From positions 1,025,638 through 1,089,637 of the forward strand of contig NZ_VYGV01000006.1 in the NCBI RefSeq assembly GCF_013387465.1: DNA of 64,000 nucleotides, read 5' to 3'. Both the position numbers and the translations under genes were made by a program. The notes beneath the pieces were generated by a model. It was not told the DNA's origin. It worked only from the letters and a program-made list of their open reading frames with translations, and did no database searches. Below, piece by piece: positions 1 to 64,000 of this stretch (its first letter is position 1; every line of letters begins with the position of its first letter). The stretch is from Hydrogenophaga aromaticivorans (GTDB taxonomy: Bacteria > Pseudomonadota > Gammaproteobacteria > Burkholderiales > Burkholderiaceae_C).

Positions 1-572
1 AGCCTTGCCCGGCCTGGTGCGAAGTTGTGATCTACCGCAAGGACCGCGACCGCCCGACCGTGGTTCGTGAGTATCTTGACGAGGTGTACCAGGCGCCTCG
101 CGGCCAGAACGCTTATGACGGCCCTTGGCAGAGCCACACAAAGCGCTTCTTGCGCCACAAGACCCTGATCCAAGGCGCCCGCATCGCCTTCGGTTTCGCC
201 GGCATCTACGACGAGGACGAAGCTCACCGGATCATCGACGCCGGCTCCATTGACGCAACGACCGGAGAAATCACCCAGCAGAAGCAGCCCGAGCGCCCCA
301 CACTGCCCGCCTACGCGCAAGCCGACTTCACAAAGAACCTGCCGCAGTGGGCCGGCATCGTGAAGTCAGGCCGCAAGACGCCGGATGAACTGATCGCCAT
401 GGTGGGAACCAAGGGCGTGCTGTCCGAAGCCCAGAAACAGGGCATCCGCGATCTTGCGAAGTCGCAGGACGTGACCGATGCGCCGATCAAGAACGAGGTG
501 CCCGCTGAACCGGCCATGAGCGCCGCCGAACAGGAAGCGCACGCCGAGTTCCTGGCTGGACTGGAGGGCTGA
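1..572 (+). CDS. RecT/Bet-family single-strand annealing protein (5' truncated)
   Basis: The frame is open from base 3 and has no start in the window, so only about the last 190 residues are present. The GTG at 27 is internal because coding similarity continues upstream of it. The stretch HKTLIQGARIAFGFAGIYDE is typical of phage Bet/RecT proteins, which anneal single strands exposed by a partner exonuclease during phage recombination. A YqaJ-type exonuclease lies two genes downstream, as expected for a two-component recombination module. The C-terminal tail (about residues 90-190) is less conserved in appearance. The family assignment is from recognition, not a search. Confidence 0.85.
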   Translation, partial: PCPAWCEVVIYRKDRDRPTVVREYLDEVYQAPRGQNAYDGPWQSHTKRFLRHKTLIQGARIAFGFAGIYDEDEAHRIIDAGSIDATTGEITQQKQPERPTLPAYAQADFTKNLPQWAGIVKSGRKTPDELIAMVGTKGVLSEAQKQGIRDLAKSQDVTDAPIKNEVPAEPAMSAAEQEAHAEFLAGLEG

Positions 573-575
573 CCG

Positions 576-1394
576 ATGAGCAACACATTGAACCGTGGGG
601 ATACGGTCTACAACCAGCACGGGCAAGAGGCAATTCTTGTCGCATCAAGTTGCGGAGAGCATCTGGTCCGTCCAATCTTTGAAGACGACGATGGATCGCA
701 CGAAGGCGACGTTGAAACGTGGCGCACGGTCTTCCGCACACCGCCAGCGCCGAAGCTGGATGCCGAGACGGCAGCAGCTGAAAAGCGACTGCACGACCTC
801 AACGTGCAAGTGTCCGCAATTCGTGACCAGATCAACGAGTTCAACAAGAGCGAGAAAGATCGTCTGGCCCGCATCAAGCAGCACGGCGCTCTTGAACTTC
901 TGGACCGCTATCTGGCCGGTGAAATCACGCACTACGTTGCGGTCAAGGAATACGGGTTCGGCGTGGAAATCATCCCGGTCTCTGACACGCTGGAAAGCTA
1001 CCCATCCAACAACGGTTATGGGCTACTGACACTCCATCCGTTCATGGGCTGGAACAAGCAAATCAAGTGGTCCATCTACTACAACAAAAAATGGGAAAGC
1101 CGCTACACCAACGACAGGACTGAGCGCGTATTTCCCTGCTGCGGTGAAGAGGATGCAAAGGCAAAGGCCGTGGCGATCATCCTGGCAGAAATAGCGGCCC
1201 AGATGGCCAAGGACGACAAGGATCGTCGCAACACCAGCGAACTCATCAAGTTTGCAAAAGCCCACGGTGTCGAAGTTCCGCAAGAGTTGATCGACTCAGT
1301 TGCCGCCGCCCGAGTCGCCATGGTTGAGCGCGAGATTGCCGAGAAGTCGAAGCAGATCGAAGCGCTCAAGCAACAACTCGCAGCCACCGCCTGA
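576..1394 (+). CDS. Phage hypothetical protein between the recombinase genes
   Basis: The predicted protein has 272 residues and I do not recognise a family. The ATG lies 3 bases after the upstream stop and is preceded by GGAGG inside the end of the recT-like gene, so translation is probably coupled. Two heptad-like charged segments are visible, about residues 65-95 and 245-270, suggesting a coiled-coil or oligomeric protein. The middle is rich in aromatic residues (WNKQIKWSIYYNKKW near residue 150). It sits between annealing protein and exonuclease, where accessory recombination factors are often found, but no function can be claimed. Confidence 0.7.
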   Translation: MSNTLNRGDTVYNQHGQEAILVASSCGEHLVRPIFEDDDGSHEGDVETWRTVFRTPPAPKLDAETAAAEKRLHDLNVQVSAIRDQINEFNKSEKDRLARIKQHGALELLDRYLAGEITHYVAVKEYGFGVEIIPVSDTLESYPSNNGYGLLTLHPFMGWNKQIKWSIYYNKKWESRYTNDRTERVFPCCGEEDAKAKAVAIILAEIAAQMAKDDKDRRNTSELIKFAKAHGVEVPQELIDSVAAARVAMVEREIAEKSKQIEALKQQLAATA

Positions 1395-1414
1395 ACCACA
1401 CACCGGAGAACACC

Positions 1415-3346
1415 ATGAACATGACCTTTCACGACTTCGCACAGGGTTCGCCTGAATGGCACCAGCACCGCAGCACGCATTTCAACGCATCTGACGCCCC
1501 AGCCATGATGGGCTGCAGCCCGTACCAGACCCGCACCGAACTGCTGACCCGCATGAAGACCGGCATCAGCGCCGAAGTGGACGCGGGGACGCAGCGCCGT
1601 TTCGATGATGGCCACCGCTTCGAGGCCCTGGCCCGCCCGCTGGCAGAGAAGATCATCAGCGACGACCTATACCCGGTGACCGGATCGCGCGGCGATTTGT
1701 CGGCCAGCTTCGACGGCCTGACGCTGGACGGAATGACGGCTTTTGAGCACAAAACTCTGAACACCGAACTGATCGTCTGGTTCGGGCAATACGACCGGTC
1801 GGACGTTGAAAGCATCATCAACTCAGCAGGAAACCATCTTCCGTTGACCTACCGCGTTCAGATGGAACAGCAGATGGCCGTTTCTGGTGCAGATCGCGTG
1901 CTGTTCATGGCGTCGAATTGGCAAGGCGAAACGCTGGTCGAAGAGCGCCACTGCTGGTACGCATCGGATTCCTATCTGCGCGCCAAGATCGTCGCCGGCT
2001 GGGCTCAGTTCGCCAAGGACCTGATCGACTTCACACCCGCAGCCGCAGAGCCAATCAAACCAGTTGGCCGCACGCCTGACCAACTGCCGGCCCTGCGGTC
2101 TTCCGTGAAGGGTGAACTGGTACTTGAATCGAACATCAAGGAATGGGAATCCGCTGCATTGGTCTACATCCAGACGGTGCGCGACCATGAGCTGAAGACC
2201 GATCAGGACTTTGAAGACGCTGATGCTGCCGTCAAATGGTGCGTCAGCAGCAAGACCACGCTGGACGGCCTAAAGTCAAACCTCATGTCTGCAACCGGCG
2301 ACGTGAACACCGCCGTGGGAACGCTTGACCGCCTCATGTCCGAACTGGACAAGACGCGCATCCAGTTCACCAAAGCCATGGACGCACGCAAGGCCGAGCG
2401 CAAGGCTGAGATTGTGGCCGGTGGTATTGCGGCCTACGAAAAGCACGAGTCCGAACTGATCCGCGACACTGGTGGTCCTTGGATTGTGTTGGGAAAGCCA
2501 GACTTTGGTGGCGCCATCAAGAACCTGCGGACGTTCACCAGCATTCAGAACGCTGTGGACACGGCGCTGGCAGCAGCCAAGATGAAGGCCGATGAGTCGG
2601 CGCGCAAGATCCGTGAAAGCCTGCGCATCCTGGCCGACGATGGCGCCGGTTACGAGTTCCTGTTCAATGACCGCCTGGCGCTGATTGGCAAGGCCGCGGA
2701 CGATCTGCGTTTGCTGGTGAAGTCGCGCATTGCTGAGCACCAGGCCGCCGAGAAGGCCAAGGAAGAAGCGCAGCGCGAGCGCATCCGGGCAGAGGAAGCG
2801 GCACGGTTGGAGCGTGAGGCAGCGGCCAAGGCGGCAGCGGAAAAGGCAGATGCCGACCGGCTGGAGCGCGAGCGCGCCCATGCTGCGCAGGTGGAGGCCG
2901 ACCGCATCTCCCGTGAGCAAGCCGAAGCTGTGAGCGCCGCGCGCATCCGTGAAGAGCAGGCAAAGCCGATGCAGCGCATCACCGCGTTCGCCGAGGTGGA
3001 AGATGTACAAGTTACGTTTGTGCACCCTGAGCCGGACTTGTACGCCGAGTTATCAGCCGTAGGGACCCCTGTTGCCGGAGTCAAGCTGATTCATGGGGAA
3101 GTCGGCCACATTGACCCGGCCGTCCGTTTCGTGAAAAGCGAAGACAACGGCACCCGCCTAACGCTCGGCCAACTGAACGACCGCCTTGCCCCGGTCAGCA
3201 TCAACGTCGCCGGCCTGTCAACGCTGGGCTTTGATCCGGTCGAGCAGGTGAAGGCTTCGCGGTTTTACAGGGAATGCGATCTGCCTGCGATCTGCGGGGC
3301 TATCAGCGCGCACGTCCTGGCTGCTTGCGCTACGGAGGCTGCATGA
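1415..3346 (+). CDS. YqaJ-type viral recombinase/exonuclease with C-terminal coiled coil
   Basis: The N-terminal about 220 residues look like the YqaJ/lambda-exonuclease nuclease family. It opens with a GSPEWHQHRSTHFNASD-type segment, and candidate metal-binding residues are E70, D100, E111 and K113 (FDG then EHK). Such enzymes resect one DNA strand 5'-3' and hand the product to a RecT-type annealer. At 643 residues it is far longer than a lone YqaJ domain. Residues about 220-430 are of unclear type, 437-515 form a long Ala/Glu/Arg coiled coil, and about 530-643 form a small C-terminal domain containing LTLGQLNDRLAP. GGAG precedes the ATG. The stop overlaps the next start (ATGA). Confidence 0.82.
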   Translation: MNMTFHDFAQGSPEWHQHRSTHFNASDAPAMMGCSPYQTRTELLTRMKTGISAEVDAGTQRRFDDGHRFEALARPLAEKIISDDLYPVTGSRGDLSASFDGLTLDGMTAFEHKTLNTELIVWFGQYDRSDVESIINSAGNHLPLTYRVQMEQQMAVSGADRVLFMASNWQGETLVEERHCWYASDSYLRAKIVAGWAQFAKDLIDFTPAAAEPIKPVGRTPDQLPALRSSVKGELVLESNIKEWESAALVYIQTVRDHELKTDQDFEDADAAVKWCVSSKTTLDGLKSNLMSATGDVNTAVGTLDRLMSELDKTRIQFTKAMDARKAERKAEIVAGGIAAYEKHESELIRDTGGPWIVLGKPDFGGAIKNLRTFTSIQNAVDTALAAAKMKADESARKIRESLRILADDGAGYEFLFNDRLALIGKAADDLRLLVKSRIAEHQAAEKAKEEAQRERIRAEEAARLEREAAAKAAAEKADADRLERERAHAAQVEADRISREQAEAVSAARIREEQAKPMQRITAFAEVEDVQVTFVHPEPDLYAELSAVGTPVAGVKLIHGEVGHIDPAVRFVKSEDNGTRLTLGQLNDRLAPVSINVAGLSTLGFDPVEQVKASRFYRECDLPAICGAISAHVLAACATEAA

Positions 3347-3996
3347 AAGAACGCCCCATCCTGTTCAGCAAGCCCATGGTTCTCGCATTGCTGAGCGGAA
3401 CGAAGACCCAGACGCGCCGCGTGGTGAAGCCGAGCGACCTCGCGTGGATGGACGAACACCAAGGCCTCCGCGAACCCGACAACGCGATCCGCTGTCCATA
3501 CGGACAGCCCGGAGATCACCTGTGGGTGCGCGAAACCTTCTTCGCCTGGGGCCGCTGGGAGACGCGATTCAGCGCCAAGAAGGGCCGCGACGAGTGGCAC
3601 TTCATCGACATGACGCTGGAGTGCGGCCAGTCCTACCTCTACGCTGCCGATGGCGTCAGCGACACCAAGGCGTTCATCAAACGCCGCGGTGGTGTTGAGC
3701 CAATGTACTGGAAACGGCCGGCCATCTTCATGCCGCGCGCCGCGTGTCGAATCACGCTGGAATTGACTGGCGTGCGCGTGGATCGCCTGCAGGACATCAG
3801 CGAGGCCGACGCCAAGGCGGAAGGAATCCACCAGCAGCCAACAACAGGCTGGTTTTCGGTGCCTGGAATCAGTGGTGCGGGAACCACGGCGAGGGCCGCT
3901 TACGCACTGTTGTGGAACTCCATCAATGGCGCCGGAAGCTGGGATTCAAACCCCTGGGTGTGGTGCGTGGAATTCAAGCGAACGGAGGTGGCATGA
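3343..3996 (+). CDS. ASCH-like phage protein
   Basis: I chose the ATG at 3343, which overlaps the upstream stop, because the protein then begins MKERPILFSKPMVLALLSGTK, the conserved opening of a common phage family. KTQTRRV (about residue 22) and CPYGQPGDHLWVRETF (about residue 50) match ASCH-like proteins, a PUA-related fold thought to bind RNA or modified nucleotides. The length is 217 residues. Phage members are often labelled simply hypothetical, and their role is not established. An in-frame start further upstream at 3274 would run inside the exonuclease gene and adds non-conserved sequence. Confidence 0.75.
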   Translation: MKERPILFSKPMVLALLSGTKTQTRRVVKPSDLAWMDEHQGLREPDNAIRCPYGQPGDHLWVRETFFAWGRWETRFSAKKGRDEWHFIDMTLECGQSYLYAADGVSDTKAFIKRRGGVEPMYWKRPAIFMPRAACRITLELTGVRVDRLQDISEADAKAEGIHQQPTTGWFSVPGISGAGTTARAAYALLWNSINGAGSWDSNPWVWCVEFKRTEVA

Positions 3997-4550
3997 ACGC
4001 CATTCAACCAGCGCCGCAGCCCCACCTGTGGGACGGCACCCCGATGGCAGCGATGCCGTACGTCATCAGCAAGGGAAACGACACACCCGACCACCGGGTA
4101 TACGAGGGAATGAATATGAGCGCAGAACAATCGCCAGAATTTCGAGCGCAGGACATCAAGATGCGCCGCCTTGAGATTGCAGCGCAGCTGGCCGAGTGGA
4201 AGCGTGCGTTCTTTGTTGATGGCATTGAACAACCATTCACGGCAAGGGTGACGCTTGAGGCCGAAGATGCACAGCTGGCCCTTGAGGCGCGCGTCATCAG
4301 CACAGCCGCAGTTGCTGCAGCAGTCGAGCGACGAAAGATTGAGGCAAAAGCAGAGGTCGCCCGCCTGTCCGCAATCAATGCGGAACTGCTGGAGGCGCTG
4401 AAAGACCTGACCGGCGTGATTACCGCAGCCGGACTCAGCAACTTGAGCCGTGGCGTTCAGCTTGGCCCCACGGTTTGGTATGTGAAGGCCAGCGACGCCA
4501 TGGAATCGTCACTCGCAGCGATTGCCAAAGCACAAGGAGAGCAACTGTGA
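3993..4550 (+). CDS. Phage hypothetical protein
   Basis: The ATG at 3993 overlaps the previous stop (ATGA) and gives 185 residues. A second in-frame ATG at 4110 has a better upstream GAGGGA and could be the real start of a shorter, about 146-residue protein. The sequence is mostly helical, with Ala/Glu-rich segments from about residue 60 to 150 (EAEDAQLALEARV). No family is recognised. It sits within the operon of small early phage proteins. Confidence 0.65.
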   Translation: MNAIQPAPQPHLWDGTPMAAMPYVISKGNDTPDHRVYEGMNMSAEQSPEFRAQDIKMRRLEIAAQLAEWKRAFFVDGIEQPFTARVTLEAEDAQLALEARVISTAAVAAAVERRKIEAKAEVARLSAINAELLEALKDLTGVITAAGLSNLSRGVQLGPTVWYVKASDAMESSLAAIAKAQGEQL

Positions 4551-5236
4551 TCGACAACCTGAAAGAGCGCGAGGAATTTGAAGCGTGGTACGGCGATCAA
4601 GGCAAGTGGCCTGCCGCAGTTGAGCGCATCGGCGATGGGTACAAGCTTGCAGCGGCTCAATCCGCATGGGTCACATGGCAAGCCCGCGCAGCTATCGAAG
4701 CCAACACGCCAGCGGTGCCGGATGCTCGAATCGTGGAGTGCGCCCGTCGACTAATTGAACATGCGGACTTCGCGCTCGGTGGCTGTCTGAGCGCCAGCAG
4801 CAAGGTGAGAGACATCCCATCAAATGCCTGCTCTCAGGTGAAGGCTCGACACCTTGCCGCATTGCGGGACGCTCTCGCAGCAGCACCCCAGCCGCAACAA
4901 GTGGCGCAGCCAGTGCAGGCGAGCCAGTACGGAAGTCCTGAACTGCAATCGTTGATTTTGGAAAAGTTGGCACAGCCAGTGCAAGCGAGAGAGTGGCACC
5001 CGATTGAGACAGCGCCAGACGACATGACAGAGCCGGTCATGGTTTTCTGGATCGATTCCGATGGCGCTCCGATGCGCGAGTTTGATTACAAAGAAGACGG
5101 GTGCTGGATGGGCTGGCATGAGCACGCCGAACACGTAGAAATCATCGGCGGCCATGGCGTGAGCTACACACCTCCATACACCCACTGGATGCCACTCCCG
5201 CCACCGCCAACCAACCAACATAAGGACAACCAATGA
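4547..5236 (+). CDS. DUF551-containing phage protein
   Basis: The start is GTG at 4547, overlapping the upstream stop as GTGA and preceded by AAGGAGAG. The protein has 229 residues. The C-terminal third, from REWHPIETAPDD through WMGWHEHAEHVEI to THWMPLPPPP, is a DUF551 domain, common in phages of Proteobacteria and without known function. A Gln/Ala-rich linker precedes it and contains an imperfect internal duplication (VAQPVQAS then LAQPVQAR), visible in DNA near 4902-4930 and 4965-4990. The N-terminal half has EFEAWYGDQGKW, also seen in other early phage proteins. The next gene overlaps by 4 bases. Confidence 0.78.
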   Translation: MIDNLKEREEFEAWYGDQGKWPAAVERIGDGYKLAAAQSAWVTWQARAAIEANTPAVPDARIVECARRLIEHADFALGGCLSASSKVRDIPSNACSQVKARHLAALRDALAAAPQPQQVAQPVQASQYGSPELQSLILEKLAQPVQAREWHPIETAPDDMTEPVMVFWIDSDGAPMREFDYKEDGCWMGWHEHAEHVEIIGGHGVSYTPPYTHWMPLPPPPTNQHKDNQ

Positions 5237-5451
5237 GCAACATCATGAACGACCTGCACACCGTGGGCCTGAACCCGTTCGGTGTGGTGCTGGTGGCTGA
5301 GTCAATGCTCAAGTCGCCAATCGCGCCAATGAGTGCAGACGACAAGCCGCTGACATTTTTCATGCCGATCAACCGCGCCGATTGCGCCGAGTGGGTTGGA
5401 GTCGAGTTCACGCTCAAGGCCGTGCGTGCCGAGAAAGAACAGAAGGAGTGA
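5233..5451 (+). CDS. Small phage hypothetical protein
   Basis: This 72-residue protein begins MSNIMNDLHTVGLNPFGVVL, and its ATG overlaps the stop of the DUF551 gene. It has no visible signal peptide, membrane segment or cysteine motif, and no family is recognised. It is called because it fits exactly between two overlapped or abutting phage genes in the same operon. Confidence 0.65.
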   Translation: MSNIMNDLHTVGLNPFGVVLVAESMLKSPIAPMSADDKPLTFFMPINRADCAEWVGVEFTLKAVRAEKEQKE

Positions 5452-5453
5452 AC

Positions 5454-6473
5454 ATGGCTCTTACCGATACCAAATCTTTGATAGCACGATTCGAGCGACA
5501 GGCTCACCGCCTTGGGGAACTGTGGGAGCGTTGCCATGGCAAAGGCTGGTCAGAAGAATATGCCAACGAGTTCAAAGCACTAAGGGACGAGCGAGTGCCA
5601 GCAACGCGAGCGGCCCTTGAAGCCATCGAATCCGCAGCAGTCGCGCCACTACTGGCACGCATCGCAGCCCTTGAGGCTCAAGTCGAGCAGGCCGCGCAGC
5701 CGGTGGCGGCTCAGCATCGGTTCCGCCACCCACAAAAAACAATGCCGGGTTGGTCTACGTGGCAATCTTGCGCTGTATCAGACCGCCCGGCTTGGCAAAT
5801 CGACTCCCAAGGCTATGAAGTCGAGTATAGGGCGCTCTATACATCGCCACCAAAGGCGGCGCCACTGACCGATGAGCAGCACCCAGATGACGCCGCAGTG
5901 GATCATTTCTCGGTGGCTATGAAAGCCAAGCTTTCCGCAGCGCGTGCGAAGGGTCGAGGCGGATGGGAGAACTGTGACCCATACGTCCTGAGCGACATGC
6001 TTCGCGCTCACGTCGAGAAGGGAGACCCGCGCGATGTGGCGAATTTCTGCATGTTCCTGCACATGCTTGGTCACGGAATTTACAAGCCGTCAATCCAGCC
6101 TGACTTGGCGGCAATGCTGCAGGAACTGGACACGCCAATAGCTGGGCACCTTGGTAGCCACAGTGGGAAGTTTGTGCCCGGAGCGTCGAAATACTCTAAC
6201 GCATTCGACGCCTTCGAGTCTGCGATACCGCTGGTCCGCTGGGAAGATCATGAGCGGTCGTGCCGGAAGATCGCTGCGCTCTCAGAACCCCATTGTTCGC
6301 AGCCAACGCAGCTACAGATGCTGAGTGAGTTTGAAGAAGGAACTCTTGCCATCGAGCACATGGGTCCTTCCGCACTGGCTGGCGACAGCATGAGCCTGAT
6401 GGATGCATTTGACAAAGGCTTGAAGGCTGGGCAATCCGCGCTCGCGGCAAAGAATGGAGTGGAACTCAAATGA
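5454..6473 (+). CDS. Phage protein with a possible dATP/dGTP-diphosphohydrolase-type N domain
   Basis: The start ATG at 5454 follows GAAGGAGTGA, giving 339 residues. Residues about 1-80 are helical. A central WYTSPP-like linker (YRALYTSPPKAAPLTDEQ) is typical of mosaic early phage proteins. Near residue 160, KLSAARAKGRGGWENCDP and VEKGDPRDVANFCMFL match a module that I recall being named for the N-terminal domain of phage dATP/dGTP diphosphohydrolases. I see no catalytic nucleotidase motif elsewhere, so enzymatic function is not claimed. The C-terminal part (about residues 225-339) is unrecognised. The stop overlaps the next ATG. Confidence 0.68.
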   Translation: MALTDTKSLIARFERQAHRLGELWERCHGKGWSEEYANEFKALRDERVPATRAALEAIESAAVAPLLARIAALEAQVEQAAQPVAAQHRFRHPQKTMPGWSTWQSCAVSDRPAWQIDSQGYEVEYRALYTSPPKAAPLTDEQHPDDAAVDHFSVAMKAKLSAARAKGRGGWENCDPYVLSDMLRAHVEKGDPRDVANFCMFLHMLGHGIYKPSIQPDLAAMLQELDTPIAGHLGSHSGKFVPGASKYSNAFDAFESAIPLVRWEDHERSCRKIAALSEPHCSQPTQLQMLSEFEEGTLAIEHMGPSALAGDSMSLMDAFDKGLKAGQSALAAKNGVELK

Positions 6474-6871
6474 CAGACCGTGAACTACTTGAGCGCGCTG
6501 CGCGGGCGGCTGGGATTTCGGGGTTCTGGGAGAAAGATACGGCATTCATCCAAGACCGCTACTTCTTCAACGTGCCCTATGACAATAAAAACATGCTGAC
6601 CGGCTTTCGATGGAATCCACTCGCTGAAAGCGGCGAAGCTCTCAGGCTTGCCGTGAGGCTTGGAATGGTCGTTCAGATCGATATTGATGCCGGAGCCACT
6701 AGGGTACTCAACGAGTACTTCGAGGTGCTGCTTATCCACCTGCACGTCGATGGAGGCGCGGAGGCAGCTACCAGAAAAGCCATCGTGCGGGCTGCTGCGT
6801 CTATGGCACCCGAAGGAGTAGAAGCCGCCCACGGCATCACACCGGCCACGGTCGAGAAAGAGGGGGAGTGA
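6470..6871 (+). CDS. Small phage protein of the WNPL/GEALRLAV type
   Basis: The 133-residue protein begins MTDRELLERAARAAG and contains FRWNPLAESGEALRLAVRLG, a pattern I know from many uncharacterised early proteins of siphophages and prophages, sometimes described as an ABA-sandwich domain. The ATG overlaps the upstream stop. No catalytic residues can be pointed out. It probably folds as a compact alpha/beta domain. Confidence 0.7.
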   Translation: MTDRELLERAARAAGISGFWEKDTAFIQDRYFFNVPYDNKNMLTGFRWNPLAESGEALRLAVRLGMVVQIDIDAGATRVLNEYFEVLLIHLHVDGGAEAATRKAIVRAAASMAPEGVEAAHGITPATVEKEGE

Positions 6872-7116
6872 TGAAAGACAGATGGACGTTCCAAGACGAG
6901 CACAAACTTCAAGTTCTTTTGAAGCGGAAAACAGAGACGACAGAGCGGAACATGAAGCCACTGGTTTTGATTGCCCGCTTGCTCGATACAGACAGCACAG
7001 ACGAGAAATTGGCGGAGTCACTGGCACAGTACGCCGATGCGTTGCGTGATGCGCTTGAGCCGTTCGACAGCGGTGTTCGGTGTGCCGCCGAGAAAGGAGC
7101 CCGAGATGCCAACTGA
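6871..7116 (+). CDS. Small phage hypothetical protein
   Basis: The ATG at 6871 shares one base with the preceding stop (TGATG), and a GTG at 6868 is an alternative. GGGGGAG lies just upstream. The product has about 81 residues and is highly charged, with Lys/Arg in the first 28 residues and then LIARLLDTDSTDEKLAESLAQYADALRDAL, an amphipathic helix. No family is recognised. Confidence 0.6.
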   Translation: MKDRWTFQDEHKLQVLLKRKTETTERNMKPLVLIARLLDTDSTDEKLAESLAQYADALRDALEPFDSGVRCAAEKGARDAN

Positions 7117-7468
7117 CGCACAACGCCGGAACCTTGCCAGCGCTCACCATGCAGATGTGAAGGCTTTGAGCGAGCGGATCGCACTGCTTGAGCAGCAGCT
7201 TGCCGAGGCAAAACGCCAGATGGAAAGCCAGAAGGATGAATGGCTTGCTTGGGAGGCGAAACGGGCGGCGCTGGAGTTGGGTGCTGCGCGGTATCGACAA
7301 TTGGCGAAGGGAGAACCTCTGACTGTTGTTGTCCCAACACCAACAGATGAAAAGCCAAGCCGCAAAGTGACCATCATCTACGGACCTAACAGCGAACCCG
7401 GTTACGCGGAAGCCTTGGGGATGGCCATCGACGCAGCCATTACCAGCACACAGGAGCAGACAGCATGA
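7106..7468 (+). CDS. Phage hypothetical protein with N-terminal coiled coil
   Basis: The ATG at 7106 sits 11 bases inside the preceding gene and follows AGGAGCCCGAG, giving 120 residues. Residues 12-60 form a heptad-rich helix (LSERIALLEQQLAEAKRQ). The C-terminal half reads PSRKVTIIYGPNSEPGYAEA and looks globular. No family is recognised. It overlaps the next gene by 4 bases. Confidence 0.65.
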   Translation: MPTDAQRRNLASAHHADVKALSERIALLEQQLAEAKRQMESQKDEWLAWEAKRAALELGAARYRQLAKGEPLTVVVPTPTDEKPSRKVTIIYGPNSEPGYAEALGMAIDAAITSTQEQTA

Positions 7469-7767
7469 ACATCGAAGAACTGAAACTTGTCCTGCAGACG
7501 ATCCAAGGGATCAGCGGTGACGCAAGCACAGCGGCTATCTTGTGGGTGGCCTTGCACTATGGGTCAGGGATCATCACCGGCCTGCTGACAGCCGGGACCA
7601 TCCTCGGAATGGTCTACCTGGTCATCAAGGCAATCATGGCAAATACCGAGTGGGCGAATGCTGTGAAAGAGGTCTGCAAAGCATACGGTTGCAACGACGA
7701 CTATTCGTTCATCACAACAGAGCAGAAAAGGGCCTTGAGGAAGGCGATTGATAGGTCGAAGACATGA
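7465..7767 (+). CDS. Small phage membrane protein
   Basis: The protein has 100 residues. A long hydrophobic stretch runs from about residue 22 to 58 (AAILWVALHYGSG, then LLTAGTILGMVYLVIKAIM), enough for one long or two short membrane spans. The C-terminal tail is charged. A holin-like role is possible from size and topology, but the gene lies in the early/recombination operon and not next to a lysin, so I leave it as a membrane protein of unknown role. Confidence 0.6.
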   Translation: MNIEELKLVLQTIQGISGDASTAAILWVALHYGSGIITGLLTAGTILGMVYLVIKAIMANTEWANAVKEVCKAYGCNDDYSFITTEQKRALRKAIDRSKT

Positions 7768-7928
7768 CAACCACAACCGAAGAACAAACCTGCGAGGACG
7801 GATGCAACGGCTGCGATGAGTGCATCGACTACGACGACGAAGAGTGCGAGCGCTGTCATGGTGACGGACGTGATCCGTGGAATGACTATCTGCTGCCCTG
7901 CCCGCTTTGCCAAGGAGATGCGCCATGA
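7764..7928 (+). CDS. Tiny cysteine-rich (DnaJ-type zinc finger-like) phage protein
   Basis: This 54-residue frame runs from ATG 7764, overlapping the previous stop, to TGA 7928. It contains CEDGCNGCDEC, CERCHGDG and CPLCQGDA. The paired CxxC and CxxCxGxG-like units resemble zinc-binding repeats of DnaJ, so a metal-binding mini-protein is likely. The middle is very acidic (DYDDEE). Tight overlaps at both ends support it as a real gene. Function is unknown. Confidence 0.6.
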   Translation: MTTTTEEQTCEDGCNGCDECIDYDDEECERCHGDGRDPWNDYLLPCPLCQGDAP

Positions 7929-8113
7929 CCACCGAACAAGACCCAAACGAGATCATCAAGCGCGGCGATCTGCCGAAGATGCTCCATGTGTGCAGCGACA
8001 CCGTGCGCAAGATGTGCAAGGCGAACAAGCTGCCGCCATACGATGTCGCCCTTTCGCGCAAGACCTCGGGCTGGAAGCGGTCCACCCTGGTTGCGCATGG
8101 GGTGAAGGTATGA
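7925..8113 (+). CDS. Small HTH protein, AlpA/excisionase-like
   Basis: The ATG at 7925 overlaps the previous stop and gives 62 residues. RGDLPKMLHVCSDTVRKMCK is a MerR/AlpA-type helix-turn-helix, followed by KLPPYDVALSRKTSGWKRSTL, the short wing seen in AlpA-like proteins. Such proteins next to a tyrosine integrase usually act as excisionase (recombination directionality factor) or as a regulator of integrase. The integrase lies 490 bp downstream on the other strand. Assignment as excisionase is inferred from context. Confidence 0.65.
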   Translation: MTTEQDPNEIIKRGDLPKMLHVCSDTVRKMCKANKLPPYDVALSRKTSGWKRSTLVAHGVKV

Positions 8114-8188
8114 ACACCGAAGCCCAGGGGCGCTGAAGGCGTCCCGCTGGGGCGCAGAGTTCAACAACGCAACACGCCGGAGAAAACC

Positions 8189-8347
8189 ATGGCCTGCCCT
8201 AAATGCGGCTGCAAGGTGCATTACCAGTACGACACCGGCTGGGACGGAGAACAGCAGCCCGAGAACCTGGAACGCTGCGCCGCCTGCGGCGAGGTGTTCG
8301 ACATTGAAGACTCAACCGAGGAAGAAGACCATGGCGAAACGCTGTGA
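8189..8347 (+). CDS. Tiny zinc-ribbon-like phage protein
   Basis: The frame from ATG 8189 to TGA 8347 encodes 52 residues and is preceded by a CCGGAGAAAACC spacer with a good GGAG. It starts MACPKCGCKV and has CAACGEVFD about 30 residues later. Two CxxC knuckles at this spacing suggest one bound zinc. The C-terminal tail is acidic (DIEDSTEEEDHGE). It overlaps the next gene by 17 bases. No function is assigned. Confidence 0.6.
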   Translation: MACPKCGCKVHYQYDTGWDGEQQPENLERCAACGEVFDIEDSTEEEDHGETL

Positions 8348-8564
8348 CAACTGCAAGCATTGGACAGAGAGCGTGTTTCTCGGCAGCAGCGCCAGCGGCT
8401 ACGGCTGCTGGGAAGGCCACTGCCACAACCCGCTGGTGCCAGCGCCGCGCTTTGACGAGCGCCCAAGGCACAACCTCATGTTGGCCTGCCAGCACTTCGA
8501 GGAAGGCGCTCACCCGCACAGCTTGTCAGGCGCTGCTGAGGCGAAGTTGTTGAACACCAATTAG
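8331..8564 (+). CDS. Small cysteine-rich phage protein
   Basis: ATG at 8331 gives 77 residues beginning MAKRCDNCKHWTESVFLG, with further Cys/His in GYGCWEGHCHNP and LACQHFEEG. The pattern CxxC...CxxGxC...C-H is that of small phage proteins of unknown function with a probable zinc or Fe-S site. It is the last plus-strand gene of the element before the convergent integrase. The 36-base gap to the integrase end shows no clear hairpin. Confidence 0.62.
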   Translation: MAKRCDNCKHWTESVFLGSSASGYGCWEGHCHNPLVPAPRFDERPRHNLMLACQHFEEGAHPHSLSGAAEAKLLNTN

Positions 8565-8600
8565 GCGACGACCACCGTCGCATAACACCGGCACAAGCAT

Positions 8601-9758
8601 TTACGCACGACAGAGCCACATAGCCCAAGCCTCCAGCATGGCGCGGCGCTGATCGAGGTAAATCGATCGGTTGTACGCAGCCCTGGTCTTGTCTCCAGGC
8701 ACATGCGCCAACTGGCGCTCGATCACGTCGGGCGGATAGCCTGCCTCGTTCGCCCAGGTGCTGGCCACCGAGCGCAGCCCGTGGCCAGTCATCTGACCTT
8801 TGAATCCCATGCGGTACAGCAGCGCCAGTATCGCGTTCTCGCTGATCGGTCGGTCAGGCCGGTGCTCGGCGGGCAGCACGTAGACGCTTGAGCCAGCGCG
8901 CGGCTTGAGCACTTTCAGCAGATCCAGAGCAGCCTTGGACAGCGGAACCACATGCTCCCGGCGCCGCTTCATCTTGCCGGCAGGGATCAGCCAGGTGTCG
9001 CCGTCGATTTCATCCCAGCGCATGAACCGGAGTTCGTTTGTGCGGACCCACGTCAGGGCCAGCAGGCGCAGCGCCAGGACGGATTGAAGTTCGCCCTCGA
9101 TTGACAGGCGCTCCATGAACGCCGGCACCTCGCGCAATTCCAGCGCGGCGAAGTGCTCCACCTGCTTTTTCCCGAAGGCGCGCTCGGGCTTGATGGATCG
9201 CGGCGGGTTCTCTGTGGCGTGCCCCTGCTCGATGGCCCAATCCCATAGCTGAGCCAGCCACATCCTGACCTTGCGCGCGTAGTCGTGCTTGCCTCGAGCA
9301 TCCAATCGGTTCAAAGTCTCGAGCACATCGGCTCGAGCAATGTCCCGCATGACTCGAGCGCCCAGCATCGGCTGAACGTGCATCTCGAAGGCTCTGCGCT
9401 CGTTCTCAAGGTAGGAGGTGGACAGGTCTTTGCGACCGGACCAGTAGGCGGTGTGGGCCTCGTCCAGCGTGACAGCGTTGCGCTTGGCCTTGCGCGCCGC
9501 GTTCGGGTCCTGCCCTGCCCTGAGTACCGCCTTCGCCTCGTCGCGCTTCTGGCGGGCCTCCTGCAAGCTGACCGCAGGGTATGGGCCTATCACCAGGGTC
9601 TGGGGCTTCCCGTTGATCCTGTAGGCCAGGCGCCACACCTTGGCGCCTTTTGGGGAAACGTAGAGGTGCATGCCCTCGCCGTCGAAATACTTGGCGGCTT
9701 TTTCAGCCGGCTTGATGCCACGGCACTTGGCGTCCGTGAGCTTGTTCGTTGTAGGCAT
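8601..9758 (-). CDS. Tyrosine-type site-specific integrase (P4-like)
   Basis: I chose the ATG at 9758 (385 residues); the longer frame to 9809 adds an unlikely leader. The N-terminal about 90 residues are the arm-binding DUF4102 domain (TDAKCRGIKPAEKAAKYFDG). A core-binding domain follows, then a catalytic domain with R239 (LTWVRTNELRF), H326 and R329 (HGLRS), H352 (LAHVPGD) and nucleophile Y362 (AAYNRS). The full catalytic set is therefore present. It should integrate and, with a directionality factor, excise the element on its left. Its start faces the 3' end of tRNA-Ser 166 bp away, the classic arrangement for integration into a tRNA gene. Confidence 0.93.
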   Translation of the reverse strand: MPTTNKLTDAKCRGIKPAEKAAKYFDGEGMHLYVSPKGAKVWRLAYRINGKPQTLVIGPYPAVSLQEARQKRDEAKAVLRAGQDPNAARKAKRNAVTLDEAHTAYWSGRKDLSTSYLENERRAFEMHVQPMLGARVMRDIARADVLETLNRLDARGKHDYARKVRMWLAQLWDWAIEQGHATENPPRSIKPERAFGKKQVEHFAALELREVPAFMERLSIEGELQSVLALRLLALTWVRTNELRFMRWDEIDGDTWLIPAGKMKRRREHVVPLSKAALDLLKVLKPRAGSSVYVLPAEHRPDRPISENAILALLYRMGFKGQMTGHGLRSVASTWANEAGYPPDVIERQLAHVPGDKTRAAYNRSIYLDQRRAMLEAWAMWLCRA

Positions 9759-9877
9759 CCCGCATCCCTGTGTTTTCGATGCCACCACGGATGCCCACCG
9801 ATGCCACACGGTCTATCGCCGTGAACGTCTGGAAATGTCGGGCTATCCGGGTGGATGTAGCCGCAATCATAGAGGGG

Positions 9878-9917
9878 AAAAAAGAAAAACCCCGCGCTTC
9901 CGATGGGAAACGCGGGG
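9878..9917 (-). terminator. Rho-independent terminator between tRNA-Ser and integrase
   Basis: On the minus strand CCCCGCG (9911-9917) pairs with CGCGGGG (9890-9896) around a 14-base loop, followed by a T-rich run (9878-9889). It lies just downstream of tRNA-Ser and would end its transcript and insulate the integrase. Confidence 0.8.
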
Positions 9918-9923
9918 CAAACT

Positions 9924-9975
9924 TGGCGGAGCGAGAGGGATTCGAACCCTCGATGAGGCTCTACACCCCATACTC
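9924..9975. other. Probable attachment site (att) of the element in the tRNA-Ser 3' half
   Basis: The integrase gene is immediately outside the tRNA 3' end, and the tRNA is intact with CCA. P4-like integrases commonly use the T-arm/acceptor end of tRNA genes as att core. The exact core cannot be delimited because the other junction lies left of the window. The assignment is inferred from position. Confidence 0.55.
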
Positions 9976-10016
9976 CCTTAGCAGGGGAGCACCTTCGGCC
10001 ACTCGGTCATCGCTCC
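9924..10016 (-). tRNA. tRNA-Ser (anticodon GCU)
   Basis: The minus strand reads GGAGCGATGACCGAGTGG at the 5' end and GGTTCGAATCC then CGCTCCGCCA at the 3' end. The 7-base acceptor region pairs GGAGCG with CGCTCC, the anticodon arm is CCCCTGCTAAGGG, and there is a long variable arm, as in class II tRNAs. CCA is encoded. It reads AGC/AGU codons. It lies downstream of lysC on the same strand. Confidence 0.95.
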
Positions 10017-10081
10017 GGAGCCTCATATTATGCCTCAAGTTGCCCCCTCTCCCGAGGGAACCGGGGCTGTGGCTGCCGACT

Positions 10082-11362
10082 TCAGCCGGCGATGCTGTCT
10101 TCGGTGCGGTCCAGATCGAACTCGCGGTGCAGTGCGCGCACGGCCAGCTCCATGTACTTCTCGTCGATCACGACCGAGGTCTTGATTTCCGAGGTCGAGA
10201 TCATCTGGATGTTGATGCCTTCGTCGCTCAGGCACTTGAACATGCGGCTGGCCACGCCGACATGGCTGCGCATGCCGATGCCGACGATGCTGACCTTGCA
10301 GATGCGGGCGTCGCCCACCACGTCGGCCGCGCCGAGCTCGGGCACAACCTTACCCTTGAGCAGGTCCATGGCCTTCTGGAAATCGTTGCGGTGCACCGTG
10401 AAGCTGAAGTCGGTCTTGCCGTCCTTGCTCAGGTTCTGGATGATCACGTCGACCTCGATGTTGGCATCGGCCACCGCACCCAGGATCTGGTACGCGATGC
10501 CGGGCTTGTCGGGCACGCCGAGCACGGAGATCTTGGCTTCGTCGCGGTTGAAGGCAATGCCGGAAACGACGGCTTGTTCCATTTGTTCGTCTTCCTCAAA
10601 AGTGATCAGGGTGCCGGAGGCGGCTTCTTCATTCAGGTCGATGTCCCAGGGCGTGAAGCTCGAAAGCACACGCAGGGGCACCTTGTACTTGCCGGCAAAT
10701 TCCACCGAACGGATCTGCAGCACCTTGCTGCCCATGCTGGCCATTTCCAGCATCTCTTCAAAGCTCACGCGCAGCAGGCGGCGCGCTTCGGGCACCACGC
10801 GCGGGTCGGTCGTGTAGACGCCGTCCACGTCGGTGTAGATCAGGCATTCGGCCGCCTTCAGCGCGGCGGCCACCGCCACGGCCGAGGTGTCGCTGCCACC
10901 ACGGCCGAGCGTGGTGATGTGGCCGTCCGGGTCCACGCCCTGGAAGCCGGTGACGATGACCACCTTGCCGGCGTCCAGGTCGGTGCGCACGCGGGCGTCG
11001 TCGATCGATTCGATGCGCGCCTTGGTGTAGGCGCTGTTGGTCTTGATCGGCACTTGCCAACCGGCGTAGCTCACCGCTTCCATGCCCTCGGCCTGCAGGG
11101 CGATGGCCAGCAAAGCCGAGGAAGCCTGTTCGCCGGTGGCGGCCAGCATGTCGAGTTCGCGGCCGTAGGCGCTGTCGGTCTTGCCCGGGGCCAGCTCTTT
11201 GGCGAGGCCCAGCAGGCGGTTGGTTTCGCCGCTCATGGCGCTGGGCACCACCACCATCTGGTGACCGGCCCTGTGCCATTTGGCGACGCGGCGCGCCACG
11301 TTGCGGATGCGCTCGGTCGACCCCATGGAGGTGCCGCCGTACTTGTGAACAATCAAAGCCAT
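10082..11362 (-). CDS. lysC: Aspartate kinase
   Basis: The 426-residue protein catalyses ATP-dependent phosphorylation of aspartate, the first step towards lysine, threonine, methionine and diaminopimelate. The N-terminal kinase domain shows VHKYGGTSMGS at residues 5-15 and TLGRGGSDTSAVA near residue 170. The C-terminal third carries tandem ACT regulatory domains (VLGVPDKPGIAYQILG and VSIVGIGMRSHVGVASRMF), where lysine or threonine feedback is expected. The length is normal for a stand-alone class II aspartokinase. tilS and accA lie upstream on the same strand and tRNA-Ser lies downstream. Confidence 0.96.
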   Translation of the reverse strand: MALIVHKYGGTSMGSTERIRNVARRVAKWHRAGHQMVVVPSAMSGETNRLLGLAKELAPGKTDSAYGRELDMLAATGEQASSALLAIALQAEGMEAVSYAGWQVPIKTNSAYTKARIESIDDARVRTDLDAGKVVIVTGFQGVDPDGHITTLGRGGSDTSAVAVAAALKAAECLIYTDVDGVYTTDPRVVPEARRLLRVSFEEMLEMASMGSKVLQIRSVEFAGKYKVPLRVLSSFTPWDIDLNEEAASGTLITFEEDEQMEQAVVSGIAFNRDEAKISVLGVPDKPGIAYQILGAVADANIEVDVIIQNLSKDGKTDFSFTVHRNDFQKAMDLLKGKVVPELGAADVVGDARICKVSIVGIGMRSHVGVASRMFKCLSDEGINIQMISTSEIKTSVVIDEKYMELAVRALHREFDLDRTEDSIAG

Positions 11363-11464
11363 CGGGTTGGATTGGGTTGGAAAGATCGTTGAAACAGGAG
11401 CCGCGGTGCCGGGGCGCTGCGGTGATCCTGCGGGGCGCGAAACGCGCTGGACAAAGCCTTGGAA

Positions 11465-12475
11465 TTATATCGGCGAGGTGCCGGTCAGGCGGGCAAAGGC
11501 CAGACGCCCACCTTCGCGCGTCACGAAACCGCTGGCCACCTTGATGCGGATGCGGTGGCCCCGCGTTCGGCAATCGGCGATCTGGTCCAGCAGCTCGTCC
11601 AGCTGGGCGGCGCTGGCGGCCACGCCCGCACTGCAGCGCAGCCAGTGACGCAGCGCATTGGCCTGGCGCTCGCGGCTCAGTAACTGCAGACCCTGGATGG
11701 CGGGCGGCATGCCGGTCTGCGCCAGATCGATCAGGGCCAGATCATCGAGCAACACCTGCGCCTGTGCCGCGTGACCCGCACTGCGCGCCAGCAGGGGGCG
11801 AAAGCCGGGAAAACAGGTCTCCCAGGCCGGCATCAGGATCGCCCGGATGCGGTTGCGGGTGTAGCGCAGGTCGGTGTTGGTCGGATCGTCCACAAAGGCA
11901 TGCCCTGCCGTCTCCAGCCAATCGCGCAGGGCCCGGGATGGCAAGCCCAGCAAGGGACGGCCAAACACCACGCCGTGCCGCTGAAACCGGTCCGGCATGG
12001 CCGCCAGACCGGGCAGTCCCGCGCCCCGGCTGAGCGCGAGCAGCAGGGTCTCGGCCTGGTCGTCGGCATGCTGCCCGAGCAGCACCGCGGATGCGCCCGC
12101 CTGTTGGGCCATGTCGGCAAGCGTCGTGTAGCGCACGTCCCGCGCAGCGTCTTCGGGGCTCTGACGCGGGGCATGTGCCGCCTGCACCCGGCGCACCTGC
12201 AGCCCGATGCCATGGAGCTCGCAAAAACTGACGGCAAGTGCTTCAAAGCCGTCGGCCGCCGCCTGCAGCCCGTGGTGCACATGCAGGGCCTGCACCCTGC
12301 CCGGCCAGCGCTGTTGTGCCGCCAGCAGCAGGGCTGTGGAGTCTGCGCCAGCGCTGTAGGCCACCGCCACCGTTGTGGGTGATGCGCTGGCATCCGCGCT
12401 CGCGGGCAGCCAGCGCGCACACCACGCCGCCAACGCCTGCTCGCAGGGGTTGGCGGGTCCGGATGGCACGCTCAC
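11465..12475 (-). CDS. tilS: tRNA(Ile)-lysidine synthase
   Basis: At 336 residues it is a TilS-type N-type ATP pyrophosphatase, which converts the wobble cytidine of tRNA-Ile(CAU) to lysidine. The PP-loop appears as SAGADSTALLLAAQ near residue 37, so the usual second Gly of SGGxDS is Ala. LHVHHGLQ, LLGQHADDQAETLLLALSRG and YTRNRIR further support the family. The C-terminal domain is short compared with enterobacterial TilS. It begins 1 base after accA ends, so the two are co-transcribed. Confidence 0.9.
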   Translation of the reverse strand: MSVPSGPANPCEQALAAWCARWLPASADASASPTTVAVAYSAGADSTALLLAAQQRWPGRVQALHVHHGLQAAADGFEALAVSFCELHGIGLQVRRVQAAHAPRQSPEDAARDVRYTTLADMAQQAGASAVLLGQHADDQAETLLLALSRGAGLPGLAAMPDRFQRHGVVFGRPLLGLPSRALRDWLETAGHAFVDDPTNTDLRYTRNRIRAILMPAWETCFPGFRPLLARSAGHAAQAQVLLDDLALIDLAQTGMPPAIQGLQLLSRERQANALRHWLRCSAGVAASAAQLDELLDQIADCRTRGHRIRIKVASGFVTREGGRLAFARLTGTSPI

Positions 12476-12476
12476 C

Positions 12477-13466
12477 TCAGCGCTTGTCCGACTTGCTCTC
12501 GGCCTTGGTGTCGGTGTAACGCCCGTAGCTGTTGAGGCGTGCGTAACGGCGGTCCACCAGTTCCTTGACCTTGAGGTCGGCCACCTGGCGCCAGGCGTCG
12601 GTCAGCGCGCGTTTGAGGAAGGCGGCCATCTGCTTGTGGTCGCGGTGCGCGCCACCCACCGGCTCGTTGACGATCTTGTCCACCAGGCCGAGCGCCTTGA
12701 GGCGGTGCGCGGTGATGCCCAGCGCATCGGCCGCATCGCTGGCGCGGTCGCTGGTCTTCCAGAGGATGGAGGCACAGCCTTCGGGGCTGATCACCGAGTA
12801 CACCGAATACTGCAGCATCAGCACCTGATCGGCCACCGAGATGGCCAGGGCGCCGCCCGAGCCACCTTCACCAATGATGGTGGAGATGATCGGCACTTCC
12901 AGTTGCGCCATCTCGAAGATGTTGCGGCCAATGGCTTCGGACTGGCCACGCTCCTCGGCATCGATGCCGGGGTAGGCACCGGGCGTGTCCACGAAGGTGA
13001 ACACCGGCAGCTTGAACTTCTCGGCCACCTTCATCAGGCGCAGCGCCTTGCGGTAGCCCTCGGGTTTGGTCATGCCGAAGTTGCGCAGGCCGCGCTCCTT
13101 GGTGTCGCGCCCTTTCTGGTGACCCAGCACCATGCAGGGCTGACCATTGAAGCGGGCCAGGCCACCGACGATGCTCAGGTCGTCCGAGAAGTGACGGTCA
13201 CCGTGCAGTTCCTGGAAGTGCGTGAAGATCTCTCGCAGGTAGTCCAGCGTGTAAGGGCGATCCTGATGCCGCGCGATCTTGGTGATCTGCCAGGGCGTGA
13301 GGTGGCTGTAGATGTCTTTGGTGAGTTGCAGGCTCTTGCCCGACAGCTGCTCGATCTCGGCGGAGATGTCGACCGCCGATTCGGTCTGGACATAACGCAG
13401 TTCTTCGATTTTGGATTCGAGATCGGCAATCGGTTGCTCGAAATCGAGAAAGTTCTTCTTGGCCAA
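12477..13466 (-). CDS. accA: Acetyl-CoA carboxylase carboxyltransferase, alpha subunit
   Basis: This subunit, with AccD, transfers CO2 from biotin to acetyl-CoA to make malonyl-CoA. The protein starts [20 protein letters not shown], and [40 protein letters not shown] and [11 protein letters not shown] are hallmark segments. I chose a TTG start at 13466 (329 residues) because CAGGAG lies 9 bases upstream and family members begin at this point. The ATG at 13511 would add 15 atypical residues without a ribosome site. It is followed at once by tilS. Confidence 0.95.
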
Positions 13467-13575
13467 GGTGTGACTCCTGTGGTCTTGTATCGACCCGTCC
13501 GCGGTCCGCATGCAAGCGGTTCGCGGTTCCGTGTCCTGAAAAATCAGGACGGTGTTTCAACGACGTCTTTTGGTA

Positions 13576-14226
13576 TCAATAGGCCACAGGGGCCGGGTCC
13601 AGCGAGCGCCAAATATACCAAGTCGCCACACTGCAGAACGGCGCCCAGGTGGCGGCCACCTCGCGTATCTCGCTGCGACTCACCGGCTCACCCGAAAAAT
13701 AGCAGCGGCTGATGCCGTTCTGCAGGCCCACATCGTCCAGCGGCAGCACGTTGGGCCGCATCAGGTGGAAGATCAGGAACATCTCGGCGGTCCAGCGGCC
13801 GATGCCGCGGATCGCCACCAGCTCGGCGATGATGGCCTCATCGTCCATGTCGGCCCAGGCATTCACATGCACCTGGTCGTTGGCAAAGTGCAGGGCCAGG
13901 TCCACCAGGTACTCGACCTTGCGGGCCGACAGGCCGGCCGCTCGCATGTCGTCCACCTTGAGCTTGAGCACCTGGGCGGGCAACATCTTCTTGGGCAACA
14001 CGGCAAAACGGTCCCAGACCGATTGCGCCGCTTTCACGGAGATCTGCTGGCCGACGATGCTGCGCGCCAGTGTGACGAAAGCATCCCCCCGCGACTGCAG
14101 GCTCACACCGGCATGTTGCGGAATGAGTTTTTTCATCACCCGGTCGCGCTTCATGAGGTGGCGGCAGGCCTCCTGCCAGTACAACGGTGCGTCGGGTCCC
14201 ACATCGGGCAACACAGACGACGCCAT
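13576..14226 (-). CDS. DNA-3-methyladenine glycosylase II-like (AlkA family)
   Basis: The 216-residue HhH-GPD DNA glycosylase contains SIVGQQISVKAA at about residue 56, the helix-hairpin-helix AIRGIGRWTAEMF at residues 138-150 and the catalytic Asp in LPLDDVGLQ (D165). It should excise alkylated purines. It is shorter than E. coli AlkA and lacks its N-terminal domain, as in many bacterial 3-methyladenine glycosylases. Its ATG overlaps the cysS stop by one base, indicating one transcript. Confidence 0.88.
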   Translation of the reverse strand: MASSVLPDVGPDAPLYWQEACRHLMKRDRVMKKLIPQHAGVSLQSRGDAFVTLARSIVGQQISVKAAQSVWDRFAVLPKKMLPAQVLKLKVDDMRAAGLSARKVEYLVDLALHFANDQVHVNAWADMDDEAIIAELVAIRGIGRWTAEMFLIFHLMRPNVLPLDDVGLQNGISRCYFSGEPVSRSEIREVAATWAPFCSVATWYIWRSLDPAPVAY

Positions 14227-15614
14227 CAGCTGCGCTCCCAGGTGGTGCCCGTGGCACTGTCCTTCAGCACAACGCCCTGCGCCAGCAGGTCCTGGCGTAT
14301 GCGGTCGGCTTCGGTGAAATTTTTTGCCGCCTTGGCGGCGGCACGGTCCGCGATCAGCGCCTGGATCGTCGCCTCGTCCAGCCCACCTGCAGCCGCACCA
14401 CCGCCCTGCAAATAAGCCGCCGGATCGACCTGCAGCAGCCCCAGCGTGCCGCCCAGGGCGCGCAGCAGCCCGGCCAGCGCCGCGTCCTTGCTGCGGTTGA
14501 CTTCGCTCGCCAGATCAAACAACACGGCCACCGCTTCGGGCGTGCCAAAGTCCTCGTCCATCGCAGCGCGGAAGCGCTGGGCAAACGGATGCGACCAATC
14601 GATGGTGGCCACCGGTTCGGCTGACACCAGCGACAAGGCGGTGTACAGGCGCTTGAGGGCGGAACGGGCATCGTCCAGATGCGCGTCGCTGTAGTTGAGC
14701 GGGCTGCGGTAGTGGGTGCGGACGATGAAGAAACGCACCGTCTCGGCGTCGTACTTGGCCAGTACCTCACGGATGGTGAAAAAGTTGCCCAGGCTCTTGG
14801 ACATTTTTTCGTTGTCCACCCGCACAAAACCGTTGTGCATCCAGAAACGCGCCAGCGGTTTCCCGCTCGCCCCCTCGGACTGGGCAATCTCGTTTTCGTG
14901 GTGCGGAAACTGCAGGTCGGCCCCGCCGCCATGGATGTCAAAGGACTCACCCAACAGTGCGCAACTCATGGCCGAACACTCGATGTGCCAACCCGGACGC
15001 CCCTGACCATAGGGTCCATCCCATCGGGCCTCGTCCGGCTCACCGGGTTTCGCGGCTTTCCAGAGCACAAAATCCAGTGGATCGTTCTTGTCACTGGCCA
15101 CCGCCACCCGCTCACCGGCGCGCAGGTCGTCCAGCGACTTGCCCGACAACTTGCCGTACCCGGGAAACCGGCGTACCGCGAAGTTCACGTCACCATCCTG
15201 AGCGCGGTAGGCCAAGCCTTTCGCTTCGAGCTGACCGATCAACGTCAGCATCTGGGGCACATAGGCTGTGGCACGCGGCTCGAAACTGGGTGCCTCGATA
15301 CCCAGCGCAGCGATGTCCTGGTGCATGGCAACGGTCATCTCGTCTGTCAGGTCCTTGAGCGTGACGCCCCGTTCCACAGCACGTTTGATGATCTTGTCGT
15401 CGATGTCCGTGATGTTGCGGACGTAGGTCACGCGGTAGCCACTCACCTTGAGCCAGCGCTGCACCACATCGAAGGCCATCATCATCCGGGCGTGCCCGAT
15501 GTGGCACAGGTCGTAGATGGTCATGCCGCAGACATACATGCGCACATGGCCGGGTTCCAATGGCTCGAACGGCTCCGGACGGCGGGACAGGGTATTGAAA
15601 ATGCTCAGGGTCAT
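14226..15614 (-). CDS. cysS: Cysteinyl-tRNA synthetase
   Basis: The protein has 462 residues from ATG 15614, starting [20 protein letters not shown]. It charges tRNA-Cys. Class I signatures are present: CHIGHA (HIGH) at 37-42 and KMSKSLGN near residue 270. Zinc ligands are expected at C29 ([10 protein letters not shown]), in the HIECSAM segment and in [12 protein letters not shown]. Length and motif spacing are normal. An upstream in-frame extension to 15749 encodes a low-complexity leader and is rejected. The next gene downstream (glycosylase) overlaps by one base. Confidence 0.96.
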
Positions 15615-15911
15615 GGAAACAAAAATCGGGCAGCGTGCGCAAGCAAAGGGGGCAAAGGCCGAACACAGCGCCTTCCGTCGGCACCTGCCAGCAGGCGCGG
15701 AGCGGCACACAAGATCGGGAGCAGTGGGTGCGAGCGGGCCGAATGTCACACCCGACCGGCGTCAGGAAGCCATTGGACTTACACCCTCAGATACAATCTG
15801 CCAGTATAGCCAGCTTGGTCTTGAGCGAGCACACACAGACAGGCGCTATATTCATGTTTTCAGGCCCGCTCGCGGTCTTCGATCTGCCCGCATTCGCTCT
15901 TCTGAGGTCCC
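15615..15911. other. Divergent intergenic region between cysS and the TPR gene
   Basis: These 297 bases hold no convincing gene. A TATACT hexamer on the minus strand (15802-15807) and TACAAT on the plus strand (15792-15797) are possible -10 elements for the two diverging operons. Neither has a good -35 at standard spacing, so they are only candidates. Confidence 0.4.
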
Positions 15912-16964
15912 ATGCATCACCCCGTCAAAACTTCGTCCATGCTGTCCGATTCAAGTCGCGGCAGCACCTCCACCCTGGTCACCTCCCGACTGCGCCTGCT
16001 GGCGCTCTCGGTGGCTGTTTCGGCCGCGCTGGGGGCTACTGTGGTCATGGCCCAGACCGACGATTACGCCGAGGTGAACCGCCTCATGCGGGCCGGGCAA
16101 CTCAGCGAAGCTTTGAGCAAGGTGGACCAGTACCTCGCCAGCAAGCCTCGCGATCCCCAGATGCGCTTTCTCAAAGGCGTGATCCAGACTGAAGGCGGCA
16201 AACACAGCGATGCCATTGCCACCTTTTCCAAGCTGACCGAAGAATTCCCCGAGCTGCCCGAGCCCTACAACAACCTGGCCGTTCTTTACGCCGGACAAAG
16301 CCAGTTCGACAAGGCACGCGCAGCGCTCGAAATGGCCATCCGCACCAACCCCAGTTACGCCACAGCCCATGAGAACCTGGGTGACGTGTACGCCAAGCTG
16401 GCCAGCCAGTCGTACAGCAAGGCACTGCAGCTGGATGCCGGCAACACCGCCGTGGCCCCCAAGCTCAGCCTGATCCGCACCCTGTTCAGCGCCGACGCCA
16501 AAGGCGGTGCCCGCACGGGCACGGCGCCAGCTCCGGCGGCAGCGGCGCCCGTTGCCACCGCACCCGTGGCGGTGGCCAAGCCCGCAGTCCCGGCACCGAC
16601 GCCCGCTCCAGCCGCTTCGGGCAACGCCGAAGCCGCTGTGGAAGCCGCCGTGTCCTCCTGGGCCAAGGCCTGGTCCAGCAAGAACATGCAAGGCTACCTG
16701 GGCGCCTACGCCGGCAACTTCACGCCTCCCGGCGGCCAGGCCCGCGGTGCGTGGGAAGCGGACCGCAAGGCCCGCATCCTGCCGCGTTCGCGCATCGGCG
16801 TGGACATCAGCGACCTGTCGGTAACGGTTGATGGCGATCGCGCATCGGCCAGTTTCAAGCAGGACTACAGCTCCGACACGCTCAATGTCACCAGCCGCAA
16901 GAAACTTGATTTCGTCAAGAGTGGCAGCCGCTGGTTGATCGTGCGCGAATCCACGGGTTCCTGA
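15912..16964 (+). CDS. Secreted TPR protein with C-terminal SnoaL/NTF2-like domain
   Basis: The protein has 350 residues. A hydrophobic segment at about residues 27-48 (LRLLALSVAVSAALGATVVMAQ) looks like a signal peptide with a long leader. TPR repeats follow from about 50 to 190 (AGQLSEALSKVDQYLASKP, PELPEPYNNLAVLYA, PSYATAHENLGDVYAKL). An Ala/Pro linker lies at about 200-240, and a C-terminal domain (VSSWAKAWSSKNMQGYLGAY) resembles SnoaL-like/NTF2 folds. It probably scaffolds periplasmic complexes. The next gene, an L,D-transpeptidase, starts on its stop codon (TGATG), suggesting joint work on the envelope. Confidence 0.78.
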   Translation: MHHPVKTSSMLSDSSRGSTSTLVTSRLRLLALSVAVSAALGATVVMAQTDDYAEVNRLMRAGQLSEALSKVDQYLASKPRDPQMRFLKGVIQTEGGKHSDAIATFSKLTEEFPELPEPYNNLAVLYAGQSQFDKARAALEMAIRTNPSYATAHENLGDVYAKLASQSYSKALQLDAGNTAVAPKLSLIRTLFSADAKGGARTGTAPAPAAAAPVATAPVAVAKPAVPAPTPAPAASGNAEAAVEAAVSSWAKAWSSKNMQGYLGAYAGNFTPPGGQARGAWEADRKARILPRSRIGVDISDLSVTVDGDRASASFKQDYSSDTLNVTSRKKLDFVKSGSRWLIVRESTGS

Positions 16965-18469
16965 TGGCCGGTCGGCGGTACTTCCAGCATGGCCATGCCA
17001 GCATTCCCACCGCCAACCTGAGTTCTGGCATTGGCGGCCTGCTGCGCCCGACCACTCGACTGGCCGTTCTGGCTGCGTTGGCGCTGGCCATCGGTTTGAT
17101 CAGTTCCTGCGTGGGTCCGATGGGCTTGTCTGGCGGTCTGTTGGACAGGATGACCGCTGTGGTCACCACCGCCGATCCAGCCAACGCATCATCCGCCCCG
17201 TCCATGCTCGACAACGCGCTGAGCAAGGTTCAGGACGCTGCCCAGTTGCTTGGAACGCCCAAAGCAGCGTCCGGGCTGCTCTCCAGCCCGCTCTCCGGTG
17301 AAGCCCTGCAACAGGTGATGCCGCTGATGGGCCAGGCCGAGGCCCGTCTCATTGAGATCTACCAGTTGATCAGCCAGGGATTGGCGCGCGAAGCACTGAC
17401 CAAGGCCGACGCACTGGTGCGTGATCATCCGAACTTTCATCTCGCGCACCTGGTGCATGGCGACTTGCTGAGCCTGCAAACGCGCCCGGTGCACAAGCTC
17501 GGCGATGTGCCCGACACGAAGGCGCTGGCCGCCTCTGAGCAGCTCAAGACGCTGCGAGAAGAGTCGCACCGCCGGCTGCGGGCGCTGATGGAGCGACCAC
17601 CCGCCGGGAGTATCCCCGCGCAGTTCCTCGCCCTGTCGTCGCAGAGCCGGCATGCCATCGCCATCGATGCTTCACGTTCGCGTCTGTACCTGTTTGAAAA
17701 TCAAACCCCCTCTGCGTCGGGCAGCCTGATCGCAAAAGCACCCCGGTTGCACCTGGTGGGTGATTTCTACATCTCCGTCGGGCTGTCCGGCATCGAGAAA
17801 ACCGTTGAGGGTGACAAGCGCACGCCGCTGGGCGTTTACTACATCACCAGCAACCTCAACCCGGACAACCTGCCCGACCTGTACGGCGTGGGAGCACTGC
17901 CGATCAACTACCCCAACCCGCTCGACGTGCAACGCGGCAAGACCGGCAGCGGCATCTGGCTGCACGGCACGCCGAGGGAACAATTTGTGCGCGCCCCTCA
18001 AGCCTCGGATGGCTGCGTGGTGCTGTCCAACCCGGACCTGGAGCGGCTGCTCAAGACCGTGCAGATCCGCACCACGCCGGTCGTGATCGCGCCCGAACTT
18101 CAATGGGTGCAACCCGAGGCCCTCGACACCGAACGTCAGGCCTTTGAGGCGGCCCTGGAGGCTTGGCGCGTCGCCAAGAGCGAAGGCAATCTGGGACAAC
18201 TCAAGGGGTTTTACTCCAGCCGGTTCCTGAACCAGGGCCGCGATCTGGCCCAATGGTGGCCGCGCGTCGAGAGCGAACTGCGTCCCGAAAAAGGCCCCCG
18301 GGAGCTGCAGCTCAAAGAACTCTCCCTGCTTCGCTGGCGCGATGCCCAGGACACCATGGTGGTGACCTTTGGCGAGGTTCCCCTGGGCCAATCCCGCGGC
18401 GTGACGCGCCGACAGTACTGGGCGCTGGAACGCGACCAGTGGAAAATATTCTCTGAAGGTACCCTTTGA
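16964..18469 (+). CDS. L,D-transpeptidase (YkuD domain) with C-terminal SnoaL-like domain
   Basis: The protein has 501 residues. A hydrophobic segment at about 30-50 ends LISSCVG, a possible signal peptide or lipobox. The YkuD domain begins HAIAIDASRSRLYLFENQ (near 230) and holds the catalytic pair H334 (WLHGTPRE) and C351 (SDGCVVLSNP). It should cross-link peptidoglycan or attach proteins to it. The last about 110 residues (AALEAWRVAKSEGNLGQLKGFY) look like a SnoaL/NTF2 domain, similar in layout to the upstream TPR protein. The start overlaps that gene's stop. The next gene, a periplasmic cyclophilin, begins on its stop. Confidence 0.9.
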   Translation: MAGRRYFQHGHASIPTANLSSGIGGLLRPTTRLAVLAALALAIGLISSCVGPMGLSGGLLDRMTAVVTTADPANASSAPSMLDNALSKVQDAAQLLGTPKAASGLLSSPLSGEALQQVMPLMGQAEARLIEIYQLISQGLAREALTKADALVRDHPNFHLAHLVHGDLLSLQTRPVHKLGDVPDTKALAASEQLKTLREESHRRLRALMERPPAGSIPAQFLALSSQSRHAIAIDASRSRLYLFENQTPSASGSLIAKAPRLHLVGDFYISVGLSGIEKTVEGDKRTPLGVYYITSNLNPDNLPDLYGVGALPINYPNPLDVQRGKTGSGIWLHGTPREQFVRAPQASDGCVVLSNPDLERLLKTVQIRTTPVVIAPELQWVQPEALDTERQAFEAALEAWRVAKSEGNLGQLKGFYSSRFLNQGRDLAQWWPRVESELRPEKGPRELQLKELSLLRWRDAQDTMVVTFGEVPLGQSRGVTRRQYWALERDQWKIFSEGTL

Positions 18470-19086
18470 TGCAAAACACGTCTTTCATGCCACGCCCATT
18501 GCGTCGTCATCTGGCTTCCCTGCTCGTCGCGAGCGCGGCAGTGGCCCTGTTCCCGGTGGCCGCCTGGGCCCAGGGCACGCCGACCGGCGAGGCGCCCAAG
18601 GTGCGCCTGAGCACCTCCATGGGTGACATCGTGCTGGAACTGTATCCAGACAAGAGCCCCAAAACGGTCGAGAACTTCCTGCAATACGTGCGCGACAAAC
18701 ACTATGACGGCACGGTGTTCCACCGCGTGATCAACAACTTCATGATCCAAGGCGGCGGGTTCAACGCCGATTTCCAGCAAAAGGCGACCCGTGCGCCCAT
18801 TCCGCTGGAAGCCAGCAACGGATTGAAGAACGACCGCGGCACGATCGCCATGGCCCGCACGCAAAACCCCAACTCCGCCACGGCACAGTTCTTCATCAAC
18901 GTGGTGGACAACGCCGCCTTGAACGCCCCCAACCCCGACGGCCATGGTTATGCCGTTTTTGGCAAGGTCACCGCAGGCATGGACGTCGTGGACAAAATCA
19001 AGCTCGTTCCAGTCGGCAACCAGGGCATGCATCAGAACGTGCCCAAGACACCTCTCACCATCCTCAAAGCCACTCTGGAGAAATGA
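18469..19086 (+). CDS. ppiA: Periplasmic peptidyl-prolyl cis-trans isomerase (cyclophilin)
   Basis: The protein has 205 residues from ATG 18469. The N-terminal [25 protein letters not shown] is a signal peptide cleaved after AWA. The cyclophilin domain has [36 protein letters not shown] and GYAVFGKV. It should speed proline isomerisation of exported proteins. It is followed by a cytoplasmic paralogue overlapping by 4 bases, and its start overlaps the L,D-transpeptidase stop. Confidence 0.93.
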
Positions 19087-19595
19087 ACATGGCCAACCCC
19101 CAAGTCGAACTGCACATCGCCAACTTTGGCATCGTCACCCTGGAGCTGGACGCCGAGAAGGCACCGCTGTCCACCGCCAACTTCCTGTCGTACGTGAACA
19201 AGGGTCACTACAACAACACGGTGTTTCACCGCGTCATCCCCGGCTTCATGGTGCAGGGTGGCGGCTTCGAACCGGGCATGAACCAGAAGCCCGCCGACGC
19301 ACCCATCAACAACGAAGCCAACAACGGCCTGAAGAACGAGCTCTATACCGTGGCCATGGCGCGCACCAGCGACCCGCACTCGGCCAGCGCCCAGTTCTTC
19401 ATCAACGTCGCCAACAACGGTTTCCTCAACCACACCGCTCCCAGCGCCCAGGGCTGGGGTTACGCCGTTTTCGGCAAGGTGGTTGCCGGTTCGGACATCG
19501 TGAAGAAGATCGAGGGCGTGGCCACGGGTCGCAAAGGCTTCCATGACGACGTGCCCAAGGAAGATGTCGTCATCGAAAAAGCCGTCGCCATCTGA
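19083..19595 (+). CDS. ppiB: Cytoplasmic peptidyl-prolyl cis-trans isomerase B
   Basis: The protein has 170 residues and no signal peptide. It is a cyclophilin with [36 protein letters not shown] and [11 protein letters not shown]. The ATG at 19083 overlaps the ppiA stop, and MANPQ at 19089 is the alternative start. The tandem arrangement of an exported and a cytosolic cyclophilin arose by duplication and is common in related bacteria. Confidence 0.94.
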
Positions 19596-19608
19596 CTGTC
19601 GCCATTTG

Positions 19609-20448
19609 ATGGCGGGGGCTCCCTGCCCCGTCCCGATGCCAGAATCGACCCCCGACCGCTTCGCCACCCTGCGCGCACCCGCGCACTGGCAAGCGGTCGA
19701 TTTCATTTCCGACCTGCACTTGCAGGCGGCGGAGCCCGCCACGCTCGCCCTGTGGCAACACTATCTGCAGCACCCCCCTGCGCAGCGCGCCGATGCGCTG
19801 TTCATTCTGGGCGACCTCTTCGAGGTCTGGATCGGTGACGATGTGCTGGCACCCGAAGCGTCTGACACCGCGTCCTTCTGGCACACCTGCGCCCAGCTGC
19901 TGCGTGAGTACAGCCGCCACACCATGGTGTATTTCATGCACGGCAACCGCGACTTCCTGCTCGGCACCCGCGCGCTGGACGCCTGCGGGATGCAGGGCCT
20001 GGACGATCCCACCGTGCTGGAATTTCGTGGCCAGCGCTGGCTGCTCAGCCATGGCGACGCCCTGTGTCTGGCCGACACCGACTACCAGCAGTTCCGGGCC
20101 GTGGTGCGTTCCGCCGACTGGCAGCGCGATTTCCTGGCCAAACCGCTGAGCGAGCGCGAGGCGATCGCCCGCGGACTGCGCGAGCAAAGCGAGGCCCGCA
20201 AACGCGGCAGTGCGCACGATCCCAGCCTCTGGGCCGACGTGGATGCGGGTGCGGCCAGAGAGTGGCTGCAGGTGGCCGGCTCACAAACCTTGATACACGG
20301 CCACACCCACCGCCCGGATCAGCACGATCTGGGCCAAGGCCTGCGGCGCGTGGTACTCAGCGACTGGGATCCGACCGCCCTGCCACCGCGGGCCGATGTG
20401 CTTCGCCTCAGAGCGCAGGACGGACTGCAGCGACTGCCCCTGTGCTGA
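19609..20448 (+). CDS. lpxH: UDP-2,3-diacylglucosamine hydrolase
   Basis: LpxH cleaves UDP-2,3-diacylglucosamine to lipid X and UMP in lipid A synthesis at the inner membrane. Metallophosphatase motifs are in order: FISDLHL, ILGDLFEVWIGDD, MHGNRDFLLG, LLSHGDALC and IHGHTHRP. With ATG 19609 it has 279 residues. That ATG lies in a small hairpin (CGCCAT...ATGGCG), so the ATG at 19636 (MPESTPDRF) is an equally good start. The stop overlaps the next gene. Confidence 0.92.
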   Translation: MAGAPCPVPMPESTPDRFATLRAPAHWQAVDFISDLHLQAAEPATLALWQHYLQHPPAQRADALFILGDLFEVWIGDDVLAPEASDTASFWHTCAQLLREYSRHTMVYFMHGNRDFLLGTRALDACGMQGLDDPTVLEFRGQRWLLSHGDALCLADTDYQQFRAVVRSADWQRDFLAKPLSEREAIARGLREQSEARKRGSAHDPSLWADVDAGAAREWLQVAGSQTLIHGHTHRPDQHDLGQGLRRVVLSDWDPTALPPRADVLRLRAQDGLQRLPLC

Positions 20449-21305
20449 AACCACTGGCCCGCCTGCTGCAACGCTGGCTACCCAGGCGCTGGCGCAGCCC
20501 TCTGCCGCTGCCCGCGGCGCTGTGGCGCGAAACGCTGCAGCAACACCCCTTCCTGGCCGAACTCACCACCACCGAACAGACTCGCCTGCAACAGCTCTGT
20601 GGTCATTTCCTGCTTGAGAAGGAATTCCACGGCGCCCATGGCCTGGTGGTCACCGACGCCATGGCGCTGAGCATCGCGGCACAGGCCTGCCTGCCGCTGC
20701 TGCACATCGCCAGTCCGACCGCCCGGAGCTCCCGGGACCCGATGGATGCGCTGGACTGGTACGACGACTTCGTGGGCATCGTGGTGCAACCGGGTGCTGC
20801 TGTGGCCATGAGGGAGTCCATCGACGCCGCGGGCGTGGTGCACCGCTACCGCGAGGTTCTCGCGGGCGAAGCCATGGACCGCGGCCCGGTGATGCTGAGC
20901 TGGGAAGATGTGGCACAAGCCGGTCAGGTGGCCGGCAGCGGAAGCAACGTGGTGATCCACGAATTCGTGCACAAGATGGACATGCGCGGCATGCAAGCCG
21001 GCGACACCCCCGATGGCGCACCCGCGATGACCCAGGGCTTGTGGGGCGCGGCCCATTCGGCCCAGGCCAGACAACACTGGCGCCGGACCATGACCGAGGC
21101 CTACACCCAGTTTCGTGAAGCGCTGAACGTCGCCGAACGTTTTGGCGGTGAACGCCCGTGGCTGGAAAGTTATGCCGCCAAGGACCCGGCGGAGTTCTTC
21201 GCGGTGACCTGCGAGGCCTACTTCGTCAACCGCGAGCGCTTCGCCCTCGAATGCCCAACCCTGCTACCGCTGTACGACGGGTTCTTCCGGGCCCACCCGC
21301 CGTAA
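20442..21305 (+). CDS. mtfA: MtfA-like zinc peptidase (M90 family)
   Basis: The start is GTG 20442, overlapping lpxH by 7 bases (287 residues). In E. coli, MtfA binds the glucose repressor Mlc and has peptidase activity; the partner here is unknown. The zinc motif HEFVHKMD (H173, E174, H177) is present, with the distal Glu in DPAEFFAVTCEAYF. The N-terminal half has HPFLAELTTTEQTRLQQL, typical of the family. The next gene is convergent. Confidence 0.87.
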   Translation: MLKPLARLLQRWLPRRWRSPLPLPAALWRETLQQHPFLAELTTTEQTRLQQLCGHFLLEKEFHGAHGLVVTDAMALSIAAQACLPLLHIASPTARSSRDPMDALDWYDDFVGIVVQPGAAVAMRESIDAAGVVHRYREVLAGEAMDRGPVMLSWEDVAQAGQVAGSGSNVVIHEFVHKMDMRGMQAGDTPDGAPAMTQGLWGAAHSAQARQHWRRTMTEAYTQFREALNVAERFGGERPWLESYAAKDPAEFFAVTCEAYFVNRERFALECPTLLPLYDGFFRAHPP

Positions 21306-21306
21306 A

Positions 21307-21342
21307 CGGCCACCCCCCACTTGGCCAGGCGGGCGGTGGCCG
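21307..21342. terminator. Inverted repeat between convergent mtfA and DUF349 gene
   Basis: CGGCCACC (21307-21314) pairs with GGTGGCCG (21335-21342) around a 20-base loop, in the 51-base gap between convergent genes. There is only a weak T run on the plus side, so function as a two-way terminator is tentative. Confidence 0.45.
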
Positions 21343-21356
21343 CACCTCTGTGTCTT

Positions 21357-24113
21357 TCAACGCTTGAGCAGGACCTTGAGCGCGTTCTGCAGGCGGCGCG
21401 CAGCACCTGCGTCAAAACCGCCGGCCAGCACACGGGACACATCCTGGGCCCAGGTATCGGCTGGCGCGGCTTCGTGGCGGCGCGTGAGCAACTGCAGTTG
21501 CAGCATGCGGCGGGCATCCAGCAGTTCGGCCGGCGTGGGCACTTCGGCCGCCATTTCCAGGCGCAGCAAGGCATCGGCAGGCACCGCAGCAGGTGCACCC
21601 CCGTTCAGGCTCTGGGACCACGCGCTGCGGGTCGCCGCGTTGACGCGCGAACCCAGCGCCTGCGCCGTCGGCAACTGCGACGCATCGCGCTGCTCCCAGG
21701 CGGTCAGCAGCTGGGTCAACACCTCACCGTGCGCCTGCGCCGCGAGCTTGCGCAACGCCGCTTCGGCGTGTTCGATCGCCTGACGCTGGGCACGGAAAGC
21801 GGCATCCCCCAGGCGCGGTCCCCGCGGCTCGCGGTCAAACCGTTCGCCGCCTCGCCCATCGCGGGCATCTCGCCCGTCCCCACGGCCGCCAAAACCACCC
21901 CGTGCATCGCGGGTGTCGCGGCCTGGAGGACCCCGTCGGTCATCACGTCCGGCGGGTTCGGTCTTTTTCATGCCCGGCCGGTCATCGCCACGCACCGCCA
22001 CGATCTTCTTGGGCGGGGCGGCGGGCTTGGCGGGTGCAGGGGCCTCCGCCGCGGCGACTTCGTCCGCGGCATCGGCCGGCGCGGAGCCGTCAGCAACCGG
22101 CGCCATCGGCGTTTCTTCCGCCTTCACGTCGGTGGCGTCGGCCTCGGCAGGCGTGGCAACGGCATTCGCCCCGCCACGAGCGGGTTCAGCTGCAGCCTCC
22201 GCCTGACCGCGCAAGGCGGCTTCCAGCGCCGCCATGGCGGTGCGAATCTGCTGGGCGTCGCCGCTCGCGCTGGCGGCATCCACCGCTTGCGACGCCTCCA
22301 GCACGCGCTGGTCGTGGGCATTGAGTGCCGTGGACGCCTTCTCGCGCTCGCTGCTCTTGCGGGCAAAGGCTTCGTCAATGGGTTGGCGGAAGGCCTCCCA
22401 CAGCTTTTGTTCCTGTTTGCGCTCCAGCGGCACTGCGTGCGCCTCGGCCTGCCAGCGCTGTTGCAGCGCCTTGACCGCGTCAATGCGCAACTGGGGCGCT
22501 GCGCCCATGGCCTTGGCTTCGTCGATCAGGGCACGGCGACGCTCGACGCTTTGTGCCTGCGCGGCTTCGAGTCCGGCGTGCGCGGCGTGCATGGCGGTTT
22601 TCCAGAGCGGCTGCATTTCGGCAAACGCCTTTTCGCTCAGGTGACCGGCTTCCCGCCAGCGCTCGGAAAACGCGTGCAGCTCACGCACCTGTGCCTTCCA
22701 GTCGGTGCTTTGCCCATGCATGGCGGTCCAGGCCTTGAGCTCTTCAATGATGGCCATGCGCTGGGTCTTGTGGGCCTCCGCCTGCTGGCGGACCTGGGTC
22801 AACCAGACTTCAACGCTCTTGTGCGCCTCGGTGCAGGCTTCGTCGAAACGCTTCCACAGCGCGTGGTTGGGCTGGCCGCCCTGGTCGGTCGCCTTCCATT
22901 GATCGCGCAGGCTGCGCAGGGTTTCCTGCATCTTGCGCCCGCCCAGTCGCTGGCCCTCCGGCGGCTGCAACAGCGCCTCGGCCTTTTTCACCAGCTCTTC
23001 ACGCAGCTGATCGGCGCGCCAGCGCTGCCAGTCTTCCAGATCTCCGGCCTGGGTCAGCGCCGCGTGGGCGCGGGCCTCCAGCTCGGGACCAATGAGGCGG
23101 GCGTGCGACTTCAGCACCGCACGCACATCGGCCGCGGCCTTCGGCGTGGCTTTTCCATGGCCTTCGGCCAGCTCGCGCTCCAGCACACCCAGGGCCCGAT
23201 CCAGCTCTGCGAGCACCTTGGCCCGGCGCTCCTGGGCGGCCTGGGCATCGTGAGCGGTTTTTTCGCCCGGCACAGCGGCATCCATACCGCGCGCGGCACG
23301 CAATTCATCCGCCCACACCGGCACGGCCGGCAGCGGAGCCTGCGGGTTGGCGTCGGCTGCGACTGCCTGGGCCAGGGCGGCTTCAAAAGCCTCCCACACC
23401 AGCTGCAGTTGGCTGCGCGAAGCCTGGAGCATGGGGGGAAATTTCGGCTCCACGCTGGGCCACTGGGCGTCATCGGCCAGGGTGCTGGCCTGCTGCTGCC
23501 ATTGAGCCACGTCGGTGCGCAGCGCTTCGGCGCTCTGCTGGGCTTCGCGCCACGGCTTGGTCGACATCACCTCGATGCGCTGAGCCATCAACACCGCCGA
23601 CTCACGCTCCACCTGAACACGGTGCTGCACATCTTCGATCGCCTTGACGCGTTCGGCCAGGGCCTGCTTCAGCCCCGCCAACGGTTCGCGCGACAGCGGA
23701 GCACCCGCCCGGGCCGCATCGCGCTGCCAGGCCATGGCATCGGCCAGATTCAGACGGGCCTGCCCGATGAGGGCCTCGGCCTTGACGGCCCATTCGGCGG
23801 CTATCTGCTCCTGGGCCTTCAAACGCTTGTGTTCGTCCAGCTTTTCCTTCAGCGGCTTGGCCGCACCCCGGTCACGCTGCGACAGTTCCTTGAACACTTC
23901 GGTCATCTGCTCCAGACCCGGTTCGCCGGCCAGCCATTCGCGGATGCGGGATGCGCGCTCGCCAGAAGTGGGCGCAGAAAACGCGCCACCGGTCAGCGCA
24001 TCCAGGGGGTGTGCGGCGTTGGCAGGGGCTTGCTTGGAGCTGGCGGGCGTGTTCACGGCAGATTCCGGGGCATTGGACTGGGGGGGACTTCTTCGCAGGG
24101 AAAACAGCGACAT
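21357..24113 (-). CDS. Large DUF349-repeat protein
   Basis: The protein has 918 residues from ATG 24113 (MSLFSLRRSPPQSNAP). Repeated helical units carry the DUF349 pattern, with a conserved W near the start and F/W-E further on, for example LRSLRDQWKATDQGG, ALWKRFDEACTEAHK, VKALQQRWQAEAHAV and KLWEAFRQPIDEAFARK. Most of the chain is Ala/Glu/Gln-rich coiled coil. A disordered Pro/Ala then Arg/Gly/Asp segment (about 700-840, RDDRRGPPGRDTRDARGGFG) looks like an RGG-type nucleic-acid-binding tail, followed by a short helical C terminus. The function of DUF349 is unknown. The gene stands alone. Confidence 0.85.
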   Translation of the reverse strand: MSLFSLRRSPPQSNAPESAVNTPASSKQAPANAAHPLDALTGGAFSAPTSGERASRIREWLAGEPGLEQMTEVFKELSQRDRGAAKPLKEKLDEHKRLKAQEQIAAEWAVKAEALIGQARLNLADAMAWQRDAARAGAPLSREPLAGLKQALAERVKAIEDVQHRVQVERESAVLMAQRIEVMSTKPWREAQQSAEALRTDVAQWQQQASTLADDAQWPSVEPKFPPMLQASRSQLQLVWEAFEAALAQAVAADANPQAPLPAVPVWADELRAARGMDAAVPGEKTAHDAQAAQERRAKVLAELDRALGVLERELAEGHGKATPKAAADVRAVLKSHARLIGPELEARAHAALTQAGDLEDWQRWRADQLREELVKKAEALLQPPEGQRLGGRKMQETLRSLRDQWKATDQGGQPNHALWKRFDEACTEAHKSVEVWLTQVRQQAEAHKTQRMAIIEELKAWTAMHGQSTDWKAQVRELHAFSERWREAGHLSEKAFAEMQPLWKTAMHAAHAGLEAAQAQSVERRRALIDEAKAMGAAPQLRIDAVKALQQRWQAEAHAVPLERKQEQKLWEAFRQPIDEAFARKSSEREKASTALNAHDQRVLEASQAVDAASASGDAQQIRTAMAALEAALRGQAEAAAEPARGGANAVATPAEADATDVKAEETPMAPVADGSAPADAADEVAAAEAPAPAKPAAPPKKIVAVRGDDRPGMKKTEPAGRDDRRGPPGRDTRDARGGFGGRGDGRDARDGRGGERFDREPRGPRLGDAAFRAQRQAIEHAEAALRKLAAQAHGEVLTQLLTAWEQRDASQLPTAQALGSRVNAATRSAWSQSLNGGAPAAVPADALLRLEMAAEVPTPAELLDARRMLQLQLLTRRHEAAPADTWAQDVSRVLAGGFDAGAARRLQNALKVLLKR

Positions 24114-24662
24114 ACAGGGATCGTTCCGGGATAGGGGCCGGCGCATGAGCGCCTGGCGAAGCCCGTATTGTCGCTGCTGTTGCTTCACATGCCGATCAGG
24201 CACGCCCAAAAACAAGAAACCCCGGTGAGCAGAACCCACCGGGGTTGACGGCGGGCAATTTGCACTTGCCGTCGGTTTTGGCGGAGGGAGTTGGATGTCT
24301 CTCCAGCCTGGAAGCAACAGATTGCTCCCGTTTGGAACCGGTTGGCGGATGCTCCGCGTCACCGGTTTGATGCCCATCCACGACGGGCAACTGAAGGTTA
24401 ACCGGGTTCCTGATCCGCTTCAAGACGTACCCCCGAGCAACGTCATGGAGATTTTCAATCGCGATCGGCGCGTGATGAAAGTCACCCTGTTAACAGCAGT
24501 AACAACACCCGATCGCACCCGAATCGACCAGCGGTACCTCTGAAACGCTGACCGGCGAGCACCGCTGATCCGGGCTGGCATCCGTGCTAGCACGGAACAC
24601 AAAAAGTGGCCAGCACCGCCATTACATATACCTTTAAGTATTTATGAATCAACTCTTAAACA
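24114..24662. other. Structured intergenic stretch upstream of the DUF349 gene
   Basis: About 550 bases have no convincing protein gene; short frames on both strands lack ribosome sites or family features. The minus strand shows several hairpins in a row: GACGGC/GCCGTC at about 24248-24273, a GCGGA/TCCGC stem inside ACCGGT repeats at 24336-24366, and AGCAA/TTGCT near 24313-24328. These end in a strong terminator at 24205-24246. This could be a leader RNA of the DUF349 gene or a separate small RNA. Confidence 0.4.
24205..24246 (-). terminator. Strong Rho-independent terminator without an obvious upstream gene
   Basis: A perfect 10-bp stem (AACCCCGGTG 24218-24227 with CACCGGGGTT 24237-24246) is followed on the minus strand by a T-rich tract. 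No minus-strand protein gene precedes it before 24839, so it ends either an RNA gene or a regulatory leader of the DUF349 gene. Confidence 0.7.
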
Positions 24663-24691
24663 TTGACTTGATATTAAACTCCCCCTAACAT
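24663..24691 (+). promoter_or_regulatory. Sigma-70-type promoter for the lytic transglycosylase
   Basis: TTGACT (24663-24668), a 17-base spacer and TAACAT (24686-24691) form a near-consensus promoter in an AT-rich island. It would give a 5' leader of about 140 bases before the ATG at 24839. Confidence 0.6.
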
Positions 24692-24838
24692 TCGCCGGTT
24701 TTGCCCTTCAGAGTAAACCCGAGCCGCTGACCCAGCAGGGTCCATCGAACGCGATGGCTCACAAAGCCCGCCTCGATGAGGTGCCCAGCCAGCCGCACAG
24801 ACCCACCCGGTCATCGCGGCACCGACAGGAGAGACATC

Positions 24839-25744
24839 ATGAATGACACCACCCCCCGCCACCACAAGAGCACCCCAGGTGCCAAGGCATCCCTCAACAC
24901 CGCCCTGAGCGACGTGGTCCAGGGCTTCCTCGCCATCACCCACAACAGTGTTGCGCTGCTGGGCACCGTTCTCGCCGTGGGCCTGATCACGTTGGCCGCG
25001 CGCCACGACCTGCGCAGCGACGCCGAGCAACACTTGCTGGGATGGCTGCAGCAACGCCAGGTGGCCGCAACGCCCGTGGTCGCGTTCGAACCCGAACCCG
25101 AAGCCGTGCCACGGGTGACGGCCGTGCTGCCCGCCCAACTGCCCAAGCAACAGGCCAACGTGGCCTTCTGGCTGAGCCGCAAGTACCGGGTTGCTCCGGA
25201 GCCGCTGGGGGTCCTGGTGGCTGAAGCTTTTGAGGTGGGCGAAAAGGCGCGGATGGACCCGACCCTGATCCTGGCGGTGATGGCCGTGGAGTCGCGCTTC
25301 AACCCGTTTGCCCAGAGCCCCGTCGGCGCGCAAGGGCTGATGCAGGTGCTCACGCGCGTGCACACTGAAAAATACGAAGACTTTGGCGGCCAGCTGGCGG
25401 CGTTCGACCCCGTGTCCAACCTGCGGGTGGGTGCACAGGTGCTGCAGGACTGCATCAAAAGGGCGGGCTCCATCGAAGGCGGTCTGCGCCTGTACGTCGG
25501 TGCGGTCACCACCGATGGCAGCGGCTACATCAACAAGGTGATGGCCGAACACCTGCGCATCCAGAGCGTGGCGCTGGGCAAGCCCATGCCCACCCGTTTC
25601 CCCAGCTACAGAACCATACCGGTCGTCGCGCCCGCTGAAACCGAGACGCCGCCAGCGCCCGACGCCACCGAACTGGAGGCAGCCGACGCTGCCCCCCCCG
25701 TTGCGGAAACCGTGGAAACACCCCTGCTGCTGGCCAGTTCGTGA
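24839..25744 (+). CDS. Lytic transglycosylase, SLT domain
   Basis: The protein has 301 residues from ATG 24839, preceded by AGGAGAGACATC. A single membrane segment lies at about 40-57 (VALLGTVLAVGLITLAAR), anchoring the domain in the periplasm. The SLT goose-type lysozyme fold has VMAVESRFNPFAQSPVGAQG, with E151 as catalytic acid, and GLMQVLTRVHTEKYEDFGG. It should cleave peptidoglycan with formation of 1,6-anhydro ends. The C-terminal about 50 residues are Pro/Ala/Glu-rich and probably disordered. Confidence 0.88.
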   Translation: MNDTTPRHHKSTPGAKASLNTALSDVVQGFLAITHNSVALLGTVLAVGLITLAARHDLRSDAEQHLLGWLQQRQVAATPVVAFEPEPEAVPRVTAVLPAQLPKQQANVAFWLSRKYRVAPEPLGVLVAEAFEVGEKARMDPTLILAVMAVESRFNPFAQSPVGAQGLMQVLTRVHTEKYEDFGGQLAAFDPVSNLRVGAQVLQDCIKRAGSIEGGLRLYVGAVTTDGSGYINKVMAEHLRIQSVALGKPMPTRFPSYRTIPVVAPAETETPPAPDATELEAADAAPPVAETVETPLLLASS

Positions 25745-25811
25745 TCCACCCCGCCCCGGGAAATATCGCCCACCCAGGCGCCTGGCCGCCCTGCTCGGAT
25801 AAACTAGACCC

Positions 25812-25972
25812 CGTACGCAACTGGCGATAGGCACTCAAGGTGCGGGGCTCGCTACCCCACCTTCGGTGCTGACGTGGCCCCCCTGCCCCATCCGGGACAC
25901 CAGGGACAACCACTGGGAAGCGTGCCGCCTGGCTGCCAAGACAGGTGATCAGCCGTTCGCCTGGGCAGCCCC
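25812..25972 (+). ncRNA. Probable ZTP (pfl) riboswitch upstream of glyA
   Basis: In the 284-base leader of glyA are ACTGGCGATAGGC near 25820, CCACTGGGAAGCG near 25910 and CGCCTGGGCAG near 25959. These blocks, in this order, match the pfl motif, which senses ZMP/ZTP when folate one-carbon units run short and raises glyA and purine genes. A GC-rich stem (TGCGGGGCTCGCTACCCC region) lies between. The call rests on remembered consensus and gene context. Confidence 0.75.
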
Positions 25973-26028
25973 TGCCGTCGTCACCCGCTGACGCGCGCCG
26001 GGATCCACGTTACCCAAGACTGCCAACC

Positions 26029-27273
<1,245 letters not shown>

Positions 27274-27276
27274 CGC

Positions 27277-27350
27277 CACCACGCTCCGCCGCTTCGAGGG
27301 TCGCTGCCCCCCAAGGGGGCTCGTCTTGCCTTGGGGCGACCCGGCGGCGA
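27277..27350 (-). repeat. Dispersed intergenic repeat, copy 1
   Basis: The glyA-nrdR spacer contains CTGCCCCCCAAGGGGGCTCG and TTGGGGCGACCCGGCGGCG. Its reverse complement aligns over about 50 bases with the stretch at 40021-40068, with roughly one mismatch per six bases by eye. Such GC-rich palindromic repeats are frequent between genes in Comamonadaceae. Confidence 0.75.
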
Positions 27351-27358
27351 GACCAAGC

Positions 27359-27808
27359 ATGAAATGCCCCTTCTGCGGTCATCTGGAGACCCAGGTCGTC
27401 GAGACCCGGATCTCCGAAGACGCGGACTTCATTCGCCGCCGCCGCCAGTGCGGCCATTGCGAAAAACGCTTCACCACCTATGAAAGGCCGGAAGTCAGCT
27501 TCCCGGCCGTGGTGAAGAAAGACGGCCGGCGCGTCGACTACGTGCCGGCCAAATTGCGCGCGTCCTTTGCCCTGGCGCTGCGCAAACGCCCGGTCAGCAC
27601 CGAGCAGGTCGACGCGGCCATCGAGCGCATCGAAGAAAAGTTGCTGAACCTCGGCGCCCGCGAAGTCCCCGCCACCCGGCTGGGAGAAATGGTCATGCGC
27701 GAACTCAAGAAGCTCGACAAGGTGGCGTACATCCGCTTCGCCAGCGTGTACCGCAGCTTCGAAGACATCGACGAATTCCGGGCACTCGTGGACGAAGTGC
27801 GACGCTGA
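27359..27808 (+). CDS. nrdR: Transcriptional repressor NrdR
   Basis: The protein has 149 residues from ATG 27359. The N-terminal zinc ribbon has CPFCGH and [13 protein letters not shown]. An ATP-cone follows ([14 protein letters not shown]) and the C terminus has [19 protein letters not shown]. NrdR represses ribonucleotide reductase genes by sensing ATP/dATP. Its position behind glyA is usual in Burkholderiales. Confidence 0.96.
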
Positions 27809-27815
27809 TGCACTC

Positions 27816-27837
27816 GCCTGTGATCGGCATCACAGGC
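27816..27837 (+). terminator. Hairpin after nrdR
   Basis: A perfect 9-bp stem (GCCTGTGAT, loop CGGC, ATCACAGGC) lies 8 bases after the nrdR stop. TTTTT follows only after 8 further bases, so it is a probable but not canonical terminator separating nrdR from the pilus cluster. Confidence 0.5.
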
Positions 27838-27928
27838 TCAGGAGTACTTTTTACCGCTGGTCGCGCGGCATCTGCCGGTCAGCTGGATGGGCCCAATACG
27901 ACAACATCCTGCCGATAGCATTGATGTC

Positions 27929-28486
27929 ATGGTTCCTGCCAATACACCCCTTTCCGTCCCATCTAGGACCTGCACGCTCGGCTTCTCCTTGATCGAGCTG
28001 ATGGTGGTCATTTCCGTGCTGGCGATATTGGCCAGCATCGCCGCCCCAAGCTTTCAGGACTCGTTCGAGGCCTATCGAGTGGCGTCGGCACGAGAAAACC
28101 TGGTCTCGACCATTCAATTTGCGCGTACCGAAGCCATCCGCACTGGACAGCCGGTTGTGGTACGCCGAAAAGCCGATTGCGCCAGCAACAACTGGGGTTG
28201 TGGATGGGTTGTATTTCGCGACACCAACGGCAACAACACACAGCAAGCTGGTGAAGCCTCGATCAGAGAAACGGAAACTCAGCGAGGTGTTTCCATACGA
28301 TCCAACGCAGGCAGTGCGGATTTCCAAGCAGTCAACATCTTTGGGCAGTTTGCGGGGAGTCCATTTTTTTCGTTCTTCATTGGTCCGACGCCCAATGACG
28401 ACGCCAACAACTGCACACGAGTAGCGTTCAGTTCTGCCATGCGAGCCCTGTCGACCAAAGGATCAGGTTCCGGATTCTGTCCCTAA
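27929..28486 (+). CDS. fimT: Type IV minor pilin FimT/GspH-like
   Basis: The protein has 185 residues from ATG 27929. The class III leader ends G|FSLIELMVVISVLAILAS, with the pre-pilin peptidase site before F and Glu at +5. The rest is a GspH-like beta-domain with cysteine pairs (CASNNWGCGW and the terminal FCP). It belongs to the minor pilin complex that primes pilus assembly. It begins the cluster with pilV, pilW, pilX, pilY1 and pilE on the same strand. Confidence 0.88.
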   Translation: MVPANTPLSVPSRTCTLGFSLIELMVVISVLAILASIAAPSFQDSFEAYRVASARENLVSTIQFARTEAIRTGQPVVVRRKADCASNNWGCGWVVFRDTNGNNTQQAGEASIRETETQRGVSIRSNAGSADFQAVNIFGQFAGSPFFSFFIGPTPNDDANNCTRVAFSSAMRALSTKGSGSGFCP

Positions 28487-28511
28487 GACTTCATTTGTGA
28501 GATTCATTCAC

Positions 28512-29081
28512 ATGCCACGCTTCCCTGTCTTCAGAGCCCAGTCCGGTGTCAGCCTGATCGAGTCGCTGGTGGCGCTGTTTGTGCTGGCACTCGGCATTCT
28601 CGGGCTCGCCGGTCTGCAGACCCGTACATTGACCGAAACCCGCCTCACCAATGCGCGCGCCGCAGCCGTCCGCATGACCACAGACATTCATGAGCGGATG
28701 TTGCTCAACAACGGTGCCATGGTGGATAGCATCAACAACGCCACACCGTTTCCCTACGTGGTTGGATGGGGTGGCGTGCCTGCTGGCACCAACTGCAACA
28801 CCACGGCTTGCACCCATGCGCAGCTGGCTGGTTTTGACCTCTCCCAGTGGAAAAACACCCTCTCCACAGTTCTTCCCGGTGGTGATGGACTGATCTACCA
28901 AAGCACAGACGACCCTAGGGAGTTTGGCGTGTTGATCGCTTGGACCGACAACATCGATGACAAGGCTATCGGAGACCTGGCCGATTACACCAACCCATTC
29001 ACCGTATCGGTCACCACCAATGTGGGCAACGCCGCCTGTCCGGCCAACATGATCTGCCACCTGACGAGGGTTCGCCCGTGA
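28512..29081 (+). CDS. pilV: Type IV minor pilin PilV
   Basis: ATG 28512 gives 189 residues; GTG 28497 is an in-frame alternative. The pre-pilin segment is SG|VSLIESLVALFVLALGIL, with Glu at +5, and LAGLQTRTLTETRLTNARAAA is typical of PilV. Its stop overlaps the GTG of pilW. Confidence 0.88.
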   Translation: MPRFPVFRAQSGVSLIESLVALFVLALGILGLAGLQTRTLTETRLTNARAAAVRMTTDIHERMLLNNGAMVDSINNATPFPYVVGWGGVPAGTNCNTTACTHAQLAGFDLSQWKNTLSTVLPGGDGLIYQSTDDPREFGVLIAWTDNIDDKAIGDLADYTNPFTVSVTTNVGNAACPANMICHLTRVRP

Positions 29082-29905
29082 GAACACCCCGACATCACCC
29101 CTCACCCCAAGCTAGGCATAGCGCGCCCAAGCGCCGGGCGCAGGCCGGCGTTTCGCTGATCGAACTGATGGTGGGCATCACCGTCGGCATGCTCGTGTCC
29201 GTGGCAGCCGTGGGAACCTTGGTATACAACCGCGTGTCCAGCACCATGGTGGCCGACACGGTGGCCCTGCAGCAGGACGCGGCCACGGTGATGCGCATGA
29301 TCGGGCGCCAACTCAAACAGACCGGAGCGGTTCCGGTGGTCAATGACCCCCTTGCACCGCTGAAATTTGGCTATCAGGATACCTACTTAGGTTTACCTCA
29401 GGGGACCCCCACACCTGCGCCTGTTTCTGTTGACGGCACCAATGTTGCCTCGGGAGACACGCTCAGGGTCAGCTACACCTATAACCCCAACCAGGCTGCC
29501 ACCGTCGGGGACTGCATGGGCGAAAGCCCGGATCCTACGATTCCGGCCGAACGCGACATCATCAACACTTTCAGCCGGGGTGTGGACGGTCAGTTCCTCT
29601 GTCAGGGCACTAACCAGCCCAACGCCCAACCCGTTGTGAACAACGTGGAAGAGCTCCAGTTCTGGTACGCCGTGCGTGATCCGGCCACCAACCAGCTCAG
29701 GTACTTTGAGGCCGGTGGTTTCGCGGACTGGACCACCGTCGAAGCAGTTCAGGTTTGTATTCGCCTGGCAGGCACCAGTGGCAACAACCCGACCGTAGGT
29801 GTAGCCAGCACCGGCTGCACTGGGCAAGCCGTGGCCGACGACGGCCGCATCCGCCGCGTCTTCCGCCAGGTCTTCACCCTGCGCAACCTCCAGTCACAGG
29901 GCTGA
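29078..29905 (+). CDS. pilW: Type IV minor pilin PilW
   Basis: The start is GTG 29078, overlapping the pilV stop (GTGA), giving 275 residues. The pre-pilin segment is AG|VSLIELMVGITVGMLVSV. The long beta-rich C-terminal domain with ELQFWYAV and CIRLAGTSG is usual for PilW. It forms part of the tip complex with PilV, PilX and PilY1. Confidence 0.87.
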   Translation: MRTPRHHPSPQARHSAPKRRAQAGVSLIELMVGITVGMLVSVAAVGTLVYNRVSSTMVADTVALQQDAATVMRMIGRQLKQTGAVPVVNDPLAPLKFGYQDTYLGLPQGTPTPAPVSVDGTNVASGDTLRVSYTYNPNQAATVGDCMGESPDPTIPAERDIINTFSRGVDGQFLCQGTNQPNAQPVVNNVEELQFWYAVRDPATNQLRYFEAGGFADWTTVEAVQVCIRLAGTSGNNPTVGVASTGCTGQAVADDGRIRRVFRQVFTLRNLQSQG

Positions 29906-29910
29906 CTCTC

Positions 29911-30675
29911 ATGCCACGCATTATTCGCATTCTCCCCGACGCCGGATCACAACGCGGCATCTCGTTGATCGTAGTGATGGTCATGCTGCTGCTGGGCAGC
30001 ATTCTGGTGCTCGGCTCCACACGCACCAACTGGCTCAATGAATCCCTGGTTAGCAACGAGAGCGATTACCAGCGCGCTTACGTCGCGGCAGAAGCCCTGA
30101 TTGCCGATGCCGAAACCGATATTCGCGGCATTCTGCCCGGGGGCATTCCTTGCAACAGCAGCGCCAATTTTTTTGGCTGCCGCAATCGGTATGGCGCAGG
30201 TCTTCCGTTCATTCCAGAGTCTCCTGTTCAAGACAGTGAAGATCTTCAGGCTGCCATCCCGAACTTCGCGACACTGCCTTGCCGTCAAGGGATCTGTCTG
30301 ATCACAGCCGAGGACGACTTGGGTGCCAACTGGTGGAACGACGATTTGGTTGACATGACCGCTGACACCCGGACACCTAATGCGATTGCAGCCACCTATG
30401 GTGAATTCACCGGCGCCAATGTCGGCACCACCGGCAATCCCTTGCTGGCCGCCGATGCCGACGGCAACTACAGCGGCTGGTACTGGATTGAAGTGATGGA
30501 GTTCAACGTCTTGAGCGGCGCCATGGGACCACCCCCCGTGGGCAACCTACCGGTACCGACGGTGGATCGACCCTATGTTTACCGCATCACTGCACTGGCG
30601 CAGGGCCGCAAGCCCGGTACCCGTGTCGTACTGCGATCCGTATTCGTACCTGATGTGTACGACCCCGAAGTTTGA
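29911..30675 (+). CDS. pilX: Type IV minor pilin PilX
   Basis: ATG 29911 gives 254 residues. The leader reads QRG|ISLIVVMVMLLLGSILVLGS. As in other PilX proteins, position +5 is Val rather than Glu. NESDYQRAYVAAEALIADAE is the conserved helix that follows. It sits between pilW and pilY1. Confidence 0.86.
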   Translation: MPRIIRILPDAGSQRGISLIVVMVMLLLGSILVLGSTRTNWLNESLVSNESDYQRAYVAAEALIADAETDIRGILPGGIPCNSSANFFGCRNRYGAGLPFIPESPVQDSEDLQAAIPNFATLPCRQGICLITAEDDLGANWWNDDLVDMTADTRTPNAIAATYGEFTGANVGTTGNPLLAADADGNYSGWYWIEVMEFNVLSGAMGPPPVGNLPVPTVDRPYVYRITALAQGRKPGTRVVLRSVFVPDVYDPEV

Positions 30676-30692
30676 TTGTCCGGGAGCCGAAA

Positions 30693-33600
30693 ATGAAGAA
30701 ACCAAATCGCAAGATGACCCAGTCTCTCTGGGTATTGGGCAGTGGCTTGCTTGCTTCGGCGAACGCCTTGGCCGCACCCATGACCTTCAGTCAGATCCCG
30801 CCAGGCGCGGGTGCGAAGGAGCCGGCGCCCAACATCATCGTGTCGGTGGATGATTCAGGGAGTATGGGATGGGACATCAATGGCTGCATGACCATGGACT
30901 TCCGAACGGACGTGTACGGAAACCTCAACGACCCCACGCGACCCGCGGGATCCCCAACTTGTCCCAGCCGAACAGCCAACACCAATCCCTCGCGCATGGC
31001 TTCGCTGCGAGCAGCCATCCTCAACACCTTTGGCAACCCCACCACCGGCGACAAAGGCATCATCTCGGATGATCGCATCAGGTTGGCCTGGCAGGCAATG
31101 TGGGACAACGGCAAAGACTCCCGACCCAGCGGTCAGCGTAACGACCAAGACCTGCTGACCGCGGGACAGATCAACACGATCAAACCGTTTTCGGGCACCC
31201 ACCGATCCAACTTCCACTCCTTCATCACCACACTGAGTCCGGTCAACGGCACGCCATCGCACAAGATGATGGCCAATGTGAACAGCTACATGTCATCCAC
31301 GGGTTCGACAGGGCCCTTTGCGACCAGCCCCGGGGTCACGGGTGCACCCTACCTGTCCTGCCGTCGTAGCTACCACATCCTGATGACCGACGGCGCCTGG
31401 AACTCGGAAACCACGGGCGCCGGCAACAAGGGCAACTACGACGGTACCGCCCGCACGCTGCCCGATGGGACGACGTACACAACCACCACCAATCAGACGC
31501 GAGTCTACCGGGACGCCTGGGGCGGAACCAAAGGAACGCTGGCCGACTGGGCCATGGCCAACTGGGCCACAGACTTTCAGTCCACACTGAATAACGACGT
31601 ACGACCGCTGTTCCCAGTCAACGCCAATGAAACCGTTGGTGGCACAGCATTGACCAAATACTGGAATCCAAAGAACAACCCGATGACCTGGCAAGGCGTC
31701 ACCCAGTACACCATCGGCTTCGGGAATTCGGCCACCACCTGGAACGGGTCCCCGACGTGGAACTCCACCACCGACAGCACTTATGGTGGTGACTACAGCA
31801 GCCTCGTCAACGGCCCCACCAACTGGCAGAACCTTCTGAACACCGCGGAAACGCAGACCACCCTCGAAGGTCGTCGTGCCTCTGACCTTTGGCATGCCGC
31901 TCTGAACGGCCGTGGTCGCTACTTCCCTGCCCGTACACCAGAGGCGCTCGAAAATGCGTTCGAAGACATCCTCAAGGACATCCTGTCTCAAACTGCAAAA
32001 CCGTTGGTCGCGATCGCCAGCAACACATCCCGCCTCTCCAAGAACGGCTTGGCCTACGTCGCCAGTTTCAATTCCGAGCGCTGGAGTGGAGACATCAAGG
32101 CCTATCCCATCGACGACAACACGGGACTGCCAGCCCTGACCCCGACCTGGAAGGTGTCCACCCTGCTGGATTCCACCAACACGTCGGAGTTTTCCCACAG
32201 CAACCGAGTGGTGCTGACCCACAACGGCCTGACCGGTGGCTCCGGATCGGGTATAGCCTTCAAGTGGACCGCGCTCACCACCAGCCAGAAGAACCTGTTG
32301 ACCAACAACGGTGCAGACAACAACACCGTGGGTCAGGAACGGCTGAACTTCCTGCGCGGCGATCGTACGAAAGAGCAACCCGCCACAGGCGGATATCTGC
32401 GCCAGCGCGATTCGCGCCTGGGTGACATCGTCAACTCGAACCTCTGGTACGTGGGCAAGCCGCTGCGCATGGACACCGACTACAGTGGACACTCGTCGTT
32501 CCGGTCTTCCTACGCCACCCGCACACCGGTGCTGTACGCCGGCGCCAACGACGGAATGCTCCATGGTTTCAACGCCCAGACCGGCAAGGAAATGTTGGCC
32601 TATGTACCCTTGGGTGTCTACGCCAACCTGCGCAACTACACGCAACCGGAGTACGCCCACAAATACTATGTTGACGGACATCCGTTTGCTGGCGACGCCG
32701 ACCTGCAATCGGGCACCGGCACCAACTGGCGGACGGTTCTGGTTGCTTCTCTGGGTGCGGGTGGCAAAGGCTATTTCGCGTTGGACGTCACCAACCCGGC
32801 CACCTTTAATGACTCCAGCGCTGGCTCCATCGTCCTGATGGACAACACCGCCAATGTCGACGCAGACGTGGGGTATATCTTCGCTGCCCCAACGGTCGAC
32901 AACCAGACCAGCACGCTGTCGCAGCAGATCGTGAAGCTCAACAACGACCGTTGGGCTGTGATACTGGGCAATGGCTACAACAGCAGCAATGAGCGCCCGG
33001 TCCTGCTGATCCAGTATCTCGATGGATCAAAGGAACTCAAGAAAATCATCGCCAACAGCTCCACCGGTCAGACCAATGGCCTGGGTGCCCCGGCCAGCTT
33101 TGATGTGAATGGCAACGGCACGGTGGACGTGGTGTTTGCCGGCGACCTCAAGGGCAATATGTGGAAGTTCAATCTGGTGAGTGAAAGTGACACGAACTGG
33201 GGCGTAAGTGCTTGGTCCGGCTCGACCACCTGCTACAACTCCACGGCCTGCAAGCCCCTGTTTGTGGCAAAAGACTCGGGAGGAACCACACGCCCCATCA
33301 CCGCGGCACCCATGCTTATGATCCATCCTCAGGGCGGTCTGCAGGTTGTCTTTGGCACTGGCAAAGACTTGGTTGCCAGCGATCGCGACACCACTTCTCC
33401 ACCGCGCGAAACCATCTTCAGCGTATGGGACCTGAGCACCTACCGGATCGAATCCGGGAAATTGGTGGCCGATGAGTCCGGCGCCATCGAAGTCAGCAAC
33501 GGTCGCAGCAAGCTGGTGGCCCAGACGGTGACGGGCACTGCAGGCTCAGGCTTGGTCGAGACCTCTGCGAACACGGTCACCTACGACCGGACAGACAGCG

Positions 33601-34202
33601 CCTCCAAGCGAGGCTGGTACTTTGATCTCCCTGTCTCCGGTGAGCGTGTGTTGGGTGCCCCCCGGTTCTTCGATGGCCCCAACCTGTTGTTCAGCAGCGT
33701 GGTGCCCAAGCAGGTGATCGAGGGAGAAACCTGCGACTTGGCCTCGGCTGTGGACCGGAACTTCCTGACCATCCTGAATGCGATCAGTGGCGCACCGCCC
33801 AAGACATCTGTCTTTGGTGATGAAATGGACCCGTCGGGCAACGCCACCCGTCTGCAATACGGCTCCGGTGAATTCATCACCCTGGTGGATTCGAAGAACC
33901 GCAAGACCACGGCCATCAATACCGACTACTTCTGCACTGGTGGTAACTGCGATGACGATTCGGCACCCGACGAGACCTGTGTGGGTTCAGACTGCGCATC
34001 CTGTACTGGACCAGACTGCCCTGGCACGACCTGCGTTGGACCTGATTGCAGCTGCAATGGGCAAAACTGCACCTGCGTGGGCCCGGACTGTGCTTGCAGC
34101 GGCCCTGGTTGCCGGGGTGAATGCGGCGTGACCGGCGGCATCCTGGACCTCTGTCGCAGTGGTCTGTTTGGTGCGCGAACCGACTGGCGTGAACTGCGCT
34201 GA
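30693..34202 (+). CDS. pilY1: Type IV pilus tip adhesin PilY1
   Basis: The protein has 1169 residues from ATG 30693. A signal peptide at about 10-28 ends ANALAAP. A von Willebrand A-like region follows, with the MIDAS start DDSGSM near residue 55. The C-terminal PilY1 beta-propeller begins around 590 (PVLYAGANDGMLHGFNAQTG), and a calcium-loop-like DVNGNGTVD lies near 808. The last about 90 residues are a cysteine-rich tail with seven CxGxxC units, which I have not seen described for PilY1. PilY1 sits at the pilus tip and in adhesion or surface sensing. Confidence 0.92.
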   Translation: MKKPNRKMTQSLWVLGSGLLASANALAAPMTFSQIPPGAGAKEPAPNIIVSVDDSGSMGWDINGCMTMDFRTDVYGNLNDPTRPAGSPTCPSRTANTNPSRMASLRAAILNTFGNPTTGDKGIISDDRIRLAWQAMWDNGKDSRPSGQRNDQDLLTAGQINTIKPFSGTHRSNFHSFITTLSPVNGTPSHKMMANVNSYMSSTGSTGPFATSPGVTGAPYLSCRRSYHILMTDGAWNSETTGAGNKGNYDGTARTLPDGTTYTTTTNQTRVYRDAWGGTKGTLADWAMANWATDFQSTLNNDVRPLFPVNANETVGGTALTKYWNPKNNPMTWQGVTQYTIGFGNSATTWNGSPTWNSTTDSTYGGDYSSLVNGPTNWQNLLNTAETQTTLEGRRASDLWHAALNGRGRYFPARTPEALENAFEDILKDILSQTAKPLVAIASNTSRLSKNGLAYVASFNSERWSGDIKAYPIDDNTGLPALTPTWKVSTLLDSTNTSEFSHSNRVVLTHNGLTGGSGSGIAFKWTALTTSQKNLLTNNGADNNTVGQERLNFLRGDRTKEQPATGGYLRQRDSRLGDIVNSNLWYVGKPLRMDTDYSGHSSFRSSYATRTPVLYAGANDGMLHGFNAQTGKEMLAYVPLGVYANLRNYTQPEYAHKYYVDGHPFAGDADLQSGTGTNWRTVLVASLGAGGKGYFALDVTNPATFNDSSAGSIVLMDNTANVDADVGYIFAAPTVDNQTSTLSQQIVKLNNDRWAVILGNGYNSSNERPVLLIQYLDGSKELKKIIANSSTGQTNGLGAPASFDVNGNGTVDVVFAGDLKGNMWKFNLVSESDTNWGVSAWSGSTTCYNSTACKPLFVAKDSGGTTRPITAAPMLMIHPQGGLQVVFGTGKDLVASDRDTTSPPRETIFSVWDLSTYRIESGKLVADESGAIEVSNGRSKLVAQTVTGTAGSGLVETSANTVTYDRTDSASKRGWYFDLPVSGERVLGAPRFFDGPNLLFSSVVPKQVIEGETCDLASAVDRNFLTILNAISGAPPKTSVFGDEMDPSGNATRLQYGSGEFITLVDSKNRKTTAINTDYFCTGGNCDDDSAPDETCVGSDCASCTGPDCPGTTCVGPDCSCNGQNCTCVGPDCACSGPGCRGECGVTGGILDLCRSGLFGARTDWRELR

Positions 34203-34210
34203 AAGAAGCC

Positions 34211-34651
34211 ATGATGAACAAGAGAGCCCAACGCTTGGCCACAAATGCTGCGCGCAGGATGGCAGGCTTCACCCTGATCGAGCTGATGATTGTGGTGGCC
34301 GTCGTAGCCATACTGTCTGCGATTGCCCTGCCAAGCTACGACGCATACATCCGGCGAACGCATCGATCTAACGCCAAATCGGCCATGTTGCAGGCCGCTC
34401 AATGGATGGAGCGTGCATCCACAGCTCAAGGCACCTATCCGCTCACGGCCAATGTGCCGGCAGGACTTTTGAATGTGGAAGGCAACCGATATAGCATGGC
34501 CATCGTTTCAGCCGACGGCAGCACGTACGCATTGACAGCCACGGCACAGGGTGCACAGGTTTCAGATGAATGCGGCAACTTTGTTTTGAACCAGGCCGGA
34601 ACACGCACGGTAACGGGTAGCTTGTCGGTCGATGAGTGCTGGGGACGATGA
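34211..34651 (+). CDS. pilE: Type IV pilin-like protein PilE
   Basis: The protein has 146 residues. The leader ends MAG|FTLIELMIVVAVVAILSAIA, with Glu at +5. Two cysteines (DECGNF, DECWGR) form the probable C-terminal disulfide loop. In this cluster position PilE is usually a minor pilin of the tip complex rather than the major subunit. Its stop overlaps the ribD start (ATGA), which is a notable link between unrelated functions. Confidence 0.87.
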   Translation: MMNKRAQRLATNAARRMAGFTLIELMIVVAVVAILSAIALPSYDAYIRRTHRSNAKSAMLQAAQWMERASTAQGTYPLTANVPAGLLNVEGNRYSMAIVSADGSTYALTATAQGAQVSDECGNFVLNQAGTRTVTGSLSVDECWGR

Positions 34652-35823
34652 GCAGTGCGAAGAACGTTGTTCCGCCTATTCCGGCTCGAATGCCCATAGA
34701 TGGAGCAAGTGCACTTGCCCGACGCGCGCTCACCCTCTCCAACCCCAACCCGAGGGTAGGCTGCACCATCATCAGCTCGTCCGATGGTCGCGTGATTGGC
34801 CAAGGCCATACCCAGCAAGCCGGTGGCCCTCACGCCGAAGTCATGGCCTTGCGCGATGCACAGGCTCGCGGTGAATCCGTCGAAGGCGCCACGGCCTACG
34901 TGACGCTGGAACCCTGTTCCCACCACGGCCGCACGCCGCCGTGTTGTGACGCTTTGATCGCGGCGCATGTCGCCAAAGTGGTGGTGGCCACTAGCGATCC
35001 AAACCCGCTGGTGGCGGGCCGCGGGCTGGAACGCTTGCGCGCCGCGGGCATCACGGTGGAGCTGCTGCCACCCGACAGCGAAGCCGCTCGCGCCTCGCGC
35101 GAACTCAACATCGGCTTCTTCAGCCGCATGATCCGGAAAACGCCCTGGGTGCGCATGAAGGTTGCCGCTTCGCTGGACGGCAGCACGGCGCTCGGCAACG
35201 GGGTGAGCCAGTGGATCACCGGCGAAGCCGCGCGCACCGATGGCCATGCCTGGCGGGCCCGCGCCTGCGCGGTGTTGACGGGCATAGGCACCGTGCTCGA
35301 AGACGATCCCATGCTGGACGTGCGGCTGGTGGACACGCCGCGCCAGCCGCATCTGGTGATCGTCGACAGCCGGCTGGAGACGCCGCTGACCGCCCGCCTC
35401 TTCGGCCCCCCTGCCCAGGGGCTGGCGCGCAAGATCTTCATCTATTGCGCGGTTATCGAACCGCAGAAACAGGCGGCGCTGGAAGCCCGGGGTGCCACTG
35501 TGATCTGCCTGCCCGGCCCGCAGGGCAAGGTGGACCTGGCGGCAATGCTGCGCGATCTGGGCCAGCGCGAGGTCAACGAGTTGCATCTCGAAGCGGGCCA
35601 CAAGCTCAATGGCTCGTTCATCCGCGAAGGCCTAGTGGACGAACTGCTGCTTTACCTGGCTCCACTGCTGCTGGGCTCGGGAGGCCACGGCATGGCCGGT
35701 TTTGGTCCGCTGCAGACGCTGGATGACGGCATGAAGCTGGCTTTTCATGCCATCGACCCGGTCGGTGAAGACCTGCGGATCGTGGCCCGGGTGCGCGGCC
35801 ACGACGCATTTCTGCACGCCTGA
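34648..35823 (+). CDS. ribD: Bifunctional riboflavin deaminase/reductase
   Basis: The protein has 391 residues from ATG 34648. The N-terminal deaminase has NPNPRVGCTII and zinc ligands in GGPHAEVMAL and PCSHHGRTPPCC. The C-terminal reductase has VRMKVAASLDGSTALGNGVS and LHLEAGHKLNGSFI. The two domains carry out consecutive steps in riboflavin synthesis. No FMN riboswitch is visible in front of it, since it overlaps pilE. Confidence 0.95.
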   Translation: MSSAKNVVPPIPARMPIDGASALARRALTLSNPNPRVGCTIISSSDGRVIGQGHTQQAGGPHAEVMALRDAQARGESVEGATAYVTLEPCSHHGRTPPCCDALIAAHVAKVVVATSDPNPLVAGRGLERLRAAGITVELLPPDSEAARASRELNIGFFSRMIRKTPWVRMKVAASLDGSTALGNGVSQWITGEAARTDGHAWRARACAVLTGIGTVLEDDPMLDVRLVDTPRQPHLVIVDSRLETPLTARLFGPPAQGLARKIFIYCAVIEPQKQAALEARGATVICLPGPQGKVDLAAMLRDLGQREVNELHLEAGHKLNGSFIREGLVDELLLYLAPLLLGSGGHGMAGFGPLQTLDDGMKLAFHAIDPVGEDLRIVARVRGHDAFLHA

Positions 35824-35936
35824 ATACGCCATCTGCTCTGGGCGGGCACCAATTTGGCGCCCTGCCGCCCGGCATTTCTGCCTTTCGGTGACCCTCGGCC
35901 AGAAAGCGCGCGCAAACCCTGCGAAAATACGCGCCT

Positions 35937-36580
35937 ATGTTTACCGGCATCATCACCGGCGTGGGGCGTATCGCCGACCTCCACGCTCAGGGCAGCTCTT
36001 TGGACCACGGCAAGCGACTCACGATCGAGGCGCCGCCGGGCTACCTCGACGACGTGGGCCTGGGCGACAGCATTGCGCACAACGGTGCCTGCATGACCGT
36101 GACCACGCTGGACGCACCCAACCACCGCTACACCATCGATGTGTCGGCCGAATCGCTGGCCTGCACGGCGGGCCTGGCCACCGTGGGCAACCGCGTCAAC
36201 CTGGAAAAGGCCTTGCGCGGCAACGACCGGCTGGGCGGCCACATCGTTTCTGGTCATGTGGACGGCATCGGTACCGTGACGCGCTTCGCCCGGGTCGGCG
36301 AAAGCTGGGAACTGCGGGTGATGGCGCCGCCCGAGCTCGGCAAATACCTGGCCTACAAGGGCTCCATCACCGTCAACGGCGTGAGCCTCACGGTGAACCA
36401 GATTCAAGACAGCGCCGCCGGCTGCGAGTTCAGCATCAACCTCATTCCCCACACGGTGGAAAACACCGCGCTCGGCCAGTTGGCCGATGGCAGTCAGGTC
36501 AACCTCGAAATCGACACCGTGGCGCGTTACGTGGAACGCATGCTCAGCGCCTCCAGCACCCCACACAAGGACCCTTCAGC

Positions 36581-36584
<4 letters not shown>
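35937..36584 (+). CDS. ribC: Riboflavin synthase, alpha subunit
   Basis: The protein has 215 residues and starts [12 protein letters not shown]. Two homologous lumazine-binding halves are visible ([13 protein letters not shown] and [23 protein letters not shown] in the linker). It dismutates 6,7-dimethyl-8-ribityllumazine to riboflavin. It lies 113 bases after ribD and overlaps ribB by 4 bases. Confidence 0.95.
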
Positions 36585-37711
<1,127 letters not shown>

Positions 37712-37744
37712 ACTTCCTCACACACAACCAGAAAGAAGCTCCCC

Positions 37745-38209
37745 ATGTTCGGCGCAGACAAAGGCACCCCCAACCCGCTCGATGGCAAGAAGCTCGCCAT
37801 CGGGATCGTGCAGGCCCGCTTCAACGAAGGCATCACCGATGCGCTCTTCAACGCCTGCCACGCCGAGTTGCTGGCGCTGGGCGTGCAAGAGAAAAACATC
37901 ACCCATGTGAAGGTGCCCGGCGCGCTCGAAGTGCCCGTGGCCCTGCAGGCACTGGCCGAGCGCGACGACTTCGACGCCCTGATTGCCCTGGGCTGCATCA
38001 TCCGCGGCGAGACCTACCACTTCGAACTCGTGGCCAACGAATCCGGCTCGGCCGTGACGCGCCTGGCCCTGGACTACCAGGTCCCGATCGCCAACGCCAT
38101 CCTCACCACCGAGAACCTGGAGCAGGCGGTCGCCCGCCAGGAAGAAAAAGGCCGTGACGCGGCACGCGTGGCCATCGAAATGGCCCACCTGCTGGAAGAC
38201 ATCGGCTGA
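37745..38209 (+). CDS. ribH: 6,7-dimethyl-8-ribityllumazine synthase
   Basis: The protein has 154 residues. [31 protein letters not shown] and [20 protein letters not shown] are family signatures, with the catalytic His in the last. It condenses the pyrimidine and butanone intermediates and forms large shells. It lies between ribB and nusB, a standard arrangement. Confidence 0.96.
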
Positions 38210-38210
38210 C

Positions 38211-38750
38211 ATGAACGACACCACCTCGACCACCACCAGCGCGCCCAAGGCGCGCAAGGCCGCCGACAAATCGGCCCGCACCCGCGCCCGCGAGTTCGCC
38301 CTGCAGGCGCTCTACCAGCACATGGTGGGCCGCAACGAGGCCAGCGACATCGATGCCTTCACACGCGACCTCTCCGGCTTCCACAAGGCCGACAGCGTGC
38401 ATTACGACGCCCTGCTCCACGGCTGCGTGGCCCAGGCCGACGCGCTCGACACGCTGATCACGCCCCTGCTCGATCGCCCGCTGGTCGAACTCTCGCCCAT
38501 CGAGCGCGGCGTGCTCTGGATCGGCGCCTACGAGCTCCAGCACTGCCTCGACGTGCCCTGGCGCGTGGTCATCAACGAGTGCATCGAGCTGGCCAAGTCC
38601 TTTGGTGGCACCGACGGCCACAAATACGTCAACGGCGTGCTGCACCAGCTCGCCGCCCAGCTGCGACCGGCCGAGATCGCCGCCGCTCCGAGCAAGGCGC
38701 CAGCGCGCAAGCCATCGGGCCAGCGCAGCGACGGCGCCGACGAAGCCTGA
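38211..38750 (+). CDS. nusB: Transcription antitermination factor NusB
   Basis: The protein has 179 residues from ATG 38211, one base after the ribH stop. Family features are [18 protein letters not shown] and [17 protein letters not shown], followed by [14 protein letters not shown] and [10 protein letters not shown]. Both ends carry low-complexity Ala/Lys/Ser extensions. NusB binds boxA RNA with NusE in rRNA antitermination. Confidence 0.95.
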
Positions 38751-38771
38751 GACCGGGACACCAGCCACAGC

Positions 38772-39992
38772 ATGCGGATTTCCCAACGCGCCCAGCGGGT
38801 CGAGCCCTTTTACGTGATGGAGCTGGCCAAAGCCGCGGCCGACATGGCCGCCGGAGCCCGGCCCGGTGACCGGCCGATGATCACGCTCAACATCGGAGAA
38901 CCCGACTTCACCGCGCCGCCCTTGGTGCAAGCCGCCGCCGAGCGCGCCATCCGCGACGGCCGCAGCCAGTACACCGCGGCCACCGGCCTGCCCGCCTTGC
39001 GCCACGCCATCAGCGGCTGGTACGCAACGCGCTTCGGGCTGGACATCGATCCGGGCCGCATCGTGATCACCGCGGGCGCCTCGGCGGCGCTGCAACTGGC
39101 CTGCCTGGCGCTCATCGAGGCCGGCGACGAAGTGCTCATGCCGGACCCGAGCTACCCCTGCAACCGCCAGTTCGTGCAGGCGGCCGAGGGCAAGGCGGTG
39201 CTCATTCCTTCCGGCCCGGCCGAGCGCTTCCAGCTCAGCGCGGCCCATGTGGAAGCGGCCTGGACACCGGCCACACGCGGCGTGCTGCTCGCCTCGCCGT
39301 CCAACCCCACCGGCACCAGCATCGCGCGCGACGAGCTGGAACGCATCGCCCGTTTCGTGCGCGAGCGCAGCGGCGTGACCCTGGTCGACGAAATCTACCT
39401 CGGGCTGAGTTATGAAGATGCCTACGGCCACAGCGCGCTCGGGCTGCCCGATGGTCTGGGCGACGAGGTCATCAGCATCAACAGCTTCTCGAAATACTTC
39501 AACATGACCGGCTGGCGCCTGGGCTGGCTGGTGCTGCCGCCCGCGCTGGTGCCCGTGGTGGAGCGGCTGGCGCAAAACCTGTTCATCTGTGCCAGCACCA
39601 TCGCGCAACACGCGGCGCTGGCCTGCTTCGAGCCGGAGAGCCTGGCGGAATACGAGCGCCGCCGCGCCGAGTTCAAGGCCCGGCGCGACTATTTCATCCC
39701 CGAACTCAACCGCCTCGGCCTCACGGTGCCGGTCATGCCCGACGGCGCGTTCTACGCCTGGGCCGATGTGAGCGGTCCGTGCGAGCGCTGGGGCATCCCG
39801 CCGCAGGGTGCACGCGCTGACGAAGGCGGCAGCTGGGCACTGGCCTTCGAACTGATGAAACGCTGCCAGCTGGCCACCACACCCGGCCGCGATTTCGGCA
39901 ACGCGGACCCCGGGCGCTACCTGCGGTTTTCCACCGCCAATTCGATGGCACAGTTGCGTGAAGCGGTGGCCCGGCTGGAGGCGGCCCTGTGA
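38772..39992 (+). CDS. Class I/II PLP-dependent aminotransferase
   Basis: The protein has 406 residues. Fold type I features: GEPDFTAPP, the substrate-side SPSNPTGT, DEIYLGLSYED and the PLP lysine in SINSFSKYFNMTGWRLGW. It resembles aspartate/alanine-type aminotransferases, but the substrate cannot be read from sequence. It is followed by ybgC with a GTGA overlap. Confidence 0.9.
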   Translation: MRISQRAQRVEPFYVMELAKAAADMAAGARPGDRPMITLNIGEPDFTAPPLVQAAAERAIRDGRSQYTAATGLPALRHAISGWYATRFGLDIDPGRIVITAGASAALQLACLALIEAGDEVLMPDPSYPCNRQFVQAAEGKAVLIPSGPAERFQLSAAHVEAAWTPATRGVLLASPSNPTGTSIARDELERIARFVRERSGVTLVDEIYLGLSYEDAYGHSALGLPDGLGDEVISINSFSKYFNMTGWRLGWLVLPPALVPVVERLAQNLFICASTIAQHAALACFEPESLAEYERRRAEFKARRDYFIPELNRLGLTVPVMPDGAFYAWADVSGPCERWGIPPQGARADEGGSWALAFELMKRCQLATTPGRDFGNADPGRYLRFSTANSMAQLREAVARLEAAL

Positions 39993-40528
39993 ACGGGACG
40001 CAAGTCGAAGCCCCGGCCCGGCCGCCGGGCCGCCCCAAGGCGGGGCCAGCCCCCTTGGGGGGCAGCGAACCACACGCAGTGGGGAGTGTGGGGGCCATAT
40101 TTCAATGGCCAGTCCGCGTGTACTGGGAGGACACCGACGCCGGCGGCATCGTGTTCTACGCCAACTACCTGAAGTTCTTCGAGCGCGCCCGCACCGAGTG
40201 GCTGCGTGGTTTGGGCATCCAGCAGCAACGCCTGCGCGAAGAAGCGGGTGGCATGTTTGTCGTGACCGACACCCAGGTGCGCTACCTGCGGCCGGCCCGG
40301 CTGGACGATTTGCTTTTGGTTACCGCCCGTGTGCTGGAAGTCGGCAAGGCCTCCCTCACAATCAGGCAGTCTGCGCTCCTGAAAGCGCAGCAGGTTGGTG
40401 AAACCGATGTGCTGCTCTGTGAAGGCAGCATCCGCATCGGCTGGGTGAATACCGCTACCATGCGACCCCAGCGCATCCCCACCGCGGTGCTGGATGTCAT
40501 GGCCCTGCCGGGCAGCCCGAACACCTGA
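39989..40528 (+). CDS. ybgC: Acyl-CoA thioesterase YbgC (tol-pal associated)
   Basis: This is a hot-dog fold thioesterase with VYWEDTDAGGIVFYANYLKF (active Asp) and ERARTEWLRGLG. The only starts in frame are GTG 39989, overlapping the aminotransferase stop, and GTGs at 40079 and 40088 with poor ribosome sites. From 39989 the first about 33 residues (VEAPARPPGRPKAGPAPLGG) are translated from a dispersed repeat and are not part of the family. The true domain begins around FQWPVRVYW. It is the first gene of the tol group. Confidence 0.9.
   Translation: MNGTQVEAPARPPGRPKAGPAPLGGSEPHAVGSVGAIFQWPVRVYWEDTDAGGIVFYANYLKFFERARTEWLRGLGIQQQRLREEAGGMFVVTDTQVRYLRPARLDDLLLVTARVLEVGKASLTIRQSALLKAQQVGETDVLLCEGSIRIGWVNTATMRPQRIPTAVLDVMALPGSPNT
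40018..40094 (+). repeat. Dispersed intergenic repeat, copy 2, inside the ybgC 5' end
   Basis: GCCGCCGGGCCGCCCCAAGG and AGCCCCCTTGGGGGGCAGCG match, in opposite orientation, the copy between glyA and nrdR. It lies across the junction of the aminotransferase gene and ybgC and stays open in the ybgC frame. Confidence 0.75.
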
Positions 40529-40558
40529 ACCTTTCTCCTTCCAACCACTCCGAACGAC

Positions 40559-41251
40559 ATGACCCAAGAACTCTCCATCGTCCAGTTGCTGCTCAACGCG
40601 AGCTGGGTGGTCCAGGCCGTGGTGCTGTTGCTGGTGGTGGTGTCCATCATCAGCTGGGCCGCCATCTTCCGCAAAGTCTTTGCGCTCAAGCGGGTGAACG
40701 CGCACAACGAAGATTTTGAACGCGAGTTCTGGTCCGGTGCCAACCTCAACGACCTCTACGCCGCCGCCGCCCAGAGCGCACGCCACGGCGGCCCGCTGGA
40801 ACGCATCTTCGCCAGCGGCATGCGCGAATACCAGAAACTGCGCGAACGCCACATCACCGACAACGGCACCCTGCTCGACGGCGCCCGCCGCGCCATGCGC
40901 GCGAGCTTCCAGCGCGAGCTCGACGTGATGGAAGCCAATCTCTCCTTCCTCGGTACGGTCGGCTCCGTGGCGCCCTATGTCGGCCTGTTTGGCACCGTCT
41001 GGGGCATCATGCACGCCTTCACCGGCCTGGCCGCCCTCGCCCAGGTGACGCTGGCCAGCGTGGCGCCCGGCATCGCCGAAGCCCTGGTCGCCACCGCCAT
41101 CGGCCTGTTCGCCGCCATCCCCGCGGTGGTGGCCTACAACCGCTTCGCCCACGACATCGACCGCGCGGCCAGCCGCATGGAAACGTTCATGGAAGAGTTC
41201 TCCAACATCCTGCAGCGCAACCTGGGCAACCAGTCTGCCTCCGGACACTGA
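40559..41251 (+). CDS. tolQ: Tol-Pal system proton channel subunit TolQ
   Basis: The protein has 230 residues. Three membrane spans are expected: about 15-40 (VVQAVVLLLVVVSIISWAAI), 135-160 (LGTVGSVAPYVGLFGTVWGI) and 170-200 (APGIAEALVATAIGLFAAIP). These last two segments are classical MotA/TolQ/ExbB signatures. With TolR it uses proton flow to power outer-membrane constriction at division. ybgC lies upstream; tolR starts 1 base after. Confidence 0.96.
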   Translation: MTQELSIVQLLLNASWVVQAVVLLLVVVSIISWAAIFRKVFALKRVNAHNEDFEREFWSGANLNDLYAAAAQSARHGGPLERIFASGMREYQKLRERHITDNGTLLDGARRAMRASFQRELDVMEANLSFLGTVGSVAPYVGLFGTVWGIMHAFTGLAALAQVTLASVAPGIAEALVATAIGLFAAIPAVVAYNRFAHDIDRAASRMETFMEEFSNILQRNLGNQSASGH

Positions 41252-41252
41252 C

Positions 41253-41690
<438 letters not shown>

Positions 41691-41701
41691 CCCGCCCCGC
41701 C

Positions 41702-42601
41702 ATGCAGATCACCGCCGACACCCACGACCTCAAGCCACCTCGTCCGGGCCGCTGGCTGGGCCCTGTCGGGCTGGCGTTGCTGGCGCATGCCCTGCTCATG
41801 GGCGCGCTCACCTGGGGCGTGCACTGGAAGGACGAACCGCTGGTGTCGTTCGAGGCCGAACTCTGGTCCGCCGTGCCGCGCGAAGCCGCACCGCGCGCGG
41901 TGCAGCCCCCCCCTCCTCCGCCGCCACCACCGGAACCCGAGAAACGGCCCGAACCCAAACCCGAACCGCGCCCGGCACCGCCGCCGCCGCCAGCGGTGAA
42001 AGAGGCCGACATCGCCACCGCCCAGGCCAAGAAGAAAGCCGAGGCCGAGAAGCGGGAAGAGGCGAAAAAGATCGAGGCCAAGCGCAAGGCCGAGGCGCAG
42101 GAAAAAGAAAAAGAGGCGAAGAAGGAAGCCGCCGAGAAGCTCGCTGCCGAAAAAAAGGCCCGAGAGAAAAAACTGGCTGACCAGAAAGCGGAGAAGGCCG
42201 AAAGGGCCAGAGAGGTCGCAGAAGAGAAGTTGCGCGACCAGCTCCGTCGCGAACAGGTGGCCCGCATGATGGGTCAGGTCGGGGCCAGTGGCAACCCTGA
42301 TGCGCGCGGTTCTGCGGCCCGATCAAGCGGCCCGTCGTCGGGCTACGGCAACCGGGTGCGTGAACGCATCCGTCCCAACATCCGCATCTCTCAAGAGCTC
42401 CCCCGGAATCTGCTGACCGAGATTGAGGTTCGGACCTTGGCCGATGGCACCATCTCCTCGCGTCGCGTGGTGAAAAGCAGTGGCAATCCCGCCTGGGACG
42501 ATGCTGCCCTGCGCGCCATCGACCGCACCGGCAGCCTGCCCCGCGACACCGATGGGACGGTGCCATCGCCGATGATCGTGGAGATGCGCCCGCTGGACTG
42601 A
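41702..42601 (+). CDS. tolA: Tol-Pal system protein TolA
   Basis: The protein has 299 residues. A membrane span lies at about 16-38 (LGPVGLALLAHALLMGALTW). A proline-rich region follows at about 60-95, then a long Lys/Glu/Ala helix at about 100-185, and a C-terminal TonB-like domain from about 210 (GNRVRERIRPNIRISQE and NPAWDDAALRAIDRTGSLP). It spans the periplasm to contact Pal. tolB and pal do not follow; a convergent gene comes next. Confidence 0.92.
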   Translation: MQITADTHDLKPPRPGRWLGPVGLALLAHALLMGALTWGVHWKDEPLVSFEAELWSAVPREAAPRAVQPPPPPPPPPEPEKRPEPKPEPRPAPPPPPAVKEADIATAQAKKKAEAEKREEAKKIEAKRKAEAQEKEKEAKKEAAEKLAAEKKAREKKLADQKAEKAERAREVAEEKLRDQLRREQVARMMGQVGASGNPDARGSAARSSGPSSGYGNRVRERIRPNIRISQELPRNLLTEIEVRTLADGTISSRRVVKSSGNPAWDDAALRAIDRTGSLPRDTDGTVPSPMIVEMRPLD

Positions 42602-42739
42602 GCGCCTCTGCCCGCGCTCCGCGCAACGGTTCAGGACACCCAGCATCGAGGGGTTCCAGCCACCTGGGCCTCAATCTGCTGTTTGCCTTTCAAGGGTGCG
42701 CGCCACCGGCCTCGACCATGGGCCCGCGGATGTACTGCC

Positions 42740-43834
42740 TCATGCGGGTGCACTTTCGCCAGGTCGCAATGTGATGACAGTGGTTGTGGAGGCGGCCCGC
42801 ACCTTGACCGGGTGGTTGAACCGGGCCCGGTCCAACCGGGTGTTCATGGCCTCGAAATGCCGGGGCAGGAAGCGGCTCTTCTTGCCCATCTCGGCACCCA
42901 GATCGGGCAGGACGCGGATCTCGAACGGATCGGTGCCGTTGATGACGGCCACCGGATGGACGGGGCGCCCCTCCTGAAGCCGGACCGGAACCACCGCGGC
43001 AAGCTGCGGCGCAGCTTCCGTGAACAGCGAGCAACTGGGGTCGCAAAACGAGGCATCGGCCGCGTGCCAGCGCCCGCCGAGCCGGGCCGCTGCGAAGTGG
43101 TGTTTCACACGGGCGCCCATCTGTGCGCGCCAGCCGTCGGGCATGAGCGCACCCAGGGTCCCCATGTCGAGCGGGGCCTCGACAAACCCCGCCTCGATGC
43201 CCACCGCGCGCATCAGCGCCACCTGCAGGTTGGCCTTGGCGGTGCACACGCCGCTGCCCCGCGCCAGGGTGTCCGACGCCAGCTCCTGCCGGAGGCCAAA
43301 CCGGTAGGGCATGGACCGCACGAAACGGAGGATGGTCTCTGCGGTATCGGCTGGCGTGGTGCGCTCCAGCGATTGCGCCAGCTGGCGGATCGTTGGGTGT
43401 CCGTGATCGCACAGGGTTTTCGGGTCGGGCAAGTCATCGGGAAAGCGGGCGCCGAGCTCGGACCGATCGACCGCCAAGAGGGCCTCGGCCCAGGCGCTGC
43501 GCAGGTGCTGAGCCGCAGCCGACCGCCAGATCGCCTGGGTGGCGTCGAGACTCCAGACCAAGGTGTCGGTGTCCAGAGCCTGCCGCGCCGGGCCCCGGGC
43601 GGCGAAGTGGTTACCCGGCCCCCACCAGTCCCCGCCACCGGCCAGCCGCCCGGCGAGCACCAGGTGCACCGGGCACCCACCGTGGTTCGGCAGCGTCTGC
43701 CCCGGCTGGAGCCGCTGCACGGAGCCCAGGTTGAAGAGATGGCTGGTGCGGAGCCCCAAATGCAGACCCAGCGGTGAATCGCCAAACAAAGACAACAGAA
43801 CAGCCCGCGGCGGCAGCCCCGATGGTTGCGACAT
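42740..43834 (-). CDS. Transglutaminase-like protein with N-terminal cNMP-binding-like domain
   Basis: The ATG at 43834 has GGAGGAAAC just upstream (364 residues). Residues about 30-105 (VQRLQPGQTL, VHLVLAGRLAGG, GPGNHFAARGPARQAL, DTLVWSLDATQAIW) follow the layout of a cyclic-nucleotide-binding/Crp-type beta-roll. The C-terminal part is a transglutaminase/protease core with C197 (GSGVCTAKANLQVALM), H245 or H246 (VKHHFAAAR) and D260 (RWHAADASF). The triad is complete, so protease or amidase activity is possible. Substrate unknown. The cNMP-like assignment is by eye. Confidence 0.75.
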   Translation of the reverse strand: MSQPSGLPPRAVLLSLFGDSPLGLHLGLRTSHLFNLGSVQRLQPGQTLPNHGGCPVHLVLAGRLAGGGDWWGPGNHFAARGPARQALDTDTLVWSLDATQAIWRSAAAQHLRSAWAEALLAVDRSELGARFPDDLPDPKTLCDHGHPTIRQLAQSLERTTPADTAETILRFVRSMPYRFGLRQELASDTLARGSGVCTAKANLQVALMRAVGIEAGFVEAPLDMGTLGALMPDGWRAQMGARVKHHFAAARLGGRWHAADASFCDPSCSLFTEAAPQLAAVVPVRLQEGRPVHPVAVINGTDPFEIRVLPDLGAEMGKKSRFLPRHFEAMNTRLDRARFNHPVKVRAASTTTVITLRPGESAPA

Positions 43835-43969
43835 GATGTTTCCTCCCTGACCAATCTGACCACCTTGTGAGGCGGCTCTGGAAGCCATTCTTCCATCGGA
43901 CGGGAAAGCCGCCATGCAAACATTGCTGGCGCGCGCAAAACCCGGACGGACCGGGCGAAGCGGACCCGC

Positions 43970-46204
43970 TCAGTCAGCGGCTGGCGTGGCTCCGACGCCC
44001 GCGAGCACGTCCTGCAGCACGCGCTGGAGTTCGGCCGCATCCACCGGCTTGTGCAGCACGGCGGCAAACAGCGAAGTCACCAGCTCGGGGGCGATCTCGT
44101 TGACATGACCGCTCATCAGCACGATGGGTGGGGGTGACGTGGTGGCGCGGATGCGCTGCGCCAGCCCCACGCCATCGAGGCGTGGCATGGACTGGTCGGT
44201 CAGCACCACATCCCAGCGCTTGCCGGTCTGCACGAACTGCGCCCAGCCTTCTTCCCCGTCGCGCGAGCGGGTCACGTTCCAGCCCTTGCGCTCCAGCAGC
44301 GCGCTCCAGGCGTGGCGCACCAACTGGTCGTCGTCCACAAACAGGAGCTGGCGTCCCAGACCGGGCCCCCCGCCTGGCGCTGTGACCGGATCGACCGTTG
44401 CATCGCGCCGGCTGGCGGGCAGGTAAAGATGGAAGCAGGCGCCCCCGTCGGTTTCGTTGCGCAGCCCGAGGCCGCCGTGGTGGCGCACCACGATGCCCTG
44501 GGCCACCGACAGGCCCAGCCCGGTGCCACGCCCCTTGGCCTTGGTGGTGAAAAACGGTTCGAACACCCGGTCCAGGTGCTCGGGTGCCACGCCAGCGCCG
44601 TGGTCGCGCACGGTCAGCACCAGGTAGTGACCGGGCTCCAGCCCGGCCGCGCCAGGCGGCACGGCCTGCGCCGGGGACAGCGGCAGGTCCAGGGCATCCA
44701 GCGTGAGTTCGATACGGCCCTTGCCCTGCATGGCGTCGGCGGCGTTGATCAACAGGTTCACCAGCACCTGCTGCAGCTGCGTGGGGTCGGCATCGACCTC
44801 GTCGTCGTCCACCCGGTAGTCCACCACCAGTTCGCAATCGCGCGTCAGGCCCGAACCCACCATCTGCCGGGTTTCCTCGATCAGGTTGGTCCAGTGCAGG
44901 CGCCGCAGCTTGGGCGGAGTCTGGCGGCCAAAAGCCAGCAGCTGGCGCATCAGGCCATCGGCATAGCGCGTCGCTTTCAGGGCCTGCTGCAAGGCTTCGT
45001 GGCTGGGGTGCTGGGTGTCCGGCAAGTCCTCGACCGCCAGCCTGACCCAACCGGTGATCGCGGCCAGCGAGTTGTTGAAATCGTGGGCGATGCCCCCGGT
45101 GAGGCGCCCCAGCGCCTCGGTTTTCTGGCTCTGCATCAGCTGCATCTGCAGCGCTTCCTGCCGTTCGTGGGCGCTGCGCTGCACCTCGGCATCGTGCCGC
45201 ACGCGCAGCAGCAGTCCGTTGACCCCATTCGCCAGCTGGGCCAGTTCGTCATCCCCTTGCACACGCACCAGCCCCGAGGCACTGGGCCCGTGCTCGGTGA
45301 TGCCCTTCAGGTCGGCGTGCAAGCGCTGCAGGCGCTGCAACATCAGGTGGTCCAGCAGCAGCACCAGCAGTGCACTGGCCAGCAGGCCCGCCACGGCGGC
45401 CAGACCCATGCCACTCCAGGCCAGCGCTTCACCTTGCTGCTGCAGCCGCCGGTCCAGCCCCAGCACCAGTTCGGCCACAGGGCGGCCGAGGTGGTCGCGC
45501 AACACGGCGTGCAACTCGTCGAGCGTGTCATCCACCGGCTCGACGTGAACGTCCTGCCCGTCATGACCGGGGTTGGCGAACGACAGGCGCGTCGGCATCA
45601 TCAACACCTCGGCAAAGCCCGCCAGCTCACGTTCCTCGAAACGGCGCACCATGGCGATGGCACCCTGCGGTTTCTGGCCTTCCAGCCCCGGCAGGTGCAC
45701 CGCGGCCACCACCACCAGATCCAGCTGGTCATCTGTCACCCGCAGGGTTTGCAGCGCGTCCTTGGGGTTGCTGGACGCCAGGACCGGTGCGGCGAGTTCG
45801 GCCAGGGGGGCGACGCGCTCGGGCAACACGCTGGCCAGTTCGCCCTCGCCACGCCGGGCGACGGTGGCCAGTACCTTGCCCTGCGCATCGAACACCACCA
45901 CCTCGGCGATGCGGAGGTAGCCCATGTTTTCGACATCGAAGTTGTCCGACATGAAGCCAGCGTCCTTGCCCTGCACGTAGTCGACGGCATCACTCCAGAA
46001 CGCATAGTCGCGGGCGGTGGCGCTCAGGGACTGGAGCTGCTGGTTGAGGACGCGACGGGCGCGCTCGCCCTCGCGCGCGGCACGATCGGCTTCCAGATGT
46101 TTGAAAGAATCCCCGACGAAGTAGCGCGCTCCGAGCATGGCGCTCGAAGCGCACAGTCCGACGACGACCAGGACCAGCGCCCAGGCTTTGTGTTGCAGTT
46201 TCAT
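43970..46204 (-). CDS. Hybrid sensor histidine kinase with CHASE4-type sensor and receiver domain
   Basis: The start is uncertain. ATG 46204 (MKLQHKAWALVLVVVG) gives 744 residues; ATG 46219 and a TTG at 46321 overlapping the dnaE stop are alternatives. Order of parts: membrane span 8-28; periplasmic CHASE4-like domain with SATARDYAFWSDAVDYV; second span about 275-300; HAMP; HisKA with phospho-acceptor H374 (GGIAHDFNNSLAAI); HATPase with NLLINAADAMQG, DHGAGV and GTGLGLSVAQGIV; C-terminal receiver with D670 (VVLTDQSMPRLDG). No separate response regulator is adjacent. Confidence 0.9.
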   Translation of the reverse strand: MKLQHKAWALVLVVVGLCASSAMLGARYFVGDSFKHLEADRAAREGERARRVLNQQLQSLSATARDYAFWSDAVDYVQGKDAGFMSDNFDVENMGYLRIAEVVVFDAQGKVLATVARRGEGELASVLPERVAPLAELAAPVLASSNPKDALQTLRVTDDQLDLVVVAAVHLPGLEGQKPQGAIAMVRRFEERELAGFAEVLMMPTRLSFANPGHDGQDVHVEPVDDTLDELHAVLRDHLGRPVAELVLGLDRRLQQQGEALAWSGMGLAAVAGLLASALLVLLLDHLMLQRLQRLHADLKGITEHGPSASGLVRVQGDDELAQLANGVNGLLLRVRHDAEVQRSAHERQEALQMQLMQSQKTEALGRLTGGIAHDFNNSLAAITGWVRLAVEDLPDTQHPSHEALQQALKATRYADGLMRQLLAFGRQTPPKLRRLHWTNLIEETRQMVGSGLTRDCELVVDYRVDDDEVDADPTQLQQVLVNLLINAADAMQGKGRIELTLDALDLPLSPAQAVPPGAAGLEPGHYLVLTVRDHGAGVAPEHLDRVFEPFFTTKAKGRGTGLGLSVAQGIVVRHHGGLGLRNETDGGACFHLYLPASRRDATVDPVTAPGGGPGLGRQLLFVDDDQLVRHAWSALLERKGWNVTRSRDGEEGWAQFVQTGKRWDVVLTDQSMPRLDGVGLAQRIRATTSPPPIVLMSGHVNEIAPELVTSLFAAVLHKPVDAAELQRVLQDVLAGVGATPAAD

Positions 46205-46317
46205 GGCTATCCGAATCATCGGCGCCGTTGACGGCAACTGAAGCGACAAACCCGGTGCGGGCGTGACGGGCTGCGCAGAATGACCACCCGTTACCACCTC
46301 CACACGCGAATCCGGGG

Positions 46318-49300
46318 TCAATCGAACACGATCTCGGCGCGCCGCTCGTGCGCCTGGGCCATCCAGCTCGCCAGCGCCGCATCGGTCGGAAAGAACAGCG
46401 CCCGGTCGTCCAGCTGCAGTTCACACTGCGCGCCCGCGCGCTGCAGCGCCAGCCGCACCGGCAGGCCGCGCAACAGCTCGCCCTGATCGGTCAGCTCACG
46501 CTTGGGCGGGAATTCGCGCACCAGCGTGGCGACGGCAGGCGCCGTGCCGTTCACCGCCACGCGCAGGAACTTGCCGAAGCGGCAGCGTGCTGCGGCCAGG
46601 TCCCAGATCTGCTGGATCTTCAGCCGCAGGCCACCCGAAAAACGGTCCGGCTGGGCCACGGCCTGCACCACGATGAGTTCGTCGTCCTTCAGCAGGTTGC
46701 GGTGCAGGTTGATCAGGTTCTCGTCGGCGCTGACTTCCAGCACCGCCGTCTTGTCGTCGATCTTGAACAGCGCGAGCTTGCCGCGTTGTCCGTTGATGAT
46801 CCGGAAGTCGGTCACGATGCCGGCCAGGATCACCGGGTCGCGGCTCTCCTTCACATCGCCCAGCTCGGTGCGCGCGAAGCGCCGCACCTCGCGCTGCACC
46901 TCGTCGAACAGATGGCCGGAGAAATAGAAGCCGAGGGCGGTCTTCTCCAGCGTCAGACGCTCTTTCACGCCCCAGGGCATGGTGGACACCAGGTCGGGCT
47001 CCTGCGTGCTGGAGCCGTGGTCGTCCTCGCCCATCATGTCGAACAGGCCGCCCTGGTTGGCGTTGGCCACGCTGGCGGCGGCGAAGTCGAACGCCACCTC
47101 CACCGAGGCCAGCACCTCGGCCCGGTTCAGGTGCAGCGAGTCGAAGGCACCGGCCTTGATCAGGGCTTCCACCGTGCGCTTGTTCAGGCGCTGGCGGTCC
47201 ACGCGGCGGCAGAAATCGAACAGACTCTTGAACGGGCCGGTCTCGGCGCCGTTGGGGCCTTCACCGCGGCCTTCGCGCGCCGCCACGATGGCGTCGATGG
47301 CCTGCTGGCCCGTGCCCTTGATGGCGCCCAGGCCGTAGCGGATGGACTTGTCGGTGATGGGCTCGAAGCGGTGGAACCCGCGGTTCACATCGGGCGCCTC
47401 GAAGCTGATGCCCATCTTCTTCGCGTCTTCCCACAACACCTTGAGCTTGTCGGTGTCGTCCATTTCCACCGTCATGTTGGCGCAGAAGAACTCGGCGGTG
47501 TAGTGCACCTTGAGCCAGCCGGTGTGGTACGCCAGCAGCGAGTAGGCGGCGGCGTGCGACTTGTTGAAGCCGTAGCCCGCGAACTTCTCCATCAGGTCAA
47601 AAACCTCGTCGGCCTTTTCCTGGGAGATGCCGTTCTTCGCCGCACCGGCGCGGAAGATCGCGCGGTGTTCGGCCATCTCCTCGGCCTTTTTCTTGCCCAT
47701 CGCGCGGCGCAGCATGTCGGCGCCGCCGAGCGAATAACCGCCCAGGATCTGCGCGGTCTGCATCACCTGCTCCTGGTAGACCATGATGCCGTAGGTCTCG
47801 CTCAGCATCTCGGCCACCAGCGGGTGCGGGTACTCGATCACCTCGCGCCCGTGCTTGCGCGCCACGAAGCTGGGGATCAGGTCCATCGGGCCCGGGCGGT
47901 AGAGCGCGTTCAGGGCGATCAGGTCTTCCAGACGGCTGGGCTTGGCGTCTTTCAGCATGCCCTGCATGCCGCGGCTTTCAAACTGGAACACGGCTTCGGT
48001 CTGACCGCGCGAGAACAGCGCATACACGCGCTGGTCGTCCAGTGGAATGTCTTCGAAGCGGAAGTTCTCCTGGCCCTTGTGGCGCTTCATGATGAACTCG
48101 CGCGCGATCTCCAGGATGGTCAGCGTGGCCAGGCCCAGAAAGTCGAACTTCACCAGGCCGATGGCCTCCACGTCGTCCTTGTCGTACTGGCTCACGGCCG
48201 AGTCGCTGCCCGGCTGCATGTAGAGCGGGCAGAAGTCGGTCAGCTTGCCCGGCGCGATCAGCACACCGCCGGCGTGCATGCCGATGTTGCGCGTCATGCC
48301 TTCGAGTTTCTGCGCCAGCTCGATGAGCGTCTTGACGTCGTCTTCCTTCTGGATGCGCTCGGCCAGCACCGGCTCCATCTCGATCGCGTAGTTGTTCTTG
48401 TCGCCCTCCACCTTGGGGTTGGGCGGGTACTGCAGCGTGACCGACATGCCCGGCTTGTTGGGGATCAGCTTGGAAATGCCGTCGCAGAAGCCGTAGGAGA
48501 AATCGAGCACCCGGCCGACGTCGCGGATGGCCGCGCGCGCGGCCATGGTGCCGAAGGTGGCGATCTGGCTCACGGCGTCCTTGCCGTAGCGGTCCTTCAC
48601 GTAGTCGATCACGCGGTCGCGATTCGACTGGCAGAAGTCGATGTCGAAGTCGGGCATGGACACCCGCTCCGGGTTCAGGAAGCGCTCGAACAGCAGGTTG
48701 TACTGCAGCGGGTCGAGATCGGTGATCAGCAGCGCGTAGGCCACCAGCGAGCCGGCACCGGAGCCCCGGCCCGGACCCACCGGGCAGCCGTTTTCTTTCG
48801 CCCACTTGATGAAGTCCGACACGATCAGGAAGTAGCCCGGGAAGCCCATCTTCAGGATGGTGTTGAGTTCGAACTCCAGGCGCTCCACGTAGCGCGCGCG
48901 CACGGCTTCGCGCTTGGCCTCGTCGGGAAAGAGGTGCTTCAGCCGCCCCTCCAGCCCCTCGTACGAGACGTGGCGGAAATAGTCTTCCACGGACATGATC
49001 ACGCCATCCACCGGCGGGATCGGGAAGTTGGGCAGCTGCGGTTTGCCCAGCACCAGCGTGAGGCTGCAGCGCTTGGCGATCTCCAGCGTGTTGGTCACGG
49101 CGCTGGGGATGTCGGCGAACAGCGCTTCCATCTGCGCCGCACTCTTGAAGTACTGCTCACGCGTGAAGCGGCGCACGCGCCGGTTGTTGCCCAGGATCTC
49201 GCCGTCAGAAATGCAGACGCGCGCTTCGTGCGCCTCGTAGTCGTCGGGCTCCAGGAACTGCACCGGGTGCGTGGCCACCACCGGCAGGTGCAGCCGGGCC

Positions 49301-49884
49301 GCCAGCTGCACGGCGGCCGTCACATGGCGTTCGTCGTCCACACGGCCGGCGCGCTGCAGTTCGATGTAGAAGCGGTGCGTGAACAGGCCGGCGAGCTTCA
49401 GGGCCACGTCGGCGGCACGGTTCGCATCGCCCTGGATCAGCGCCTGCCCGACCGGCCCGGCCTGTGCGCCCGAGAGCATCAGCAGACCACCGTTGAGTTC
49501 TTCCAGCCATTCGCGCTGGACCAGCGCCCCGCCCCGGCCGTCGCTGCGCGTCCAGGCGCGCGCCAGCAGCTCGCTCAGGTTCAGGTAGCCCTGTTTGTCC
49601 TGCACCAGCAGGATCACGCGCGGCGCGGCCGGCTGGTGGCTGCCGGGCATGGCGTTTGGCGTTTCTTCGGTGAAGCCCTGCAGCATCACCTCGGCGCCCA
49701 GCAAGGGCTTCACGCCCTCGCCGCGAGCGGCCTTGTAGAACTTGACCGCACCAAACAGGTTGCTCAGGTCGGTGATCGCCAGCGCGGGCTGGCCATCGGC
49801 GGCCGCGGCGGCGACCACGTCGTCGATGCGGTTGGTGCCGTCAACGACGGAGAACTCGGTGTGCAGGCGAAGGTGGATGAACAT
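46318..49884 (-). CDS. dnaE: DNA polymerase III alpha subunit
   Basis: The protein has 1188 residues from ATG 49884 (MFIHLRLHTEFSVVDG). It contains the PHP domain at the N terminus (LRLHTEFS), the family-C catalytic region with PGRGSGAGSLVAYAL and PDFDIDFCQSNRDRVI (three Asp), and HhH and OB-fold parts towards the C terminus (ILAGIVTDFRIINGQRGK). It is the replicative polymerase. Length is normal. It is flanked by the histidine kinase downstream and a COG4648 membrane protein upstream. Confidence 0.97.
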   Translation of the reverse strand: MFIHLRLHTEFSVVDGTNRIDDVVAAAAADGQPALAITDLSNLFGAVKFYKAARGEGVKPLLGAEVMLQGFTEETPNAMPGSHQPAAPRVILLVQDKQGYLNLSELLARAWTRSDGRGGALVQREWLEELNGGLLMLSGAQAGPVGQALIQGDANRAADVALKLAGLFTHRFYIELQRAGRVDDERHVTAAVQLAARLHLPVVATHPVQFLEPDDYEAHEARVCISDGEILGNNRRVRRFTREQYFKSAAQMEALFADIPSAVTNTLEIAKRCSLTLVLGKPQLPNFPIPPVDGVIMSVEDYFRHVSYEGLEGRLKHLFPDEAKREAVRARYVERLEFELNTILKMGFPGYFLIVSDFIKWAKENGCPVGPGRGSGAGSLVAYALLITDLDPLQYNLLFERFLNPERVSMPDFDIDFCQSNRDRVIDYVKDRYGKDAVSQIATFGTMAARAAIRDVGRVLDFSYGFCDGISKLIPNKPGMSVTLQYPPNPKVEGDKNNYAIEMEPVLAERIQKEDDVKTLIELAQKLEGMTRNIGMHAGGVLIAPGKLTDFCPLYMQPGSDSAVSQYDKDDVEAIGLVKFDFLGLATLTILEIAREFIMKRHKGQENFRFEDIPLDDQRVYALFSRGQTEAVFQFESRGMQGMLKDAKPSRLEDLIALNALYRPGPMDLIPSFVARKHGREVIEYPHPLVAEMLSETYGIMVYQEQVMQTAQILGGYSLGGADMLRRAMGKKKAEEMAEHRAIFRAGAAKNGISQEKADEVFDLMEKFAGYGFNKSHAAAYSLLAYHTGWLKVHYTAEFFCANMTVEMDDTDKLKVLWEDAKKMGISFEAPDVNRGFHRFEPITDKSIRYGLGAIKGTGQQAIDAIVAAREGRGEGPNGAETGPFKSLFDFCRRVDRQRLNKRTVEALIKAGAFDSLHLNRAEVLASVEVAFDFAAASVANANQGGLFDMMGEDDHGSSTQEPDLVSTMPWGVKERLTLEKTALGFYFSGHLFDEVQREVRRFARTELGDVKESRDPVILAGIVTDFRIINGQRGKLALFKIDDKTAVLEVSADENLINLHRNLLKDDELIVVQAVAQPDRFSGGLRLKIQQIWDLAAARCRFGKFLRVAVNGTAPAVATLVREFPPKRELTDQGELLRGLPVRLALQRAGAQCELQLDDRALFFPTDAALASWMAQAHERRAEIVFD

Positions 49885-49933
49885 CGGTCTAACTTGTCTC
49901 GGGGTGGGTCGGCGGGCGAAGCTCAAAGCGCCT

Positions 49934-50677
49934 TCAAGGCGCTTTGTCCGAACGCTGGGCCTTCCAGGCGCGCACGGCGTCGGCCATGGTGGCCCGCTTC
50001 TCTTCGGGCAAGGCGCGGCGGCGCCAGAGGTATTCGCCCACGAACATCAGCGCGATCAACGGTCCACCCAGCAGGTTGGCAAAGAGGGACCAGGCCGCCA
50101 CCGGCGCGAACAGGAACAGCAGCGTGGAAATCAGCGCCATGCCGGCAAAGAAAACGCACCAGGCCAGGGTGACCTGGCGGGTGTAGGCGGCCTGCGCGGG
50201 CGAGAGCACGCCGCCGTGCACGCGCCGCGCCATCTGGGTCACCAGCGACTCCTCCGGTCCCTTCAGGGTGCGCCCGAAAAAGACCGACAGCAAAAGATAG
50301 ACGCCCAGATGCTCCACGTAGTAGAGCAGCGCCACCTGGCCCTTGAGGAACGGCCACGACACGACCAGCCCCGTCAGCACCGCGGCCCCGGCCAATGCCC
50401 CCAGCCAGCGCGAGGGCAGACGCCACAGGCCCAGTGCCAGCGCCATGCTCATGGGCGTCAGCGCCAGTGCCGCCCCCCAGCCGGAAGACTCGTTGCCGGT
50501 GCTCGTGTAGTGCGCTGTCACCGCCCAGACCACGGTCAGCAGGGCCACGCCGATGCCGCGAACCCAGTTCCACACCATCGACGTGCCGCCGCCCACCCCT
50601 GGGCGCCCAGGCCCAGCCCCACTGGCCACCACGTCGGGCAGCAGGACTTCAACGGTATCGGACGGATGGGATGACAT
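49934..50677 (-). CDS. COG4648-type membrane protein (aryl-polyene cluster marker)
   Basis: ATG 50677 gives 247 residues. About five to six hydrophobic segments are visible, such as GIGVALLTVVWAVTAHY, ALTPMSMALALGLWRL, LGALAGAAVLTGLVVSWPFL and LAWCVFFAGMALISTLLFLF. YYVEHLGVYLLLSVFFGRTL is typical of COG4648 proteins that accompany aryl-polyene genes. Some databases mislabel the family as DNA gyrase subunit B. Function is unknown. It is divergent from the first halogenase-like gene across a 191-base promoter region. Confidence 0.78.
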   Translation of the reverse strand: MSSHPSDTVEVLLPDVVASGAGPGRPGVGGGTSMVWNWVRGIGVALLTVVWAVTAHYTSTGNESSGWGAALALTPMSMALALGLWRLPSRWLGALAGAAVLTGLVVSWPFLKGQVALLYYVEHLGVYLLLSVFFGRTLKGPEESLVTQMARRVHGGVLSPAQAAYTRQVTLAWCVFFAGMALISTLLFLFAPVAAWSLFANLLGGPLIALMFVGEYLWRRRALPEEKRATMADAVRAWKAQRSDKAP

Positions 50678-50868
50678 CGGGAGGGAGCGTTCGGTCGTGG
50701 GGTGGGGCGCGTCCCGACAGCTTGGGCGCACCGTGCGGGTGCCGGGGCTGCACTTGAAGGCACCGCGACAAGCCCGGAAGGATGAAGCTTCGATTTTAAC
50801 GAGTCCCCCGCTCGGCCTGCCAAAACGCCGCAGCAATAGCGGTGAGCTTTTGAGGCGATACTCCTGCG

Positions 50869-52506
50869 ATGGGAAACACACCGCCACTTCACGACGTCGT
50901 CATCCTCGGTGGTGGTCTGGCCGGGCTCACGCTGGCCATGCAATTGAAACGGCGCGAACCGGACATCAACATCCTGGTGCTGGAGCGGCGCGCCCACCCG
51001 GTTCCCGAGGCCATCCACAAGATCGGCGAATCGTCCGTCGAAATCGGCGCGCACTACTTCGACAAGGTGCTCGGCCTCGGCGAACACCTCAGGGAACGGC
51101 AGTTGCGCAAGTTCGGCTTCCGCTTCTTCTTCTCCGAAGGTCGGCGCGACATCGACCAGGTCACCGAAATCGGGGCCAGCCGCCACCTCTCGGTGCCCAG
51201 TTACCAGATCGATCGCGGAATTTTCGAGAACTTCCTCGCGATCGAAGCCCAGGAACGGGGCGTCCGTTTTGTCGAAACCGCCATGGTGCGGCAGGTCGAA
51301 CTGACCAACGGTGAACCGGATTCCCCTGCGACCCATCAGGTGGTTTACGAACACCAGGGCGCACAGCACACCGTCAACGCACGCTGGATCGTGGACGCCT
51401 GTGGCCGGGCTGGCTTGCTCAAGCGCAAGCTCAACCTGGCCGAGCTCAACGACCACCCGGCCCACGCGGTCTGGTTCCGCATCAAGGACCGCATCCACAT
51501 CGACGGCTGGAGCGACAACACCGCCTGGCGCGAGCGCTGCGACCCCCAGGCACGTTGGCTCTCGACCAACCACCTGGTGGGCGCCGGCTACTGGGTCTGG
51601 CTCATCCCGCTGTCGTCCGGTTCGCACTCGGTCGGCATCGTGGCCGACCCGGCGATCCACCCACTCGCCACCATGGACACGTTCGACAAGGCCATGACCT
51701 GGCTGGAACAGTACCAGCCCCTGCTGTTCGACGAACTGGACCCCAAGCGGGACCTGCTGCAGGACTTCGCCTTCTTCAAGCGCTTCTCCTACGGCTGCAA
51801 ACAGGTATTTTCGGCCGACCGCTGGGCCCTCACCGGCGAAGCCGGCCTGTTCCTCGACCCGTTCTACTCGCCGGGCAGCGACTTCATCGCCATCAGCAAC
51901 ACCTACGTCACCGAACTGATCGCCATGGACCGGCGCGGCGAACGGCTGGGCGCGCGCGCGCAGATCTTTGACCAGCTGTTCCATTCGTTCTACGACAGCA
52001 CCATGGTGCTGTACCAGGACCAGTACCCGCTGTTTGGTGACCCGGAGGTGCTGCCGGTCAAGGTGATCTGGGACTACACCTATTACTGGGGCGTGCTGGC
52101 CCAGTTCTTCTTCCACCAGCGCCTGACCGACCTCTCGTCGCTCGCCGCTTTGCGCAGCGAACTGGCCGAGTGCCAGCAAATCAACGTGCTGGTGCAGGCG
52201 TTCCTGCGCCAGTGGTCGCTGGTGAGCCAGAAGCGCAACCCGGCGGTGATGCTCGACCAGGCCGAGATACCCTGGTTCGCGGAACTCAACCGCAGCCTGA
52301 ACGACGATCTGGACACCGAAGGCTTCCTGGCGCGCATCCGCGAATCCCACCTCCGCCTGAAACAGCTGGCTTGCGAGATCATCCTGCGGGCCCAGACCGA
52401 CCATCCGGACCTCCAGGCCGGCGAACTGACCGCGTTGCTGCCGGCGACCGCTGACGCGGGATCGTTATCGAACAGCGCCCGCATGCTGCCCGAAACCGTC
52501 TTCTGA
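50869..52506 (+). CDS. Flavin-dependent halogenase-like oxidoreductase 1
   Basis: The protein has 545 residues. FAD-binding GGGLAGLTLAMQLKRREPD lies at 14-32, HKIGESSVEIGAHYFD follows, and K81 (RKFGFRFFF) is at the place of the halogenase lysine. The WxWxIP halogenase motif is exact (WVWLIP, 242-247), with the GEAGLFLDPFYSPGSDFIA segment after it. A long C-terminal extension (about 380-545) is helical. Halogenases add chlorine or bromine to aromatic rings; here an aryl-polyene head group would be the expected substrate by context. Loss of halogenating activity cannot be excluded. Confidence 0.8.
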   Translation: MGNTPPLHDVVILGGGLAGLTLAMQLKRREPDINILVLERRAHPVPEAIHKIGESSVEIGAHYFDKVLGLGEHLRERQLRKFGFRFFFSEGRRDIDQVTEIGASRHLSVPSYQIDRGIFENFLAIEAQERGVRFVETAMVRQVELTNGEPDSPATHQVVYEHQGAQHTVNARWIVDACGRAGLLKRKLNLAELNDHPAHAVWFRIKDRIHIDGWSDNTAWRERCDPQARWLSTNHLVGAGYWVWLIPLSSGSHSVGIVADPAIHPLATMDTFDKAMTWLEQYQPLLFDELDPKRDLLQDFAFFKRFSYGCKQVFSADRWALTGEAGLFLDPFYSPGSDFIAISNTYVTELIAMDRRGERLGARAQIFDQLFHSFYDSTMVLYQDQYPLFGDPEVLPVKVIWDYTYYWGVLAQFFFHQRLTDLSSLAALRSELAECQQINVLVQAFLRQWSLVSQKRNPAVMLDQAEIPWFAELNRSLNDDLDTEGFLARIRESHLRLKQLACEIILRAQTDHPDLQAGELTALLPATADAGSLSNSARMLPETVF

Positions 52507-52634
52507 AGCTCCGGACCCCGCCTCATCGCGGTGGACCCGCCGCCCGCTGTTCGCCAGGGCGGAAAGACTATCATTCGGGGCTTCCAGCCGCCCATCAACG
52601 CTGTCCGCCCGTCGGCATTTCAAAGTCACATCCC

Positions 52635-53969
52635 ATGAATCCAAAGGCCCAGGGGGAACCAGGCCCCACCTGCGACGTGCTCGTGATCGGCGGCGGCCCC
52701 GCCGGCTCGACCGTGGCCAGCTTGCTGGCCGAAAAGGGGCACCACGTGGTGGTGCTTGAAAAAGCCCACCACCCCCGCTTCCACATCGGCGAATCGCTGC
52801 TGCCGGCCAACCTGCCGCTGTTCGAAAAGATGGGCATCGCCGATCAGATCAAGGCGATCGGCATGCACAAGCCCGGCGCCGAGTTCGTGTCGCCCGATCA
52901 CGATTGCACACAGACGTTTCATTTTGCCGATGCCTGGGACAAGTCCATGCCCAGCGCCTACCAGGTCCGGCGCGCGGACTTCGACGACATCCTGTTCCGC
53001 CACGCCGCCGCCAAGGGCGCTCGGGTGCACGAAGGCGTCAAGGTCACGAAGGTGGATTTCCTGGCCGAAGGCGGCGCCGACATCACGGCGCGCTGCGACG
53101 ATGGCCAGGAGATGCAATGGCGCGCGCGCTTCGTGATCGACGCCTCGGGGCGCGACACCTTCCTCGCCAACCGCTTCAAGATCAAGCAGCGCAACCCGCA
53201 CCACAACAGCTCGGCCGTGTACGCGCACTTTGACGGCGCACAACGGCGCGAAGGTGCCGATGAAGGCAACATCACCATCTTCTGGTTTGCCCACGGCTGG
53301 TTCTGGTTCATTCCCCTCACCAACGGCACCACCAGCATCGGCATGGTGACCTGGCCGTACCACATGAAGACGCGCGGGCAGCGCAGCCTGCAGCAGTTCA
53401 TGATGGACAACATCGCCACCTGCGAACCGCTCGTCGAACGCCTCAAGGACGCCCGCCAGGTCAGCCCCGCGGAGGCCACCGGCAATTTCTCCTACGTCTC
53501 GCAGAGCAACCACGGCCCCAGCTACCTGATGCTGGGCGATGCCTACGCCTTCATCGACCCGGTGTTCTCGTCCGGTGTCTGGCTGGCCATGCACAGCGCC
53601 GTGGTGGGCGCGGACACCGTCGACACCTGCCTGCGCGAACCGCAGCGGGCCGGTGCAGCGCTCAAACGCTTCGACCGTGTCATGCGCCACGGGCCCCGGG
53701 AATTCTCCTGGTTCATCTACCGGGTCACCAATCCCATCATGCGCGACTTCCTCATGGGTCCCCGGAACGTGCTGCGGGTCAAGGAAGCGATCCTGTCGGT
53801 GCTCGCGGGCGACGTGTTCGGCAAGACGCCGATCTGGCGCTCGATCCTCGTCTTCAAGGCGATGTACTACACCGCCAACATCCTGCAGCCCAAACGCGCG
53901 TTCATGGCCTGGCAACGGCGCCGTTTCAACATCCGCAAGGTGGACGACCCCGCCCTGTACAACGCATGA
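52635..53969 (+). CDS. Flavin-dependent halogenase-like oxidoreductase 2
   Basis: The protein has 444 residues. GGGPAGSTVASLLAEKGHHV starts near residue 19, then RFHIGESLLPANLPLFEKMG, and K79 (MHKPGAEF), the position of the catalytic lysine in characterised halogenases. The WFWFIP motif (222-227) is an exact WxWxIP. GDAYAFIDPVFSSGVWLAM forms the flavin-proximal loop. It is clearly diverged from the neighbouring halogenase and of the tryptophan/phenol halogenase type. Its stop overlaps the next gene, starting a tightly coupled run. Confidence 0.82.
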   Translation: MNPKAQGEPGPTCDVLVIGGGPAGSTVASLLAEKGHHVVVLEKAHHPRFHIGESLLPANLPLFEKMGIADQIKAIGMHKPGAEFVSPDHDCTQTFHFADAWDKSMPSAYQVRRADFDDILFRHAAAKGARVHEGVKVTKVDFLAEGGADITARCDDGQEMQWRARFVIDASGRDTFLANRFKIKQRNPHHNSSAVYAHFDGAQRREGADEGNITIFWFAHGWFWFIPLTNGTTSIGMVTWPYHMKTRGQRSLQQFMMDNIATCEPLVERLKDARQVSPAEATGNFSYVSQSNHGPSYLMLGDAYAFIDPVFSSGVWLAMHSAVVGADTVDTCLREPQRAGAALKRFDRVMRHGPREFSWFIYRVTNPIMRDFLMGPRNVLRVKEAILSVLAGDVFGKTPIWRSILVFKAMYYTANILQPKRAFMAWQRRRFNIRKVDDPALYNA

Positions 53970-54832
53970 GCTTCCCACACCGCCGCCCTGCATGGCCTTC
54001 CCTCCGGCAGGTTGCCGCCTGCGCCTTGCTGCTGTGCGGCGCCGGCCAGACCGCTCAGGCTGCCGAAGAAAAACCGCTGTGGGAAGCCGGTATCGGCGTG
54101 GCCACGGTCAGCTTCCCCGCCTACCGGGGGTCTGACCAGCGCCACCAATTTCTGCTGCCCACACCCTACTTCGTCTACCGCGGCGAGTTCCTGAAGGCCG
54201 ATCGCGACGGCGTGCGTGCGCAATTGTTCGACTCGGACCGCGCGGAGCTGACCTTCTCGGCCGCGCTCTCGCCGCCGGCCTCCAGCGACGACATCCGCGC
54301 GCGCGCCGGCATGCCGGACCTGAAGACCAACTTCGAACTCGGACCCCAGCTGAACCTGTCCCTGTGGCGCACGGACGACCGCAACCGCGAGCTCAAGCTG
54401 CTGCTGCCCCTGCGTGCCGCTTTCACGCTGGAAAAACAGTCCCGAAGCCTGGGCTGGGTGCTGCACCCCAAGCTCAACCTGGACATCAGCGACCTCGCCG
54501 GCTTTCCCGGCTGGAACCTGGGGCTGCAGCTCGGCCCCCTGTTCGGCGACCGCAAGCAGCACGGCTACTTCTATGGCGTCGACGCGGCCTACGCCACCGC
54601 TGATCGCCAGGCCTACGCGGCCGGTGGCGGGTTCGCGGGCATGCAGGCCATCGTGGGCGTGTCCAAGCGCTACCCCAAACACTGGGTCGGTGCCTTCCTG
54701 CGCTACGACAACCTGAACGGAGCACGCTTCGTGGACAGCCCCCTGGTGCGCACCCGGAACTACGTCGCCGCGGGTGTGGCGGTGTCCTGGATCCTGGGTG
54801 AATCGACGACGCGCGTCCTGGTTGATGAGTGA
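53966..54832 (+). CDS. MipA/OmpV-family outer-membrane protein
   Basis: The protein has 288 residues. The signal peptide CALLLCGAGQTAQA ends near residue 33. The mature part begins PLWEAGIGVATVSFPAYRGS, a MipA/OmpV hallmark, and has alternating beta-strands ending GVAVSWILGESTTRVLVDE. These proteins form beta-barrels and some scaffold murein enzymes. Its presence inside a pigment operon is unusual. It overlaps halogenase 2 by 4 bases and the next gene by 8. Confidence 0.85.
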   Translation: MSFPHRRPAWPSLRQVAACALLLCGAGQTAQAAEEKPLWEAGIGVATVSFPAYRGSDQRHQFLLPTPYFVYRGEFLKADRDGVRAQLFDSDRAELTFSAALSPPASSDDIRARAGMPDLKTNFELGPQLNLSLWRTDDRNRELKLLLPLRAAFTLEKQSRSLGWVLHPKLNLDISDLAGFPGWNLGLQLGPLFGDRKQHGYFYGVDAAYATADRQAYAAGGGFAGMQAIVGVSKRYPKHWVGAFLRYDNLNGARFVDSPLVRTRNYVAAGVAVSWILGESTTRVLVDE

Positions 54833-55601
54833 GCGCCGCCCACCGAACGGTCCGCTGTGGACGCTGTATGAGCATGTCGCCATGGTCATCGGCCTGGGCA
54901 GCCTGGCCGCGCTGTGCCTGGCCTGGCTGCCGTTCGCCATGCTGCTGCACCCGCTGCTGCCACGCACGGTCGGCCAGCGCCTCGGCCGCCGCGTCATCAA
55001 GGGGGGTTTCCACTTCTACCTGCGCCTGCTCAGCGGCTTGTGCTCGTGCCGTTTTGACCTGAGCGAACTGGACACGCTGCGCGACCAGGGGCCGCTGATC
55101 ATCGCCGCCAACCACCCCTCCCTGCTCGACGCGGTGCTGATCGTCTCACGACTGCCCAACGTGGTCTGCGTCATGAAAGCGGCCCTGATGCTGCACCCTT
55201 TGTTCGGGTCGGCAGCGCGGCTGGCGCGCTACATCCGCAACGACGGCATGCTGCAGATCGTGCAGCAAAGTCGGGAAACGCTGCAGACCGGCGCGCAGGT
55301 GCTGATCTTCCCCGAAGGCACACGCACCAAGGCCTTTCCGCTGGACCCGCTGACCCCGACGCTGGGACTGATTGCCCGGCGCTCGGGAGCCCCGGTGCAG
55401 ACGGTGTTCCTGGAGTTTTCGACCCCCTACCTCGGCAAGGCCTGGCCCCTGTTCCGCAAGCCCACGCTGCCGCTGCACTGCCGCGCCCGACTCGGTCGCC
55501 GGTTCGATGCGCCCACCGACCACTCTGCCTTCACCCAGACCCTGGAAGCCTACTTCCGGCAAGAATTGACGCCCCCCGTGCCAACCGCCACCCATGCCTG
55601 A
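54825..55601 (+). CDS. Lysophospholipid/1-acylglycerol-3-phosphate-type acyltransferase
   Basis: ATG 54825 (MSERRPPNG) gives 258 residues. A hydrophobic stretch lies at about 22-45. The PlsC-type motifs are NHPSLLDAVL (HX4D) and FPEGTRTKAFP. It transfers acyl chains to a hydroxyl acceptor. Aryl-polyene clusters contain related enzymes that anchor the polyene to a lipid head group, so that is its likely role. It overlaps MipA and the glycosyltransferase. Confidence 0.87.
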   Translation: MSERRPPNGPLWTLYEHVAMVIGLGSLAALCLAWLPFAMLLHPLLPRTVGQRLGRRVIKGGFHFYLRLLSGLCSCRFDLSELDTLRDQGPLIIAANHPSLLDAVLIVSRLPNVVCVMKAALMLHPLFGSAARLARYIRNDGMLQIVQQSRETLQTGAQVLIFPEGTRTKAFPLDPLTPTLGLIARRSGAPVQTVFLEFSTPYLGKAWPLFRKPTLPLHCRARLGRRFDAPTDHSAFTQTLEAYFRQELTPPVPTATHA

Positions 55602-56373
55602 GACCACGCCCGCCCCATCGACCACCCACCTGGTCCTGATCCCCAGCTACAACCCCGGACCGCAGGTGCTGGAAACGGTGCGCCAGGCGCGCGCGCAATG
55701 GACGCCCGTCTGGGTGGTGGTGGATGGCAGCACCGATGGCACCGACCGCAGTCTGCAGGCGCTGGCCCAAGGCGACGAGGGCCTGCGCATCATCGTGCTG
55801 CCGGAAAACCGCGGCAAGGGATCGGCCGTGCTCGAAGGCATCGGCCTGGCCGCCCAGGCCGGCTTCACGCACGCGCTCACCATGGACTCCGACGGCCAGC
55901 ACCCGGCGGACCTGATCCCCACTTTCATGGCCGCTTCGTTGAAGGCGCCCCAGGCCATGGTGCTGGGCAAGCCGGTGTTCGGCCCCGAGGCCCCTGCCCT
56001 GCGCGTCAACGGCCGCAAGGTGTCCAACGGCTGGGCGAACCTGGAAACGCTGTGGATGGGCATCGGCGACTCGCTTTACGGTTTCCGCGTCTACCCCATC
56101 GCGCCGCTGTCCCGGATCATGCAAGCCAATCCTTTCATGCGGCGTTTCGACTTTGATCCGGAAGCGGTGGTGCGGCTGTGCTGGGCCGGCGTGCGGCCGA
56201 TCAACATCGACGCGCCCGTGCGCTACCTCAGCGCCGAAGAAGGCGGCGTCTCGCATTTCAAATACCTGCGCGACAACACCCTGCTCACCTGGATGCACAC
56301 CCGCCTCTTTCTGGGCTTTGTGGTGCGCCTGCCATTGCTGATCTGGCGCCGTCTGCGTGCCTCCGGAGACTGA
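55594..56373 (+). CDS. Family 2 glycosyltransferase
   Basis: The protein has 259 residues. The GT-A fold starts HLVLIPSYNPGPQVLETVRQ. VVVDGSTDGTDRSL and LTMDSDGQHPADLIP hold the nucleotide-sugar Asp residues (DSDGQH). MRRFDFDPEAVVRLCWAG follows. There is no membrane span except a hydrophobic patch near the end (LFLGFVVRLPLLIW). It is comparable with glycosyltransferases in aryl-polyene clusters. It overlaps the acyltransferase by 8 bases. Confidence 0.86.
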   Translation: MPETTPAPSTTHLVLIPSYNPGPQVLETVRQARAQWTPVWVVVDGSTDGTDRSLQALAQGDEGLRIIVLPENRGKGSAVLEGIGLAAQAGFTHALTMDSDGQHPADLIPTFMAASLKAPQAMVLGKPVFGPEAPALRVNGRKVSNGWANLETLWMGIGDSLYGFRVYPIAPLSRIMQANPFMRRFDFDPEAVVRLCWAGVRPINIDAPVRYLSAEEGGVSHFKYLRDNTLLTWMHTRLFLGFVVRLPLLIWRRLRASGD

Positions 56374-56374
56374 C

Positions 56375-57133
56375 ATGACCAATACCCAAGAACGCACCAG
56401 CGCGCTGAAGTCCGACCCGCGCATGAAACACTATTTCGGCAGCGAGGACGAACGCCGCCGCATGACGCAAACCATGTTTGACGAAGCCGCGCCCGGCTAC
56501 GACAAGGCCGAGGCACTGACCGGGCTGGGCAGCGGCGCCTGGTACCGGCGCGAGGTGTTGCAGCGCAACGGCCTGAAGCCCGGCATGGCCCTGCTGGACG
56601 TGGCCGCGGGCACCGGCCTGGTCACCGTGGCTGGCGTCGAACTGGTCGGGCCTCAGGGCCGCGTGTGGGCGCTCGACCCCTCGCCGGGCATGCTGGCCGA
56701 GCTGCGCAAGAAGGTAGACGTGGAAACCATCGTCGCCTACGCCGAGGCCATTCCGCTGCCCGATGCGCAGGTCGATTTTGTGTCCATGGGCTACGCGCTG
56801 CGCCACGTCGGCGACCTGAACTTGGCGTTCGCCGAATACCTGCGCGTGCTGCGCCCGGGCGGTCGCGTCTGCATCATGGAAATCAGCCGACCCCGCAACC
56901 GGCTGCTGCGCGGCCTGCTGCACTTTCACATCGCCGTGGTCGTGCCGGTGCTCGCGCGCCTCACGCGCCGCCACGCCGACGTCCAGCGGCTGTGGGCGTA
57001 CTACGGCGACACCATCGAATCGGCGCTGGACCCCGAGCAGATCCTAGGCGCGCTCAGGCTCGCCGGTTTTACCGACGTGGACTGCTCGGTCACCCTGGGC
57101 GTTTTCCGCGAGTACACCGGGCGCCGACCGTGA
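56375..57133 (+). CDS. UbiE-like SAM-dependent methyltransferase
   Basis: ATG 56375 gives 252 residues. The SAM-binding motif is LLDVAAGTGLVTVAGVELVG near residue 75, with VSMGYALRHVGDLNLAF and VLRPGGRVCIMEIS typical of the UbiE/COQ5 type. It is not the housekeeping ubiE by context. In a polyene cluster, O- or C-methylation of the aryl head is the likely job. It overlaps the antiporter GTG by 4 bases. Confidence 0.82.
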   Translation: MTNTQERTSALKSDPRMKHYFGSEDERRRMTQTMFDEAAPGYDKAEALTGLGSGAWYRREVLQRNGLKPGMALLDVAAGTGLVTVAGVELVGPQGRVWALDPSPGMLAELRKKVDVETIVAYAEAIPLPDAQVDFVSMGYALRHVGDLNLAFAEYLRVLRPGGRVCIMEISRPRNRLLRGLLHFHIAVVVPVLARLTRRHADVQRLWAYYGDTIESALDPEQILGALRLAGFTDVDCSVTLGVFREYTGRRP

Positions 57134-58338
57134 ACACCACCGAAATCTTCCTGATCGCGATGCTGATCATCTTCAGCATTCCCTGGCTGGTCTGGCGGCT
57201 TCTCAAGACCGACTATTTCGCGCCGCTGGTGGTGGTGCAGATCGTCATGGGCATCGTGCTCGGCCCGGGCGTGCTCGGCCACTGGTTCCCCGCCTACTAC
57301 GAATTCGTCTTCACGCCCACCGTGGTGCATTCGCTCAACGGCATCGCCTGGTGGTCGGTGATGCTGTTCGTGATGATCGCGGGCGTCGAGCTCGACCTCG
57401 GCAAGGCCTGGCAGCACCGGCGCGAAAGTGGCATCACGGCCGGCCTGGCGCTGGGGGCTCCGCTGCTGCTGGGCTGCGGCGCGGCCGCCGTGCTGCTGGG
57501 TTTTGACGGCTGGATGGGCCCGAAGGCACAGACCTGGCAGTTCGTGGTGGGCATCGGCATGGCCTGCGCCGTCACCGCCCTGCCGATCCTGATCCTGCTG
57601 ATGGAGAAGCTCGACATCCTGCGCCAGCCGCTGGGCCAGCGCATCCTGCGCTACGCCAGCCTGGACGACATCGCGATCTGGGGCGTGCTGGCGCTGATCC
57701 TGATGGACTGGAGCCGCATCGGCAAACAGCTCGCCTTCCTGATCGCCTTCGTGGTGCTGGGCCTGGCGTTTCGCCGCCTCATGGCCTGGCTGGACGAGGC
57801 GGACCGCTGGTACGTGGCACCGATCTGGCTGGCCCTTTGCGGCCTCGGTGCGGACTGGGCGGGCCTGCATTTCATGGTCGGCGCGTTCCTGGCCGGCGCC
57901 ATCATGGACGGCCACTGGTTCAACCAGGAAAAGCTCGACCTGCTGCGCCACCACGTGCTGCTGGTGATGATGCCGGTGTTCTTCCTCTCCACCGGCCTAC
58001 GCACCAACTGGGCCGTGGGCGGCACCGAGGTGTTCGCCGCCGCCGCGCTGCTGCTCGTGGCCTCGGTGGCCGGCAAGCTGATCGGCGTGCGCATCGCTGC
58101 ACGGGTGCTGCACTGGGCACCGGGTGAAGCATCGATCATCGGCTGGCTGCTGCAGACCAAGGCCCTGATCATGATCATCTTCGCCAACATCCTGCTGGAC
58201 AAACAGGTGATCACCAGCGAGGCCTTCACCGCCCTGCTGCTGATGGCGGTGGCCAGCACCATGCTGACGGTGCCGATGGTGGAGCCGCAGATGCGCCGCT
58301 CGCGCGCGCTGGCGGGTTCAGCCGGTCAGAGCACCTGA
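57130..58338 (+). CDS. CPA2-type monovalent cation:proton antiporter
   Basis: GTG 57130 (VNTTEIFLIAMLIIFS) gives 402 residues. About eleven to twelve hydrophobic spans are visible, e.g. FAPLVVVQIVMGIVLGPGVL, AWWSVMLFVMIAGVELDLGK, YASLDDIAIWGVLALILMDW and LLVMMPVFFLSTGLRTN. The conserved DD of antiporter cores appears in LDDIAIWG. It resembles Na+/H+ or K+/H+ exchangers (KefB-like membrane part, without a TrkA domain). Why it sits at the end of the pigment operon is unclear. Confidence 0.85.
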   Translation: MNTTEIFLIAMLIIFSIPWLVWRLLKTDYFAPLVVVQIVMGIVLGPGVLGHWFPAYYEFVFTPTVVHSLNGIAWWSVMLFVMIAGVELDLGKAWQHRRESGITAGLALGAPLLLGCGAAAVLLGFDGWMGPKAQTWQFVVGIGMACAVTALPILILLMEKLDILRQPLGQRILRYASLDDIAIWGVLALILMDWSRIGKQLAFLIAFVVLGLAFRRLMAWLDEADRWYVAPIWLALCGLGADWAGLHFMVGAFLAGAIMDGHWFNQEKLDLLRHHVLLVMMPVFFLSTGLRTNWAVGGTEVFAAAALLLVASVAGKLIGVRIAARVLHWAPGEASIIGWLLQTKALIMIIFANILLDKQVITSEAFTALLLMAVASTMLTVPMVEPQMRRSRALAGSAGQST

Positions 58339-58349
58339 GTTCGCGCAGC

Positions 58350-58838
58350 TCAAGAGCTGCTGCAGCCGACGCGCTCGACCTTGATCGAGCCCATGACGGA
58401 CACGCCTTTGGCGGCGTTCTCGCCGCTCATGACCGTGGTGCCGCTGCTGGCCGAGGCCAGGCGGGCGCCGCAGTGCAGCTTGATGTCCATGCCGCCCATG
58501 ACGTTGACGGCCGCGCGCAGGCAGTACCAGCCGTTGGGGTTGAGCAGCTCGATCTCGGAGCCGCCCATGACGTTCACGCCCGGGTTCACCATGATCAGGC
58601 TCGGGCCCGGCGTGACCTCGCGGTCTGCCGTGCCCTGGCCGATGCCGAACACCTTGACCGACGTGGCCAGCGTCCGGTAGGCGGGATTGGGGCCGAAAGG
58701 GTGTTCGCCCCAGGCCTTCAGGCAGGCTTGCAGCGCACCGCTTTCGCTGTCCTGGGCCTGCGCCGGTCCGGTGGCGCCCCCCAGGAGCAGACCGGCGATC
58801 AGGACGCTGCGGGTGCATCGGTTGCGGAGGTGTGTCAT
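58350..58838 (-). CDS. Secreted protein with repeated (N/S)VMGG units
   Basis: The protein has 162 residues. A signal peptide at about 9-29 ends GPAQAQ. The mature chain has PGVNVMGGSEIELL, AAVNVMGGMDIKLHC and KGVSVMGSIKVERVG. The repeated short strand-turn units would fit a right-handed beta-helix or bactofilin-like stack. Four cysteines may form disulfides. No function is known. It is the last gene of the minus-strand polyene operon, 36 bases behind the ketoreductase, with convergent neighbour 11 bases away. Confidence 0.62.
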   Translation of the reverse strand: MTHLRNRCTRSVLIAGLLLGGATGPAQAQDSESGALQACLKAWGEHPFGPNPAYRTLATSVKVFGIGQGTADREVTPGPSLIMVNPGVNVMGGSEIELLNPNGWYCLRAAVNVMGGMDIKLHCGARLASASSGTTVMSGENAAKGVSVMGSIKVERVGCSSS

Positions 58839-58874
58839 GGGGTTGAGGCTCCTTGGAGTGGGGTCACGATGCGA

Positions 58875-59612
58875 TCAGATCATCGCGCCGTTGATGGAAA
58901 TCACCTGCCCGGAAATGTAGGACGCGCGGTCCGAGGCCAGGAAGGCCACCAGTTCGGCCACTTCTTCCGGGCGGCCCACGCGCTGCATCGGCACCAGACG
59001 TTTGACCATGTCGGCATCGAACGTGCCTTCGATCATGCTGGTGGCGATGAGCCCCGGCGCGACGGCATTGACGGTCACGCCCCGGCTCGCCAGCTCCAGC
59101 GCCAGCGACTTGCTCGCGGCGTGCAGCGCGCCCTTGGCGGCCGAGTAGTTCACCTGCCCGCGGTTGCCCGCCACGGCGGCGACCGACGAGATGCTGACGA
59201 TGCGGCCCCAGCGCGTGCGCATCATGGGCATGGTCAGCGGCTGGGTCACGTTGAAGAAACCGTTGAGCGACACGTCGAGCACGCGGTCCCACTGCTCGCC
59301 GCTCATGCCGGGGAACACCGCGTCGTCGTGGATGCCCGCGTTGTTGACCAGAATCTGGATCGCACCCGCCTCGGTCAGCGCTTCCAGCGCGGCGGCGGTC
59401 GCTGCACGGTCGGTGATGTCGAAGGCCACAGCCTCGGCGCTGCCGCCCTCGGCCATGATCTGCGCCGCGATGGCCTGCGCCTTCTCCAGGCCCCGGTTGG
59501 CGTGCACGATGACATGGTGGCCGTCGGCGGCCAGTCGCTGGCAGATCGCGGCGCCGATGCCACCGCTGCCGCCGGTGACGAGGGCGCGCCTGCTTTTCGC
59601 TGAAGAGGTCAT
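58875..59612 (-). CDS. 3-ketoacyl-ACP reductase (FabG/ApeQ-like)
   Basis: The protein has 245 residues. The short-chain dehydrogenase has ALVTGGSGGIGAAICQRLAA (NADPH site), LVNNAGIHDDAVFP, the active YSAAKG and SSVAAVAGNRGQVN. It reduces 3-ketoacyl-ACP in each extension cycle. Its start overlaps the dehydratase stop by 4 bases, so it is a cluster-dedicated ketoreductase rather than the housekeeping FabG. Confidence 0.92.
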   Translation of the reverse strand: MTSSAKSRRALVTGGSGGIGAAICQRLAADGHHVIVHANRGLEKAQAIAAQIMAEGGSAEAVAFDITDRAATAAALEALTEAGAIQILVNNAGIHDDAVFPGMSGEQWDRVLDVSLNGFFNVTQPLTMPMMRTRWGRIVSISSVAAVAGNRGQVNYSAAKGALHAASKSLALELASRGVTVNAVAPGLIATSMIEGTFDADMVKRLVPMQRVGRPEEVAELVAFLASDRASYISGQVISINGAMI

Positions 59613-60043
59613 AAGGTTTGAGCGTCGAGCACCACCGAGGCCCGGCCTTCGATCAGGCAGCGTTCACCGTGGTGGATGTGGAACTGGTAGAGGATGAGCC
59701 GCGCGTCGCCCGAGAGGCGCTCGGCGGTGATGCGCAGCGGCCCGGTCTGGTCGTCCAGCCGGTTCACGTGCAGGCTCAGGCCGCGCACGCTGGTGAGGTA
59801 GCCCTGGGTGGGCGCAGCGGCCGACTGCGCGAGCAAGGCACCGTGCACGGCCATGGCCTGAGCGGCGTACTCCACGCCGGTCGCCGCGCCCAGGCGGTCG
59901 GCCGCACGCAGGGGATTCAGGGGGTCGGTGTGGCTCAGCGCGTCGCAGACGATGCGCTGCTCGCTCCACTCGAGCACGTTCTCCAGCAGGCACATGCTGC
60001 CCTGGTGGGGAATGTGGGCGGCGATCCAGTCGCGGTTCAGCAC
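59609..60043 (-). CDS. Hot-dog 3-hydroxyacyl-ACP dehydratase (ApeP-like)
   Basis: The protein has 144 residues. IPHQGSMCLLENVLEWSEQ with the active His (PHQGSM) and GVEYAAQAMAVHGAL match the COG4706 dehydratase family of aryl-polyene clusters. It would make the double bonds of the polyene. It overlaps the chain-length-factor gene upstream by 7 bases. Confidence 0.86.
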   Translation of the reverse strand: MLNRDWIAAHIPHQGSMCLLENVLEWSEQRIVCDALSHTDPLNPLRAADRLGAATGVEYAAQAMAVHGALLAQSAAAPTQGYLTSVRGLSLHVNRLDDQTGPLRITAERLSGDARLILYQFHIHHGERCLIEGRASVVLDAQTL

Positions 60044-60840
60044 GGCTGCAGTTCCACCTGAAGCTGCATGGGCGCGAGGTAGTCGAGCACCACGGGGCCG
60101 GCCGTGCCGCGCGCCAGGCGCTGCAGCAGGGGCAAGGCGCGCATGGCCGGGATGTTCTGGCGCAGCCCTTCGAGAGCCGCGTCCTCCAGCACATCGGCGG
60201 GCGCCCGGCTGGGTGTGACCGTGATCGACGCCAGCGAAGCCTCGCTGCGCTGCGCACTGAGCAACAAGGCCACGCCGCCGCAGTCGGGCGTGTCGCGCTT
60301 GGCGTGCAAGGGTTCGGGGTATTCGCTGTCGTAGGCCACCAGCAGCACCGGCTGGCCGTCCAGGGCCACCTGGGCCAGCGCATCCAGCAGGCCGGCGCCG
60401 AAGCTGGCGTCGAACGCACCGAGCACCTGGCAGGGCGCCATGCTGCGCGTGGCGATGCCCCAGTAGCCGGCGGCGGCGTTGTGCACCGAGTTGTGAAATC
60501 GCGTGGGCGAGATCTGGCGATCCTCGCCCGCGAGCTGCTCACACAGCGAATGGCAGTTGTGGCCGTCGGCGCCCGAGGCGGCGAACACGGTGGCCAGCGT
60601 GGACGCGTCGGCGCCCGCGTGGGTCACGGCCTCCTGCCCCACGCCCAGGCTGAGCCGGATGACGCGGCTGGCGCGGCGGCGCTCGGCCGGGGGCAGCAGC
60701 AGGGGCACAGGCAACACGCTCGGTGCCGGCACATAGCCCGCTTCACCGCGCAGCGCCGCCGCAGCGGTGGCCCAGTCGGGCAGGCCGGGCGCGATGAGGC
60801 CGATGCCGTTGATCCAGGCTTGCAGCGGCGTTGCGATCAT
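60037..60840 (-). CDS. Ketosynthase chain-length factor (ApeC-like)
   Basis: The protein has 267 residues. It follows a thiolase/ketosynthase half (PTRFHNSVHNAAAGYWGIAT, LGAFDASFGAGLLDALAQ), but the position of the catalytic Cys reads FDASFG and has none, and His motifs are lacking. This is the mark of a chain-length factor that pairs with the true ketosynthase next door. It overlaps both neighbours. Confidence 0.85.
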   Translation of the reverse strand: MIATPLQAWINGIGLIAPGLPDWATAAAALRGEAGYVPAPSVLPVPLLLPPAERRRASRVIRLSLGVGQEAVTHAGADASTLATVFAASGADGHNCHSLCEQLAGEDRQISPTRFHNSVHNAAAGYWGIATRSMAPCQVLGAFDASFGAGLLDALAQVALDGQPVLLVAYDSEYPEPLHAKRDTPDCGGVALLLSAQRSEASLASITVTPSRAPADVLEDAALEGLRQNIPAMRALPLLQRLARGTAGPVVLDYLAPMQLQVELQPC

Positions 60841-62027
60841 GCGGCGACTCCAAGAACCAGGCTGCAGTTGCTGCCACCAAATCCGAACGAATTGCTCAGC
60901 GCATGGCGCAGCGGCGCGTCGGTGCCGTGCAGCTGGTAGCGGATCGGTATGGCCGGGTCCAGCGAGCCGGTGCCGGGGCTGCCGGGCAGGCGGCCATCGG
61001 TCAGTGCCATCGCGCAGAGGATCGCTTCGATCGCGCCCGCTGCACCCAGTGTGTGGCCCATGTAGCCCTTGGTCGAGTTGCCGGGCACGGTGTCGCCGAA
61101 CAGCGCGCTCACCGCCAGGCCTTCGGCCGAGTCGTTGGCGGGCGTGGCCGTGCCGTGCAGGTTGATGTAATGAATGTCGCTGGCGCCCAGGCCCGCCGAG
61201 CGCAGTGCGGCCTCCATCGCCAGGCGTGCACCCAGGCCCTGCGGGTGCGGCGCCGACATGTGGTACGCGTCGCTGGACTCGCCAGCGCCCAGCAGCAACA
61301 CGGTGCCCGGCGCAGGCTGGTCCGGGCGCTCCAGCAATGCAAAGGCCGCACCTTCGCCGATGGAGATGCCGTCGCGCGCCGCGTCGTAGGGCCGGCAGGG
61401 CCGGGATGAGGTCAGTTGCAAGGAAGCAAAACCGTACAGGGTGGTCAGGCAGAGGGTATCGACACCGCCCACGATGGCTGCGTCGATCTGGCCCAGCGCG
61501 AGCTGGCGCGCCGCCGCGGCAAACACCTTGGCGCTGGACGAGCAGGCGGTGGAGATCGCCATCGCCATGCCCTCCAGACCGAAGTAGTCGCGCGTGAACT
61601 CGGCGAGCGAGAACGCGTTGTGCGTGGTCCGGTAATGGAAATCGTCGGGCAACGCGCCGCTGACCGGATCGCGCCGCCGGTAGGCCAGCTCGGTCTGCAG
61701 GATGCCGGCGGTGCTGGTGCCGAGGAACACGCCCACACGATCGGCGCCGTAGCGAGCGACGGCCTCACGCACGCGCTGCGCGAACCCGTCGGTCTCCAGG
61801 CCCATCAGGGTCAGCCGGTTGTTGCGGCAGTCGTAGCGGGCCAGCGCCTCGGGCAGGCGCTGCGCATCGACACCCGCGACCTCGCCCACCCAGGTGTCGA
61901 GCGCCACCGATTCAAAGGCACAGGGAGCGAGTCCCGAGCGCTCGGCGCGCAGGGCCTCGCGCGTGGCCTCCAGCCCTCGGCCCAGGGCGGTGGTCAATGT
62001 GTAAGCTGAGAGTTGCAGTGGGGTCAC
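60837..62027 (-). CDS. Beta-ketoacyl-ACP synthase (ApeO-like)
   Basis: The protein has 396 residues. A complete KAS II triad is present: C162 (ISTACSSSAK), H291 (NLHGTATPANDS) and H325 (GYMGHTLGAAGA). It should condense malonyl-ACP with the growing aryl chain. The next gene downstream encodes a cysteine-less partner, so the pair forms a KS-CLF complex as in aryl-polyene synthesis. Start overlaps are tight downstream; 47 bases separate it from the upstream methyltransferase. Confidence 0.92.
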   Translation of the reverse strand: MTPLQLSAYTLTTALGRGLEATREALRAERSGLAPCAFESVALDTWVGEVAGVDAQRLPEALARYDCRNNRLTLMGLETDGFAQRVREAVARYGADRVGVFLGTSTAGILQTELAYRRRDPVSGALPDDFHYRTTHNAFSLAEFTRDYFGLEGMAMAISTACSSSAKVFAAAARQLALGQIDAAIVGGVDTLCLTTLYGFASLQLTSSRPCRPYDAARDGISIGEGAAFALLERPDQPAPGTVLLLGAGESSDAYHMSAPHPQGLGARLAMEAALRSAGLGASDIHYINLHGTATPANDSAEGLAVSALFGDTVPGNSTKGYMGHTLGAAGAIEAILCAMALTDGRLPGSPGTGSLDPAIPIRYQLHGTDAPLRHALSNSFGFGGSNCSLVLGVAA

Positions 62028-62074
62028 GTGAGGCGGTGGAACGTCTAAACCCGCAGTGTAGAGGAAGGCACCGA

Positions 62075-62851
62075 TCAGACCGGCACCCGGCAGACCAGCA
62101 TCACGTTGGCAAAGGGCTTGCCTTCGCTCATGGGTTCGGTTTCAACCTCAAAGCCCAGCGCGGTCAACAGCGCCTGCCATTCGGCCAGGCTGCGGCAGTA
62201 CAGGCGCGGCGGACGGCGGCTGCGCGCCAGGGTCACCGCGCGGTCGACCCAGTTCGACACCAGAAAGGGCCAGCCCGCTTCTGCGTCACCGACACGGGTG
62301 AGGAACAGGCCGCCGGGCGGCAAGGCCAAGCGAATGCGTCGCAGCAGGCGCTCTTGCGAGGCGGGGTCCACGTAGTGCAGCGCATCGAGGACGGTGACGG
62401 TGTCCACCTGACCAACATCCACCTGGGTCATGTCGCCCTGCTCCACCTGCACCAGCGGGTGGTGGCCGCCGAACGCCGCCACCGCGCGTTCGACATCGCG
62501 CGACATCAGTTCAACACCGCGCAGGCTCTGGAAACGGGGCGCGGGCGCCCAGCCGGCCGGCCACTGCCCGCGCTCCGACAGGCGCTGCGCCGCCAGCAGC
62601 CAGGCGAACAGGCAACCCTGCCCGCAACCGAGGTCAAGCAGCCGCCCGCCCCTGAACAACAGGCCGCGCCGCAACAGCTCCCGGAAGATCGGGTCGCCGC
62701 CCAGCTTGCCCCAGGCGTGGAAAAAAGCGAAACGGCCTGCCGCCCAGAAAAGGCGGCTCGCGTCGGCGCGCAGGATTTTCAGAAACACCCGGGGCGTTGG
62801 CGCCGCGCCGCCCTGCGAGCTTGGTTGGGAACCGCCCGTCGCCTCGCTCAT
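62075..62851 (-). CDS. SAM-dependent methyltransferase
   Basis: The protein has 258 residues. LLDLGCGQGCLFAWLLAAQ gives the SAM site, with VTVLDALHYVDPASQERLL and LPPGGLFLTRVGD as later motifs. Its family is broad. It is a second methyltransferase in the cluster (the other is UbiE-like). It overlaps the upstream deacetylase stop by 4 bases. Confidence 0.83.
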   Translation of the reverse strand: MSEATGGSQPSSQGGAAPTPRVFLKILRADASRLFWAAGRFAFFHAWGKLGGDPIFRELLRRGLLFRGGRLLDLGCGQGCLFAWLLAAQRLSERGQWPAGWAPAPRFQSLRGVELMSRDVERAVAAFGGHHPLVQVEQGDMTQVDVGQVDTVTVLDALHYVDPASQERLLRRIRLALPPGGLFLTRVGDAEAGWPFLVSNWVDRAVTLARSRRPPRLYCRSLAEWQALLTALGFEVETEPMSEGKPFANVMLVCRVPV

Positions 62852-63648
62852 GCCATGGCCTGCTGGAGCGTCACGGCCCGCAAGGACTCGGCCTTCAATC
62901 GGTCGAGCAACAGCGGCAAGGTAGCCAGGATCACCGGCTGCCCATCGGGCGTGAGCGCGGCGTGACCGTCGTGCATGAGCAGGATGTCGCCCGGCCCCAG
63001 GCCGCGCGTCAGGCGCTGCAGCACCTGCTGCGGTCTGCCGTCGCGCGTGTCGTAGGGGCGGCGGGTCCAGGCGGCCAGCTGCAGGTCGAGCCCGGCGAGC
63101 ACCGGCTCCAGGAAGGGGTTGCGCAGACCGGCGGTGGGCCGGAAAAACAGCGGGGCCTGGCCGGTGATGTCCGAGAGCGTGGCCTGGGCGGCCGCGACGT
63201 CGGCACGCATGCGCCGGGGGCCGAAGAGGGAAAACGCGTTGGAGTGGGCGTCACCGTGGTTCTCGACCCGGTGACCGCGCGCCACGATCTCGCGGCAGAG
63301 CGCCGGGTGGGCCCGCGCGCGCCAGCCGATGCAGAAAAAACTGGCCTGGGCGCCAGCCGCGTCCAGCAGGTCGAGCACGCGCGGCGTGACCTCGGGGTCG
63401 GGCCCGTCGTCGATGGTCAAGGCCAGTTCGCGCCGCGCCTGTGCGTGCGCCGGCAGGCGGGTGAGGTTGGGGCCGAGCAGGCTGGAGCGCGGCAACAGAC
63501 CGGCCACCGTGATCACCGCGTGGTTGAGCGCCACCGCCCCCAGTGCCCACGGCCAGACGGCTGGCACGGCCACCGTGCCCAGCGCGGCCCCCGCATGCAG
63601 CAGCGCGGACGCCTTGATCGCGGGGGGGACGGTCCAGGGCCGGCTCAT
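62848..63648 (-). CDS. NodB-type polysaccharide deacetylase-like protein
   Basis: ATG 63648 (MSRPWTVPPAIKASALL) gives 266 residues; longer frames add a leader in other neighbours' space. Two hydrophobic spans lie in the first 65 residues. The NodB domain has LALTIDDGPDPEVTP (metal Asp pair), VENHGDAHSNAFS (the HxxxH region) and FFRPTAGLRNP. It removes acyl groups from a sugar or related substrate. It overlaps the next methyltransferase and the hydrolase. Confidence 0.85.
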   Translation of the reverse strand: MSRPWTVPPAIKASALLHAGAALGTVAVPAVWPWALGAVALNHAVITVAGLLPRSSLLGPNLTRLPAHAQARRELALTIDDGPDPEVTPRVLDLLDAAGAQASFFCIGWRARAHPALCREIVARGHRVENHGDAHSNAFSLFGPRRMRADVAAAQATLSDITGQAPLFFRPTAGLRNPFLEPVLAGLDLQLAAWTRRPYDTRDGRPQQVLQRLTRGLGPGDILLMHDGHAALTPDGQPVILATLPLLLDRLKAESLRAVTLQQAMA

Positions 63649-64000
63649 GGCAACGCCGGGAAATGCCCCAGTGAGAGGAAACGCTGCCACAGGGGCAACC
63701 AGACCGCCCAGTCGTGTTCGCCCGGCAAGGTGATGTGGGTCGCTTCGGGCATGTGCCGCGCCAGCAAGCGCATGCCATCGGCAAAACGGTCCTGCGCCCC
63801 ATAACCCATGAACACCGGCACCTGGGGCAAGGGCTGCTTGAGCCACTGCCAGAGGCGCACGTCGGGGTCGGTCTGCTGATCGGGGCTCGCCTGCCAGGCG
63901 TCGAGCCCGCCAGCGCGATTGATCGCGTTGGTGGTCAGCCGACCGCCCGCGTAGGGAGCGAGCAGGCACAGGCCGTGCACCTCACCCGTGCGCCCGGCGA
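63645..64000 (-). CDS. Alpha/beta hydrolase (5' end beyond window)
   Basis: The frame is open to the window edge. At least 117 residues are seen, ending FLSLGHFPALP. PVFMGYGAQDRFADGMRLLA holds the probable acid Asp and LPGEHDWAVWLPLW the catalytic His. The nucleophile Ser lies outside the window. It overlaps the deacetylase start by 4 bases. Substrate is unknown; a thioesterase or lipase role in the pigment pathway is possible. Confidence 0.75.
   Translation of the reverse strand, partial: AGRTGEVHGLCLLAPYAGGRLTTNAINRAGGLDAWQASPDQQTDPDVRLWQWLKQPLPQVPVFMGYGAQDRFADGMRLLARHMPEATHITLPGEHDWAVWLPLWQRFLSLGHFPALP

Follow-up and report, generated by a model that had tools for sequence, protein, structure and literature searches.

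Two divergent halogenase-type genes at the edge of a xanthomonadin-type aryl-polyene cluster

The locus analysed here, within a window of 64,000 nucleotides from a Hydrogenophaga-like bacterium, raises the question of why a single aryl-polyene (APE) cluster should carry two adjoining genes of flavin-dependent halogenase type, and what each might contribute to the yellow pigment. The first, A, lies at 50869-52506 on the forward strand and encodes 545 amino acids; the second, B, lies at 52635-53969 on the same strand and encodes 444. Both reading frames are intact and open. The reading we favour, which we regard as fairly probable though well short of certain, is that these are two APE halogenases, recruited independently, which are now neighbours at one edge of a xanthomonadin-type cluster, A having been kept when an accompanying ketosynthase/chain-length-factor pair (KS'-CLF') was lost. 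In the titles and abstract openings of the literature on xanthomonadin and APE halogenases, two halogenase lineages in APE clusters are not separated, and in the accessible text of PMC3691225 and PMC3949708 the 'halogenase' of APE clusters covers no distinction of kinds; here, two unrelated lineages are present.

Motifs, predicted folds and family placement

An earlier note on this DNA had proposed that both proteins keep the FAD motif, a lysine at the halogenase position and an exact WxWxIP, and this is borne out well beyond the two window copies. A carries GGGLAG at residues 14-19, K81, WVWLIP at 242-247 and FLDPFYSPG at 328-336, and B carries GGGPAG at 19-24, K79, WFWFIP at 222-227 and FIDPVFSSG at 306-314, the last segment in each being the FxxPxxSxG motif. 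In an alignment of 13 A sequences (A1, comprising the window and 12 of the 13 fetched A loci; L069, whose called start is cut, was omitted), residues G14-G16, A18, G19, K81, W242, W244, I246, P247, F328, P331, S334 and G336 are invariant. The same is true of G19-G21, G24, K79, W222, W224, I226, P227, F306, P309, S312 and G314 in an alignment of 18 B sequences (A2, comprising the window and 17 of the 41 other B rows). The conserved lysine of flavin-dependent halogenases holds hypohalous acid; aligned by eye, K81 matches a lysine of CndH, CmlS and PltA, and K79 one of Mpy16. The two proteins differ at the site where B has GDAY and A has GEAG, GE being found there in 12 of the 13 A1 rows, and A is further set apart by its own invariant SPG segment and by a C-terminus that is helical and longer.

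Membership of the family is not a matter of chance, since both proteins match PF04820 above its curated cut-off (5e-13 for A, 2e-28 for B), and in the whole genome the only matches at E<=0.001 are to these two genes (four match pieces). Their strong divergence, also claimed in the earlier note, is seen in the difference in length and in an identity of just 27%, both in direct alignment, where K81 and K79 fall in one column, and over 314 columns of a profile comparison. A tree was built from 16 A, 15 B and seven halogenase-type reference rows, with no non-halogenase row, using at most the first 380 residues of A and the first 360 of B, with the first residue written as M. B forms a clade of its own (93/94) within a group that holds CmlS, CndH, PltA, Mpy16 and ChlB4 (83/66), whereas A branches off outside every one of the seven references, its branch being long at 3.54 changes per column; the branches of Bmp2 and of the C. 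hutchinsonii flavoprotein 3nix are also long, and their placement is unsure. With separate clades and 27% identity, a recent duplication of one halogenase is therefore rejected, and A and B are, as judged from the tree, independent lineages; they are not a duplicated or fixed pair.

Searched by sequence profile or by predicted fold, B finds flavin-dependent halogenases as its best matches in the PDB, and ranks 1-40 of the 50 Foldseek rows shown are halogenases or 3nix. CmlS, CndH, PltA, Mpy16 and ChlB4, which are FADH2-dependent halogenases acting on carrier-bound substrates, are among its closest characterised relatives (29-32% in Foldseek) and have its motifs and fold in common. B is the common APE-linked type of putative halogenase.

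The placement of A is deeper. All 20 PDB sequences found by its profile at E<=1e-3 are halogenases or 3nix, the best being CmlS, and ranks 1-45 of the 50 Foldseek rows shown are likewise halogenases or 3nix, although the query-normalised TM score against known structures is just 0.5-0.6 in most rows. CtcP and PltM, among the best of these matches, are of similar chain length, but are only 15-20% identical to A, with query-normalised TM scores of 0.58-0.62. As the profile and Foldseek matches point to halogenases, a place for A among the monooxygenases is not supported, and the earlier proposal that both proteins are of halogenase type agrees with their best solved relatives. A appears to belong to a deep, separate clade of halogenase type that is apparently uncharacterised, no characterised enzyme being among the A-clade rows met in this analysis.

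The long branch and the GE in place of GD would also fit a different role, with B as the sole halogenase and A serving the APE pathway as a flavin monooxygenase or another kind of oxidase, hydroxylating the ring for example. The NCBIfam scores of A separate halogenases from other enzymes by a small margin (74.6 bits for CmlS, 61.3 for geranylgeranyl reductase and 57.7 for QhpG, with no cut-off shown being reached by either A or B), and VibO, at 8.5e-4, is the sole name among 20 in a single-sequence PDB search with A that is neither a halogenase nor 3nix. The accessible parts of two papers add that QhpG, with a CmlS-like fold, can dihydroxylate (PMC7876137), and that the Lysobacter pigment has been suggested to undergo ring hydroxylation (a figure legend of PMC3691225). 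Against this, the lysine, WxWxIP and FxxPxxSxG are unchanged in all nine rows of a wider A alignment that includes relatives of 35-39% identity, and QhpG is absent from the 20 PDB sequences found by the A profile. We therefore consider an oxidase role for A improbable.

The surrounding aryl-polyene cluster

The gene content around A and B confirms the APE-like cluster that had been suspected; the two genes stand at its edge, and it extends beyond the window. Following B on the forward strand are genes for a MipA/OmpV-type outer membrane protein (54026-54832, with an alternative upstream ATG at 53966), an acyltransferase (54825-55601; PF01553, arcD-like by position), a family 2 glycosyltransferase (55594-56373, arcE-like by position), a UbiE/COQ5-type methyltransferase (56357-57133) and a Na+/H+ antiporter (57130-58338, arcG-like by position). 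On the reverse strand lie a small protein without Pfam match (58350-58838), a FabG-like short-chain dehydrogenase, the ketoreductase (58875-59612), and an ApeP-like dehydratase (59609-60043), the sole dehydratase found, at 19.4 bits, below the Pfam curated cut-off of 27. These are followed by a short CLF-like partner (60037-60840), ORF16-like from its place beside the ketosynthase as described in the available text of PMC3691225, and by the ketosynthase KS1 itself (60837-62027, with the motif STACSSSAK), a methyltransferase (62075-62788) and a polysaccharide-deacetylase-family protein (62848-63648, arcN-like by annotation). The remainder begins at 63645-64000, also on the reverse strand, and extends, counted in window positions, as far as about 72.7 kb, with a weakly hydrolase-like protein, an MMPL exporter, a lipid A-type acyltransferase, an AMP ligase, a second ketosynthase, an acyl carrier protein (ACP) and a PAP2 protein. 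A xanthomonadin-type set is thus present: ketosynthase with short CLF, ketoreductase, dehydratase, ACP, AMP ligase, acyltransferases and MMPL exporter. A XanB2-type chorismatase supplies the hydroxybenzoate starter of such APEs, and the genome encodes one outside the cluster, on another contig (PF21168 match at G000:C21:722476); among 15 other A genomes searched, such a gene was found in 12, the exceptions being G192, G069 and G175.

B and its neighbours follow the order of the arc cluster of Azoarcus sp. BH72, namely halogenase-(XanB2)-MipA-acyltransferase-glycosyltransferase-arcF-Na/H antiporter, in which the halogenase arcA is next to XanB2 (PMC3949708, in the text accessible, which names a halogenase just once, for arcA). 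Here, in contrast, XanB2 is on another contig and A lies upstream of B, and the likeness of B to ArcA is one of synteny only. The Azoarcus literature, as far as it was accessible, does not show a halogenated arcuflavin, despite the halogenase gene. The pig/xan clusters of Xanthomonas resemble the window in having an APE type II synthase and a halogenase gene, named in the singular, and their pigments have zero to two bromines; the Lysobacter cluster, which has no halogenase gene, yields a pigment in which no bromine isotope pattern is seen (PMC3691225, in the text available).

A as part of a KS'-CLF'-A unit

A is usually the third gene of a ketosynthase-CLF-A unit. Among 93 A loci (80 from named genomes and 13 further, with at least L067/L112 and L068/L131 being duplicate records and so non-independent), 80 have a CLF as the immediate upstream neighbour of A, counting the decayed copy of L096, and 16 have B no more than 10 kb from A. 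In genomes G071, G177, G192 and G090 no CLF other than that beside A is found at E<=1e-8; in G071 and G192 the main cluster is on a different contig and lacks KS1 and CLF between the methyltransferase and dehydratase genes. The order KS-CLF-A is also found inside APE clusters at L182-L185 (families f144-f146), where three of the A proteins are 37-43% identical to that of the window. The A lineage, apparently uncharacterised, is thus tied to a chain-elongating KS-CLF. According to a legend in PMC3691225 (Fig. 5), halogenase genes flank ORF16-ORF17 (CLF-KS) except in L. enzymogenes and Xylella, and Variovorax paradoxus is among the organisms in the figure; they are mentioned in passing and, in the text available, not distinguished from the B type. 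The Variovorax halogenase described there is probably part of a KS'-CLF'-A unit.

In the window this pair is absent. The junction at 50809-50844 has 36 bp where the relative L095 has a 2.2-kb KS'-CLF' pair (L095 7803-9977). Relocation of the pair elsewhere in the genome was not found, the KS' matches there being KS1 at 50% and two more at 36% and 32%. In some Hydrogenophaga relatives KS'-CLF' beside A is likewise decayed or absent. A is nevertheless under purifying selection without the adjoining pair, with omega values of 0.14-0.33 in seven pairwise comparisons, including 0.175 for the window against L093 and 0.19 against L097. On the favoured reading, A would have arrived with its ketosynthase and CLF as a KS'-CLF'-A unit, the pair would have been lost in the window lineage and A retained, and A would now take as substrate what the surviving KS1-CLF makes. 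We infer loss as the direction of this change, just as we infer catalysis, substrate, halide and different positions for A and B. From the family mechanism, each enzyme would use FADH2, O2 and Cl- or Br- to form hypohalous acid, held by K81 or K79, and would transfer the halogen to an aryl-polyene intermediate that is electron-rich and probably carrier-bound.

Co-occurrence and possible roles

The closest named A genes (84-95% identity), among the 80 relatives kept of 312, are from Hydrogenophaga MAGs, a Hydrogenophaga isolate and unclassified beta- and gammaproteobacterial MAGs, and because of this the comamonad origin proposed in the earlier note fits. The 312 stretches of named genomes each encode a relative at E<=1e-3 with A1, though some may fall outside the A clade; the titles of those kept are proteobacterial, mostly Burkholderiales genera, and none is Xanthomonas, which does not show absence there.

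Across 200 family genomes the APE CLF is found in 47, among them all 14 with A (>500 bits, from 41 genomes matching at E<=1e-10) and all 35 with strong B (>300 bits, from 41 at E<=1e-40), giving Fisher p values, uncorrected for kinship, of 3e-10 and 4e-29. In the class sample, which like the family sample counts the window's own genome G000, seven of eight A genomes have a CLF match, the exception being G237 (81% complete). The family counts speak against a reading in which A, B or both act on a non-APE substrate and are neighbours by accident. Such a reading could draw on the fetched 20-kb loci without other APE genes (6 of 13 for B, 1 of 13 for A) and on the other surroundings of the A relatives in J. 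lividum and Gloeothece. We think it very unlikely. Among the 80 named loci, A is also away from other APE genes in three, L107, L108 and L167, the latter two close to contig ends.

The two genes are less closely bound to each other. Within CLF-bearing family genomes the A-B association is not significant (p 0.06; with three weak CLF matches removed, p 0.14), and a specific association of A with B is not supported. Six of the eight class A genomes, and G064 in the family sample, have A without strong B (strong in the class sample meaning >470 bits, which 35 of 42 genomes matching at E<=1e-70 reach), and B without A also occurs in APE-bearing genomes. The existence of A-only and B-only genomes, and the rarity of B within 10 kb of A, weaken the case for a fixed division of labour. 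The same genomes, with the decay of KS'-CLF' in Hydrogenophaga relatives, would suit redundancy, in which A is a leftover of its unit that overlaps B and both halogenate the same position, leaving one halogenated site. However, the purifying selection on A without KS'-CLF', its SPG segment and its C-terminus speak against this, and we find redundancy doubtful.

With two independently recruited enzymes, two halogenated pigment positions are plausible, and the pigment may be doubly or sequentially halogenated, as the earlier note had suggested. The second bromine of dihalogenated xanthomonadin-type pigments sits on the chain. A more specific version, which we put forward only tentatively and would not expect to hold, is that A represents a new halogenase branch acting on a vinyl carbon of the growing or finished KS-CLF chain, with B acting on the aryl ring, to give a dihalogenated pigment. 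If true, dihalogenated pigments of xanthomonadin type would be made by a route of two enzymes, and the A clade would comprise halogenases that may act on a conjugated polyene instead of an arene. A and B adjoin, with KS'-CLF' also present, in two cultured strains, Hydrogenophaga flava NBRC 102514 and H. pseudoflava NBRC 102511 (loci L100 and L101), so which enzyme places which halogen is directly testable.

Relatives of A are also seen beside other pathways, those of J. lividum and Gloeothece lying in surroundings of other kinds.

Motifs and placement of A and B among flavoenzymes

The two halogenase-like genes at the edge of the aryl polyene (APE) cluster, A (50869–52506, plus strand) and B (52635–53969, plus strand), have open frames throughout and encode proteins of 545 and 444 aa. 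Each matches PF04820 above the family's cut-off, and no other gene in this genome matches it at E ≤ 0.001 (four match pieces, genome search). Pairwise alignment places K81 of A and K79 of B in one column, and both this lysine and the conserved residues of the GxGxxG, WxWxIP and FxxPxxSxG motifs are invariant in the 13 A rows and 18 B rows aligned, which bears out the claim of the earlier note that both proteins keep the FAD motif, the lysine and WxWxIP. The strong divergence that it described is also evident, both in length and in the 27% identity between A and B.

In both structure and profile searches, the best PDB matches of the two proteins are halogenases. A profile of A matched 20 PDB sequences at 1e-3, every one a halogenase or 3nix, and A as a single sequence gave 20 matches at 0.01, VibO included (8.5e-4). 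For the B profile, the top PDB ranks were Mpy16, FasV, CndH, ChlB4 and PltA, with a best score of 260.7 bits versus 61.5 for the best non-halogenase. When AlphaFold models were compared with solved structures, halogenases or 3nix filled Foldseek ranks 1–45 among the 50 matches listed for A (pLDDT 85.7), the first monooxygenase being 46th, and ranks 1–40 among the 50 listed for B (pLDDT 87.4), whose closest solved structures were FasV, PltA, ChlB4, CndH and Mpy16. The best NCBIfam match for both was CmlS, scoring far under its cut-off; for A, its lead over the next families was small. A maximum-likelihood tree of the A and B rows with seven references, all halogenases or 3nix, unites the A rows in a single clade (100/100), which has a long branch and falls outside the seven. 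B forms one clade (93/94) inside a group (83/66) with CmlS, CndH, PltA, Mpy16 and ChlB4. Bmp2 and 3nix are long branches whose position is unsure.

The gene cluster and a second KS-CLF pair in relatives

Downstream of A and B the plus strand carries, in order, MipA, an acyltransferase, a family 2 glycosyltransferase, a UbiE-type methyltransferase and a Na/H antiporter. On the minus strand are a KR, an ApeP-like dehydratase (score under Pfam's cut-off), a short chain-length factor (CLF), the ketosynthase KS1, a methyltransferase, a deacetylase-family protein and, past the window's end, an MMPL exporter, a lipid A-type acyltransferase, an AMP ligase, a second KS and an ACP. A XanB2-type gene (PF21168) lies on another contig, C21. 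The gene set of the cluster itself matches xanthomonadin-type clusters and in particular the arc cluster of Azoarcus (PMC3949708), in agreement with the aryl-polyene-like cluster first proposed. In two relatives (G071 and G177) the XanB2-type gene adjoins B, as arcB adjoins arcA in Azoarcus, and because of this parallel arcA may be B-like, by synteny only.

Upstream of the cluster are a DNA polymerase III alpha-like protein of the second type, 1188 aa long (46318–49884), and a CHASE4 hybrid histidine kinase (43970–46219). Further away lie a YqaJ recombinase-like gene (1415–3346) and a phage-type integrase (8601–9758, minus strand) close to tRNA-Ser(GCT) (9924–10016); this region (1–10016) probably contains an element integrated at the tRNA gene.

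Relatives typically have a CLF directly upstream of A on the same strand (80 of 93 A loci, the decayed locus L096 included; at least two record pairs are identical and thus not independent), and in 78 of the 93 its KS is present as well. This pair, KS'-CLF', is absent from the window. Alignment with L095, whose A is 92% identical and whose KS' keeps the STACSSSAK motif of KS1, extends to window 50808 (L095 7802) and resumes at window 50845 (L095 9978), the 2.2-kb KS'-CLF' block being missing from the window. The pair is also missing in L093 and L097, and L096, from a Hydrogenophaga MAG, has decayed pieces of it (~9300–9960) ahead of an A gene that is itself intact. The order KS'-CLF'-A-B is seen in H. 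pseudoflava and H. flava (L099–L101). Since by A identity L095 is nearer the window than are L096 and L097, loss of KS'-CLF' probably occurred on more than one occasion, with A retained. Omega for A was 0.14–0.33 in seven pairwise comparisons.

In G071, G177, G192 and G090 (the last an assembly of 430 contigs), no CLF was found apart from that next to A, and KS1/CLF were not found in the main APE clusters of G071 and G192, which lie on contigs other than A's. KS'-CLF' is therefore likely to be the APE elongase in these genomes.

Distribution and co-occurrence of A and B

Among 200 family genomes, 13 others have A relatives, at 52–71% identity. The named collection holds 312 stretches encoding an A relative (E ≤ 1e-3); within the best 80 of these, which we examined, the closest A genes (84–95%) come from Hydrogenophaga MAGs, one Hydrogenophaga isolate and unclassified MAGs, and three loci have no other APE gene (L107, L108 and L167, the latter two near contig ends). 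A and B are no more than 10 kb apart at 16 of the 93 A loci. Of 13 A loci fetched, L079 alone was without another APE gene in 20 kb; its A gene (~9200–10880) is in a genome, G146, with two B-type genes. A was found in 8 of 369 class-sample genomes, with a CLF match in seven of the eight and strong B in two. Seven loci from these genomes were fetched: the CLF directly precedes A in L182–L186, two genes separate them in L187, and on the 4.5-kb contig L181 A stands by itself. L182–L185 (families f144–f146) are APE clusters, and A of L182, L183 and L185 is 37–43% identical to the window's.

Strong B matches occur in 35 of the 200 family genomes, this one counted, those of full length elsewhere being 52–76% identical, and strong profile matches in 35 of the 369 class genomes (two with an internal stop). 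A CLF match is present in all 35 strong-B genomes of each sample, weakly so (81–85 bits) in G239 and G431. Of 13 B loci fetched, seven have other APE genes and six have none nearby except weak KR matches.

Among CLF-bearing family genomes, B is present in 13/14 with A versus 22/33 others (Fisher p 0.06, kinship ignored), or versus 22/30 when three weak CLF matches are removed (p 0.14, kinship again ignored). Among genomes with APE genes, some have A without B and others B without A, so their co-occurrence does not imply a fixed two-step halogenation. The APE cluster L074 belongs to a genome (G064) in which A was found and B gave no match at E ≤ 1e-40; it is a natural system for testing A in isolation. 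Of the 15 other A genomes searched for XanB2, 12 have it, and it was not found in the remaining three (G192, G069 and G175).

Proposed pigment halogenation

In this halogenase family, flavin hydroperoxide and halide give HOX, which travels through a tunnel to the lysine. Of the two Br atoms of xanthomonadin I, one sits on the ring and the other on the chain. B would halogenate the hydroxyaryl end, and A may act on this pigment too, possibly at a different position. The analysis itself shows the motifs, predicted fold, neighbourhood, co-occurrence, KS'-CLF' absence and constraint. In a study of Lysobacter, xanthomonadins are described as bearing 0–2 Br and Xanthomonas clusters as having a halogenase gene; the Lysobacter cluster is described without one and its pigment without a bromine isotope pattern (PMC3691225). 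A dibromo pigment is reported for Steroidobacter cummioxidans (PMC5979037).

Distant A relatives (35–39% identity) lie on two plasmids, both outside APE clusters. That of Janthinobacterium lividum (L220, 11989–13587) has a type I PKS and a protein with an Asp/Asn hydroxylase domain in its vicinity, and that of Gloeothece (L221, 11950–13758) is near a fatty acid desaturase, ectoine synthase and HpaB; these A-clade enzymes possibly belong to other halogenase pathways.
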